DNA of 64,000 nt, from NCBI RefSeq assembly GCF_022201045.2, contig NC_068557.1:13204501-13268500 (forward strand). The letters run 5' to 3'. Numbering within the stretch: position 1 is the stretch's first letter; the number at the start of each line of letters is the position of its first letter. This DNA is from Citrus sinensis. Its lineage: Eukaryota > Streptophyta > Magnoliopsida > Sapindales > Rutaceae. The notes beneath the pieces were generated by a model. The model worked only from the letters and a program-made list of their open reading frames with translations. It was not told the origin of the DNA and did no database searches. A program made the position numbers and the translations under genes. Positions 1 through 64,000 of the stretch are shown piece after piece.

Positions 1-1045
1 TCATGATTCAATGGCCATGATCATGTCACGTGGTAATGGTTGGTGAAGCAAATTGTAGGATTCGAACCTTTGTATTTGGGTCAACCCGATCCAACTATTA
101 ACCCGCCAAATCTCAACCGTTTTTTGACCAAATCGGACGATTCACTTGATGCCACTTGTAGTGTTGACTTTTGAAGTTTGACCAACTGTTCAATCTTGAT
201 CTAACGGCTGTAAGAAGTGTATGCATACAGTTTATGATGGAACACAAAACACTGGATTATAAATGTATTTTTCCATAAATAGAGTCTCATTTTTATGTTT
301 TGAGCATCTCTCTTCTTCTTAATGTCTCTCAATTTCCTTGTAATCTTGTTTTTCAGGTGTGTTTTAATATTTTGCATAATTATTTTTATAAATAAATTTA
401 GTTTTATTTTCAATTTTAGTTGTTTTTATTCCTTTTAATTATGAGTAATTTAATTTTAATAATTATTTATACTTCAATTATGCTTAGCTAAATAATAATA
501 GTTAGGGTAAGGTGAAACTCTTAGAAAATAAATATGATTGAAACAAATTCTATTTTTAATTAAATAAATTAAATAATTTTCTATTTAATTTTATACATAT
601 TTTATATTTTGAAATTTTGATTTATTGTAGACAAACAAGGGAGTTTGACACAATAAATTCTTAATATCTTAATATAAGGTATGATAAAATGATATTTTGA
701 TTTATTGTAGACAAATTAAATTTTGACACAATAAATACTTAATTCATAATAAAATTTAGGGGAAAATAATAATAATTTATACAATTAATCTTTTGGGCAT
801 TAAATCTAAAAAAAGGCAAAAAAAATTTATTAAATTTTATTTACTACTAAGAGTGAATCTATAACCGTAACTAATTCAATTTCATATTTTCATTTTAATT
901 AAGATGCATAAGTTTTATTTTCATTTTTAGATAAAGTAAAATAAACAGCTTAAATTTTTTCTCTGTGGATCGACCTCGAATTCACCAAGTTATAATATAA
1001 CAAGACACTTTTATACTTGAGAGTTAGAAATCACTTTTAAATTGT
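1..1045 (+). repeat. TE-A left LTR (partial)
   Basis: This stretch matches 7432-8490 in direct orientation; for example the opening bases TCATGATTCAATGGCC recur at 7432. It also ends in the same block, GGATCGACCTCG...ATAATATAACAAGACAC. The 5' part of the LTR lies outside the window. I see no tRNA-Asp binding site after it, because the element continues directly into an inverted block. The LTR contains an imperfect internal duplication around the two TTTATTGTAGACAAA copies near 620-715. Divergence from the right copy is substantial, so the element is old. The 3' boundary is approximate. Confidence 0.7.
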
Positions 1046-1057
1046 ATTATATTTTTA

Positions 1058-2150
1058 ATCCATGTTGTGAGCTTTAGGTCAATGACTCCCAGATCAGTTG
1101 GCCTTAGGGCACTAGGTGTTGAAACACCTATACATACTTAATTACTCGAGTTTCTAATAAATAAGTAAACAATATATCTATAACTCATGTAGCGAGCTTT
1201 GGGCCAGTGACTCCTAGATTAATTGGCCTTAGGGCATTAGATGTTGAAACACTCCTATGGATTTAATTACTTGGGTTCTAGATATGGCAAAATTAAACAC
1301 ATTTAAACAAATTTTTTTTTTCTTTTTTGTAATATACACTTTCTACTACCTTAGATATTATCCCTGATAAATCAAAAGAATTAAATGCTGCAAAATTTTT
1401 AACTTACAACCCACTAGTATGTGTCATAGTGTGTGTGTGAAGAATGATTCAATAATACATGTTAAATGAGTAAACAATTAAATGACTTAATAACCAATTG
1501 GAGAGTTCACAAATTTGAGTAATTCAAATAAAAGGGAACAAAAACAACTTACTATGAATTTCAAAATTAACATATAATACAACATGATTATTAGGATGCG
1601 TCTCAAAAGTCATAACTCTTTATATAGCCATCCTAGACAATTTTTTTTTTTGGTTTTTTTTCAAAGAAAAAGAAAAAAAACACACATATTTAAAAATACA
1701 CATCAACTATCCCCTCCCCCCAACCTAATCTAAACATTATTTCAACATTTTATAATTTTACAGATATGCATACAAAAAAAAAAGAAAGAAATAATAAAAG
1801 AGAAAAAATAATGAAAGAAGACGCAGGGGAGATCTCACATAAACTCGATGCAGAAGCTTAAAAGAAGATGGCAAAGAACAAGCAAATGTTAAATTTTTTT
1901 TAATAAAACTCTAAGATTAAGAAGATGCATTTCTAAAGGTTATGCACTCTTTATATCCGGCCATCTTCGACTCAAATTAGTCCAAAGTTAGTCTTTACAG
2001 CAAAACTATATAAAAACATCACTAGGACTAAGATATTCCACAATTATCAATTATTCACTCCCCCAACCTGAACAAGATATTATCGTCAATGTTTTAAAAG
2101 GAAAGAGGAAGAGTTTATAAGACATCACATGAACACTACAACAAAAAATA
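1058..2150 (-). repeat. TE-A inverted 3' noncoding region (left arm)
   Basis: This is minus-oriented 3' noncoding sequence of the element, lying downstream of the LOG-like remnant. It opens with two tandem copies (about 1058-1158 and 1179-1279) of a unit with the core CAGTGACTCC...GGCCTTAGGGCA...TGTTGAAACAC. Bases from about 1184 to 2045 are the reverse complement, with scattered changes, of about 5930-6735. The arm holds the element's AAGATG...CATCTTC motif (about 1920-1975), which is also found in the 3' regions of TE-C and TE-E. No ORF is supported here. Confidence 0.65.
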
Positions 2151-2151
2151 T

Positions 2152-2805
2152 TTACAAACGGAGAGTTAAATCTAATTTACGCTTCTTACTACTGCTATTG
2201 CTACCATCATCAGTTGACCAATCTAGCGCTAAGTCTTGGGATCTGGCTCTGGTGTATAACCTTGTGAAAAATCAAGTAACTCATTAGCAGTAGAAGTACA
2301 AATAAAGAGTTTTTTTACAGTGTGTGAAACAAAATGATTCTTAATTGCATGGTTAATAAAAGTTAGCAAGCCATCATAAAAATTATTAACATTTAACAAA
2401 CCGATGAGTTTTTGATAAATGTCCAAATGAGCTCAAGATGCAAATGTAATTAGTGCCTCAAGAGTTGTAAGATCTCCTGACAAGAAAATAAAAGCATCAA
2501 CATGATTTAACATTTCAGATATTTTCTCTTGCATACTTGATACCACTAATTCTTCTCCAATTGGTAAGCCAGACAGGCATCCTAGAGGTTTAATGGCTTT
2601 TGGGATAATGCCTAATACTTGACTTCTTTTAGTAAAAGCAGCTTCTGAGACAAGTCTTGATAACCCTCGTTCACCTCCTCCATATACAAGGTGTAGTTTC
2701 CTTTCTACTATGATACGACCAAGATCTACAGCTGCCTGAATGAATTCCTTGTACTTCCCATAGTGAAACCTAGAAAGCACACAAATATTTTTGAATTGTC
2801 AAACA
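2152..2805 (-). pseudogene. LOG-like ORF remnant of TE-A
   Basis: Minus-strand remnant of the LOG-like (Rossmann-fold, 'lysine decarboxylase' superfamily) ORF that also occurs in TE-C and TE-E. Visible blocks are LHLVYGGG, QVLGIIPKAIKPLG, SSMQEKISEM, SGDLTTLEAL, KLIGLLNVNNFYDG and a C-terminal KKRKLDLTLRL ending in TAA at 2152-2154. Breaks are a TGG-to-TGA nonsense change between the TLEAL and GLLNVNNFYDG blocks and at least one stop near 2230. The normal N-terminal ATG context is lost, and similarity starts near 2805 at an ICVLS-like block. The canonical motif PGGxGTxxE reads SGDLTTLEA here. This is the most diverged of the three copies, yet its tail is identical to the others in the LDLTLRL heptapeptide. 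Confidence 0.75.
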
Positions 2806-2944
2806 AACAAGCTTAAGCAAGAAAAATAATGCTAAAAAAATGTATGGTGTGCATCATTCGAGAAAAAAATCAAACAATCAAACAACAAAATAATAGTAAA
2901 AGAAAATAACAAAAACAAAAAAAAAGTCACCCATTAAAGACTTA

Positions 2945-3172
2945 ATCAAGATTTGGTGGGTCACCCAAATTGATTTCACTGTCTTCTTCACATGGTTGAT
3001 GTTCCAGATATGATTTTAATATTTGACCATTAACTTTAAATATGACATCGTTATTTGGATTCTTAATTTCTATGGCCCCATATGAATATACATTTTTTAC
3101 AACAAATGAGTCACTCTATTTTGACTTTAACTTTCTTGGAAACAAATGAAGATGAGAATTACAAAGCAACAC
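2945..3172 (-). pseudogene. TE-A integrase C-terminal remnant
   Basis: The reverse strand reads a decayed integrase C-terminus. It includes a HGAIEIKNP-like block, FKVNGQ, and a terminal EINLGDPPNL matching the EINLSDPP ends of TE-C and TE-E integrases. It joins directly to reverse-transcriptase sequence near 3172, so RNase H and the integrase core were deleted. It lies between the LOG remnant and the RT remnant, in the order expected for the minus-oriented element. Confidence 0.6.
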
Positions 3173-4235
3173 TTTTTGACCAATCAAACTTTCTCCAAAT
3201 TATCAAGGCAATTATCAAAAGAATTCCCAAACACAATTAAATCATCCATAAAGACCTCTAAACAATGTTCAACCATATTACAAAAATGCTTAGCATACAT
3301 CGTAGAAATGTTGCAGGAGCATTACAAAGCCCAAATGGCATTCTTTTAAATGCAAATGTTCCAAATGGACATGTAAGTGTAGTATTTTCTTGTCCTCAAG
3401 TGGCATAAGAATTTGATAATAATTTGAATGTCCATCTAAAAAGCAATATTAGAGATGTCTAGCTACTCTTTCTAAGATTTGGTCAAGGAATGGTAATGGA
3501 AAATGATATTTTCTAGTGGCTTTTTTTAACTTTCTCTAATCAATGCACATGCGCCAACTATATATAATTCGTGATGGAATTAATTCATCTTTTTTTATTT
3601 TTAACAACAATTATTCTAGATTTTTTAGGCATTACTTGTGTAAGACTTACCTACTTACTATTAGAAATAAGATAGATAATTCCCACATCAAGCAGTTTAA
3701 GGACTTCTGTTTTGACTATATCTTCCATGCGTTGGTTTAATCTTCTTTGAAATTGTTGACATATTTTAGTATTTTCTTCCAAATTAATTCTATGTGTGCA
3801 AATTAAGGGATTAATGCATTTAATATGATTTAAAGTTCATCCAATTACATTTTTATGCTTTTTAAGAATAGTTAGTACCTTACCTTCTTGGTTGCTTGTT
3901 AAAGTTGAAGAAATCACAACAAGATAAGTTTGTTCTCCTCCAAGAAAAGTATACTTCAATCCTTCAGGCAAATGTTTCAATTCTAGTTTAGGCGCTTCTT
4001 GTTGTTTTGTGTTTACAATAATTCTAAACTTCTTAAATTTTGGTTCTTCATCATAATTTTATAAAGTCTGTACATAATCAAGACATGAATTTATATTAGA
4101 AATATCACGTTCAAGTTGCTTATTTGACTCAATTGAATTAACTAAATAAACATCAGAAAGTTAAGAAAAATCACTTTTTTGAATATTTTCCTCTATACAA
4201 GATTCAAGTAATTCCTTTTGTTCATCAACATCATC
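3173..4235 (-). pseudogene. TE-A inverted protease-linker / reverse transcriptase remnant
   Basis: Reverse-strand fragments match the Ty3/gypsy RT: a FMDDL-type catalytic box near 3240-3260 and PFGTFAFKR near 3345-3370. Upstream of these, near 3900-4020, lies the protease-RT linker (APKLELKHLPEGLKYTFLGGEQT). Many stops and frameshifts are present, and RNase H is missing. The block is inverted relative to the flanking LTR pieces. Short plus-strand ORFs over this stretch are antisense shadows. Confidence 0.6.
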
Positions 4236-4690
4236 TGCTTAGCGAAATAATAATAGTTAGGGTAAGGTGAAACTCTTAGGAAATAAATATGATTTAAAAA
4301 AATTCTATTTTTAATTAAATAAATTAAATTATTTTTTATTTAATTTTATACATATTTTATTTTTTGAACTTTTGATTTATTGTAGACCAAATTTTGGCAC
4401 AATAAATACTTAATCTATAATAAAATTAAGGGGAAAATAATAATAATTTATATAATTAATCTTTTGGGCATTAAATCTAAAAAAAAAGGCAAAAAGAATT
4501 TGTTAAATTTTTATTTACTACTACGAGTAGATTCATAGCCCTAACTAATCCAATTTCATATTTTTATTTAAATTAAGTTGCATTAGTTTTATTTTCATTT
4601 TTAGATAAAATAAAATAACAATTTAAATCTTTTCTCTATGGATCGACCTCGGACTCACCGAGTTATAATATAACAAGACACCCTTATACT
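4236..4690 (+). repeat. TE-A internal LTR 3' fragment
   Basis: Third copy of the 3' part of the TE-A LTR, matching about 486-1015 and 7905-8460. It runs from GCGAAATAATAATAGTTAGGG to the ACAAGACAC...TTATACTT block. It lacks the internal duplicated segment present near 600-720. It precedes a plus-oriented RT remnant, so it is best read as the 5' LTR of a second, truncated copy joined to the inverted block. Confidence 0.6.
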
Positions 4691-4739
4691 TTAGTGGGTA
4701 AATCCTACACAAATAGTGGCTAAAAATATGGAATAATTG

Positions 4740-5890
4740 TTGTTAAAAATGACAAAGGTGAATTAATTTCATCATGAATTACGTCTAGTTGGTGCATGTG
4801 CATTGATTATAGAAAGTTAAATGAAGCCACTAGAAAAGATCATTTTCTATTACCATTCATTGTCCAAATCTTAGAAAGAGTAGCTGGACATCCCTACTAC
4901 TGCTTTATTCAGGTTATTATCAAATTTATATAGCACTTGAGGACTAAGAAAAGACCACGTTTACATTTCCTTTTGGAACATTTGCATTTAAAAGAATGTT
5001 ATTTGGGCTTTGTAATGCTCTTACAACATTTCAACGATGTATGCTGAGCATATTCTGTGATATGGTTGAACATTGTTTAGAGGTCTTTATGGATGATTTA
5101 ACTGTGTTTTAGAATTCTTTTGATGATTGCCTTGATAATTTGGAAAAAGTTTTAAAAGGATGTGTTGAAAAAGAACTCGTGTGGAATTGGAAAATATGTC
5201 ACTACATGGTTACTTCAGTTGTATTTGTTAAAGGGATTGAAGTTGAAAAAGTAAAAATAGAAGTCATATCTAAATTGCCACAACAAAAAATAGTTAAAGA
5301 TGTGCGATCCTTTTTAGGACATGCATGATTTTATAGGAGATTTATAAAAAACTTTAGTGCCATATCTAAATCACTTTGTAACCTTTTATTAAAAGATGCA
5401 CCGTTTGAAGGATTGATCATTATAAAAAATCTTTTGAGAAAATAATTTATCTTTTAACATCTACATCTATTATGCAATCTCCTGACTGGTCTTTGCCTTT
5501 TGAATTAATTTGTGATATAAGTGATTTTGTTGTTGGTGCTATTTTAGAACAAAGAATGGATGATAAACCCTTTATGATTTATTACGCGAGTAAGATTTTG
5601 GATAGTGCTTAAATAAATTCTTCTACAACTGAAAAAAAATTACTTGTTGTGATATTTGCATTAAATAAATTTCGTTCATATTTGCTTGGCTTTATATATG
5701 TTATTTTTATTGACCACGCAGCTGTGATATATTTGATGAGCAAACAGGATGCCAAATCGAGATTAATTTGTTGGATTTATTACTTCAAAAATTTGACCTT
5801 ACTATCAAAGATAAAAAAAGGTGTCAAAAATGTTGTTGCTGATCATTTATCAAGACTCACATTCAAAATCATCACTAACATAAAATTATA
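4740..5890 (+). pseudogene. TE-A reverse transcriptase / RNase H remnant
   Basis: Decayed plus-strand pol. RT blocks include a [15 protein letters not shown] box near 4796-4830, TFPFGTFAFKR near 4960-4993, an FMDD-type box near 5090, and FLGHA near 5310. RNase H follows with IYYASK-like, FALNKFRSYLLG and IDHAAVIYL blocks and ends at VADHLSRL near 5850. At least five in-frame stops and several frameshifts are present. Protease is absent upstream, and integrase and LOG are absent downstream, where 3' noncoding sequence follows at about 5930. Confidence 0.7.
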
Positions 5891-5929
5891 AAGAATTTTA
5901 TAATTTTGAGTCATTTAATTAGTTCTGGT

Positions 5930-7051
5930 GATGTGGAATGTCTTAGTCCTGATAATGTTTTTACAAAGTTTTGCTGTAAAAACTAGTTTAGACTAAATTT
6001 GAGTTGAAGATGCCCGGATATGGAGAGTGCAATCAGCACCTCTAGAAATGCATCTTCTTAATCTTAGAGTTTTATTTTTTTTTAAAAATGTAACATTCAC
6101 TTGTTCTTTGTCATCTTCTTTTAAGCTTCTGCATCGAGTTTTCTTCTTTTATTATTTCTTTTTTTTTTTGTATGCATATCTGTAAAATTATAAAACGTTG
6201 AGATAATGTTTAGATTAGGTTGGGGGTGGGGATAGTTGATGTGTGTTTTTTTTTTAAATACCCTTTTTTTTTCTTTTGTCTAGGATGGCTATATAAAGAG
6301 TTATGACTTTTGAGACACATCCTAATAGTCCTGTTGTATTATATTTTGATTTTGAAATTTATAGGAAGTTGTTTTTGTTCCATTTTTTTTGAATTACTCA
6401 AATTTGTAAACTCTCCAATTGCTTATTAAGTCATTTAATTGTTTACTCATTTAACAGGTATTATTAAATCATTCTTTACACACACACTATGACACATACT
6501 AGTGGGTTGTAAGTTAAAATTTTTGCAGCATTTAATTCTTTTGATTTATTAGGGATAATATCTAAGGTAGTAGAAATTGTATATTGCAAAAAAAAAAAAG
6601 AAAAATTGAATGTGTTTAATTTTGCTATATCTAGAACATGAGTAATTAAGTTCGTAGGGGTGTTTCAACACCTAGTGCCCTAAGACCAATTAATCTGGGA
6701 GTCACTGGCCTAAAACTCACTACATTAGTTAAAAATGTGATATTTTAAAATATGTACGAATAATCTACTTCCTAAAGAGAAAATTTCTAATGAATTTTAG
6801 AACGAAAATGTTGTTTTTCTTTCAATGAAGCCTCATAAGTATTATGTTAATTATTTGACCACAAAAAAAGTTTGTTGATATTTTGGATAATGAGTAAACA
6901 ACAAAGAGGTAAAGAAATCTGCGAAAGTTTATTTATTTGGCAGTTTAAAGGATACATGAAAAACTATTAACTTGCATGTGAATTTTGTAAATCTTAATTT
7001 ATTATAATGTTTTAATTGCTAGAGGCTAGCAATAAACTGGTTAGGGGGGTG
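5930..7051 (+). repeat. TE-A 3' noncoding region (right arm) and polypurine tract
   Basis: Bases 5930-6735 are the inverted counterpart of about 1184-2045. The arm carries the AAGATG...CATCTTC motif (about 6010-6060), and a TTGGGGGTGGGGA purine run lies near 6220. The polypurine tract GGTTAGGGGGGTG at 7039-7051 directly precedes the right LTR. No coding potential is seen. Confidence 0.6.
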
Positions 7052-8490
7052 TGATTAGTATTAAAAATTATTTGATTATCAAGCGATAAATAATATCATT
7101 TTGTGCTTATATTATAATTTATATTTGTGTTTATTCAATAAATTAGGGATTATTAATTATATCTTAATTATATTTAATTTTGTGTATTTTTGTGTGTTTA
7201 CTAGGTAAAATATTAAATTCACGTAATTCGAGGTTCCAAACAGATAAACGAATGTCCAATTTGGATTCCGTAGTTCCAAAAATCTTAAGATGAGTCAAGA
7301 TCGACTCAAAATTGAGCTTGTACAAAAAGTTAACTTTTTCTGTTGATCGAGCACTGATTGGATGATAAAATGAGCTTATAATAGATATGAGTGCATTTGA
7401 TAGCTGTCAATTTCGACTAAATCTCAACAATTCATGATTCAATGGCCACGATCGTGCTACGTGACAATGGTTTGTAAAGCAAGTTGTAGGATCTGAACCC
7501 TTGTATTCGAGTCGACCCGATCAAACTATTAACCCGCCAAATCTCAACTGTTCTTTGACCAAATCGGATCCTTCACATGATGCCAATTGTAATGTTGACT
7601 TTTGAAGTTTGACCAGCTGTTGGATCTTGATTTAATGGCTGTGCGGAGAGCATGCATATAGCGTATGATGAACCACAAAACACTGGGTTATAAATGTATT
7701 TTTCCACAAATAGAGCCTCATTTTTATGTTTTGAGCATCTCTCTTCTTCTCAATTTCTCTCAATTTTCCTGTAATCTTGTTTTTCAAGTGTGTTTTAATA
7801 TTTTGCATAATTATTTTTATAAATAAATATAGTTTTATTTTCAATTTTAGTTGTTTTTATTCCTTTTAATTATGAGTAATTTAATTTTAATTATGCTCAG
7901 CTAAATAATAATAGTTAGGGTCAGGTGAAACTCTTAAGAAATAAATATGAATGAAACAAATTCTATTTTTAATTAAACAAATTAAATTATTTTCAATTTA
8001 ATTTATACATATTTTATATTTTGAAATTTTGATTTATTGTAGACAAACAAGTGAGTTTGGGACAATAAATTCTTAATGTCTTAATATAAGATATGATAAA
8101 ACTGTATTTTGACTTGTTGTAGATAAATTAAATTTTGGCATAATAAATACTTAATCCATAATAAAATTAAGGAGAAAAAAAATAGTTTATAATTAATATT
8201 TTGGGGAGAAAAAATAATAGTTTATATAATTAATATTTTGGGCATTAAATCTAAAAAAATGGCAAAAAGAATTTATTAAATTTATTTACTACTACGAGTG
8301 GATCCATAGCCCTAACTAATTCAATTTCAAATTTTCATTTAAATTAAGTTGCACAAGTTTTATTTTTATTTTTAGATAAAGTAAAATAAATAATTTAAAT
8401 CTTTTCTTTGTGGATCGACCTCGGACTTACTGAGCTATAATATAACAAGACACTCTTATACTTGGTAGTTAGAAATCACTTTTAAGTTGT
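7052..8490 (+). repeat. TE-A right LTR
   Basis: The LTR starts TGATTAGTATT immediately after the polypurine tract. From 7432 onward it matches the left LTR (1-1045). The 3' end is placed near the last shared bases (TTAGAAATCACTTTTAA) and is uncertain by a few tens of bases. I could not define a target-site duplication because the left LTR start is outside the window. Confidence 0.65.
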
Positions 8491-8689
8491 GTTAAATTTA
8501 TATGTCTATAATTTTTCATTAAAAAAAATAATATCTTATACAAATAAAAGCATGCAATTCCACAACTCAACATAAAAAATAATCTATAATTTGTTTCATA
8601 TGCATTGCACCCAAAATTACTCTTATACACACACACATAAAATAAAAAAGTTGTAATTTTTCATAATTTTTTTTTTAAAATTTAGGATT

Positions 8690-8835
8690 GGGTTAGGTAG
8701 GGCCGGAATCCTTATCTAAATTTGATCGGACCCTACTTTTGTAGTCCGAACCCAACCCAAAACCCATAAATTCGGGTTAAAATTTCTAAAAATTCGGATC
8801 GGGTGAATATACCCAAAATTCATCGGCATCCCTGT
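8690..8835. mobile_element. hAT-type element fragment upstream of lipoyl synthase
   Basis: A short stretch with alternating CCCGAACC / GGTTCGGG-type words. It ends in TTCATCGGCATCCCTG, close to the terminal inverted repeat used by the two better-defined hAT elements in this window (TAGGGATGGCAAT and its complement). Only one end is recognisable and no 8-bp duplication was found, so it is a truncated copy at best. It ends about 110 bp before the lipoyl synthase start codon. Bases 8491-8689 hold AT-rich sequence with nothing recognisable. Confidence 0.35.
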
Positions 8836-8942
8836 TACCAACCACCTTAACGAATCTCCATATCTTCTTCCCGTTCCCTCACAATCTCTAATTTTCTCTC
8901 TCTAAAGCTTCCCAGCCACCAGAGAGAGAAAAAAAATCGGCC

Positions 8943-11293
8943 ATGCGATCGCGGTTCACATTAGCCCTAGCTCGCACTTTAACAAGCAGAACGAGACCGT
9001 TTTCATCGTCAGCACAAACCCCACCAACCGAACGGCCCACCAAATTCCCCCAAACTCTCGCGGGCCTCCGTGCCCGCCTGGCCTCCGAGTCACCCGCCCT
9101 CTCCGATTTCATCGACCTCCAAAGCAACAGTTCGTACTCCGTCGAAGTTGGAACCAAAAAGAAGCCCCTTCCCAAGCCCAAATGGATGAAGGAATCGATC
9201 CCCGGCGGCGATAAATACGTTCAGATTAAGAAAAAATTGCGCGAGTTGAAGCTTCACACTGTTTGTGAAGAGGCCAAGTGCCCAAATTTGGGGGAGTGTT
9301 GGTCTGGCGGCGAGACGGGCACTGCAACGGCCACAATTATGATCTTGGGCGATACCTGTACTCGCGGTTGCAGGTAATTGTTCGGATTTATTAAATGGCA
9401 CCTTTGTTCATAGGAATTTGGAATTTGTGTTAATTAGGTTGGATTGTTTGGAAAATTAAGGTTTTGCAATGTGAAGACGTCGCGTGCACCTCCACCACCT
9501 GACCCAGACGAGCCTACTAATGTTGCTGAGGCAATTGCGTCCTGGGGTTTGGATTATGTGGTGATTACTAGTGTTGATAGAGATGATTTAGCTGATCAGG
9601 GAAGTGGGCATTTTGCTCAGACGGTGCGGAAGTTGAAAGAATTGAAGCCGAATATGCTTATTGAAGCATTGGGTATGAATTCTTAGTATGTGAGTGTCTT
9701 TGTTGTATATATTGTAATTAATTCTGCCTGCATTCTATTAATGGTGTAGTTCCTGATTTTCGCGGAAACAACGGCTGTGTGCGGGAAGTTGCCAAGTCAG
9801 GGTTGAATGTCTTTGCTCATAATATTGAGACGGTTGAAGAGCTTCAAAGTGCTGTGAGGGATCACCGTGCTAATTTTAAGCAATCCTTGGACGTTCTAAT
9901 GATGGCCAAAGACTATGTTCCTGCTGGAACACTCACCAAGACCTCAATAATGTTGGGTTGTGGGGAAACACCTGATCAAGTTGTGAGTACAATGGAGAAG
10001 GTGAGAGCAGCAGGTGTTGATGTAATGACATTTGGTCAATATATGAGGCCATCAAAGCGACATATGCCCGTGTCTGAATACATCACCCCTGAGGCTTTTG
10101 AGAGGTATCGAGCACTTGGCATGGAAATGGTAAGCGGCAGCGGACCTTAAAAGTATTTTCATTTTGGTAGTCACCTTTTTTGTTTTATGTACGAATTGTT
10201 TGGTAAATGTAAAATTGTCAACCTATTGATATCACTTGAATACTGTTTCCTAATTTTTTTTTTAAAAAATGATATCAGTTGAGGTCGGAATTACTTGGAA
10301 GCTTGTTTGCAATTAATTGTCATTGTGTGTGTGATGTGGGATAAGGTTGTGTTTGTGTTTGATATTAATACGCTGGTATTCTAATTTGAAGGAAGTCTTG
10401 GTCACTGAGTTTGTTTGGCAACCAAAGTTTTGTTGTGTGTGTTTGCCGTTGTGCTTTGGACATATAATTGATATTCCATTGTCATGGTGACCTAGTAGAT
10501 CCAAAACCTTTCACCTTTTCAGGAAAGGTTATAGCAAGAAAGGTCTCATCTTTTTCACTTGCATCACTGATGTAACCAGTATAGCTGTATAATGCTTGCC
10601 AACTTTGGGTGGTTATCCACGGGTTTTTATGCTCTCGATTGTGCCCTTTATATCTGTTATTGACAATGAGATTGGTTATGGTCTCTTCCACCTTCCACTT
10701 GTCCATTCAGGACATGATCTTATTTTTCTGTTAATGACTCGTATAAGTCTTGCCAAACTTTCGGGCTTTGCACTCTGATTTTACTTGTATGTTTGCCGAC
10801 TTTATATTATTGGCTTAAACGGATGGTGTAAATTTGATTGCTTGCTTAAAGAAATTCATCGTGTTGTGTCCTTTACAGTGTGGGGTTCTTATGTACCATT
10901 CTTATAACAAATAACAGGTAGCATTTTATGACTTGTAAGATCATGATCCCTTCAATGATGACTTTGGGTGGGATTTTATGAATGTTGTTAAAATCTTTTA
11001 TATAAACATGAACTAATTGCTTCTTCTCGAACTTGTAATGTGTGCCAAATTAACAACAGTTTTGAAATTCCTAAATGATTGAAGCGTGTTCATCTATTAT
11101 TAATTTTTTTTTAAAATTTCGTTTATCAATTATATAATGCAGAGTTGTGATTGTAACATTTCAAAATTCATGCTTGTGTAAACAGGGATTTCGCTATGTG
11201 GCATCTGGTCCCATGGTCAGGTCATCATACAAGGCAGGTGAATTCTACATCAAATCTATGATAGAATCTGATCGGGCTGCAACTTCTTCTTAG
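8943..11293 (+). CDS. LIP1: Lipoyl synthase, mitochondrial type (4 exons)
   Basis: Radical-SAM lipoyl synthase inserts two sulfurs into protein-bound octanoyl groups, making the lipoyl cofactor of pyruvate and 2-oxoglutarate dehydrogenases and of glycine decarboxylase H protein. Exons read as 8943-9373, 9461-9672, 9750-10129 and 11186-11293; all three introns are GT-AG and the frame is kept throughout, giving 376 residues, normal for the plant family. The first ~35 residues are Arg/Ser/Thr-rich without acidic residues, as in a mitochondrial presequence. Both Fe-S ligand sets are present: C108-x4-C113-x5-C119 (auxiliary cluster) and C139-x3-C143-x2-C146 (SAM cluster). The SAM set is split between exons 1 and 2. 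The C-terminal RSSY (353-356), whose serine binds the auxiliary cluster in this family, is intact. Wording such as [14 protein letters not shown] fits the mitochondrial rather than plastid paralogue. No lesion is seen. Confidence 0.95.
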
Positions 11294-11864
11294 CTGCCCA
11301 TCTCCTGATGAACCTTTATCTAATTTTTCCATCTATATAAAACATGAATCCATCCATCAGTTTATTGTTGGAATGATTACTTTCATTTATCTAATAAGCA
11401 TTAGAATAAATCTGGAGCAGATTGGTTAATATAGAATAGAATACATAGGCTGTACCAGAGATTCCCAGTTTGGCCCGTATTTTAGGTTGTACTAGATTGA
11501 CCTCAAATGGGTGCGGTGCTATTGTTTAACTTTAATATGTTCCAATTGTATATGGATATTGTTGTAATTAGTATTATTATTATTTTTTTCTGTGGTATGA
11601 TGGAATCCACTTCTTTTGGAATTTCATTTTCAAGTATGGGTAATTATCCCCTTACCACCTATTTTTTCTAGCTTTTTCAAAAATACAAATTTTTTTTTTT
11701 TTTTTTTTTTGCAGTGCTTTACTTGAAATTAACATTTTTTTCACTAGTCCACTCCCATTATAACACTATTAGAACTTTGTTGACATCATAAGAGTAAAAT
11801 TATCATTTCACAACGACATTGCTTGAAGACGGAAGTGGACAGGTGCAAAACAATAACTTCAAGT

Positions 11865-12553
11865 TAGGCTGGGCAATTTAGCCCGACTTTATTTTTGGCC
11901 CGATTGACCTGATCCTAATTTTTAGGGCCTTGACCCGAATTTTTGAGGTTAGGGTCAGGTTAGGGTCAAAATTTTAAGGCCCGAACAAATTTCGGGTCAG
12001 GGTCGGGCTTAAAGCCGACCCGACCCTATTAAAAAAAAATTTAAATTGTGTTTTTATGAGTTTTTATTTGTATAAGACGTGAGTTTTTTTTATTTGTATA
12101 AGACTTTTTTTAATGTTGGGTTGTGGAACTAAATTGTGTGTTTTTATTTGTATAAGACATGAGTTTTTTATTTTTTATGTTGGGTTATTAAATTGAATTG
12201 TGTATGGCTAAAATGGTTGTGGAATTACATTGTATGTTTTTAATTTAATTGCATTGTTGTGTTTTTCATGTTGGATTTTGGAATTGATTTGTGTGTGGGG
12301 TTGAAATGGTTGTGGAAAGTGTAATTGAATTGTGTTTGAAATGGTTGAGGAATTGCCGAATTGGTTGAAATGGTGGTGGGAAATGGGAGGGTTAACTATT
12401 TCGGTAGGGTTGGGTCCAATGTTAACATGATTTGGGCCCGACCCTAACTAAATAGTGTTCGGGGTTTTTTAGGGTCGGATTTCAAATTTTTTTTGATCGG
12501 GTCGGGTAGGGCTTGGCCAAGCCTGAGCCCGACCTGACATTTTGCCATTCCTA
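11865..12553. mobile_element. Non-autonomous hAT element (689 bp)
   Basis: The element starts TAGGCTGGGCAA and ends TTGCCATTCCTA, imperfect terminal inverted repeats of about 12 bp. It is flanked by the exact 8-bp duplication CTTCAAGT (11857-11864 and 12554-12561), the hallmark of hAT insertions. Both subterminal regions are packed with GACCCGA / TCGGGTC words in opposite orientations, the usual transposase-binding layout. There is no coding capacity. It lies about 570 bp downstream of the lipoyl synthase stop codon. Confidence 0.85.
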
Positions 12554-12725
12554 CTTCAAGTGGAGTTCAGTAAAAAAAATAATAATTAAGAATTGTGTAT
12601 TTTTTTAAAAATATAAAAAAGGGTAGTCGGTGGATATTGTCCTTTTACATTTAGGGGTAAAAAAAATCATTTATACAATATTCCGTTAATTCTCTTAACA
12701 GTTTGAAGACGAAAGTTGATAGGTA

Positions 12726-13035
12726 GGGGTGGGCAAAACCCGATCGAGTTTCGGGTTGGATAAAAATCGATCCGAACTCCACCCGAACTTATAACCCGAT
12801 TCGATCCGAATCCGATCCGATCCAATCCGAATTAAATTCGAATCGGATCAGGTTAAAAAGTCGGGTGGAGTTTGGATCGGATCGGATCGGATTTGGGTTA
12901 ATTCGGGTTCAAATTAAATTTGGGTTATTCGGATCAATTCGGGTCAATTCGAGTCGGGTGTAATCGGATCGGATTCGGGTTAATTTGGGTTCGGATTAAA
13001 TTTGGGTTATTCGGATCAATTTGGGTCAATTCGGG
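12726..13035. repeat. hAT-style subterminal repeat array (one end visible)
   Basis: The array begins TAGGGGTGGGCAAAACCCG, a plausible hAT terminus. About 300 bp of dense GATCCGA / TCGGGTT words follow, including a near-duplicate pair of about 80-bp segments around GGTTCAAATTAAATTTGGGTTATTCGG (about 12905 and 12990). The transposase gene at 14462-16782 points toward this end, so this could be the 3' end of the autonomous element. I could not find a matching right terminus or an 8-bp duplication. Confidence 0.45.
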
Positions 13036-14461
13036 TTATAGCTAATTTGGCAATTGGGGAGGTGAAATTAGGAAATTAATTTATTATAATTTTATTGTAT
13101 TTTTTCCTGAGGGGTTTTGGTGCTGGAAAGATTGTAAAAGTCACATGAAATTATCTTTTCTATTTTGTGTTGTTGATTATGAGGCTCATAATGAATCTTG
13201 CACCAAGCATGCTTACAAAAATTTTGTTCATATTAAAATAAATTAGGTTTGTGTTCATTCTGGCAATAACAACATGAACGTGCATGTCCGTTATAAAACA
13301 AGCATTTGTGCACTTGCAGAATTTGTCAATACAAAGAAATGCTCACATTCTGGCAATAACGGAATTTGTGTACTTGCACACTATTAAAACCAACCCATTC
13401 CCAACTTGTTAATACAAAGAAAAATCTTCAATAGAGTATGTCATCAATGCTTTATGCAACTCACACCTCTGCCACGGCTCAAATGAAAAAAGTTGAACTA
13501 TCATGTGCATCCTATAACCAAAACTTTACACAGTGAAATCAGAAAAAATAATATATGCATGGTATCCAAAATTCCAAATAATCTAAGCTGGATTCTAGTC
13601 TTCGTTTTTTCTCAGAATTTTTCAATTGGTTTCTTTTCCACTCTTGTCACCTTGCTAACTAAGACATTTCTCTCCCACCTTCCTTGTCCTCCCTCATTCA
13701 TCCATCCATTCATTTCAACCAACAAAAAAAGAAAACTACTATAGAATTAAATTCAAATGATTCAAAATTAAAAATTAACACAAAGCATAAAATTAAAATT
13801 AACACAAAGTTTAAATTTAATAGTCTCCATCCAAAGCGCAGTGTCCAATTCTAAAATCTAAACATTAATCTCTAGAACACAAAATTAAACATAATTAAAT
13901 AGTTTCCATTTTTCAAAACACAAATGACAAAGTTCCAAAATCCAAAACACAACAAAGTTTAAATGTAAATCTAGATCAACTTCCTCCACGGCTCCACCGT
14001 TCCTCGCAAGCACTTTGACAACTTTTAACTTCAATTTCTTCTACTCCAAGTTGAAGAATTGAAGCATATATCCCCTAGAGAAAAATTGAAAAAATAATAT
14101 ATGATAACCGTTTAATTACTTTCTTTAAGCCGCATTACAAATAAAGGGACATTAAACACAAACACACATGCCCAATTCATGTGTGTACTTGATTAAATAT
14201 AAGAAAAAAAATTAAGTCAATCGTGGCTTATTTCATGGCATTCATCACCAAGTAAATTTAATAATAATCCTAATTCCTAAGCAATACCATTCTAGCAATT
14301 TCAAATGTGTCTAAAATAAATAAAACAATTATAATATTACAATGTGACTTAAAACTTAAAATTTAAAACTATAACAACTATTGTCTATTATTATAGTGTA
14401 AATTACAACCTAAACATATAATATGAAATTATAAATAATAATATCTATTAAGAATTACCTT
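13036..14461. other. Noncoding AT-rich stretch
   Basis: No supported gene. The sequence is AT-rich, with a short imperfect repeat of AAAATTAACACAAAG near 13770-13810. It may be the 3' flank or internal sequence of the hAT element whose transposase lies next to it. Confidence 0.4.
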
Positions 14462-16782
14462 TCAAATATCCATAACACCCATATCAGCGCTCACTGTTTC
14501 CACCGTTGAAGCTTGTGATCTTACAAACTCTTTAAAATGTAAAAAAAAAATGAAATTAGTAAGTAACTTAAGTACATGTAGATGCTATTTATAAAGTTAT
14601 AATACATCTTAACTTTATAAAGTATGAGAAAAATATTACCTTCTTGTAGCTCCATATGGAATATCTGCTCTTTAATATCTTCCTGAAGGTTGTAGACAAG
14701 ATTAGCAAAAAATTTAGCTTGGAACCAATTTTTGGTACATATCAATGCCTCAATCATACAAGGGGTCAAAGAACTTCGATATTCGTCAATGACGTGACGC
14801 CCTGTGCTAAAGGCAGATTCAAATGCCACTGTGGAAACAAGAACAACGAGGATATCCCTTGCAATTTTCTCTAATATTGGATACTTCGATCCATTAACCT
14901 TCCACCAAAGCAAAACATTGAGCTTAAGATTGCTCGGATCTTCAACTGGGTCACTCAAATATCGTTCCACCTCAGATATTACTCTCTTGCCCTCATTATG
15001 AACAAACACTTTCTGAGCATACCCAAAGAAAGGGCGAGAAACTCGGAAAATGTCATCACCATCACCACTAGGACCCTCCGGCAAACCAACCTCAGTTGTA
15101 AAATAAGGAGAATAACTTGTACCACCATAGCTGCCGCTAGGAACACTCTCACTACACATCGATGGTGTGGAACTAGAGCACATTGCACTATATGCATCAT
15201 AAAGCTCATTCAACAAATCTTTCACTGCTTTGGTCATTTCTTCAACTTTCCAACCATCATTGGCAAAAATGATCTCAAAAATTTGTTTGGCAGAGTCCAT
15301 TTTAGCTCGTGGATCAAAAATAGAGGCAACAATCAACATTTTATTTATCTTCCCTGAAGACTCCCAATATTTATCAAAATTTTCCCTCATATGATAAGCC
15401 ATAGCCACCACCCAAGGATCTTTACTTGCCTCTAATGCAGTCAATGAGCTCTCAATTAAGCCAATGGTATCATAACAAAGATTAGATGTCACACTCAAAG
15501 AGGTAGAAAATAACAACGTGGCATCATAAAATACCTTAAAAAACTTCACAATTCGTCCTGCACTTTCCCAATCCTCAGGTCCAGGCGGGCCCACCCTCTT
15601 AGCTCCATTTTCTTTCTCGAGAAAGTATGCCTCATACGGTTTATCCACCTCTGCCATTCTATCAAATGCTACTTGAAACTTCAACGCAGTCATCAACATT
15701 AAATAGGTGGAATTCCACCTAGTAGGACAATCCAAAACAACCATTTCATTTGGACATTTCACCTGTTGAGCACACTGTTTAAATGCCTGTAGCCTCGTAG
15801 TGGAGGATCTCACATACTTCACAGCATTCCGAATGGCAGCAACACTAGCATGCAATTTATTAAACCCCGAAACAACAATCAAGTTTAAAATATGTGCACA
15901 ACAACGCACATGCATATACTGACCCGCCAATACAATTGCATCATCATTCCTCCAAGCAAGTAATTGCATAGTCACATAATTAACAGCAACATCATTTGTA
16001 CTGGCATTATCAACAGTTATTTCAAACAACCTCTTTATCCCCCAATCTTGTAAACAAGCTACAATCCTTTTACTGATCGTTTTCCCTCTATGATCTTCAA
16101 TCACACTGAAACTAATAATCCTTCTGTTCAAACACCAGTCACTATCAATAAAATGAGCTGTGATCACCATGTAACTCATGTTTTGAACAGAAGTCCATAA
16201 ATCAGTGGTTAGAGACACTCGTTGTTTGTTGTTGCAAATCAAACTCTTCAACATTGTCTTTTCTTCCAAAAATAAATCCATAACATCCCTACCAATAGTT
16301 CTCCGAGATGGCATAACAAACTGCGGAATGGCTACACTATAGAAATGCCTGAACCCTTTGTTATCCACAAAACTAAGTGGCAACTCACCCATAATGATCA
16401 TTTTGGTGACCGCCCTTCTACAAGCGTCTTCACTCCACCCTTTAGCCAAAACCATATTACCTGCATTTCCTTCCCCATCCTCAGTTGTCAAGTTTTGTCG
16501 ACTTCCCTCTTGTTGTTCCCGGAATGTCTTGTATGCAAGGCAAGCCAGTATATGATTTCTCATATTTGTAATCCCATCACGCCTTGAATGACATTGATAT
16601 TGTCTACCACAATAGTTGCACTTGCATTTGTTTGGATTGTCCTCAAGTAAAGTAAAATGATTCCACGTCGCAGATCTTTTCTTCATCGCTGGTCTTTTCC
16701 GCTTTGTCTTGTGAGTTCCTTCCATTTGAACACTTTGATTGTCATAATCACTTATTGAATTCGATCTTGAGTGTCCAGACAT
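14462..16782 (-). CDS. hAT transposase, BED zinc finger (RICESLEEPER-like)
   Basis: Cut-and-paste DNA transposase. Exon 1 is 16782-14640 and exon 2 is 14529-14462; the donor reads AAG|GTAATA and the acceptor TTTTAAAG|AG, giving 736 residues ending in ADMGVMDI. Without splicing, the ORF runs on into a hydrophobic, unrelated tail to 14521. Seen in order: a basic patch (KRKR, KKR; residues 27-36); a BED finger with C55-x2-C58 and H77-x3-C81; the first catalytic Asp in TTDLWTS (D194); the second in VDNAS (D258); RCCAHILNLIV (293-303); CPTRWNSTY (352-360); and a complete C-terminal hAT dimerisation region with VAFESAFSTG. No stop or frameshift interrupts it, so it is potentially functional. Domesticated hAT genes look similar, but the neighbouring hAT-type repeats favour a transposon gene. 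Confidence 0.88.
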
Positions 16783-18402
16783 CTAAACATACAAATAAAT
16801 AATTATTAATCATTAATTCATAAATTAAAACACAAAAAGACTATTAAAAAAATCTACTTAATAGTTAGTATTACAAATTGATTCAAATAATTGTTAATTT
16901 AAATTTATGAAACTTTTTGAAATTGATATTTTCAATTTTCCACCATAATGTTTATATATGATCAAGAATTCAAGATGCATATTCCATAAAAGAAAACCAA
17001 GAAATTAATGTAATTATTTAATTTATAATATCTAATTATCCATTGGCCAAAATAATATAATATTAATTACATATCCGTATCTTAAATTCTTAATTCTTAT
17101 TATGCCCACATTATATGTACTTAACCACTTAATATTTACTTATTGGTTATCATGCAATTAATTAAATTGATTAATTATTTGTTGAAGTTGAAACTTGAAA
17201 CTACTGCAATTAAATTGGTTAATTTTTGGTTGAAGTTGAAACTATTGTACAAGTACACATATCATATGACATATATAATTATAATTTATATTGTAACATA
17301 ATATTTAATTTTAATTTTTAATCTAACATTACTATTCATACAAAAAATCAATTATTAATAAGTAACAAAAAATTAATGCCGGATTATTTTCATTTTATTG
17401 ATAAAATTTAACAATATATAATTAACATACAAAGTTACAATTAACAAATAACAATTATAATTAATTATTAATGCGTATATAATTATATATTATATACCAT
17501 CTCTTAAATAGGTATAAAGGCCGGATTTGCTGATTCGGCTTCCAAGTTCCAAACTTCCAATTTCCAAAACAGACCTGGAACTGTTTAAAGTGCTAATGGT
17601 TTCGCACTTTGCAGTGCCAGAGTCTGGATGAATTTCAACGGATGGATTTAGTCATTAGTTGATTCAAACATCTTTAGGCTTCTCATGCCTGGCAACCCAA
17701 GTGTAAATCCTTTTACCCTCTCAACGTTGTGGTCAAAAGTTTTCGATAATCAATTAGTCAATGGACATTTCACATTAATTTGCGCTTGAGAAAGCGCAGT
17801 CGTTTTCTCACTGCTCTGCTACTGCTAGATAACAAGACCTATGGAATAGCCTCAAAAGGGACGAGGCGACAGCTGGATAGCCTTAGCCATTGGTTTTCTC
17901 CTTTTTTTAAATTTTTTTTTTCCCCGTCTTCGGTGTTGTGTTAGGCAATATAAAGACCATAGGTCTCCAATTTAGATATGGAAGGGCCTCAAGGTGCAAG
18001 GATCCTTCATATTTTCCCTTCTTAAATCATAACAATATTAGGGTCTATGATAAGGGCTAATGTTCCCACCCTGTAAAGCTCAAGCTCACTATGTAAAATC
18101 ATTGATCATATTCAAAGGCGTAGGTAGTTCCAATATCTTTCCGTACTGTTCTTCATCTCAAATTAATCCACATAGTTATCTCAAAGATCCCATTTAAAAA
18201 TACACCCCACCTTAACATAATTACATCCAATCTGTCCCCCTCGTTTTCCCTCCACCACTAATTATTTCCAAAAGCCTTCAAGAATTGATTCACCTTTGCA
18301 AATACAGTATTAGCTTTAGCTCACACTCTTGTGCCCTTCCAAAGCCAGCCACCCTCTTCTTCTCTTTTTCTTGTAGTTGGAAGAAATAATTATGAAAAGT
18401 CC
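16783..18402. other. Noncoding stretch upstream of the hAT gene
   Basis: AT-rich to about 17510, then of mixed composition. I see no ORF of note and no hAT right terminus matching 12726. From 17520 the sequence resembles unique intergenic DNA. Confidence 0.4.

Positions 18403-18474
<72 letters not shown>
18403..18474. repeat. (TACA)n/(AT)n microsatellite
   Basis: A few TACA units (18403-18414) lead into an uninterrupted alternating AT run of nearly 60 bases. It directly abuts the left terminus of the inverted-repeat element that follows. Confidence 0.9.
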
Positions 18475-18476
<2 letters not shown>

Positions 18477-18490
18477 ACATAAATATTATA

Positions 18491-19587
18491 TATATATAAA
18501 ATAATATTTTAATTAAGAATTCTAAACTTTATTAAAGTTTGAGAAGAGTATTGATACGAACCCCATCAAAAACTGACGCGACCCTAATTAATTTAGTTCC
18601 CAAGATTGAATCCAAACCATGAATGGAATGGAACCTCGACCCAATGCCTATTGAAAGCACGAACATTGGTATGTGAAGATGCCACAACCAACTATGGATG
18701 ATCTGATTGATAAGTCAAGAGTTTGAACGCCACAGAAATCTGATAAGTTCAAAGAGTTCGTAAAGAACCAAAGAGAATTAACTCTCTCACCAATTGCATA
18801 AAAAAAACTTCTTTCATGTTTATTGAATACGAGTACTTTATATAGGGTTGGTTACAAGAATTTTTGGAAATAAATCCTAACCCAAAATCAAATCTAAATC
18901 TAAATCTTCCTTAATAGGAAAGAATCTAAATCAAATCAGAATCTCAATCTAAGTAAATAAGAAAGAATTTAAACTAAATCAGAATCCTAATCTAAGTAAA
19001 TAGGAAAGAATCTAAATTAAATCAGGATCCTAATTGGCTTAAATGCCTTACATACATTAAATGAAAACTAAGCGATTAAAATAGAATAACTTATTTGTTT
19101 CCTTAATAGTCTCCTCAAGAAATGGGAAAGTATATGAAAAAGGAAAATAATATATTTTCCCGCCATAATGTGCAAGCCAACTCCCTATTTCATGGAAGTG
19201 ATTATTTAGAAACTTCAAGAGATCGAATCATGTATTTATGATGTGCGATCCCTTCAATGGGCCTTCATGAATTTGATTGAACTCAAGTTGCTTGAATTAA
19301 TCCATTAAATGCTTCTTTGAATTTCTTTGCTCGAGCTCTTGCAAAGGGTTCGACGGGAACTTGAATAGGATTTGAATATGTCTCATCTCATGTGCTTGTG
19401 ATAGTTTTATCCTTAATCTCATCAAGTATTAAGACATATCAAATTTTATGATTTAATTATATATATATATATATATGAAATCTTACGATTCATATGATTA
19501 AATAATAAAGTTTTATATGATTTAATACTCTTCTCAAACTTTAATAAAGTTTAAAATTCTTAATTAAAACATTATTTTTTATATATA
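18491..19587. mobile_element. Element with ~62-bp terminal inverted repeats
   Basis: Bases 18491-18552 and 19524-19587 are inverted copies with few differences. The shared core is TTTTAATTAAGAATT followed by AAACTTTATTAAAGTTTGAG. The 970-bp interior has no transposase ORF, so this is a non-autonomous inverted-repeat element. TA/AT-rich flanks on both sides hide any target duplication, so the superfamily (Mutator-like is one possibility) is open. The core itself contains a short palindrome, ACTTTATTAAAGT. Confidence 0.65.
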
Positions 19588-19816
19588 AATAAGATATATA
19601 TATATATAGCTACACCTAGGTCACAATCACATTTTACTTTCTTCGCATTCCACCTCCAACTCCAAGTTCTAGCAAAATCCAAATGTACATTTCATAGCTG
19701 TTGGAATTTGAAAAAAAAAAAAAGGAAAAGAAAAGAAAAGAAAATTCAAACTCACACAAAATGCATTTCACGACATAACCTTGATTACAGTTAGAAGAAT
19801 TCCAATTTTTATCAAT

Positions 19817-20584
19817 ATGGGTTGCTGTATTAGCTCCAACAAGAAAATCCCACACCAACCAAAACCTCCCGTAGTGGAAGAACCTGGCAGCAGCAACAGA
19901 TCTCCACCACCACCTTGTCTCGAAGAAGAAGAAGCTGTAAAAGAAGTGGTACTATCAGAAACTTCATTACCGAAACCACAACAAAACCCAAAAGAGAACA
20001 TTAATACTACCCAGATGGCCACAATTCAAGAACTCAACATCGAAGCCGAAGAAGAAGAAGGAGAAGGAGACATGTCTCGAGTACTGTCACAGGTATCAGA
20101 AATCTACAGCATCGGTGAGAGCTTCTCAACAGCAACAACAGCTACTACTACTACAACAGTGACTTTAACGGAGATCAAAGATGATAATGAAGCTATAAGC
20201 AAAGCGACCAGCAGAGATTTGAGCCACAGCTCTCCAGCTAAGGTACCAAGAAAACGTCCTAATGCCGGAGGAGCGAAATCCCCCTCTAAGAGAGCTGACT
20301 CATTGCGTGATATGTCGAGGCCGGTTCCGGGGAGGACAGTGCCACGCAATGTGGGGCCTACTGGGGTGAGGAGAGGGAGTTCTTCTTCCAGTCGGCGGTT
20401 GAGGTCACCGGCGGCTGGTGGAGTGGGTAATGCGACAACCGGAAGAGCAGGCGGAAAGTTACGGGTGGAGAAGGAAAGTCAGATTAAAAATGAGGTGAAC
20501 GACGGCGTTTTGGTGGAGAAGAGTGAGTTAAGCGAGTCTCTTAATAACCCTCATGTTTCCTTGGAATGCTTCATATTTCTGTAA
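19817..20584 (+). CDS. MGCC-type lipid-anchored plant protein of unknown function
   Basis: Single-exon gene of 255 residues. I chose the ATG at 19817 rather than the in-frame one at 19781 because it gives MGCCISSNKK: Gly2 for N-myristoylation, Cys3/Cys4 for palmitoylation, then basic residues. That is a standard dual-lipid plasma-membrane anchor. The rest is low complexity and probably disordered: a Pro-rich stretch, Glu runs near residues 42-48 and 79-86, Thr runs near 110-120, and a Ser/Arg/Pro/Gly-rich basic region from about 140 to 215. The C-terminus VSLECFIFL is hydrophobic. It resembles uncharacterised plant proteins with an MGCC start and this kind of ending. I do not know a tested function. 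No lesions are seen. Confidence 0.8.
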   Translation: MGCCISSNKKIPHQPKPPVVEEPGSSNRSPPPPCLEEEEAVKEVVLSETSLPKPQQNPKENINTTQMATIQELNIEAEEEEGEGDMSRVLSQVSEIYSIGESFSTATTATTTTTVTLTEIKDDNEAISKATSRDLSHSSPAKVPRKRPNAGGAKSPSKRADSLRDMSRPVPGRTVPRNVGPTGVRRGSSSSSRRLRSPAAGGVGNATTGRAGGKLRVEKESQIKNEVNDGVLVEKSELSESLNNPHVSLECFIFL

Positions 20585-21180
20585 AATTTTTCTTTGTTTT
20601 TGGAAATCATTTTCTTTGGTTTTAGAAGCGAATTAGTATTACTTAACTTGGTTTTGGTTTTTGGTTTGGGTAGCAAAAGAGTTGCTGCATATTTGTTTGG
20701 GTTGTGATTTTTTTGTAAATTGCAATGTAATTAATAATATTGTTTTTTTTTAAAATTTACCAATAATTATATTTTTTCGTTAGTAACAAGAATTTGGTTA
20801 TTTGTTAACAAATTTATGGTTGCAAGTTTTAAATGTTCATGGCCATTTATTAGTTAAAGCATCTCCAAGCAAATCACATAATAAGTAAGTAAATACACAA
20901 GTTGTAAATACAACTAAACTTTTCCTATTATTAATAAAAAATAAAAAATAACAAATTATAGGGACAGCAGTATCTTGAGATGGTAACTTAAATGGGGATA
21001 TGGAAGTGCATGAAGTGTTATGGTGCTTGGAAGGGACTAGCCCCGGCCCTAGGGAGCATCATGGTTGGTTTCTCTTTATTTTGTTTCTGGGATGAGAGGG
21101 CCGGCAAAGGCAGAGGCTTCATTCTATTTTCGTTGGGAGTTGGTGCTAAATGCCAAACAAAAGAGAACAGACTCTTATTT
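20585..21180. other. Noncoding 3' flank of the MGCC gene
   Basis: This holds the presumed 3' UTR (AATAAT-rich near 20730) and intergenic sequence. Short overlapping ORFs on opposite strands at 20992-21219 show no recognisable domain. Confidence 0.4.
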
Positions 21181-21268
21181 AGCACAAAAAAGAGAACCGA
21201 CTCTTTTCTTGACAATTAAAATTTAGCACAAAAAAGAGAACAGACTCTTGTCTTGACAATTAAAATTA
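21181..21268. repeat. 44-bp tandem duplication
   Basis: Two nearly identical copies of a unit starting AGCACAAAAAAGAGAAC, at 21181 and 21225, with a partial third copy just upstream (about 21160-21180). The small number of differences points to a recent slippage or duplication event. Confidence 0.85.
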
Positions 21269-22233
21269 CTTACTTTTTTCTATGGATCATGGCTTTATTA
21301 ACATTCTTAATTTGAAGTCCAAATCTTTGGTCAAAATTATAATGTTTGGCTGGGAAAATGTATTATTATCATCTAATCATACGAAAACTTTACTTTATTA
21401 TTATTTTAGACATATTTTGGGGGTAGAAAGGTAAACCTATCTAGAACAATGAATTTATATTTTTAAGAGAAATAGGATACCTTACTAGTTTGTTGCGTGC
21501 GGTGTTTTTGAAATTCGGGAGATGTGAGAAGGGAAGTGGGAAGTGGTAACAATAGTGAAAGATTTGAACCAAGAAAAATGTCTTTCGAAATGAGCTTCAT
21601 GCCTGCAAAACAGTGAAATAGAGATTATAGGTGAAGCCGGAGTACCTCGGCGTTCACACTCCGACGCTCAAATTAGCAACTCAAGCTTTTTTATGGTAAA
21701 GAGAGCTTGCCAGCCCTCTGTAAATTGAGGTTCAAGGTTAAAGAAAGCTTATTTTGTGGAGTGTGAGTGTTCATGAGTGAATGAATACATGATGGAGAAT
21801 AAAACTTGGACACTTTTAGATATGGAGTACTTCAGTTGCCACGTGGCATATCTTTTATGGCTATTGGCTATCCCTTTTCAGGCCTTTCACGACTTTTTAC
21901 GCTTTTACGATTTTTGGGACATTATGTGCATGCTTGGGAATCAAGAAAGCGTTTGCGGCGTATCTTATCCTTTAGGAACGTGGTGCGCACTGGAGAGTGG
22001 TCCAGGGTACCTCTGCAGTGGCTGTCGGGTAAGGCGGCTAAGGACCACTGTCCTTGGGACAGTGTCCTTCCCTTTTAGTAGAGGTGGCAGGCGGCTGTCA
22101 CTACTTTTTAGTACGATGTTTTGATATTTAATTCTAATAAAATTGAATATTATCCTTCAAGAGATGGAGACATTTTTCATGGTGGACTTTTTCGGGGGAT
22201 TCTCCTGAATCGGATCTATTGGGTACGTCAAGT
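21269..22233. other. Noncoding stretch
   Basis: No supported gene. The segment near 21635-21670 (GGAGTACCTCGGCG then CACTCCGACGCTCAA) has the look of a dispersed plant repeat, possibly an LTR-like sequence, but I cannot classify it. The overlapping ORFs at 21777-22124 and 21806-22078 have no recognisable domain. Confidence 0.35.
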
Positions 22234-22515
22234 TATACGGGGTACCTCTAGCTATGTGGGGTACCCCGAGTTACTCCCAAGTTATGCGAGGTACCTCAAA
22301 TTCTACGGGGTACCTCGAGTTACTCTCGAGTTATGTGGGGTACCTCGAATTCTGCGGGGTACCTCGAATTATATTGGAGTTTTGTGGGGTACCTCGAGTT
22401 ATTCTCGAGTTATGCGGCGTACCTTGAATTATACTGGAGTTATACGGGGTACCTCGAATTATGCTGGAGTTATGCAGGGTACCTCGAATTATGCCGGATA
22501 CCTCGGATTATACTG
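22234..22515. repeat. GGTACC-rich minisatellite
   Basis: About ten degenerate units built on GGGGTACCTCGAATTA followed by TACTGGAGTTATG or CTCGAGTTATG. The repeat is open in more than one frame (RGTSNYAGVM-like repeats in one, GYLELYWSY-like in another), which is what an open tandem repeat gives by chance, so I do not call a protein. Isolated GGTACC words continue to about 23465. Confidence 0.8.
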
Positions 22516-23625
22516 GAGTTATTCCGTTCATCGACACGTGGTGTTCTGCTACCTTTTATGTTTTTCTCCAAAACATCCCCCTAGTTGCTTTTGGCGAGAA
22601 GTATTGGAGGCAAAATAAACTTACATAAAAAGTAAGAGCGACACGTGGCGATATGAAGTTTAGCTCGATGGGCAGCTGAATAGAGAGTGCCTTGCCTAGC
22701 TTCTTTTCTGACTAAATCTTATATATTTGCAAGCCAGAAATCTTCTTTTTTTTTTTTCTTTTTTTTTAACCAAACTAATGGCAGCTCCTTGGGTGGCCCG
22801 GGTACCACTCTTTCTATGAGGTGTATATGGTCTCCGTACATCTTAAAATGTGAACTAGGTCACGCAAAAGCTCAAACATTATTTTCTATCTTACGTAGTA
22901 AAAGTGCATGTATGGATGTGCCAAGTTGAAAGATGGCGCCTCTAGGGGTACCCTGAGAACCCAAAAAATAAAGATGGGCTCCCTTTCCTCGGAAATGGCT
23001 ACCAATTTGGACATGTTGGAAAGGACGGAGTTGATTGATAAAAAATTTTCATCTATTTCTGGGGATGAACACCAAATATGGGTAGAGGGTATTGTTAGGG
23101 TACCCCACTATTACCTATAGTTTGTTTTTTAGCGATTGCCATGTATAGATCGTTGTGGTGAGGACTTCGATGCCTTCTTTGGCCATTTGAGAAGTGGTTC
23201 ATCAGTTACCCCAAGATCCACCTTATTTAAGGGTACATTTCCTACATATGCTCCGGGGACAAAAAGAAAATCACAAGGTTCCTTTCCTGGCAGCTTAAGG
23301 GGTACCCGGGTACACAAAAAAGAATATGGGCTCCAACCCCATGAATGGAAGCTCTCTAGAGTGAACAAGACTTTGAGGGGACACTTTGATGAAGTTTTAG
23401 AGGAGAAGGCCTATAAAGTGAAAGGCCCTGAGGAGCTTTAAGCTAAACTTGAGGACTTGGTACCTCGACAACGCATCATGACCGAGGAATGGAGTATTGA
23501 TCTGGGGCTGGTGGTGTCAAGAGTGGAGAATTGGGTAGATAAGCCGGCTATCTTGAATGCAATTGAGAATAGCAGGGATCCCCACACATCTTGGTCTGAA
23601 AGCCCATGGAGATCAACTGAGGTAC
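22516..23625 (+). other. Unclassified stretch with ORF fragments
   Basis: ORF fragments at 22908-23120, 23136-23441 and 23457-23639 lie on the same strand but in broken frames and have no domain I recognise. They could be remnants of a transposon-borne ORF. The segment ends exactly where the TE-B LTR begins. Confidence 0.3.
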
Positions 23626-24090
23626 TGATAACTCTATGAAATGAGAGTTATTACATCAATTCTAGACTTAAATCAAGATCACTTAGAGAGCAAATAAGAT
23701 GTTTTTATTACATTTTAGTTATATTTTGCATAAACATTCATTTTAGTTAAGTCTTAATAAGTTTTGTTTGAATCAAAGTAATTTGTACTCAAAACAGGTA
23801 CATAATTGTAGGTTTTCGGAAAGTCTTAATTCATGAAGGGATGTTGAGACATTAGATTAGCAAGAGGAGGAAAGAAGATGGCCACAAAAGAAGTAAAACA
23901 CAATCGAGAACAATGCAGTGTTGTAGCTGTTGTTAGAGCAACCAGTGATGTAGCAATCTGGGAGCAAATGAGGGAGAAAACTTAGATGCGGGCCAGTTGC
24001 AGAATCGCGATTTGCATGTTTCCTAATTTAACTCATGCACGCCCACAAACTTTTATTTACCCTAGTTTGTAGTATAAAAGGGGGGCGCGT

Positions 24091-25536
24091 GTTGTGCAAA
24101 TTTTATTGAACTCGCAAGTGCACGAATCTATTGTAGAATAGATCAATGGTGATGAGTGTCGATCCCACGAGTAAGTTGATTTTAATTGTGTGTAGAATTA
24201 ATTTTTCTAAATGGGTGGTTGGATTTGTGGAGTAATTTAGATTATTCTAAAATTTGAATTAAAATGGCAGAAATGAATTGAAGTGAAATCTATTTAAATG
24301 ACGCACTTGGGTATCTAGATCCGTATCAACAAAGTAATTTAGATTATCCTAAAATTTGAATTAAAATGGCGGAAATGAATTGAAGTGAAATCTATTGAAA
24401 TGACACACTTGGGTATTTAGATCCGTATCAACATGAACTATGGGCTAAATATTCCTTATTAGTGCCAATTAAATCCTGAGGGGGAAATCCACACCTCATG
24501 AACCACACTCCAATCAATATGGTGCTAAGGGCTTATCGTGCCAAATAATAATAACCTTGTACTAGGGAGCCGGTGAAACCAAGGCGGTATCTAGACAAGA
24601 TTATTATTTTTTGTCGACGAAAAGTCAAAACATCCACAATAATTAGAGGGGAAGAGAGAGTAAATTTACCAAATAAAGCCCATGACACATGTTGAGACTT
24701 CACCTTTAACCCAAGCTTGAAAGAAAATTAGCTGCTCATAATTGAACTAGGGGCAAAATGAGAATTTATTAAAATACGTAGAAAATACAAGATGGAGAAG
24801 GAATTACATAAAATGGAGCCCAAAAATGGATTCAGGGATATCAAATTAGGGGGGAGAGGTCCCTTTTTTATAGATACATTGAGTAAATCATGGCCATTGG
24901 ATTAAAAATAGTTTGGACGCTCAGGATTGTGCTATGTCATCAGTCAACAGTACACGGTTTGACCACGTGTTTTGAACAGTGATACGGTTTGACCACGCGG
25001 TTTGAACAGTCAACCGGTTTGAACAGTGATGCGGTTTGGTTGAAAATAATCTTGTATATATGCATGTACCGTACGCGTAATTTTTGGTCCACCAACATGC
25101 GGCCACGTCACCGATCAACAGTGCATAAGAATTCTCTCCAATGGAATCATGACACCTCATCAGTCAATGCCACATCATCGGTCAATGCCACGTCATCGAT
25201 CCGTCTATGTGAACAGTGTCGTGACCAGTAACGTAGACAATACCGTACATATGAATAGTACCATACATGTGAACAGTGACATTTTTTCTTTTATTATCCT
25301 CCTAAGGTTTTCGACTGTCTTGAGTTCAAAAGTGATGTTTGTTTTGCCGTCTGATTTCTCGTTTATTGTGAAATGACCATGGTGCCCCTAAAATACGTAA
25401 AATACTTAATTAAAATAAAGCACACATAATTAAATCACAAGAAGCTTAAATACATAAAAGTAAGGGTATTAGTAAAACTTGAACTGTAAAATGACAATTT
25501 TCTCCTTTATAAATATACATTTTCTAACACTCAACA
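24091..25536 (-). mobile_element. Solo LTR of family L inside the TE-B LTR
   Basis: In plus orientation it reads TGTTGTGCAAATTTTATTGA...TTCTAACACTCAACA, the reverse complement of the family-L LTR, with no internal sequence on either side. It is flanked by GCGCG (24086-24090) and GCACG (25537-25541), a 5-bp target duplication with one G-to-A change. It is about 100 bp longer than other family copies because of an internal duplication (24231-24431). Solo LTRs come from recombination between the two LTRs of a full element. Confidence 0.88.
24231..24431. repeat. ~100-bp tandem duplication inside the solo LTR
   Basis: Two adjacent copies start AGTAATTTAGATTAT and end TAGATCCGTATCAACA, with a handful of substitutions between them. 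Other family-L LTRs in the window have the segment once, so the duplication belongs to this copy. Confidence 0.85.
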
Positions 25537-26524
25537 GCACGTACAACATAGAAAGGTGGCAAGGGAATTATCGTGAAATCATTAGAGAAGAAATGAGAAG
25601 AAGATCATAATTAAAGAGTGCAGTTTTGGCAGCGTTGAGGAATTGTGCAGAGTTATTTGGATTTGCTTTTTACCGTTCTCAACTTATTCTTCTTTTCTTT
25701 ATTTGATTGTTCTGATGTATCCCGTGAACAATATATTTATGTTTATTTTTCTCATCCAGAATATGAACTAGATTTGCTTGTAGTTGAATGACAAACAATC
25801 CAATGGGTTCTTGATTGTTCTTATATGTTGTTATATCGTTGTTGTAGCATTTTACTCTAGTAGTTATTATTAATATAACTGTTATTTCGGTTGACCACCC
25901 ATTTAATAGTTTAAGTTAAGATAAAGGCGCAAAAGGGTATGTCTTAGTGGATATGATTAGAATATTACTCGATCTTAATTTAAATTTCCTGGATTAAGTT
26001 ATCTTGAATCCCATAAGGGCTATACTTGAAGTTAAGATTTGTGACACAGTAGACATAGGTGCTCACCTTGTAGGGTGGAGATTAGCAACTGGTCATTGTT
26101 AAGAGATTTAAGGGTATGAGAGTTTCAATATGCGACAGTTGAGGATGCAGATTAATTCTGCCCTGTGCTGCAGCACTTGCCGTAACAACTAGTGTTAACT
26201 TGATAAAAAACAGTTAGCCCATAAGGAGTGTTTGATCATTCAACTACCATAGTCTCAATTGAATCTTAGACACATTTAATTTACTTTATTGCATTACGGT
26301 ATTGTTTTACTTTATTCTCTCACAATCATCAATTACGATAGAACACACTTTATATTTGTTAATTTCAGACTTAAGTAGTTTGCATTATTGTGATTGCTAT
26401 AGCATTTCAAGTAACATCAATCCCTACGGAGACGATCGTGAATATTCATCACTTTATTACTTGTTGTGTATACTTGTACATTGACATCTGTAGCATTTGA
26501 TTATAAAATTAACCAACAAGTTTT

Positions 26525-26541
26525 TGGCACCGTTGCCGGGG
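26525..26541 (+). other. TE-B primer binding site (tRNA-Asp)
   Basis: TGGCACCGTTGCCGGGG is complementary to the 3' end of plant tRNA-Asp(GTC) except for one G-to-A change at the fifth base. It starts six bases after the LTR end, as in the other elements here. Confidence 0.85.
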
Positions 26542-26594
26542 ATTGATTGTTTATTTTTGAAGTGTGAAGTAAATCTTGATAGCGCCAATTTAAT

Positions 26595-28600
26595 TTGATT
26601 CATTTTATTTATTGGCAGATTAGTACTTGCATGTGCAAAGACGGGTCTGTGGTATTCCAATTCGATCATGAGATTGAAAGAACCATTAGGAGTCTGCGAA
26701 GAGAACAAAGGAATTCAAAAACTGTTTCAAGCATGAATAATTTACAGGATGTAGGAAATTTAGACCCTCACGGGCCCTTACAACCAGTCAACATTCAAGA
26801 AGAGTAGAATGAACATGCTAACGAGAGACAGCCAGACAATAACAACATTATTTACATGGCTGATGACAGAGATAGAGATATTAGAGATTATGCTATGTTA
26901 ACTCCTCAAGTTGTACACCCTGGGATAATCAGACCTGAAGTAGAAGCTGCAAACTTTGAGTTGAAGCCAGTGATGTTTCAAATGTTGCAAACAATTGGTC
27001 AATTCAATGGATTGTCAAATGACGATCCTCATCTCCATCTTAAGTTGTTCTTGGAAGTGAGTGATGCTTTCAAGATTGCTGGAGCTACACAAGATGCCTT
27101 AAGACTGAGGCTTTTTCTTTATTCCTTAAGAGATCGAGAAAGAGCATGGTTAAATTCGTTACCATCTGATTCCATCATTACATGGAATGAGTTAACTGAT
27201 AAATTTCTAATGAAATATTTCCCACCGACGAAAAATACAAAATTGCGGAATGAGATTACTTCTTTCCATCAACTTGAAGATGAGAGTTTGTATGAGGCTT
27301 GAGACAGATTCAAATAACTGCTCAGAAGGTGTCCTCATCATGGCATTCCTTGTTGCATTCAATTGGAAACTTTCTACAATGGGTTGAATCTGAGTACAAG
27401 ATTAATGGTGGATGCTTCAGCAAATGGAGCCCTGTTATCCAAATCATATACTGGAGCTTATGAAATTCTGGAGAGAATTACCAATAATAATTATCAGTGG
27501 CCATTAGCCAGGCAACCAGTAGCAAGAGGAACAACATGGGTACATAACATAGATGCAATTTCAGCCTTATCAGCACAAGTAACCTCATTGACTAACATGG
27601 TAAAGGCCATGACATCTGCTTCAGTAGTAGTGAAGCAAATTGCTGAACTTTCTTGTGTATATTGTGGTGAAGAACATGACTTCGATAATTGTCTTGGAAA
27701 TCCAGCTTCAGTAAATTATGTGGGTAATTTCAATCGATAGCTTTAGAACAACCTATATTCAAATACTTACAACCTTGGCTGGAAACAACACCCAAATTTT
27801 TCATGGAGCAGTCAGAATCGAAATGCCCCAGCATTAAATGGACAAAATAGGAACACTCAACCACCTGGTTTTCATTAGCAGAGTCAAGGGCAAAAACATA
27901 TCAGTCAGGATCCAATGACTCCACTAGAAGCACTGATTAAGGAATACATTGCAAAGAATGAAGCAATGTGCAGAGTCAAGCTGTATCCTTGAGGAACCTG
28001 GAAAACCAAATGGGACAACTTGCCACAACAATGAGTAGCAGGACTCAAGGAAGCTTACCTAGCAACACAAAAGACCCTAGGAGAGAGGGCAAAGAACACT
28101 GCAAAGTAATTAATTTGAGATCTGGAAAGAATATTGATGTCCCAGTTGATGTGACTAAAAAGGGGATGGAATTTAATTCCTCACAAAAACCACCTCAAGA
28201 TGGAAGCATGTTACAACAACCCAACCATCAAGACACTAGTTACAGGGGCCAAGCTACATCAACTTCAGAGGGAACTCAACCAGAGCATGCTGAAAAAGAA
28301 GTTGCAACACCAGTAGCCACGACCTACACCAAACCAAACAAGCAGAGTTTGGTACCTCAAGAAGCTACCCAGCAGTTTAGACATCCACCACATTTCCCAC
28401 AGAGATTCCAGAAGCAAAAACAAGACAAGTAGTTTAGTAAATTCCTGGAAGTACTGAAGCAATTACACATCAACATATCTTTTGTGGAAACTTTGGAACA
28501 AATGCCTAATTATGTGAAATTTCTACAAGACATCTTGGTATGAAAGAGAAGGCTGGGAGAATTTGAAACTGTTGCTTTTACACAGGAGAGCAGTCATATG
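26595..28600 (+). pseudogene. TE-B gag (Athila-like), broken
   Basis: Capsid/nucleocapsid precursor of TE-B. The N-terminal FDHEIERTIRSLRRE block (about 26660-26700) and the retrotransposon gag domain (LRLFLYSLRDRERAWLNSLP near 27090-27165, DKFLMKYFP near 27200) are clear. A CCHC knuckle, C-x2-C-x3-H-x4-C (CVYCGEEHDFDNC), lies near 27655-27695. Lesions: TAG at 26805-26807, TGA at 27300-27302 where family members have Trp, TAA near 27317, stops after 27740, and a frameshift near 27965. Reading then continues as a second ORF to 28432 and as fragments (HINISFVETLEQMPNYVKFL) up to the TE-C insertion at 28601. Confidence 0.8.
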
Positions 28601-30816
28601 TGTTGTGTAAATTTTATTGAACTCGCAAGTGCACAAATCTATTATAGAATAGATTAATGGTGATGAGTGTCGATCCCATGAGGAGGTAGATTTTAATTAT
28701 ATGTAGAATTAATTTTGTATGAAGGTTGTTGGATTTGTGGTGAAAGTGACTTAGATTATCCTAAAATTGGAATTGAAATGACGAGAATAAATTGAAGAGA
28801 AATCTATTGAAATGACGTACTTGGGTATCTGGATCCGTATCAACATGCAACATGGGCTAAATATTCCTTATTAATGCCAATTAAATCATGAGGAGGGTAT
28901 CTACACCTCATGAACCACACTCTAATCAATATGGTGCTAAGGGCTTATCGTGCCAAATAATAATAACCTTATACTAGGAAACCGGTGAAACCAGGGTGGT
29001 ATCTAGACAAGCTTATTATTATTTGTCGACGAGAAGTCAAAACATCCACAAAAACTACAGGGGAAGAGAAAATAAATTTATTAAATAAAGCCCATGACAC
29101 ATGTTGAGACTTCACCTTCAACCTAAGCTTAAAAGAAAATTAGCTACTCATAATTGAACTAGGGGTAAAATGGGAATTTATTAAAACACGTAGAAAATAC
29201 AAGATGGAGAAGGAATTATAGAAAATAGAGTCCAAAAATGGATTTAGAGCTATCAAATTAGGGGGGGGGGGATGCCCCCTTTTTATAGATACATTGAGCA
29301 AATCATGACCATCAGATTAAAAACAGTTTGGACGCTTAGGATTGCGCCACGTCATCAGTCAATAGTACGCGATTTGATCACGCGGTTTGAACAGTGACAC
29401 GGTTTGACCCGGCTTGAACAGTAGTGTGGTTTAGTTGAAAATAATTATGTGTATATGCATGTACAGTACGCACAATTTTTGGTCCACTAACATGCTGCCA
29501 TGTCACCAATCAACAGTGCATAAGAATTTTAGTTCAACAGAATCGTGACACCTCATCAGTCAATGCCACATCATCGATCCGTCTATGTGAACAGTGTCGT
29601 GAACAGTAACGTAGACAGTACCATACATGTGAATAGTGCCATTTTTCCTTTTATGCTCGTCCTAAGGTTTTCAACCGTCCTGAGTTCAAAAGTGATGTCC
29701 GTTTTGCTGTATGATCTCTCGTTCATTGTGAAATGACCATAATGCCCCTAAAATATATAAAATACTTAATTAAAATAAAACACACGTAATTAAATCACAA
29801 GAAACTTAAATACATAAAAATAAGGGTGTTAGTAAGGCTTGAATTGTAAAATGATGATTTTCTCATTTATAAAGATACATTTTCTAACACTCAACTAGGG
29901 ATGGCAATGGGCACTGCCCGCAGCGGGTTTGCCATTACCAAACCCAAACCCGCACAAAATTTAAATTACAAAACCCACCCGCAACCCACAGCGGGTTTTG
30001 ATTTTTTTAAAAAAACCCACCCGCAGTGGGTTTTGATTTTTTTAAAAAAACCCACCCGCAACGGGTTTTAACAATTACCAAACCCGCAATGGTATCCGGC
30101 GGATTTTTTACGGGTTTCCGTATTTAAAATCACACATGTTTAATATATAAATTTATAATAATAACCTCAAATTCTATATAACATACTCAATTTTATATTT
30201 AAACAATGTAAATGAAAAATTAAAATTTCCACATCAATTCAACACAAATTCTCAAATTTAAGTATAAATTACACAAATCTATTTAAAAAACACAAACTAG
30301 TATCTAAAAATAATAATTACATTTCATATTATCATTTAAAACAAGCTCCAAGAGAAGATATTCATTTCATTCACCACCATAAGCACCCATCCAACACAAT
30401 GCCTATAATAATAATTAAGATTAATATTTTCAAATACTAATTCGAAGGGAAATGCCTTTAGTTTTCTTTAGATTATGACTTTAAAATAGGAGATGGGCCA
30501 CATACACACATACACAACTTTGAACCTTTGGTTATTTGGTAATTTGATTAATGACATTATTTTCTTTATACATTTTTAGATTAAAATTAAATTAAAAATA
30601 TTCGCAAAAAATATTGCGGGTTTGGTGGATATCCATGCGGGTATCCACCGGATATAAGGTTAATACCAAACCCACCCGCATCCATGTGCGGGTTTTAATT
30701 TATAATACTAAACCCGCCCGCAACGGGTAAAATTACCCGCAACGGGCGAGTTTTGGCGGGTGGGTTTGGACGGGTTTGCGGGTTTGCGGGTACAATTGCC
30801 ATCCCTACACTCAACA
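28601..30816 (-). repeat. TE-C 3' LTR, split by a hAT element
   Basis: Partner of 40695-41995. Excluding the hAT insertion plus one duplicated 8-mer, it is 1,296 bp against 1,301 bp for the other LTR. The hAT element landed 14 bp from the LTR terminus, leaving only CACTCAACA on the outer side. Confidence 0.9.
29896..30807. mobile_element. Non-autonomous hAT element (912 bp) in the TE-C LTR
   Basis: Perfect 13-bp terminal inverted repeats (TAGGGATGGCAAT and its complement) and an exact 8-bp duplication CACTCAAC (29888-29895 and 30808-30815). Subterminal regions of about 200 bp at each end are dense in AACCCGC / GCGGGTT words, and the centre is AT-rich without an ORF. It belongs to the same broad type as 11865-12553 but differs in sequence. 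Confidence 0.93.
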
Positions 30817-32690
30817 CACCCCCCAACCAGCTTATTGTTAGTCCCTAGCAAATAAAGCGAAAATAAAATTCAAATTCAAAATGTTTTTTTATTTATTTAA
30901 ACAATCGTGTTTATTTAATCAGACTAATGATAGTAGTCAAATAAAAGTATAAGCATTATCTTCAGTCTAAAGAAGCATCACACCCACATCAACCATCCAT
31001 ATGAATCAACCCAGTGGACTTTGTCATAGCTACTTTCAAGAATGACATGTCAAACCCCAAAATCTCACTGGAAGTAGTGACACTCTCACAAAGAAATTAA
31101 ATCCAATAAAAATAGTCACTCCAATGAATGGTAATTGAGAGAAAATAATAAAGAAGTGATATCACATGCTCTCACCAAGATGAAAGAAATATGCCCTCAG
31201 CTTAGAAATAATACGATCTCAAGTCAAATAAAAATGCTAGTCAACCCAATTTATTTATTTATTTATTTATTATTTTTTTATGCACCATTACATCATTTTA
31301 GCCCATATAACTAGCTTCTACTTCAGACTATAGTTTCCTAAAATTAAGAAGGACTTTTATTAGGACGTAATGTAGGCTAGGGACATGACTATCAAAGGAA
31401 GGGAAATAAAGAAAACAAAGTGTATGTTTGAGAAAAATGTAGAGAGATTTTTTTTGGAAGTTGCAAGGTGGATTTCACCTATTATTGTTATTTTTTTTAA
31501 ATTTTTTTAACAACAATTTTTTTATTTTTTTTTCTTTTGTTTGGCATAACTTCACTGAAAAAAATAATTATTTACATTTTTCTCAAACATAAATAGGTGA
31601 TGAAACTCGTAAGATATCGGGTAATACTCCAAATCGGAGTGGGTCAAGATGATAAGTTTGACAAAGAAAATATATATATATATATATTTAAAGGCTCAAA
31701 AGGGTTAACTATGGATATTTCATAAAAGGGATGGCTAAAAAGGCTCAAACGGATCAAAGATGGCCTTTCCATCGTCTTTTAGGGTTCTAAATAATCTTCC
31801 ATATCTACTAGTTAGATGAGCCTCCAAATGTAGCAACACACATTTTTTTTTTTAGGATTAACTCAAAAGAAATCTAGCGATCGTGTATAAAATAATAAAC
31901 TGCTAAGCTGTATAGAGAATGGGCAAACGGGTTACTCTCCAAGAAAAATAATAGGCTAAAAAAACTCACTTGGTACTTATTATGACATGTTCATTCCTTC
32001 GAGCAACTCATATTTGTCTCCAACATCAACATGTAGAGTAGCAAACATAGCGTAACAGCACTTAAGACCAAAGATAATACAAATACTAAAATTTAAAATT
32101 CATCATGTCATCCAATGTTAAAACAAATCACACAATTTTTTTTTAAACAACTTTCTACCCCCCAACCTATTCTAAACATGAAAGGAAAATATGCATACAG
32201 AAATGTGAAAATGATGCAGAAAAACTAATTAGAAAAGTTACACTTAAAATGATAGAAAAAGAAATGGTTTTTTTAAACTAAGAAGATGCGTTTCTAGAGG
32301 CACTACACTCCATATTTAGCCATCTTCGACTCAAAAAATTTGAAAGTATATATTTATAAAGGAGAAATTAGAAAGAAGAAGAAGAATGATTGTAAAAAAA
32401 ATTAATAAAGAAAAAGAAAATATCTAGAATTTTTTTTGTTTTTTGTTTTTTTTTTAACGAAGAAGATGCGTTTCTAGAGTAACTATACTCCATATTCAGC
32501 CATCTTCAACACAAAAAGTTAGCAATAGTTAGTTTCTACAACAAAAAATTAGTAAAAACTTAACCAAGATTCCACAATTGTCGACTATTCCCTCCCTCCA
32601 ACTAGAATGAAACATTATCCTCAATGTTTTAAAGGAAAGAAGTAGAGTTTAGAAGAAATCACTTGGGTGGTGCAACACAGAAGAAAATAT
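30817..32690 (-). repeat. TE-C 3' noncoding region with polypurine tract
   Basis: The polypurine tract (GGTTGGGGGGTG on the minus strand) lies at 30817-30828, next to the LTR. The rest has no ORF. It matches 59386-61289 of TE-E in reverse orientation, including two copies of the AAGATG...CATCTTC motif (about 32280-32330 and 32458-32508) and internal GGTTGGGGGGTAG-type and GGGAGGG-type purine runs (near 32155 and 32590). Confidence 0.8.
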
Positions 32691-33358
32691 TTACAAGCGT
32701 AGAGTTAAATCTAATTTGTACTTTTTACTGCGGCTACTGTTACCGTCATTATTTGGATGCTCCAATATAAAGGTTCAGGGGTCTGGCTCTGGTTTATATG
32801 CTTTTAACAGATCAAGTAGCTCATTAGCAGTGTGAGCACAAATAAAAAGCTTTTTCGCTGTGGAAGGAATGAAATAGTTTTTTATTGCATGGTTAAGAAA
32901 TGCGATAAAGCCATCATAAAAATTATTGACATTTAACAGACCGATGGGTTTCTGGTGAATGTGCAGATGGGTCCAAGATGCTAGTGTGATAAATACCTCT
33001 AGTGTTGCAAGATCTCCTGGAAGGAAATCAAAGCATCAGCATGATTAAGCATTTCTGTTTTTTTTTCTTGCATGCCTGAGACGACTAACTCTTCTTCAAT
33101 TGGTGGGTTAGACAAACTGCCCAAAGGTTTTAGGGCTCTTGGGATGATGCCTAACACTTGGCTTCCTCTGAAAAAAATAGCTTCTGAGACCAATTTTGAT
33201 AACCCTCGGTTGCCTCCTCCATACACCAAGTGTAATTTTCTCTCTGCTTTGCTTCGACCAAGATCTATGGCTGCCTCAACGAACTCTTTATGTTTGCCAT
33301 AGTTAAATCCAGAAAGCACACACATATTCTTGAATTGTCTATTGGGAGTAGCTGCCAT
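32691..33358 (-). pseudogene. LOG-like ORF of TE-C (one-base deletion)
   Basis: Counterpart of the TE-E LOG-like ORF: 668 bp against 669, starting MAATPNRQFKN at 33358. The first two thirds are open (LVYGGGNRGLSK, QVLGIIPRALKPLG, SGMQEKKTEM). A one-base deletion near 33030, just before the PGDLATLE block, shifts the frame. In the restored phase the motif region still reads PGDLATLEV and the C-terminus still ends KKYKLDLTLRL before TAA at 32691-32693. It is no longer translatable in full. Confidence 0.85.
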
Positions 33359-33677
33359 TGGAATATTTCTCAAAAATAATTTGTGAGTGCTTAACAAAAA
33401 GTCATATTTAAGAATCTTGGTGACAGTGGGTCACAACAACTGTGTATGAGGTGGCATGTCAGTGTCAAATAAAGTGTAAAGCACATGGATCGCGAGTCAA
33501 AAAGGAAACAGTAAAAAGAAAAAGAAACTGATAAAAAAAATTATTAAAGACAATAATGGAAAAGATAAAACAGCAGTGAAATAAAATAACAGTGAAGTAA
33601 AAGGATATTTACAGGTAGTTGCGATTGTGGCTCACATCTTCTTATGGTTTTACGTCCAAAAACGGCTTAAAAGCCCT

Positions 33678-34235
33678 CTATGGGTCGAGGATAGACTTCC
33701 CATCCAGTTTTCTCATAAACTGGCAAACAAGGTCGTTTATAGTCAGATTCCCGAGACTATATCGTGCATGCTCTTTCTGGAATAATGGCCATAACTGGAG
33801 AATCGCTCATTGCACGTATCCACTGGGATGTGTTTCAAGAGACAGAATGATATCATCCAATGACTCGTTATTCAAGTTATCACTAATGAATTGAATCTTA
33901 TCTTCCCTATTATCAGACACCATTCCTAAAGAATATGGGTTTTTATTGCATCTCATTCTGGCACATTTATGACAAGCAACAGAAATTCTTCGAGCTCTTC
34001 GTTTTCTTGCATAATTTCCTTTACTACAACCAGGCACGTATGCAATAAATTTTGGAGGTAACTCACCTGCCAATCATACTTTAGCCTTGATTAACCAACG
34101 TATGTCAGCAAGTATGTTATTCCTCATGAGCAATCGCATGCGTTCGGACCGACCTTCATAGATTGTAAGGAGTGCATTATGAGGAAGTGAAGGGAATCGA
34201 TTGTTAAACTTTGCTAGAATCTCGTTTCTGTCCAT
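33678..34235 (-). pseudogene. TE-C ORF3: basic, cysteine-rich protein (broken)
   Basis: Exactly the same length (558 bp) as ORF3 of TE-E, starting ATG at 34235. The core KGNYARKRRA, CHKCARMRCNKNP, the THPSGYVQ block and the end ILDP are conserved. Lesions: TGA near 34078 and TGA at 33807-33809. The fourth cysteine seen in TE-E (C101) is Tyr here. At the point where TE-E has a TGA inside RRA-RRISVA, this copy has the sense codon CGA. So the two copies are broken at different places and the intact ancestor was about 185 residues. Confidence 0.7.
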
Positions 34236-34255
34236 ACCTTCGCCTCAGAATATCA

Positions 34256-34605
34256 GTTATTATAGGAAACTGAAGTAACCGACTTGATTGTCACGGAGTA
34301 CCGTTATCCACCACTTCACCGGGGTAACAAACTAAAGTACACAAACAGAAAAAAAAAATTAAAAGACACAAAGAAAATTAAAATAGTCCTCTTGTTGAAT
34401 TTACCTCAAGCTCCAACTGGATGTTGTAGACACTTCTCTCAATGTCTCTGAGTTGGCTTTCTAAATCCTCAACATAGGATACTAACTCTAGTGGTTGTAG
34501 AGCCTAAATACGATGTGTTTTACAAAATTGAATCTGCCTTTTGAGATGAGATTTTACATGTTGAAGTGGTTTAAGAATGTTCAAAGGAACTGTTTAGCTA
34601 TGGTA
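34256..34605 (-). pseudogene. TE-C ORF2 remnant with conserved splice-like signals
   Basis: Minus-strand counterpart of TE-E ORF2. The coiled-coil-like block and a GAG|GTAAAT donor-like site are kept, followed by a pyrimidine-rich run ending ..GTACTTTAG. The reading after that AG (FVTPVKWWITVLRDNQVGYF) stays open longer than in TE-E. The 5' part has stops, so it is not a functional gene. Confidence 0.4.
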
Positions 34606-34739
34606 CTTATGATTAACAATGATAAGAGAAAACTTAATGGTTAAACAAACACACTTATGTAAAAATAATTTCAATTAGCAAAGAATAATAAAAAGAAAGA
34701 AAGAAAAAAAATCAAATCACCGAAAAGAAAGAAAAAAAC

Positions 34740-37700
34740 TCAATTCAAATCTGGTGGGTCACTCAAATTTATTTCGGTGTCCTCTCCATGTGGTTGGTAC
34801 TCTAGATATGGCTTTAATCTTTGACCATTAACTTTAAACGTGGCACCATTCTTTGGGTCTTTAATTTCAATTGCCCCATGTGGAAAAACAGTATAAATAA
34901 TAAAGGGGCCAGACCAACGAGAGCGTAACTTACCTGGGACTAGGTGCAAGCGAGAATTGAATAAAAGTACTTTCTGACATAGAGTGAAAGATTTTCTCAT
35001 AATTTGCTTGTCATGAAAGACTTTCATTCGCTGCTTGTAAATCTTGGCATTTTCATATGCATCATTGCAAAAAATAGTATAAATAATAAAGGGGCCAGAC
35101 CAACGAGAGCGTAACTTACCTGGGAATAGGTGCAAGCGAGAATTGAATAAAAGTACTTTCTGACATGGAGTGAAAGATTTTCTCATAATTTGCTTGTCAT
35201 GAAAGACTTTCATTCGCTGCTTGTAAATCTTGGCATTTTCATATGCATCATTGCGAATTTCTTCAAGTTCCGCCAGTTGTAATCTTCTTTCTGAGCTAGC
35301 TTGCTGCATGTCAAAGTTGAATTTCTTGATGGCCCAATACGCACAATGTTCGAGTTCCACAGGTAGGTGGCAAGCTTTTCCATACACTAGCCTGTAGGGT
35401 GACATCCCAATCGAGGTCTTGAAAGCCGTTCTATATGCCCATAATACATCATCAAGTCTTAATGACCAATCTTTTCTGTCTGGCCTCACCGTCTTTTCTA
35501 ATATGTGCTTTATTTCTCGATTGGAGATCTCAACTTGGCCACTGATTTGCGGATGATATGGGGTTGCCACTTTGTGAGTGATTGAATACTTTTTCAAAAG
35601 AGTTTTGAATGGTTTGTTACAAAAATGGGCACCACCATAATTGATTATCGCTTGAGGGAATCCAAACCGTGAAACAATGTTGCTTTTCAAAAATCCTATC
35701 ACCACCTTGTGATCATTGGTTCTACATGGAATTGCTTCTACCCATTTCGATACGTACTCAACAACAACTAATATGTATTGATGGCCAAAAGAAAGGGGAA
35801 AGAGTCCCATGAAGTCGATATCCCATACGTCAAAAATCTCAAACATTAGAATTGGATTTAGTGGCATCATATTCCTTCGTGTAATGCTCCCCATTCGTTG
35901 ACACCTATCACATGAAGAACAAAAAGTGTAAGCGTCTCGAAATATAGTTGGCCAATAGAAACCACATTGTAAAACTTTAGTAGCTGTTTTCTTAGTACTG
36001 AAATAGCCTCTACAAGCTTGTTCATGGCATAATGAAAGGATATTTTAAATTTCATTTTTTGGGACACATTGTCTGACAATTTGATCTGCACAATACTTGA
36101 ACAAATAAGGGTCATCCCAAAAGAAATTCTTTATTTCCGCAAAAAAATTGGCTTTGTCTTGGTTGGTCCAATGCTCTGGAAGTTGACCTGTAACAAGATA
36201 ATTCACGATGTCAGCATACCACGGTAATGTTTCCACACTCATCAATTGTTCATCTGGAAATGACTCATTCAATGTTAAAGGTTCAGTAATTGTGTCAAAA
36301 TGGAGACAAGAGAGATGGTCTGCCACAACATTTTCCGTGCCTTTCTTATCTTTAAATTCCAAGTCGAATTCCTACAAAAGTAACACCCAACGAATTAGTC
36401 TAGCTTTTGCATCTTTCTTTGTGAGAATATATTTAAGAGCAACATAATCTGTGAATACAATTATTTTACAACCAATGAGATACGATCGAAATTTCTCTAA
36501 TGCAAACACTACTGCTAGTATTTCTTTTTTAGTAGTTGAATAGTTCAACTGTGCATAATTCAATGTCATACTAGCATAGTAAATAACATAGGGAATTCGA
36601 TCAACTCTTTGTCCTAACACTGCTCCCACTGCATAATCAGATGCGTCACACATGAGCTCAAATGGTAAGCTCTAGTCTGGGGGCTGAATGATGGGTGATG
36701 ATGTCAACAACTGCTTTAACTTTTCAAATGCCACAAGACATGAATCATTAAAGATAAAAGGTACATCCTTAGCAAGTAGATTGCATAAGGGTCTAGAAAC
36801 TTTGCTAAAATCTTTAATGAAACGTCTATAGAAACCAGCATGCCCAAGGAAAGATCTTACTTCTTTGACTGTTTTGGGTGGAGGAAGATTAGAAATGAGA
36901 TCCACCTTGGCTTTGTCAACCTCAATACCTTTGCTCGAAATGATGTGACCGAGAACAATACCTTATTTTACCATAAAATGGCACTTCTCCCAATTTAAGA
37001 CTAAGTTCTTCTCGATACATCTCTGCAGAACTAATGTTAGATGATGTAAACATTGATCAAATGAATCACCAAAGACAGAAAAGTCATCCATAAAGACTTC
37101 AAGGAATCGTTCAACCATATCAGAAAAAATGCTTAACATGCATCGTTGAAATGTGGCAGGTGCATTACATAATCCAAATGACATCCTCCTATATACAAAT
37201 GTGCCAAAAGGGCAAGTGGAAGTGGTCTGCTCTTGATCTTTTGGTGCTATGGGAATCTGATTATATCTTGAGTAGCCATCTAAAAAGTAATAAAATTCAT
37301 GACCTGCTAATCTATCAAGCATTTGATCGATAAATGATAAAGGAAAATGGTCTGTACGTGTGACATAATTCAACTTTCTATAATCAATGCATACAGGCCA
37401 TCATGTAGTTACTCCAGTTGGTATCAATTCATTATCGGCATTGGTAACTACTGTGACTCCTGATTTTTTAGGGACAACTTGTACATGACTGATCCATGAA
37501 CTATCAGAAATGGGGTAAATGTTACCTGCATCTAATAGCTTAAGGACTTCAGTTCTAACAACTTCTTTCATGTTAGGATTTAACCGACGTTGCATTTCCC
37601 TAGTAGGTTTAGTATTTTCATTCAGGTGAATGTAATGTATGCAGTCTACTGGGTTTATACCTTTTATGTCTGCTATGATCCATCATAATGCTCCTTTGTG

Positions 37701-40325
37701 CTCTTTTAAAACATCAAACAACTTACCTTTTTGTTCGTCATTGAGGGATGATGAGATGATTACCGGTAGAGTACTTTCTTCTCCCAAAAATGCATATTCC
37801 AGAGTGTTGGGTAATAGTTTGAGCTCCAGTTTCGGTGGTGATTCTGATAATGAGATGAGTTTCTTCTCTGATGGTGCTAGTTGCTCAACTTTTGACTTCC
37901 ATTTATTAATGTCCATGGATGGTGCTGAGTCAAGTAAGGCGTTGACCTCATCGACTGATCTGTCAATATCAAAATCCAAGCCAAAGTGAGTTAAACATGT
38001 TTGTAAAGGATCATCACTAAGGTTTGAAACAAAAGTATTATCAACTAATGTTTCTATTAAATTCACATCAACAATTCCATCATCTGCATTGTGAAGTTGT
38101 TTGGAAATGTTGAAAATGTTTAGCTCCATAATCATGTTGCCGAAGGACAACTGCATGTTTCCAGTTCTGCATTGAATGTGAGCATCCGCAATTGCTAAGA
38201 AAGGTCGGCTGAGGATAATGGGGATGTGCTTCCTTGAATCCTGGATTGGTTGAGTGTCAATTATAATGAAATCAACAGGAAAATAAAACTTATCTACCTG
38301 GATAAGCACGTCCTCCACAATACCATGAGGTATTTTTGTGGACCGATCTGCAAGTTATAACACTACTGGAGTTGGATGTAATTCTCCAAGTCCAAGTTTC
38401 ACAAACACTGAATAAGGTAACAGATTTACACTAGCTCCTAAAATCCCACAAAGCATTCTCAATTGTGTGATTCTCTATACTACATGAGATAGTGGGGGAG
38501 CATGAGTCTTTGCATTTTAGAGGAATTTTGTGTTGGAGTATAGAACTAACGTTTTCTGTTAAAAATGCATTCTTTTGAGCATGAATGTTTCTCTTTTTAG
38601 TACAAAGGTCTTTAAGAAACTTGGCATAAGATGAAACTTGCTTTATAGTATCAAGTAAAGGGATGTTAACACTTACTTATTTGAAGATTTCAAGAATCTC
38701 ACCTGTGGATTTTCCCTTCTTTCCTTTAGCTAACCTCTGAGGAAATGGAGCTTTGGGAACATATTCTCGTGGGTTGGTTTATTCTTTCTCTTCCGATGGT
38801 GAGTCTTCAACATTCACAGGTACAATTTGATTTTCTTTTGTCATTGGCATCTCTACTTTGTTGTCGACTTCTTTTCCTTTTCGCGAAGTCATGACTGCTT
38901 TGACCTCTCCATGCTGCTGTGGTGAACTGGTACTTGCTTCATGTACTCCTTTAGGATTAGGCACTGGTTGACTTGGAAATTTACCTTTCTCAACAGTCAT
39001 TGCCAAGGTCTGAACTGAAGAAGCAAGTTGTCCTACCATCTTCTCGAGGCTTGAAACTGATTGGGCTTGTGAGTTGAAGCCTGCTCTCATTTCATTTCGT
39101 AGTCCATCAATGAGTGGTTCTGTTGCTCAATCGTAGAATGAGTAACATTCTTGAAATTATGGAAAGCATCCTCCCATGGTCTGGGTTGAGAGTAGTTTTG
39201 GTTATGATTGTATGGTCTAAATGGTGGCTGAAAGGCTTGAGGAATTTGAGGAATTAGTTGCATTGGTGGAGCTGGAGCTGCTGGTCCATTCTGTTGGAAT
39301 CCTTGAGAGCATGAAAAATTAGGGTGGTCTCTCCATCCAGGGTTATATATGTTGGAGTATGGGTTGTAATTAGATGGTTTTCTCATTACACCTATGGCAT
39401 TGGCTTGATCTAAGTATGAGTCATGGTCATGTGGCTCTGTTGATTTAGCAGTCGATAACGATGCTATTTGTCGAGCGAGACCTTCAACCATCTCCTTGAC
39501 TTATTTGATTCCCGAAGTTGACTTGCCAATGTGAACCTCATTTACTCATTTAATTCTTTTAGTATTCCTGAGTAACTGACTCCGTTGTTGGGAATTATCC
39601 GCTTGTCGCTGGAAGAATTCCCAAATCTCTGATGCACTTTTTGACATTAGCTCTCCTCCACTTGTTGTCATTAGTCATTCTTGCACATTCGGCAATAATC
39701 CCTTCAAAAAGTATTGGTATTGGTGCCATTTCTCGTACCCATGATGTGGACACTTCAAGAGTAGCCCATTGAATCGCTCCCATGTTTCGAAAAACGACTC
39801 GCCTTTTCTCTGGGTAAACTCTGAAATTTCATTGTGAATAGTATTGGTTTTATGCACTGAGAAATATTTATTCAAAAATTTAGTTACCATTTGTTCCCAT
39901 GATGTAATGCTATTGGTAGGTAATGTATTGAGCCATGAACGAGCTCTATCCTTTAAAGAAAATGAGAATAATCTAAGTTTAACATCATCATCTGAAAAAT
40001 TCTCATATCTAAATGTTTGACAAAAAGCATGAAAATCATTCAAATGATTATATGGGTCCTCATTTTCTAGGCCATAGATTGTTGGGAGACAATTTAGCAC
40101 ACTAGATTTTGGTTCAAAACTCCTAGAAGCTACATTTGGGTATCTTATGCATGATGTGCTCAAATTAGCTAGGGGACTAAAGTAGTCCTTAAATGACCTA
40201 TCATGTGGTGGTGCTTGTTGTTGCAAATCTATTTTATTTTTAACATGTTTGTGTGTGCACAATATTTTTTCTAATTCAAGGTCTATAGGCTCAAGATTAG
40301 GTAATAGTGACCTTCGACTATGCAT
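34740..40325 (-). pseudogene. TE-C gag-pol polyprotein, broken
   Basis: Minus-strand Ty3/gypsy polyprotein. It has the family-L gag start (MHSRRSLLPNLEPIDLELE), the RLFSFSLKDRARSWLNTLP gag domain and the YNPGWRDHPNFS block. The protease-type region follows ([14 protein letters not shown] near 38260), then RT with FMDDFSVFG near 37090, RNase H ([10 protein letters not shown] near 36440) and the integrase core (DVWDIDFMG near 35815). At least ten stops or frameshifts split it; the longest open piece (35894-34740) covers the integrase core and C-terminus. Many stops replace Trp or Gln codons, as expected from C-to-T decay. An in-frame 186-bp duplication lies in the C-terminal part (34891-35262). 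No CCHC knuckle is visible in gag. Confidence 0.88.
34891..35262 (-). repeat. 186-bp in-frame tandem duplication in TE-C integrase
   Basis: Two adjacent 186-bp units (34891-35076 and 35077-35262), equal to 62 codons, each encode the block from [15 protein letters not shown] through [15 protein letters not shown] has the block once (about 57024-57200). The reading frame is kept across the junction. Confidence 0.9.
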
Positions 40326-40671
40326 GCAAAGAACATAAATAAATGGGAACAAAACAAATAAAAATAAAGAAGAAGAAGAAATTACGGTACTAATCTTATT
40401 ACGCTGTTACAATCTTTCTATAAAAAAAAACACACTTAAAAAAAATACGTGAAATAAATTAACTAAAAATAAATTAATAAGCTAAACAAAAAAAATTACA
40501 AAGAAAATTAAATTACAAAATTTTAAAGAAGAGAAAATGAAAAGAAATTCTTACCTTTAAATGTAGATTCACTTTTTTTTCTTTTTTCTTTTTTTATAAA
40601 AAAAATTACAAGAAAATAATTAAAAGAAATTATTCATAAAAATTAATTTTACGAATTAAAATAACTTACCT

Positions 40672-40688
40672 CCCTGGCAACAGCGCCA
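40672..40688 (-). other. TE-C primer binding site (tRNA-Asp, decayed)
   Basis: On the minus strand it reads TGGCGCTGTTGCCAGGG, against TGGCGCCGTTGCCGGGG in TE-E. The two differences are one C-to-T and one G-to-A transition, both at former CpG sites. Confidence 0.85.
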
Positions 40689-40694
40689 AAAACT

Positions 40695-41995
40695 TATTGT
40701 GCAAATTTTATTAAACTCGTAAGCGCACGAATCTATTGTAGAATAGATTAATGGTGACGAGTGTTGATCCCACGAGGAGGTGGATTTTAATTATGTGTAG
40801 AATTAATTTTGTATGAGGGTTGTTGGATTTGTGGTAAAAGTGACTTAGATTATCCTAAAATTGGAATTGAAATGCCGAGAATAAATTGAAGAGAAATCTA
40901 TTGAAATGACGTACTTGGGTATCTTGATTCGTATCAACATGCACTATGGACAAAATATTCCTTATTAATGCCAATTAAATCATGAGGGAGGTATCCACAC
41001 CTCATGAGCCACACTCTAATCAATATGGTGCTAAGGGCTTATCATGCCAAATAATAATAACCTTGTACTAGAGAGCCGGTGAAACCAGGGCGGTATCTAA
41101 ACAAGTTTATTATTATTTGTCAACGAGAAGTCAAAACATTCACAAAAACTAGAGGGGAAGAGAAAATAAATTTACCAAATAAAGCCCATGACATATGTTG
41201 AGATTTCACCTTCAACCCAAGCTTGAAAGAAAATTAGCTACTCATAATTGAACTAGGGGCAAAATGAGAATTTATTAAAATACATAGGAAATACAAGATG
41301 GAGAAGGAATTACAGAAAATAGATCCCAAAAATGGATTCAGAGTTATCAAATGAGGGGGGGAGGCCCCTTTTTTATAGATACATTGAGTAAATCATGGCC
41401 ATCGGATTAAAAACAGTTTGGACACTCAAGATTGCGCCACATCATTAGTCAACAATACGCGGTTTGACCACGCGGTTTGAACAGTATCGCGGTTTGGTTG
41501 AAAATAATCCTGTGTATATGCATGTACCGTACGCGTAATTTTTGGTCCACTAACATACTGTCAGGTCACCAATCAACAATGCATAAGAATTTGAGTCCAA
41601 TAGGATCGTGACACCTTATCAGTCACTGCCACATCATCGGTCAATGTCACATCATCGATCTGTCTATGTGAACAATGTTGTGAACAGTAACGTAGATAGT
41701 ACCTTACATGTGAATAGTACCATACATGTGAATAGTGCTATTTTTCCTTTTATGCTCCTCCTAAGGTTTTTGACAGTCCTGAGTTCAAAAGTGATGTCCG
41801 TTTTGCCGTCTGATCTCTTGTTCATTGTGAAATGACCATAATACCCTTAAAATATATAAAATACTTAATTAAAATAAAACACACGTAATTAAATAATAAG
41901 AAACTTAAATACATAAAAGTAAGGGTGTTAGTAAGACTTGAAGTGTAAAATGACGATTTTTTCCTTTATAAATATACATTTTCTAACACTCAACA
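40695..41995 (-). repeat. TE-C 5' LTR
   Basis: 1,301 bp. In plus orientation it runs from TATTGTGCAAATT (a decayed TGTTGTGC end) to TTCTAACACTCAACA. It carries the family's TATA region (CTATAAAAAAGGGG complement near 41370) and degenerate ACGT-core boxes. Confidence 0.9.
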
Positions 41996-42000
41996 ATATG

Positions 42001-45000
42001 CTCCAAAGTAAGATTCCTACAAAAGTGAAGGATCCAGGAAGTTTTACAATGCCCTGCTCTATAGGAACTAAGTACACAGGCAGAGCAGTTTGTGACTTGG
42101 GAGCCAATATGAATCTGATGCCATTGTCTATATTTATGCAATTGGGAGTAGGGGAATGCAGACCAACAACAGTTACTCTGCAATTAGCTGACAGATCTCA
42201 TGCATATCCTGAAGGAAAAATTGATGATGTACTGGTGAAGGTGGACAAATTCATCTTCCCAGTAGACTTCATTGTACTGGACTTTGATGCTGATAAAGAG
42301 GTACCCATAATACTTGGAAATCCTTTCCTAGCAACAGGAAAGACTCTGATAGATGTACAGAACGGAGAGCTCACCGTAAGAGTGAATGATTAGCAAGTCA
42401 TATTTAATGTACTAGAGGCTATGAAGAACCTTGATGAAGTAAAAGATTGCAATTTCCTAAGTGTTGTGGATTTTGTTGTAGTAGACAGAATGGACAGATG
42501 CTGCAGTAATGAGATCAATAGAGTGACCACCTTTGAAGATTTAGAAGAGGAAGAAAAGCATTTTGATAGGCATAATAGGTTTATTGAGCATCTGAATCTT
42601 TCAGACAGGGAAATAAAAACAACTTTACCATCTATTGAATCATATTCTAGTCTTGAATTAAAATTGTTACCTTCACATTTGAAATATGTTTATCTTGGTC
42701 AAAACAACACACTCCCAGTAATCATTTCCTCTACCTTGAATGCAGGTCAAGAACAGAGTCTCGTAGATTTGCTTGGAAGATACAGAAGAGCAATTGGATG
42801 GACCATGGCAAACATCAAGGAGATAAGCCCATCAATATGCATGCATAAAATCCTGTTAGAAGATTGCTTCAGCAATTCGGTGGAGCATCAGAGAAGGTTG
42901 AACCCTATTGTGAAAGCAGTGGTGAAAAAGGAAATCATCAAATGGCTGGATGCTGGAATCATATATCCAATATCAGACAGTTCGTGGGTGAGCCCAATTC
43001 AATGTGTTCCAAAGAAGGGAGGGATAACAATGATAGCTAATGAGAGGGATGAACTTATTCCTACAAGGACAGTGACTGGATAGAGAGTATGTATGGATTA
43101 CAGGAAGCTCAACAAATCCACAAGGAAAGATCACTTCCCACTCCTATTCATAGATCAAATGTTGGACAGACTTGCTGGAAAATAGTACTATTGCTTCCTA
43201 GATGGGTATTCAGGCTACAACCAGATTGTTATAGCTCCAGAAGATTAGGAGAAGACTACATTTACCTGTCCTTATGGAACATTTGCCTTTAGAAGAATGC
43301 CCTTTGGTTTGTGCAATGCTCCAGTAACTTTTTAAAGATGCATGATGTCTATTTTTTCTGATATGGTAAAGCAGACTTTAGAAGTTTACATGGATGACTT
43401 CTTAGTTTTTGGAGAGACATACAATGATTGTTTACATAACTTGGAAGAAGTTCTTAAAAGATGTGAGATGACTAACTTAGTACTCAATTGTGAAAAGTGT
43501 CATTTCATGGTGCAAGAAGGAATAATGTTGGGTCATAAGGTATCCAAGAATTGCATTGAGGTAGACAAAGCCAAGATAGAGGTAATAGATAAACTGCCAC
43601 CTTCCACTTCAATAAAGGGTATTAGGAGTTTTCTTGGTCATGCTGGATTTTACAGAAGATTCATTAAGGATTTTTCCAAGGTAACTAAACCATTATGTTC
43701 ATTGCTAGAATATGACAAGCCTTTTCACTTTGACAAAGATTGTCTCCAAGCATTTGGAGAATTAAAGAAAGCTCCGATCACTGCACCAGTGGTTATATCT
43801 CCAGACTAGACTCTATCATTTGAACTGATCTGTGATGCTAGTGACCATTCTGTGGGAGCAGTATTAGGGCAAAGAAAGGATAAGGTTTTTCACTCCATAT
43901 ACTATGCAAGCAAAACTCTTACTCAAACTCAAATCAATTACACCACTACAGAGATAGAGTTGCTAGCAGTAGTATTTACTTTTGATAAATTCAGAGCTTA
44001 CTTGGTGGGTACTAAAGTAACTGTATACACAGACCATGCAGCCATCAAATACTTAATTTCAAAGAAGGATGCCAAACCAAGATTAATCAGATGGATCTTA
44101 TTGCTTTAAGAATTTAATCTGGAAATTAAAGATAGAAAGGGGACTGAGAATAAAGTAGCAGACCACCTATCACGGCTGGAAGCAGACACAAGTATCTTGA
44201 CAAGGAGTGACATCACTGAAACTTTTCCTGATGAACAACTATTGGTAGTATAGCAAGCACAGATGCTGCAACAGTCAGGATCTCCATGGTATGCAGATTT
44301 GGCTAACTACTTAGTAAGTGGGTTGCTACCACCTGAGCTGAAGTTTCAGGAGAAAAAGAAATTTCTTCATGATGTTAGAAGTTATCAGTGGGATGACCCA
44401 CATTTATATAAGCTATGCTCAGATCAAGTAATTCGAAGATGTGCTTCAGAAGGAGAAATTCCCTACATACTGGAGTCATGCCATGCTGCAGCATATGGAG
44501 GACATTTTGGTAGTCACAGAACAACTGCTAAAGTTCTACAATCAGATTATTACTGGCCTTTTATTTTTAAAGATGCTTATGAATTTGTTAAATGTTGTGA
44601 CAGGTGTCAAAGGACAGGGAACATCACTAAAAGACATGAAATGCCATTGACCAACATTCTGGAAGTGGAAGTTTTTGATGTCTGGGGAATAGATTTCATG
44701 GGACCTTTTCCACCATCCTTTGGGAACTTATATATCATTGTTGCTGTGGATTATGTCTCCAAGTGGGTAGAAGCTGCAGCATTACCTACCAATGATGCTA
44801 AAACAATGGTGGCTTTTCTTCAGAAAAATATTTTTTTCCAGGTTTGGTACTCCTAAAGCAATTATTAGTGATGAGGGTACTCATTTTTGCAATAAAGTCT
44901 TTGCTGCAGCTATGGTAAAATATGGAGTCAGACACAAGGTAGCAACAACATGTCACCCACAATCCAATGGTCAGGCTGAAGTGTCCAACAGAAAAATTAA

Positions 45001-45577
45001 AAAGATCTTAGAAAAAGTGGTGAACCCAATAAGGAAGGATTGGTCTTTGCAGTTACATGACTCCCTATGGGCCTATAGAACAACATACAAAACTCCACTT
45101 AGCATGTCTCCTTACCGAATTATTTATGGGAAGGCTTGTCACTTGCAACTAGAGCTAGAGCATAAAGCACACTGGGCACTGAAGCAATTAAATTGGGATA
45201 TTCATGCTGTAGCAGAGCAAAGGAAGCTTCAACTTTATGAGCTTGATGAATTACAACCATTATCATATGAAAATGTAAGAATCTATTAAGAGAGGACAAA
45301 ACACTGGCACGACAAGCATATTCAAAACAGGCAATTCAGCCCTGGTCAATTAGTGTGGCTTTATAATACAAGATTAAGATTATTTCCGGGAAAGCTAAAA
45401 TCACGATGGTCTGAACCTTTTAAGCTGTTGAAATTTTATCCTCATGGAGCTGTTGATCTTTTAGATGAACAAACAGGTCAAGAATTTAAAGTTAATGGAC
45501 ACAGGGATAAGCATTACATACACCTAGCGACAGATTGTTCAAAGGAGTTTTTACTCCTTAAAGAACCTAGCTATTGA
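42001..45577 (+). pseudogene. TE-B protease-RT-RNase H-integrase, broken
   Basis: Continuation of TE-B after the TE-C insertion. It has the protease core CDLGANMNLMP (near 42090) and VDKFIFPVDFIVLD. RT follows, from NPIVKAVVKKEI with the catalytic YMDDF at about 43388-43402. RNase H ([26 protein letters not shown]), the integrase HHCC zinc region ([12 protein letters not shown]...CCDRCQ near 44500-44610) and the DDE core ([22 protein letters not shown]) come next. Lesions include TAG at 43081-43083 after TVTG, TAA near 43335 within the ATFQRC box, TAG near 43807 and near 44252, and a frameshift near 44835. The integrase C-terminus ends at 45577. Identity to family L is clearly lower than identity within family L. 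Confidence 0.9.
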
Positions 45578-46337
45578 GTAGTGAAAGAAGGTCAGGCTGA
45601 AGGACCTTAAATCAAGCGCTCAATAGGGGGCAACCCATTGTGGAGAAAGCCAACTCAAACCGAGTTTGATCCTCTTTGGTTTTGTTGACGACTCTCCCTT
45701 TCTTCCATTTTATTTAATTTTTTTCTTCAATTCAAGTTATTTAGTTTTATCTTTTCACATTATTGCACTCTTTACTTTTGTTATCATTTGATCTCTTTAT
45801 TTTTAATTATTTTTAGAATTGGTTTTAGTTTTTGTGGTAAGTATGTGTGGCGATTGAATTCCTTTTTGACAAGTGAGGTTGTACGGTTACAGAGTGTAGA
45901 GTCAAGTCACGTGTCAGAAGGTATGAGAATGGAGTATGTAACCGTTGCTAGAGCACGCAAATGGGTGCTGCAGCAACTAATATTGCCATTACAGTAATTA
46001 AAAATTGGAGCCTCTCACTTACCGTTGGAGATAAATCATGACAGATGGTTGCATGAATTTGGATAGCGATTGAGAAAAAATCTCCTAAATGAATGCATTA
46101 ATTTAGCTGGCCTATGTTTTTGGGATATACTTATTATATTCAAAATATTTTTTCCCCAATTTATCTTTATTTACCGGATTTATCTTCATTTAAATTCAAC
46201 TATAAAAGGGAATCACTGTGCATAGTGACCTACGACATTATTCCCTCTCCTTCGCAAGTGCAACTCTAATAATTCTTACCCTCATCTTCTCATTTTACTC
46301 TCAGGGACATTATCCTCCATTTGTTACTGCTATAGCC
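45578..46337 (+). other. TE-B spacer between pol and third ORF
   Basis: The spacer holds a CAATAGGGGGCAACCCATTG stem near 45620 and a T-rich stretch, with no supported gene. A TATAAAAGGG box near 46201-46210, about 130 bp before the third ORF's ATG, could serve as an internal promoter. Confidence 0.4.
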
Positions 46338-47807
46338 ATGCCAAGGTATAAGAAAACAACCAGCCGCCTCAAAGATCCTTTACGCTTTTAGAGTTACCAT
46401 GCTAAAGAAAAATATGAAGAATTCATTGACCTGTGCAAGATTCTGGAAGAAAAAAGGGTTTCAATTTCCAAAACAACTCATCGAAATTGTGCAAACAATA
46501 CACAATGCTGCAGCAAAGCGTGGATGGTTAGAGTTTTGCAACCACCCTCGAGATCCTGTTCTACCAATAGTCAAGGAATTTTACGCCAATTTGGTAAGCT
46601 CTGATCAGCACAACATTTGGGTAAGAAACACACTTGTTCCATTAGACTTCCACGTTGTAAATGCTTTTTATAATTTACCTGCTGAAATTAATTGTGAGTA
46701 TGCCAAGTTGCTTGATAAATTGACCACGAAAAAATGGAACACCATCTTCATAACTTTTACAATAGAAGGGGCATCATGGGCTAATAAGGAAGGGCGTGTA
46801 GTTAATAAGATATATTTGAAACCTATTGCTAAGGTGTGGGTGAAATTTCTGAAATCTAGGCTTATGCCAACCACTCACACTACTACAGTTTCACAAGAAA
46901 GGTTAGTGTTGTTATATGCCATTGTTCGGGGGCTTCCTATAAATGTGGGCAGCATCATCGAAAACGAAATCAGAGATTGTGCAGTAAAGAATCACAAAAC
47001 TACTGCCTTGCTATTTCCTTCACTCATTACCAGCATCTGTGTAGTATCCGGTGTTTGTCTTGATGCGAAAGATGAACATGTCAAGAATGATGGTGCCTTT
47101 ACGACACGTACCATTGAGAGAGTTGCTGGTGAGAGTGCTGGAACAACAATTGAACCAGCTGCTGTAACAGGAGCAATGTGCTGAGGCTCAACAAAGAGAA
47201 AACGATCGGTTTTGGAGCTATCTACAACACCTGGACAACCAACTACACTAATTTCCTCTTTACATGAAACACACTCACCAGAACTTCCCTAATTCATTGT
47301 TCCAGCAGTACAATTTTGACACCAACACCACAAGTGCTCTAGCAGAAGCCAGTGAGGAAGCCACTGCCACAGATGAACCAGAAGCTGAAGCTGCAGCAGA
47401 ACCACAAGCGGAGGTAGAATTAGAAGATGCTGAACCATCTGATCAACCTGAAGAAGAAGGTGACAAGTCTGCGACTGACAACTCACCCACAGAGGCAGAG
47501 GACGACTTTGAGAAAGAGCGTGAGGAACCCTCAATCAATACCCATTCCAAAACTAGGAAAAGGCACATTATACAAGAAAAGGAAGAGAATGACCCTAAAG
47601 AGGAACCCTCCATTCCAGTCCTTTTGGGCAAGGGCAAGGCAAAAATAGCAACACCTCCAGCCTCTGAAGATGAAATGGAGCAAATCGATGCAGAGCTGGC
47701 TGCTGCAGCAACCAGAGTTACACCTACACTTGCAGAAGCCAAGCGGCTGCTTGATATAATTGCCGCCATCACAGCTGAGGGCCAGGTAGTTGATGCATCA
47801 ACCCTAA
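46338..47807 (+). pseudogene. TE-B third ORF (plant 'putative transposon protein' type)
   Basis: Athila-type elements often carry a third ORF of unknown function after pol, and this has the family wording: REFYANLV-type (KEFYANLVSSDQHNIWVRN), NAFYNLPAEI, and RLVLLYAIVRGLPINVGSII. It starts at ATG 46338, has a TAG at about 46389 and a frameshift near 46455, then is open to 47184. After that it is shifted into an acidic, Ala/Glu-rich tail (47264-47807) that ends at the TE-D insertion. No transmembrane segment typical of an envelope protein is visible. Confidence 0.7.
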
Positions 47808-49133
47808 TGTTGAGTGTTAGAAAATGTATATTTATAAAGGAGAAAATCATCATTTTACATTTCACGTCTTACTAACAACCCTTACTTTTATGTATTTAAG
47901 CTTCTTATAATTTAATTATGTGTGTTTTATTTTAATTAAGTATTTTATATATTTTAGGGGCATCATGGTCATTTCACAATACACCAGAGATCAGACGGCA
48001 AAACAGACATCACGTTTGAACTCAGAACGGTAAAAAATCTTAGGAGGAGCATAAAAGGAAAAATGGCACTGTTCACATGTACGGTACTATTCATGTGCAC
48101 GGTATTGTCTACGTTGCTGTTCACGACACTGTTCACATAGACGGATCGATGACGTGGCATTGAGCAATAATGTGGCATTGACTGATGAAGTGTGACGATC
48201 CTATTGGACTAAAATTCTTATGTACTGTTGATGGTGACGTGGCAGCGTATCAGTGGACTAAAAATCTTGCGTACGGTACATGCATCACACAGGATTATTT
48301 TCAACCAAACCGCGTCACTGTTCAACCCGGGTAAAATCGTGTTACTGTTCACCGGCGTGGTCAAACCGCGTACTGTTGACTGATGATGTGGCGCAATCCT
48401 GAGCGTCCAAACTGTTTTTAATCCGATGGCCACGATTTACTCAATGTATCTATAAAAAAGGGGGTCTCCCCCCTAATTTAATAGCTCTGAATCCATTTTT
48501 GGGATTTATTTTCTGTAATTCCTTCTCCATCTTGTATTTTCTATGTATTTTAATAAATTTTTATTTTACCCCTAGTTCAATTATGAGTAGCTAATTTTCT
48601 TTCAAGCTTGGGTTGAAGGTGAAGTCTCAACATGTGTCATGGGCTTTATTTGGTAAATTTATTTTCTCTTCCCCTCTAGTTTTTGTGGATGTTTTGACTT
48701 CTCGTCGACAAATAATAATAATCTTGTCTAGATACCGCCTTGGTTTCACCGGCTCTTTAGTACAAGGTTATTATTATTTGGCACGATAAGCCCTTAGCAC
48801 CATATTGATTAGAGTGTGGTTCATGAGGTGTGGATTCCCCCCTCATGATTTAATTGGTATTAATAAGGAATATTTAGCCCATGGTGTATGTTGATACGGA
48901 TCCAGATCCCCAAGTATGTCATTTCAATAGATTTCTATTCAATTTATTCTCGACATTTAAATTCTAATTTTAGGATAATCTAAGTCATTTTCACCACAAA
49001 TCCAACCACCCTCATACAAAATTAATTCTACACACAATTAGAATCAACCTCCTCGTGGGATCGACACTCGTCACCATTGATCTATTCTACAATAGATTCG
49101 TGCATTTACGAGTTCAATAAAATTTACACAACA
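47808..49133 (+). repeat. TE-D 5' LTR
   Basis: 1,326 bp, TGTTGAGTGTTAGAAAATG...TTTACACAACA. A TATA box (TATAAAAAAG) lies at 48451-48460. Upstream it carries the family's TGACGTGG and TGTTCAC-rich segment. It is clearly diverged from the TE-E LTRs. Confidence 0.93.
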
Positions 49134-49139
49134 AGTTTT

Positions 49140-49156
49140 TGGCGCCATTACCGGGG
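49140..49156 (+). other. TE-D primer binding site (tRNA-Asp)
   Basis: TGGCGCCATTACCGGGG: two G-to-A changes from the intact site in TE-E, six bases after the LTR end. Confidence 0.88.
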
Positions 49157-49511
49157 AGGTAAGTTATTTTAATTCGTAAAATTAATTTTTGTGAATAATT
49201 TCTTTTATTTTTTTTCTTGTATTTTTTTTATTATTAAAAAAGAAAAAGAAAAAAAAGTGAATCTACATTTAAAGGTTAGTATTTCTTTTCTTTTTCTCTT
49301 CTTTAAAATTCTGTAATATAATTTTCAATTTATTTTTCTTTGTAATTTTTTTGTTTATTTTATTAATTTATTTTTAGTTAATTTATTTCACGTATTTATT
49401 TTTGTGTATTTTTATAGAAAGATTTTAACAGCGTGATAAGGTTAGTAACGTAATTTCTCATTCTTCTTTATTTTTATTTGTTTTGTTCCCATTTATTTTT
49501 GTGTTTCTTGC

Positions 49512-50182
49512 ATGTATGGTCGTAGGTCATTATTACCTAATCTTGAACCTATAGACCTTGAACTAGAAAAATAGTTCGCACACACAAGCACGTTAAAAAT
49601 AAATTTGGAATGGATTTACAAGCACCACAAGAGAGTCCATTTAAGGACTATTTTTGTCCCTTAGGTAATTTGAGCACATCATGTATAAGATACCCAAATG
49701 TAGCTGTTAGGAGCTTTGAACTAAAACCTAGTGTGCTAAATTGTCTCCCCACATTCTATGGCTTAGAAAATGAGGACCCATATAATCATCTGAATGATTT
49801 TCATGCTATTTGTCAAACATTTAAATATGAGATTTTTTCAGACGATGATGTTAAACTCAGATTATTCCCATTTTCTTTAAAGGATAGAGCTCGTTCATGG
49901 TTAAATACTTTGCCTGCTAATAGCATTACATCATGGGAACAAATGGTAACTAAATTTTTGAATAAATTTTTCCCAGTGCATAAAACTAATGCTATTCGCA
50001 GGAAAATTTCAGAGTTTACACAGAGAGAAGACGAGCAGTTTTTCGAAATATGGGAGCGATTGAATGGGCTACTCTTGAAGTGTCCACATCATGGGTACGA
50101 GAAATAGCACCAATGCCAATACTTTTTGGGGGGATTATTGCCGAATATGCAAGAATGGCTAATGGCAACAAGTGGAGGAGAG
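49512..50182 (+). pseudogene. TE-D gag, 5' part (broken)
   Basis: Starts ATG at 49512 with the RRSLLPNLEPIDLELEK block. A one-base deletion near 49571 breaks the frame. Reading resumes from 49610 (MDLQAPQESPFKDYF) through RLFPFSLKDRARSWLNTLP to CPHHGYEK, then a TAG at about 50105 replaces the Trp codon seen in TE-E. The ORF is cut at 50182 by the TE-E insertion and continues at 62652. Confidence 0.88.
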
Positions 50183-50400
50183 TGTTGAGTGTTAGAAAAT
50201 GCATATTTATAAAGGAGAAAACCGTCATTTTACATTTCAAGTCTTACTAACAACCCTTACTTTTATGTATTTAACATTCTTGTGATTTAATTACGTGTGT
50301 TTTATTTTAATTAAGTAATTTATGTATTTTAGGGGCATTATAGTCATTTCACAATAAAGGAGAGATCAGACGGCAAAACGGACATCACTTTTGAACTCAG

Positions 50401-50767
50401 GACGGTCGAAAACCTTAGGAGGAGCATAAAAGGAAAAATGACACTATTCACATGTACGGTACTATTCACGTATACGGGACTGTATACGTTACTGTTCACG
50501 GCACTGTTCACATAGACGGATCGATGACGTGGCATTGACCGATGATGTGGCATTGACTGATGAGGTGTCACGATCCTGTTGGACTAAAATTCTTATGTAC
50601 TGTTGATGGTGACGTGGCAGCATATCAGTGGACGAAAAATCTCGCGTACGGTGCATGCATCACACAGGATTATTTTCAACCAAACCGCGTTACTATTCAA
50701 AGTCGGGTCAAACCGTGTTACTGTTCATCCGCGTGGTCAAACCGTGGACTGTTGACTGATGACGTGG
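50401..50767 (+). promoter_or_regulatory. U3 enhancer-like array: TGACGTGG and TTGAC boxes
   Basis: Three TGACGTGG boxes (50525-50532, 50610-50617, 50760-50767) have the ACGT core bound by plant bZIP factors. Around them are W-box cores: TTGACC and TTGACT on the plus strand (50536, 50553), TTGACT near 50753, and GGTCAA inverted near 50707 and 50736. A run of TGTTCAC / ATTCAC words lies at 50445-50515. Three tandem ~17-bp units, GATGACGTGGCATTGAC-like, cover 50523-50570. Motif identity is seen; activity is inferred. Confidence 0.5.
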
Positions 50768-50826
50768 CGCAATCCTGAGCGTCCAAATTGTTTTTAATCC
50801 GATGGCCATGATTTACTCCATGTATC

Positions 50827-50835
50827 TATAAAAAG
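50827..50835 (+). promoter_or_regulatory. TE-E LTR TATA box
   Basis: TATAAAAAG, followed by GGGGGCCTCTCCCCCC. The same box is at 61934 in the 3' LTR and 48451 in TE-D. It lies just downstream of the ACGT/W-box array, the usual U3 layout, so transcription would start near 50860. Confidence 0.7.
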
Positions 50836-51550
50836 GGGGCCTCTCCCCCCTAATTTGATATCTCTGAATCCATTTTTGGGATCCATTTTCTGTAATTCCT
50901 TCTCCATCTTGTATTTTCTTCGTATTTTAATAAATTCCCATTTTGCCCCTAGTTCAATTATGAGTGGCTAATTTTCTTTCAAGCTTGGGTTGAAGGTGAA
51001 GTCTCAACATGTGTCATGGGCTTAATTTGGTAAATTTACTTTCTCTTCCCCTCTAATTTTTGTGGATGTTTTGACTTCTCGTCGACAAATAATACTAATC
51101 TTGTCTAGATACCGCCTTGGTTACACCGGCTCTCTAGTATAAGGTTATTATTATTTGGCACGATAAGCCCTTAGCACCATATTGATTAGAGCGTGGTTCA
51201 TGAGGTCTGGATTCCCCCCTCATGATTTAATTGGCATTAATACGGATTATTTAGCCCATGATGCATGTTGATACGGATCCAGATACCCAAGTACGTCAAT
51301 TTAATAGATTTTCTCTTCAATTTATTCTCTCCATTGCAATTCCAATTTTAGAATTTATTCTCGCCATTTTAATTTAAGTATTAGCATATTCCAAATCATT
51401 TCCACCATAAATCCAACTACCCATTTACAAAATTAATTCTATATATAATTAAAATCCACCTCCTCGTGGGATCGACACTCGTCACCATTAGTCTATACTA
51501 CAATAGATTCGTGCGCTTGCGAGTACATTAAAATTTGCACAACAAGTTTT

Positions 51551-51567
51551 TGGCGCCGTTGCCGGGG
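51551..51567 (+). other. TE-E primer binding site (tRNA-Asp)
   Basis: TGGCGCCGTTGCCGGGG is fully complementary to the 3' end of plant tRNA-Asp(GTC), six bases after the LTR. The ~390-bp leader from here to gag (51568-51958) is T-rich and holds no ORF of note. Confidence 0.95.
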
Positions 51568-51958
51568 AGGTAAGTAATTTTAATTCATAGAATTAATTTT
51601 TTTGAATAATTTCTTTTATTTGTTTTCTTGTATTTTTTTATTTTATTAAATTAAAAAAAAGAAAAAAAAGTGAATCTACATTTAAAGGTTAGTATTTCTT
51701 TTCTTTTTCTCTTCTTTAAAATTCTGTAATTTAATTTTCCATTTATTTTTCTTTGTAATTTTTTTTTGTTTATCTTATTAATTTAATTTTTAGTTAATTT
51801 CTTTCACGTATTTATTTTTGTGTATTTTTATAGAAAGGTTGTAATAGCGCAATAAGGTTAGTATCGTAATTTCTCCCTCTTCTTTATTTTTATTTGTTTT
51901 GTTCCCATCTTTATTTTTTGTTTTGTTTGCATCTTTATTTTTATTTTATTTATTTTGC

Positions 51959-54900
51959 ATGCATGGTCGTAGGTCATTATTACCTAATCTTGAACCTATA
52001 GACCTTGAATTAGAAAAAACACTTCGCACACACAAACACGTTAAAAATAAAATGGATTTACAAGCACCACAGGAGAGGCCATTTAAGGACTATTTTAGTC
52101 CCTTAAATAATTTGAGCACGTCATGCATAAGATACCCAAATGTAGCTGCTAGGAGTTTTGAATTAAAACCTAGTGTGTTAAATTGTCTCCCTATATTTTA
52201 TGGCCTAGAAAATGAGGATCTATATAATCATTTGAATGATTTTCATGCCATTTGTCAAACATTCAAATATGAGAATTTTTCAGATGATGATGTTAAACTT
52301 AGACTATTCCCATTTTCTTTAAAGGATAGAGCTCGTTCATGGCTTAATATATTGCCTGCTAATAGCATTGTATCATGGGAACAAATGGTTACAAAATTTT
52401 TGAATAAATATTTCCCAGTGCATAAAACCAATGCTATTCGCAGGGAAATCTCGGAGTTTACCCAGAGAGAGGACGAGCAATTTTTCGAAACATGGGAGCG
52501 ATTTAATGGGCTACTCTTGAAGTGTCCACATCATGGGTATGAGAAATGGCACCAATGCCAATACCTTTTGGAGGGATTATTGCCGAATGTGCAAGAATGG
52601 CTAATGGCAACAAGTGGAGGAGAGCTAATGTCAAAAAGTGCATCAGAGATTTGGGAATTCTTCCAGCGACAAGCGGATAATTCCCAACAACGGAGTCGAT
52701 CACTCAGGAATACTAGAAGAATTAAGGGAGTAAATGAGGTTCACATTGGCGAATCAAGTTCAGAAATTAAAGAAGTCAAAGCGATAATTGAAGGTCTCTC
52801 TCGACAAATAGCATCATTATCGACTGCTAAATCAACAGAGCCACATGACCATGACTCATACTCAGATCAAGCCAATGCCATAGGTGTAATGAGAAAACCA
52901 TCGAATTACAACCCATACTCCAACACATATAACCCTGGATGGAGAGACCACCCCAATTTTTCATGGTCTCAAGGATTCCAACAGAATGGACCAACAGCTC
53001 CAGCTCCACCAATTCCACAAAATCCTCAAGCCTCTCAGCCACCATTTAGACCATACAATCAGAACCAGAATTACTCTCAGCCCAGACCATGGGAGGATTC
53101 ATTCCAGAATCTTAAGAATCTTAAGAATCTTACTCACTCCACGATTGAGCAACAGAACCGCACCATTGATGGACTACGAAATGAGTTGAGAGCAGGCTTC
53201 AACTCACAAGCTCAATCAGTTTCAAGCCTCGAGAAGATGGTGGGACAACTCGCTTCTTCAGTTCAGACCTTGGCAATGACCGTTGAGAAAGGTAAGTTTC
53301 CAAGTCAACCAGTGCCTAATCCTAAAGGAGTGCATGAAGCAAGTACCAGTTCACCACAGCAGCATGGAGAAGTCAAAGCAGTAATGACCTTGCGAAAAGG
53401 AAAAGAAGTCGACAACAAAGTGGAGATGCCGGTGACAAAAGAAAATCAAATTGTACCTGTGAATGTTGAGGAATCATCACCGGAGGAGAAAGAAGAAACC
53501 AACCCACGAGAATACATTCCGAAAGCTCCATTTCCTCAGAGGTTAGCGAAAGGCAAGAAGGGAAAATCCACAGGTGAGATTCTTGAAATCTTCAAACAGG
53601 TAAGTGTTAACATCCCTTTGCTTGATGCTATTAAACAAGTTCCATCTTATGCCAAGTTTCTTAAAGACCTTTGTACTAAAAAGAGAAATATGCATGTTTA
53701 AAAGAAGGCATTTTTAACAGAAAACGTTAGTTCTATACTCCAACATAAAATTTCTTTAAAATACAAAGACCCAGGCTCCCCCACTATCTCATGTAGTATA
53801 GGGAACCACACAATTGAGAATGCTTTGCTGGATTTAGGAGCTAGTGTAAATCTGTTGCCTTACTCTGTATTTGTGAAACTTGGACTGGGAGAATTACACC
53901 CAACTCCAGTGGTGTTACAACTTGCAGATCGGTCCACAAAAATACCTCGTGGTATTGTGGAGGACGTGCTTATCCAGGTAGACAAGTTTTATTTTCCTGT
54001 TGATTTCATTGTAATTGACACTCAACCAATACAGGATTCAAGGAAGCACATCCCCATTATTCTAGGCCGACCTTTCTTGGCAACTGCGGATGCTCACATT
54101 CAATGCAGGACTGGAAATATGCAATTGTCTTTCGGCAACATGACTATGGAGCTGAACATCTTCAACATTGCCAAACAACCTCACAGTGCAGATGATGGAA
54201 TTGTTGATGTGGATTTAATTGAAGCATTAGTTGATGACACTTTTCTTTCAAACCTTAGTGATGATCTTTTACAAACATTTTTAACTCACTTTGGTTTGGA
54301 TTTTGATATTGACAGATCGGTCGATGAGGTCAATGCCCTGCTTGACTCAGCACCATCTATGGATACTAATAAATGGAAGTCAAGAGTTGAACAACTAGCA
54401 CCATCAGAGAAGCAACTCATTCCATCATCAGAATCACCACCGAAACTCGAGCTCAAACCATTGCCCAACACTTTGGAATATGCGTTTTTGGGAGAAGAAA
54501 GCACTCTGCCGGTAATCATCTCATCATCCCTCATTGACGAACAAAAAAGTAAGTTGTTAGATGTTTTGAAAGAGCACAAAGGGGCATTAGGATGGACCAT
54601 AGCAGACATAAAAGGTATAAATCCAGTAGACTGCATGCATTACATTCACCTTGATGAAAATGCTAAAACTACTAGGGAGATGCAACGTCGGTTAAATCCT
54701 AACATGAAAGAAGTTGTTAGAACAGAAGTCCTTAAGCTATTAGACGCAGGTATCATTTACCCCATTTCTGATAGTTCATGGGTCAGTCCTGTACAAGTTG
54801 TCCCCAAAAAGTCAGGAGTCACAGTAGTTACGAATGCTGATAATGAATTGATACCCACTAGAGTAACTACAGGATGGCGTGTATGCATTGATTATAGAAA

Positions 54901-57348
54901 GTTGAATTCTGTCACACGTAAAGACCATTTTCCTTTACCATTTATCGATCAAATGCTTGATAGATTAGCAGGCCATGAATTTTATTGCTTTCTAGATGGC
55001 TACTCAGGATATAATCAGATTCCCATAGCACCAAAAGATCAAGAGAAAACTACTTTCACTTGCCCTTTTGGCACATTTGCATATAGGAGAATGCCATTTG
55101 GATTATGTAATGCACCTGCTACATTTCAACGATGCATGTTAAGCATTTTTTCTGATATGGTTGAACGATTCCTTGAAGTCTTTATGGATGACTTTTCTGT
55201 CTTTGGTGATTCGTTTGATCAATGTTTACATCATCTAACACTAGTTCTGCAGAGATGTATCGAGAAGAACTTGGTCTTAAATTGGGAGAAATGTCATTTT
55301 ATGGTAAAACAAGGTATTGTTCTCGGTCACATCATTTCGAGCAAAGGTATTGAGGTTGACAAAGCCAAGGTGGATCTCATTTCTAATCTTCCTCCACCCA
55401 AAACAGTCAGAGAAGTAAGATCTTTCCTTGGGCATGCTGGTTTCTATAGACGTTTCATTAAAGATTTTAGCAAAGCTTCTAGACCCTTATGCAATTTACT
55501 TGCTAAGGATGTACCTTTTGTCTTTGATGATTCATGTCTTGTTGCGTTTGAAAAATTAAAGCATTTGTTGACATCATCACCCATCATTCAGCCCCCAAAC
55601 TGGAACTTACCATTTGAGCTCATGTGTGATGCATCTGATTATGCAGTAGGAGCAGTATTAGGACAAAGAGTTGATCGAATTCCCCACGTTATTTACTATG
55701 CTAGTAGGACATTGAATGATGCACAGTTGAACTATTCAACTACTGAAAAAGAAATGCTAGCAGTAGTGTTTGCATTAGAAAAATTTCGATCGTATCTCAT
55801 TGGTTGTAAAATAATTATATTCACGGATCATGCTGCTCTTAAATATCTTCTCACAAAGAAAGATGCAAAAGCCAGACTAATTCGTTGGGTGTTACTTTTA
55901 CAGGAGTTCGACTTGGAATTCAAAGATAAGAAAGGCACAGAGAATGTTGTGGCGGACCACCTCTCTCGTCTCCATTTTGACACAATTACAGAATCATTAC
56001 CATTGAATGAGTCATTTCCAGATGAACAATTAATGAATGTGGAAGTATTACCTTGGTACGCTGATATAGTTAATTATCTTGTTACAGGTAAACTTCCAGA
56101 GCATTGGACCAAGCAAGACAAGGCTAAATTCTTTGCAGAAATAAAGAATTTCTTTTGGGATGACCCGTATTTGTTCAAGTATTGTGTGGATCAAATTGTT
56201 AGATGATGTGTCCCAGAAAGTGAAATTCAGAATATCCTTTCATTCTGCCATGAACAAGCTTGTGGAGGCCATTTCAGCGCTAAGAAAACAGCGACTAAAG
56301 TTTTACAATGTGGTTTCTATTGGCCATCTATATTTCGAGACGCTTACACTTTCTGTTCTTCATGTGATAGGTGTCAACGAATGGGGAGCATTACACGAAG
56401 GAACATGATGCCACTAAATCCAATTTTAGTGGTTGAGATTTTTGACGTATGGGGTATCGACTTCATGGGACCCTTTCCCCCGTCTTTTGGCCATCAATAC
56501 ATATTGGTTGCTGTTGACTACGTATCGAAATGGGTAGAAGCAATTCCATGTAGGACCAATGATCACAAGGTGGTGATAGCATTTTTGAAAAGCAACATTG
56601 TTTCACGGTTTGGATTCCCACGAGCGATAATCAGTGATGGTGGTGCCCACTTTTGTAACAAAGCATTCAAAGCTCTTTTGACAAAGTATTCAATCACACA
56701 CAAAGTGGCAACTCCGTATCATCCGCAAACCAGTGGCCAAGTTGAGATATCCAATCGAGAAATAAAGCACATATTAGAAAAAAGGTGAGGCCAGACAGGA
56801 AAGATTGGTCATTAAGACTTGATGATGCATTATGGGCATATAGAACGGCTTTCAAGACCCCAATTGGGATGTCACCCTACAGGCTAGTATATGGAAAAGC
56901 TTGCCACCTACCTGTGGAACTCGAGCATCGTGCGTATTGGGCCATCAAGAAATTCAATTTTGACATGCAGCAAGCCAGCTCAGAAAGAAGATTACATCTG
57001 GCAGAACTTGAAGAAATTCGCAATGACGCGTACGAAAACGCCAAGATTTACAAGCAACGAATGAAAGTCTCCCATGACAAGCAAATTATGAGAAAATCTT
57101 TCACTCCAGGTCAGAAAGTGCTTTTATTCAATTCTCGCTTGCACCTATTCCCAGGTAAGTTACGCTCTCGTTGGTCTGACCCATTTATTGTTCATACTGT
57201 TTTTCCACATGGGGCAATTGAAATTAAGGACCCAAAGAACTGTGTCACGTTTAAAGTTAATGGTCAAAGATTAAAGCCATATCTAGAATACCAATCACAT
57301 GGAGAAGACATCGAAATAAATTTGAGTGACCCACCATATTTGAATTGA
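51959..57348 (+). pseudogene. TE-E gag-pol polyprotein with three lesions
   Basis: One reading frame encodes gag (from MHGRRSLLPNLEP at 51959; gag domain with KLRLFPFSLKDRARSW; YNPGWRDHPNFSW; no CCHC knuckle), then protease ([11 protein letters not shown] near 53830). RT follows ([13 protein letters not shown]; catalytic FMDD near 55182-55193), then RNase H ([10 protein letters not shown] near 55820), the integrase HHCC region ([12 protein letters not shown]...CDRCQ) and the DDE core ([29 protein letters not shown]). Lesions: TAA at 53699-53701 (CAA in TE-C and TE-D), TGA at 56204-56206 (Gln in TE-C, Arg in TE-B), and a one-base deletion near 56782 that moves the integrase end to another frame (56785-57348). 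All domains are otherwise complete. It is probably inactive by itself. Confidence 0.95.
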
Positions 57349-57471
57349 ATTTTTTTTCTTTTCGTTGATTTAATTTTTTTTCTTTCTTTATATTATTCTT
57401 TTGCTAATTGAAATTATTTTTGCATAAGTGTGTTTGTTTAACTATTAAGTTTTCTTTTATCGTTTTTAATC

Positions 57472-57825
57472 ATGAGTACCTTACTTAGACCGTTCCTCCT
57501 GAACATTCTTAAACCACTTCAACGTGTCAAAACTCATCTCAAAAGACAGATTCAATTTTGTAAAACACAACGCATTTGGGCTCAACAACCACCAGAGTTA
57601 GTAGCCTATGTTGAGGGTTTAGAATGCCAACTCCGAGACATTGAGAGAAGTATTTACGACATCCAGTTGGAGCTTGAGGTAAATTCAATAAGAGGACGAT
57701 TTTAATTTTCTTTGTGTGTTTTAATTTGTTTTTCTGTTTGTGTGCTTTAGTTTGTTACCCCGGTGAAATAGCGGATAACGGTACTCCGTGACAATCAAGT
57801 CGGTTACTTCAGTTTCCCATATTAA
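57472..57825 (+). CDS. TE-E ORF2: small coiled-coil protein, probably spliced
   Basis: Unspliced, the ORF from ATG 57472 gives 77 residues to 57705. Seen: an N-terminal Leu/Pro-rich stretch, a basic middle (KTHLKRQ), then a heptad-like VEGLECQLRDIERSIYD block at about 46-62. A donor-like GAG|GTAAAT at 57679 and a strong pyrimidine-rich acceptor ending GTGCTTTAG at 57750 would remove a 72-nt intron in phase 0. The reading beyond is FVTPVK then TAG. In TE-C the same reading stays open for about 18 more codons, so TE-E carries a Trp-to-TAG change. No known domain is recognised. ORF or intron could be incidental, but the signals are present in both copies. Confidence 0.4.
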
Positions 57826-57846
57826 CTGATATTTTGAGGCGAAAGT

Positions 57847-58404
57847 ATGGACAGAAATGAGATTCTAGCGAAGTTTCACAAGCGATTCCCTTCACTTCCT
57901 CAGAATGCCCTCCTTACGATCTATAAAGCTCGGTCCGAACGCATGCGATTACTCATGAGGAATAACATACCTGCTGACATCCGTTGGTTAATCGAGGCTA
58001 AAGTACGGTCGGCAGGTGAGTTACCTCCAAAATTTATTGCATACATGCCTGGTTGTGGTAAAGGAAATTATGCAAGAAAACGACGAGCTTGAAGAATTTC
58101 TGTTGCTTGTCATAAGTGTGCCAGAATGAGTTGCAATAAAAACCCATGTTCTTTAGGAATGGTGTCTGATAACAGGGAAGATAAGATTCAATTCATTAGG
58201 GATGGCTTGAATAAGGAGTCATTGGATGATATCCTTTTGTCTCTTGAAACGCATCCCAGTGGATATGTGCAAGGAGCGATTCTCCAGTTATGGCCATTAT
58301 TCCAGAAAGAGTATGCACGATATAGTCTCAGGAATCTGACTATAAACGACCCTGTTTGCCAGTTCATAAGAAAACTGGATAGGAAGCCTATCCTCGACCC
58401 ATAG
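57847..58404 (+). pseudogene. TE-E ORF3: basic, cysteine-rich, carlavirus NABP-like protein (one nonsense codon)
   Basis: A 185-codon frame from ATG 57847 to TAG at 58402-58404, interrupted only by TGA at codon 82 (58090-58092), which is CGA in TE-C. Seen in order: an Arg/Lys-rich helical N-terminal half with ARSERMRLLMRNN (28-40); GCGKGNYARKRRA (69-81); the cysteine cluster C88-x2-C91-x4-C96-x4-C101; then a less basic tail with THPSGYVQGAILQLWPLF. The YARKRRA plus C-x2-C layout resembles the cysteine-rich nucleic-acid-binding proteins of carlaviruses, which bind nucleic acid and in some cases suppress silencing or act in the nucleus. That is a by-eye resemblance, not a database result. It lies between pol and the LOG-like ORF in both family members. 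Confidence 0.5.
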
Positions 58405-58716
58405 AGGGCGTTCAAGCCGTTTCTGGACGTAAAACCAGAGGAAGATGTGAGCCACAGTCGCAACTACCTGTAAATATCCTTTTACTTTATTATTTCACTA
58501 TTGTCTTATTGTTTGCATTATTGTCTTTAATAATTTTATTACTGTTTGCTTTTTTCTTTTTACTATTTTCTTTTTGACTTGCGAGCCACGTGCTTTACGC
58601 GTTATTTGACACTGACATATTACCTCATACACAACCATGACCCACTATCACCGAGATTCTTAAATGTGATTTTCTTTTTGTCAAGCACTCACAAATTGTT
58701 TTCGAGAAGTATCACA

Positions 58717-59385
58717 ATGGCAGCTACTCCCAATAGACAATTCAAGAACATTTGTGTGCTTTCTGGATTTACCTATGGCAAACATAAAGAGTTCGTTGAG
58801 GCAGCTATAGATCTTGGTCGAAGCATAGCAGCGAGAAAATTACACTTGGTGTATGGAGGAGGTAACCGAGGGTTATCAAAAATGGTCTCAGAAGCAGCTT
58901 TTATCAGAGGAAGTCAAGTGTTAGGCATCATCCCAAGAGCCCTAAAACCTTTGGGCAGTTCGTCTGACTCATCAACTGGAGAAGAGTTAGTCGTCTCAGG
59001 TATGCAAGAAAGAATAACTGAAATACTTAATCATGCTGATGCTTTTATTTTCCTTCCAGGAGATCTTGCAACACTAGAGGCACTTATCACACTAGCATCT
59101 TGGGCCCATCTGCACATCCACCAAAAACCCATCGGTTTGTTAAATGTCAATAACTTTTATGATGGCTTTATCGCATTTCTTAACCATGCAATAAAAAACT
59201 ATTTCATTCCTTCTAATGTAAAAAAACTTTTTATTTGTGCTCACACTGCTAATGAGCTACTTGATATGTTACAAGCTTATCGACCGAAGCCAGACCCCTG
59301 GACCTTTGTGTTGGAGCGTCCAAATAATGATGGTAACAGTAGCCGCAGTAAGAAGTACAAATTAGATTTAACTCTCCGCCTATAA
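58717..59385 (+). CDS. TE-E LOG-like ORF with altered active site and EAR-type tail
   Basis: 222 residues, open from MAATPNRQFKN; the in-frame ATG at 58546 adds a hydrophobic leader absent from TE-C, so I prefer 58717. LOG enzymes release active cytokinin bases from their nucleotides. Family blocks are in order: ICVLSGF (12-18), LVYGGGNRGL (44-53), VLGIIPRALKP (68-78), MQER (96-99, keeping the conserved Arg), FLPGDLATLEA (112-122), KPIGLLNVNNFYDG (137-150) and a C-terminal helix to about 190. The signature PGGxGTxxE reads PGDLATLEA: two glycines and the catalytic Glu (here Ala122) are gone. Residues 191-222 are extra: a linker, basic SKKYK (211-215), and LDLTLRL (216-222), an EAR motif of the LxLxL type. 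Inference: a captured, probably non-enzymatic LOG fold that may enter the nucleus and bind TOPLESS-type corepressors. It is the only undamaged long ORF of the element. Confidence 0.85.
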   Translation: MAATPNRQFKNICVLSGFTYGKHKEFVEAAIDLGRSIAARKLHLVYGGGNRGLSKMVSEAAFIRGSQVLGIIPRALKPLGSSSDSSTGEELVVSGMQERITEILNHADAFIFLPGDLATLEALITLASWAHLHIHQKPIGLLNVNNFYDGFIAFLNHAIKNYFIPSNVKKLFICAHTANELLDMLQAYRPKPDPWTFVLERPNNDGNSSRSKKYKLDLTLRL

Positions 59386-61277
59386 ATATTTTCTTCTGTG
59401 TTGCACCACCCAGGTGATGTCTTTTAAACTCTACTTCTTTCATTTCAAACATTGAGGACAATGTTTCGTTCTGGTTGGGGGGAGGGAATAGTCGACAATT
59501 GTGGAATTTTGGTTAAGTTTTTACTATTTTTTTGTTGTAGAAACTAACTGTTGCTAACTTTTTGTGTTAAAGATGGCTGAATATGGAGTGTAGTTACTCT
59601 AGAAACGCATCTTCATTGTTTAAAAAAAAATTCAAAAAAAAAATTAGACATTTTCTTTTTCTTTATTAAGTTTTGATGTTTATTTTTCTTCTTTTTAATT
59701 TCTCCTCTATGAATATACATTTTCCAACTTTTGAGTCGAAGATGGCTGAATATGGAGTGTAGTGCCTCTAGAAACGCATCTTCTTAGTAAAAAAAAAAAA
59801 ACCATTTTCTTTTTCTATCATTTTAAGTGTAGTTTTTCTAATTTATTTTTTGCATCATTTTCACATTTCTGCATGCATATTTTCCTTTCATGTTTAGAAT
59901 AGGTTGGGGGGTAGAATGTTGTTTAAAAAAAAAATTGTGTGATTTGTTTTAACATTGGATGACATGATTAATTTCAAATTTTAGTATTTGTATTATCTTT
60001 GGTCTTAAGTGATGTTACATTATGTTTGCTACTCTACATGTTGATGTCGGAGACAAATATGCGTTGCTTGAAGGAATGAACATGTCATAATAAGTACCAA
60101 GTGAGTTTTTGAGCCTATCATTTTTCTTGGAGAGTAACCCTTTTGCCCATTCTTTATACAGCTTAACAGTTTATTATTGTATACACGATCTCTAGATTTC
60201 TTTTGAGTTAACCCTTAATAAAAAAAAAAAAGAAGAAAAAGAGAAAAAAAAAGAAAAAAAAAGTGTGTTGCTACATTTGGAGGCCCATTTAACTAGTAGA
60301 TATGGAAGGTTATTTAGAGCCCTAAAAGATGATGGAAAGGCCATCTTTGATCCGTTTGAGCCTTTCTAGCCATCCCTTTTATTAAATATCCATAGTTAAC
60401 CCTTTTGAGCCTTTAAAAAAAAAAACATTTTCTTTGTCAACTTATCATCTTGACCCACTCCGATTTGGAGTATTATCCGATATCTTATAAGTTCCATCAC
60501 CTATTTATGTTTGAGAAAATGTAAATAATTATGTTGTTCAGTGAAGTTATACCAAAAAAAAAAAAAAAACAACAACAACAAAACAAAAGTTGTTGTTTCA
60601 AAAGAATAAAAATAACAATAATAGGTGAAATCCACCTTGCAACTTCCAAAAAATAAAAAAATAAAAAAATTCTTTGCATTTTTCTCAAACATACACTTTG
60701 TTTTCCTTATTTCCTTTATTTATTAACCATATCCCTAGCCTGCGTTACATCCTAATAAAAGTCCTTCCTGATTTTAGGGAACTATAATCTGAAGTAGAAG
60801 CTAGTTATATGGGCTAAAAAGATGTAGTGGTGCATATAAAAAAATAAATAAATAAATTGGGTTGACTAACAATTTTTATTTGACTTGAGATCGTATTATT
60901 TTTAAGCTGAGGGCATATTTATTTCATCTTGGTGAGAGCATGTGATATCACTTCTTCATTATTTTCTCTCAATTACCATTCATTGGAGTGACTATTTTTA
61001 TTGGGTTTAATTTATTTGTAAGAGTGTCACTACTTCCAGTGAGATTTTGGGGTTTGACATGTCATTCTTGAAAGTAGCTATAACAAAGTCTACTGGGCTG
61101 ATTCATGTGGATGGTTGATGTGGGTGTGATGTTGCTTTAGACTGGAGATAATGCTTATACTTTTATTTGATTGCTATCATTAATCTGATTGAATAAACAC
61201 AAGTGTTTCTAAAAAAAAAAATCATTTTGAATTTGAATTTTGTTTTCGCTTTATTTGCTAGGGACTAGCAATAAGCT
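59386..61277 (+). repeat. TE-E 3' noncoding region
   Basis: 1.9 kb without a gene. Landmarks: ATTGAGGACAATGTTTCGTT followed by a purine tract at 59473-59486 (GGTTGGGGGGAGGG); two ~45-bp copies (59570-59614 and 59739-59783) of AAGATGGCTGAATATGGAG...CTCTAGAAACGCATCTTC; a second purine tract at 59902-59912; and A-rich tracts near 60220-60260 and 60550. Between the two 45-bp copies lies TCTATGAATATACATTTTCC, an inverted copy of the LTR's own first bases. Small ORFs here are runs of Phe/Lys codons and not genes. Confidence 0.8.
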
Positions 61278-61289
61278 GGTTGGGGGGTG
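61278..61289 (+). other. TE-E polypurine tract
   Basis: GGTTGGGGGGTG immediately precedes the 3' LTR; it is the primer for plus-strand DNA synthesis. Identical to the tract of TE-C. Confidence 0.92.
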
Positions 61290-62651
61290 TGTTGAGTGTT
61301 AGAAAATGCATATTTATAAAGGAGAAAACCGTCATTTTACATTTCAAGTCTTACTAACAACCCTTACTTTTATGTATTTAACATTCTTGTGATTTAATTA
61401 CGTGTGTTTTATTTTAATTAAGTAATTTATGTATTTTAGGGGCATTATAGTCATTTCACAATAAAGGAGAGATCAGACGGCAAAACGGACATCACTTTTG
61501 AACTCAGGACGGTCGAAAACCTTAGGAAGAGCATAAAAGGAAAAATGACACTATTCACATGTACGATACTATTCACGTATACGGGACTGTATACGTTACT
61601 GTTCACGGCACTGTTCACATAGACGGATCGATGACGTGGCATTGACCGATGATGTGGCATTGACTGATGAGGTGTCACGATCCTGTTGGACTAAAATTCT
61701 TATGTACTGTTGATGGTGACGTGGCAGCATATCAGTGGACGAAAAATCTCGCGTACGGTGCATGCATCACACAGGATTATTTTCAACCAAACCGCGTTAC
61801 TATTCAAAGTCGGGTCAAACCGTGTTACTGTTCATCCGCGTGGTCAAACCGTGGACTGTTGACTGATGACGTGGCGCAATCCTGAGCGTCCAAATTGTTT
61901 TTAATCCGATGGCCATGATTTACTCCATGTATCTATAAAAAGGGGGCCTCTCCCCCCTAATTTGATATCTCTGAATCCATTTTTGGGATCCATTTTCTGT
62001 AATTCCTTCTCCATCTTGTATTTTCTTCGTATTTTAATAAATTCCCATTTTGCCCCTAGTTCAATTATGAGTGGCTAATTTTCTTTCAAGCTTGGGTTGA
62101 AGGTGAAGTCTCAACATGTGTCATGGGCTTAATTTGGTAAATTTACTTTCTCTTCCCCTCTAATTTTTGTGGATGTTTTGACTTCTCGTCGACAAATAAT
62201 ACTAATCTTGTCTAGATACCGCCTTGGTTACACCGGCTCTCTAGTATAAGGTTATTATTATTTGGCACGATAAGCCCTTAGCACCATATTGATTAGAGCG
62301 TGGTTCATGAGGTCTGGATTCCCCCCTCATGATTTAATTGGCATTAATACGGATTATTTAGCCCATGATGCATGTTGATACGGATCCAGATACCCAAGTA
62401 CGTCAATTTAATAGATTTTCTCTTCAATTTATTCTCTCCATTGCAATTCCAATTTTAGAATTTATTCTCGCCATTTTAATTTAAGTATTAGCATATTCCA
62501 AATCATTTCCACCATAAATCCAACTACCCATTTACAAAATTAATTCTATATATAATTAAAATCCACCTCCTCGTGGGATCGACACTCGTCACCATTAGTC
62601 TATACTACAATAGATTCGTGCGCTTGCGAGTACATTAAAATTTGCACAACA
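61290..62651 (+). repeat. TE-E 3' LTR
   Basis: 1,362 bp, identical by eye to the 5' LTR except at 61528 and 61566. It is followed by target duplication GAGAG at 62652-62656. Confidence 0.97.
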
Positions 62652-64000
62652 GAGAGCTAATGTCAGAAAGTGCATCAGAGATTTGGGAATTCTTCCAGCG
62701 ACAAGCGGATAATTCCCAACAACAGAGTCGATCACTGAGGAATACTAGAAAAATTAAGGGAGTGAATGAGGTTTACATTGGCGAGTCAACTTTGGGAATC
62801 AAAGAAGTTAAGGAGATGGTTGAAAGTTTTGCTCGACAAATAGCATCGTTGTCGACTGCTAAATCAACAGAGCCACATGACCATGACTCATACTCAGATC
62901 AAGCTAATACCATAGGTGTAATGAGAAAACCATCAAATTACAACCCATACTCCAACACATATAACCCTGGATGGAGAGACCACCCCAATTTTTCATGGTC
63001 TCAAGGATTCCAATAGAATGGACCAGCAGCTCCAACTCCACCAATGCAACAAACTCCTCAAGTTCCTCAACCCTCTCAGCGACCATTTAGACCATACAAT
63101 CAAAACCAAAACTACTTTCAACCCAGCCCATGGGAGGATTCATTTCAGAATCTCAAGAATCTTACTCACTCCACGATTGAGCAACAGAACCATACCATTG
63201 ATGGACTACGAAATGAGTTGAGAGCAGGTTTCAACTCACAAGCCCAATCAGTTTCAAGCCTCGAGAAGATGGTGGGACAACTAGCTTCTTCAGTTAAGAC
63301 CTTGGCAATGACTATTGAGAAAGGCAAATTTCTAAGTCAACCAGTGCTTAATCCTAAAGGAGTACATGAAGCAAGTACCAGTTCACCACAGCAGCATGGA
63401 GAGGTCAAAGCAGTCATGACCTTACAAAAAAGAAAAGAAGTCGACAACAAAGTGGAGATGCCGGTGACAAAAGAAAATCAAATTGTACCTGTAAATGCTG
63501 AGGACTCATCACCGGAGGAGAAATAAGAAACCAACCCACGCGAATATATTCCCAAAGCTCCATTTCCTCAGAGGTTAGCGAAAGGAAAGAAGGGAAAATC
63601 CACAGGTGAGATTCTCGAAATCTTCAAACAGGTAAGTGTTAACATCCCTTTACTTGATGCTATAAAGCAAGTTCCATCTTATGCCAAGTTTCTTAAAGAC
63701 CTTTGTACTAAAAAGAGAAACATTCATGTTCAAAAGAAGGCATTTTTAACATAAAACGTTAGTTTTATCCTCCAACATAAAATTCCTCTGAAATGTAAAA
63801 ACTCAGGCTCCCCCACTATCTCATGTAGTATAGGGAACCACACAATTGAGAATGCTTTGTTGGATTTAGAAGCTAGTGTAAATTTGTTGCCTTACTCTGT
63901 ATTCGTGAAATTTGGACTGGGAGAATTACACCCAACTCCAGTGGTGTTGCAGCTTGCAGATCGGTCCACAAAGATACCTCGTGGTATTGTGGAGGACGTG
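62652..64000 (+). pseudogene. TE-D gag 3' part and start of protease (broken)
   Basis: Resumes the TE-D gag exactly where it was cut at 50182 (ELMSESASEIWEFFQRQADN). It continues through YNPGWRDHPNFSW and the Gln/Pro-rich region to KAPFPQRLAKGKKGK. Stops: TAG near 63015 (CAG in TE-E), TAA near 63525 (GAA in TE-E), and TAA at about 63752 (GAA in TE-E). The protease start ([16 protein letters not shown]) appears from 63820. At the motif Gly the sequence reads DLEASVNLLP, so the DLGA core is mutated. It runs off the window. Confidence 0.88.

What the first reader, a model, noticed from the sequence alone, without database searches (positions are those of the whole stretch)
57472..59385. Ty3/gypsy family with a three-gene 3' cassette that includes a captured LOG-like gene
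Seen: three diverged elements (TE-A 2152-2805, TE-C 32691-33358, TE-E 58717-59385) carry a LOG-like ORF at the same place, on the sense strand between pol and the 3' LTR. TE-C and TE-E also share ORF2 and ORF3 upstream of it. Known: Athila-type elements often carry an extra ORF after pol, but I know of no description of a LOG-fold protein there. Inference: capture happened once in an ancestor and the gene has been kept through several rounds of transposition, so it probably helps the element or its spread. This is my best candidate for a previously undescribed system.
Basis: partly seen in the sequence, partly recalled or inferred. Interest (0 to 1): 0.9.

Follow-up and report, generated by a model that had tools for sequence, protein, structure and literature searches.

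The report
Citrus jumping gene with borrowed genes
A very abundant citrus retrotransposon carries, behind its replication genes, a zinc-finger gene resembling one from plant RNA viruses and a plant hormone-enzyme gene whose active site has decayed, and natural selection appears to have kept both.

Summary
The LOG-like ORF (58717-59385) is real and homologous to plant LONELY GUY proteins. It lies in a young Ty3/gypsy element, very probably of sweet orange (LTRs 50183-51544 and 61290-62651, 2 mismatches). In every sampled copy pol is followed by ORFs of 77, 185 and 222 aa (LOG). LOG capture was single: 20 TE proteins form one clade (100/100), without introns. Between-family dN/dS is 0.21 (LOG), 0.25 (185 aa), 0.32 (77 aa); 14 of 14 integrase-picked copies carry both larger genes. 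The LOG signature PGGxGTxxE is lost: 833 genomic sites have the altered motif; the only uninterrupted intact one is a host gene. So this is a LOG-derived pseudoenzyme by sequence. A LOG-family domain in Citrus LTR elements was already in print. The newer part is the 185-aa protein: its basic, zinc-knuckle core matches nucleic-acid-binding CRPs of plant flexiviruses (33 of 39 relatives hit Viral_NABP, best E 1.2e-8), and relatives occur in Xanthoceras, Acer and Populus; a control shows that the match rests mostly on a 37-residue core. Best reading: a virus-like nucleic-acid-binding, perhaps silencing-suppressing protein plus a non-catalytic LOG serve the element. Function is untested.

The parts
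50183..51544 (+). 5' LTR of TE-E
   Evidence: the BLAST piece (50182-51544, 1363 columns, 2 mismatches) includes one chance base; the printed LTR starts TGTTGAG and ends CACAACA
61290..62651 (+). 3' LTR of TE-E; target duplication GAGAG at 50178-50182 and 62652-62656
51551..51568 (+). primer-binding-site-like stretch
   Evidence: sequence; pairs with the acceptor end seen at 15 genomic sites; the name tRNA-Asp is recalled and ARAGORN found no tRNA at the one fetched
51899..53701 (+). gag ORF
   Evidence: Pfam PF03732, E 1.3e-18
53825..57348 (+). protease, RT, RNase H and integrase part of pol, split into several frames in this copy
57472..57705 (+). ORF A, 77 aa, no known domain
   Evidence: full length in 28 of 30 family-1 and 26 of 30 family-2 loci; between-family dN/dS 0.32; no Pfam family under E 0.01
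57847..58092 (+). ORF B (CRP-like, 185 aa in other copies), first part
58093..58404 (+). ORF B, second part, same frame, after an in-frame stop; uninterrupted copies exist
   Evidence: dN/dS 0.25
58352..58490 (+). block around the ORF B stop that is unusually conserved at DNA level between the two families
   Evidence: 60-column windows of 54/60 and 57/60 identity against 57-68% at third codon positions of the three ORFs; seen in 76 of 76 loci
58717..59385 (+). ORF C, LOG-derived protein of 222 aa with the signature motif lost
   Evidence: dN/dS 0.21
61282..61289 (+). G-rich stretch before the 3' LTR, polypurine-tract-like
   Evidence: sequence; by eye
32694..33358 (-). TE-C LOG relict (frameshift and stop); its ORF B relict lies at 33681-34235 and its ORF A relict at 34378-34584
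2232..2798 (-). TE-A LOG relict (stop), 72% identical

Best explanation
This is the 3' accessory module of a highly successful, recently active Ty3/gypsy (Athila-like) lineage of Citrus. SHOWN by sequence: three sense ORFs (77, 185 and 222 aa) follow pol in the sampled copies and are under purifying selection; the LOG gene entered once, has no introns and has lost the signature active-site motif; the 185-aa protein shares the basic plus zinc-knuckle core of the nucleic-acid-binding cysteine-rich proteins (CRPs) of plant flexiviruses. INFERRED: the 185-aa protein binds nucleic acid and shields the element's RNA or DNA from host silencing, as some viral CRPs do. INFERRED, weaker: the LOG-derived protein is a non-catalytic nucleotide-binding or dimerising partner (interfering with host LOG or sensing a nucleotide), not a cytokinin-making enzyme. 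The last two ORFs are probably made from spliced or subgenomic RNA, because they lie far behind the gag-pol start.
For: All 60 loci from two protein searches carry the three ORFs in this order; 14 of 14 integrase-picked copies carry both larger genes, LOG uninterrupted in 12 and the 185-aa gene in 11. dN/dS between families 0.32, 0.25, 0.21; pN/pS among 12 integrase-picked copies 0.168 (bootstrap 0.09-0.28) for LOG and 0.348 (0.18-0.61) for the 185-aa gene. One TE clade 100/100; two host genes examined have introns and the intact motif. Motif counts: 1 intact uninterrupted (host), 833 altered. CRP: 33 of 39 members hit Viral_NABP and 32 hit Carla_C4 at E up to 0.01; several pass Pfam's gathering score. 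Mandarivirus CRPs of citrus are pathogenicity determinants and one suppresses silencing (PMC12172455, abstract and section 5).
Against: No functional data. The Pfam match rests mostly on a 37-residue core: six of six shuffles that kept only that core still hit Carla_C4 (23-29 bits) and Viral_NABP (20-23 bits), while none of four full shuffles did. Family-1 Citrus copies score below the gathering scores. Structure models were too poor to use (pLDDT 56 and 38). A scan of viral contigs found no relative. The spliced-RNA step rests on position alone.
Confidence: 0.5

Rival explanations
1. The likeness of the 185-aa protein to viral CRPs is convergence of a short basic and zinc-knuckle motif; it is an element-born nucleic-acid-binding (nucleocapsid-like) protein with no viral ancestry and no suppressor role.
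For: The 37-residue core alone gives most of the score; the Citrus copies are sub-threshold; no viral relative was found in viral contigs.
Against: The real flanks add about 10-14 bits in Viral_NABP (34.1 and 32.5 bits against 20-23), and among Pfam families only these two viral ones match most members (33 and 32 of 39; the next ones match 1).
Confidence: 0.25
2. The module is an env-like or cell-to-cell movement function, as proposed for other sense ORFs behind pol in plant elements.
For: Same place and orientation as the sense ORFs reviewed in PMC7264820 (part 1 of 3 read); another gypsy element in the window has a Transposase_32 ORF in its 3' part instead.
Against: The zinc-knuckle core and the LOG fold point to nucleic-acid and nucleotide binding; membrane-spanning segments were not tested.
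Confidence: 0.15
3. The LOG-derived protein is an active cytokinin-releasing enzyme that changes host growth in favour of the element.
For: Clear LOG homology, the GGG phosphate loop and the Arg of the M-x-x-R stretch are kept, strong constraint.
Against: None of 20 aligned TE proteins keeps PGGxGTxxE; 833 sites carry the altered motif and the only uninterrupted intact one is a host gene.
Confidence: 0.07
4. The ORFs are passive passengers that ride with the element and decay neutrally.
For: Many copies are broken, including TE-A, TE-C and the 185-aa gene of TE-E.
Against: dN/dS of 0.21-0.32 between families and pN/pS of 0.17-0.35 among copies not picked by these genes.
Confidence: 0.03

Closest known systems
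LOG-family (YgdH) domain in Citrus and Populus LTR retrotransposons (PMC9289625, section 12; Steinbauerova et al. 2011 as cited there, not read)
   Same: LOG-family domain in Citrus Ty3/gypsy elements; very probably the same families
   Different: The passage read does not mention the lost motif, selection, the single origin or the CRP-like neighbour
Plant LONELY GUY cytokinin riboside 5'-monophosphate phosphoribohydrolases (Arabidopsis At2g37210, PDB 2a33)
   Same: About 42-45% identity over the domain; TE clade groups with plant host LOGs
   Different: Signature motif lost, no introns, multicopy and mobile
CRP / nucleic-acid-binding proteins of carla-, allexi- and mandariviruses (Pfam PF01623, PF05515; PMC12172455)
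   Same: Basic NLS-like stretch followed by a zinc-knuckle-like Cys pattern; Pfam matches
   Different: Carried by an LTR retrotransposon; extra conserved N- and C-terminal parts; likeness strongest in a 37-residue core
Orchid Ty3/gypsy elements with an m6A RNA demethylase ORF (PMC9289625)
   Same: A captured extra gene kept by a plant gypsy lineage
   Different: Tat/Ogre elements and a different gene with demonstrated enzyme activity; here the captured enzyme looks dead
Athila-type elements with extra or env-like ORFs behind pol (PMC7264820, PMC6317226)
   Same: Extra sense ORFs between pol and 3' LTR
   Different: PMC6317226 scored only ORFs of at least 250 codons, above the 185 and 222 found here

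Membership tests
Ty3/gypsy LTR retrotransposon | LTR pair, target duplication, gag, RT and RNase H | tested here: met
Athila clade (within OTA) | Placement in an RT/RH/INT tree | not tested
   no tree was built; the label rests on likeness and recall
Athila clade (within OTA) | No second RNase H (as in Tat) and no chromodomain | tested here: inconclusive
   Pfam found one RNase H region in the RT ORF (two overlapping models) and no chromodomain in the six ORFs scanned, but pol is split and not every piece was scanned
LOG phosphoribohydrolase | PF03641 / TIGR00730 family match | tested here: met
   E 1.2e-26 and 5.3e-35
LOG phosphoribohydrolase | NCBIfam equivalog cut-off for CtkRMPhLog | tested here: not met
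   87.9 bits against a cut-off of 300
LOG phosphoribohydrolase | PGGxGTxxE motif (name recalled; seen in the Arabidopsis alignments) | tested here: not met
   0 of 20 aligned TE proteins; 833 altered sites
LOG phosphoribohydrolase | Enzyme activity | not testable with these tools
   needs an assay
Flexivirus CRP / nucleic-acid-binding protein | Pfam PF01623 or PF05515 at gathering score | tested here: inconclusive
   met by several members (P0048, P0087, P0143, P0165, P0180, P0206 and others) but not by the three family-1 loci and the one family-2 locus scanned
Flexivirus CRP / nucleic-acid-binding protein | Basic stretch followed by a Cys-x2-Cys pattern | tested here: met
   a C-x2-C-x4-C-x(1-4)-C pattern in 33 of 39 members; basic stretch in 38 of 39
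Flexivirus CRP / nucleic-acid-binding protein | Silencing suppression or nucleic-acid binding | not testable with these tools
   needs an assay

The most novel reading that the evidence does not exclude
An RNA-virus-type silencing-suppressor gene was exchanged between flexiviruses and a plant LTR-retrotransposon lineage, and together with a dead LOG enzyme it forms a selected counter-defence module that helped the lineage reach more than 800 copies in Citrus; relatives of the virus-like gene persist in other Sapindales and in Populus.
Probability: 0.3. Interest if true: 0.85.

Novelty: new variant of a known kind. Interest (0 to 1): 0.6.

Why it matters
Extra ORFs in plant gypsy elements are common, but their origins and functions are mostly unknown; the review read in part (PMC7264820) states, for antisense extra ORFs, that they lack similarity to viruses. 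Here is a family with a traceable origin for one extra gene and a likely viral link for another, with purifying selection and many uninterrupted copies, so the function of such ORFs becomes testable. There is also a practical side: Citrus proteins named cytokinin riboside 5'-monophosphate phosphoribohydrolase include many copies of this transposon pseudoenzyme (cluster P0002 alone stands for 705 member sequences), which can mislead LOG gene-family surveys in citrus.

Tried and rejected
Separate genes ORF2 and ORF3: rejected, they are one frame. Active LOG: disfavoured by the motif. Copies lacking LOG: of 28 CRP motifs on contig C1 without a LOG motif downstream, 2 were fetched and both still carry a decayed LOG; the other 26 were not looked at. 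Structure route: models too poor (mean pLDDT 55.6 and 38.4), so no fold search was run. Viral contigs: 23 stretches matched a pattern, none a relative. LOG outside Citrus: both LOG searches listed 120 of 748 and 120 of 677 hits, all of them Citrus or unnamed, so only the paper's Populus remark bears on it. Rfam: no hit. RNA structure of the conserved block: z -2.21, 7 of 200 shuffles as good, weak. Integrase dN/dS as a yardstick: dS 2.99, saturated. tRNA primer: two wrongly spaced patterns gave 0, a third gave 15, ARAGORN found no tRNA at the one fetched. Papers: nothing on a flexivirus-type CRP in an LTR retrotransposon in the listings (20 of 339 shown; 20 of 24 shown); on LOG in retrotransposons searches showed PMC9289625 alone as bearing on it. 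These cover open-licence PMC texts only; supplements could not be read.

Full report
Setting. 

The element. TE-E has LTRs at 50183-51544 and 61290-62651. BLAST gives 2 mismatches in 1363 aligned columns, one of them a chance base before the LTR. Both sides bear GAGAG. It sits inside the gag of another copy of its family, which breaks off at about 50182 and resumes at 62654. At a recalled rate of 1.3e-8 per site and year this is about 56 thousand years. Pfam recognises gag, RT and RNase H. In TE-E pol is split, while many other copies show open frames of about 1820-1840 aa over the integrase end. The Athila label is by likeness; no RT tree was made.

The cassette. Behind pol come a 77-aa ORF (57472-57705), a 185-aa ORF (57847-58404, interrupted here) and the 222-aa LOG-like ORF (58717-59385). 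All 60 loci (30 found with the LOG, 30 with a Populus CRP) have the three in this order. They form two families; family 2 is mostly about 74% (LOG), 67% (185 aa) and 55% (77 aa) identical to family-1 proteins. Full-length frames in families 1 and 2: LOG 30 of 30 and 21 of 30; 185 aa 29 of 30 and 26 of 30; 77 aa 28 of 30 and 26 of 30. These sets were picked by protein likeness and lean to intact copies. A check not picked by these genes: 14 of the 150 integrase hits, all plus-strand and chosen by me down the list, were fetched. 14 of 14 carry both genes, LOG uninterrupted in 12 and the 185-aa gene in 11. Exact motif counts in the genome: 833 for the TE-type LOG motif and 880 for a motif of the 185-aa protein, 0 for both reversed controls. 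On contig C1, 51 of 79 CRP motifs have a LOG motif 0.7-1.4 kb downstream and 51 of 83 LOG motifs have a CRP motif upstream. Two of the 28 unpaired CRP copies were fetched, and both carry a decayed LOG.

Selection. Nei-Gojobori dN/dS between families, broken copies left out: 0.331/1.036 for 77 aa (28 x 26 copies), 0.233/0.936 for 185 aa (29 x 26), 0.157/0.740 for LOG (30 x 21). Among 12 of the 14 integrase-picked copies (two with frameshifts dropped), pN/pS is 0.168 for LOG (bootstrap 0.09-0.28) and 0.348 for the 185-aa gene (0.18-0.61). Integrase dS between families is saturated, so no yardstick from pol is available.

The LOG-derived protein. Best solved relatives are Arabidopsis 2a33 and 1ydh, then bacterial LOGs. 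A tree of 20 TE proteins (rows picked by me), 2 Arabidopsis, 2 Citrus host and 2 bacterial LOGs gives one TE clade (100/100) on a stem of 0.92; plants plus TE split from bacteria (99/97). The plant parent is unresolved, and only four host proteins were at hand. Three host loci were examined by exon matches: two genes and a decayed copy. They have introns and a GG-Y/F-GTLE stretch. The TE gene has no introns, which fits capture of a spliced mRNA. Where Arabidopsis reads PGGYGT-L/M-EE, the TE proteins of both families read mostly PGDLAT-L/F-EA, and none of 20 aligned rows has PGGxGTxxE. One uninterrupted intact motif exists in the genome, in a host gene; host genes that split the motif by an intron escape that count. 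By sequence it is a pseudoenzyme. That the altered motif is repeated at 833 sites and the protein evolves slowly argues for a kept, non-catalytic role.

The 185-aa protein. The search listed 120 of 268 hits (E up to 10); named ones are from Citrus x changshan-huyou, Xanthoceras sorbifolium, Acer yangbiense, Populus x canadensis and P. alba; the rest have no name. Whether these sit in retrotransposons outside Citrus was not seen. Of 39 members that I picked, 33 hit Viral_NABP (best 1.2e-8) and 32 hit Carla_C4 (best 3.7e-8) at E up to 0.01. Citrus copies are weaker: L003 13.3 bits and L005 16.3 bits for Carla_C4, though the Citrus gene models P0048 and P0087 reach 21.9 bits against a cut-off of 20.9. 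Control: of four fully shuffled sequences none hits these families (one hits NEMO at E 0.012). Six with only residues 64-100 kept all hit Carla_C4 (23-29 bits) and Viral_NABP (20-23 bits). So the likeness is carried by the basic and zinc-knuckle core; the real flanks add about 10-14 bits in Viral_NABP (34.1 and 32.5 bits) and little in Carla_C4. Shared ancestry is likely, not proved, and its direction is open. In citrus-infecting mandariviruses such CRPs carry NLS and zinc-finger motifs, cluster nearest to allexi- and carlavirus CRPs, are pathogenicity determinants, and one suppresses silencing (PMC12172455, abstract and section 5).

A cis element. Around the stop codon of the 185-aa ORF two 60-column windows are 54/60 and 57/60 identical between one copy of each family, and the spacer to LOG is 249/316 identical (shuffled mean 45%), while third codon positions are 57% (77 aa), 61% (185 aa) and 68% (LOG) identical. 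The block was found in 76 of 76 loci searched. A splicing or translation signal is a guess; a later sequence exchange between families would also explain it.

What is known. PMC9289625 (section 12 read; passages) reports the LOG-family YgdH domain in LTR-retrotransposon consensuses of Citrus sinensis and C. clementina, and of Populus trichocarpa when a filter is lifted, 'in line with' Steinbauerova et al. 2011, which is not held. PMC6317226 (passages) scored extra ORFs of at least 250 codons, above both genes here. PMC7264820 (passages and part 1 of 3) reviews extra ORFs and, for the antisense ones, states that they lack similarity to viruses. PMC7145672 (passages) lists Athila among the abundant gypsy lineages of Citrus. 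No paper on the CRP-like gene turned up in the searches named under Tried and rejected.

Noticed in passing
window 58352-58490 and equivalents in 76 loci: DNA around the ORF B stop codon is far more conserved between families than third codon positions, and the T-rich spacer before the LOG is 79% identical; function unexplained.
   Followed up: partly
L085 (G000:C1:5060901-5062601): The 185-aa gene is 98% like family 1, but the LOG is only 82-85% like it and frameshifted: a possible mosaic of subfamilies.
   Followed up: no
window 56785-57348 against L031-L060: Integrase synonymous sites are saturated between the families (dS 2.99), while LOG (0.74) and CRP (0.94) are not: the 3' module may have been exchanged between families after pol diverged.
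   Followed up: no
window 46399-47184: Another gypsy element (pol at 42088-44436 about 54% identical to that of TE-E) has a Transposase_32 ORF (PF20167, E 1e-39) in its 3' part.
   Followed up: partly
window 14521-16782 (-): Open 753-aa frame of a hAT transposase with BED finger, RNase H-like and dimerisation domains.
   Followed up: partly
window 49454-63730: TE-E is nested in the gag of another copy of its own family.
   Followed up: partly
Citrus protein records: Many Citrus proteins named cytokinin riboside 5'-monophosphate phosphoribohydrolase are copies of this transposon gene; LOG counts in Citrus may be inflated.
   Followed up: no
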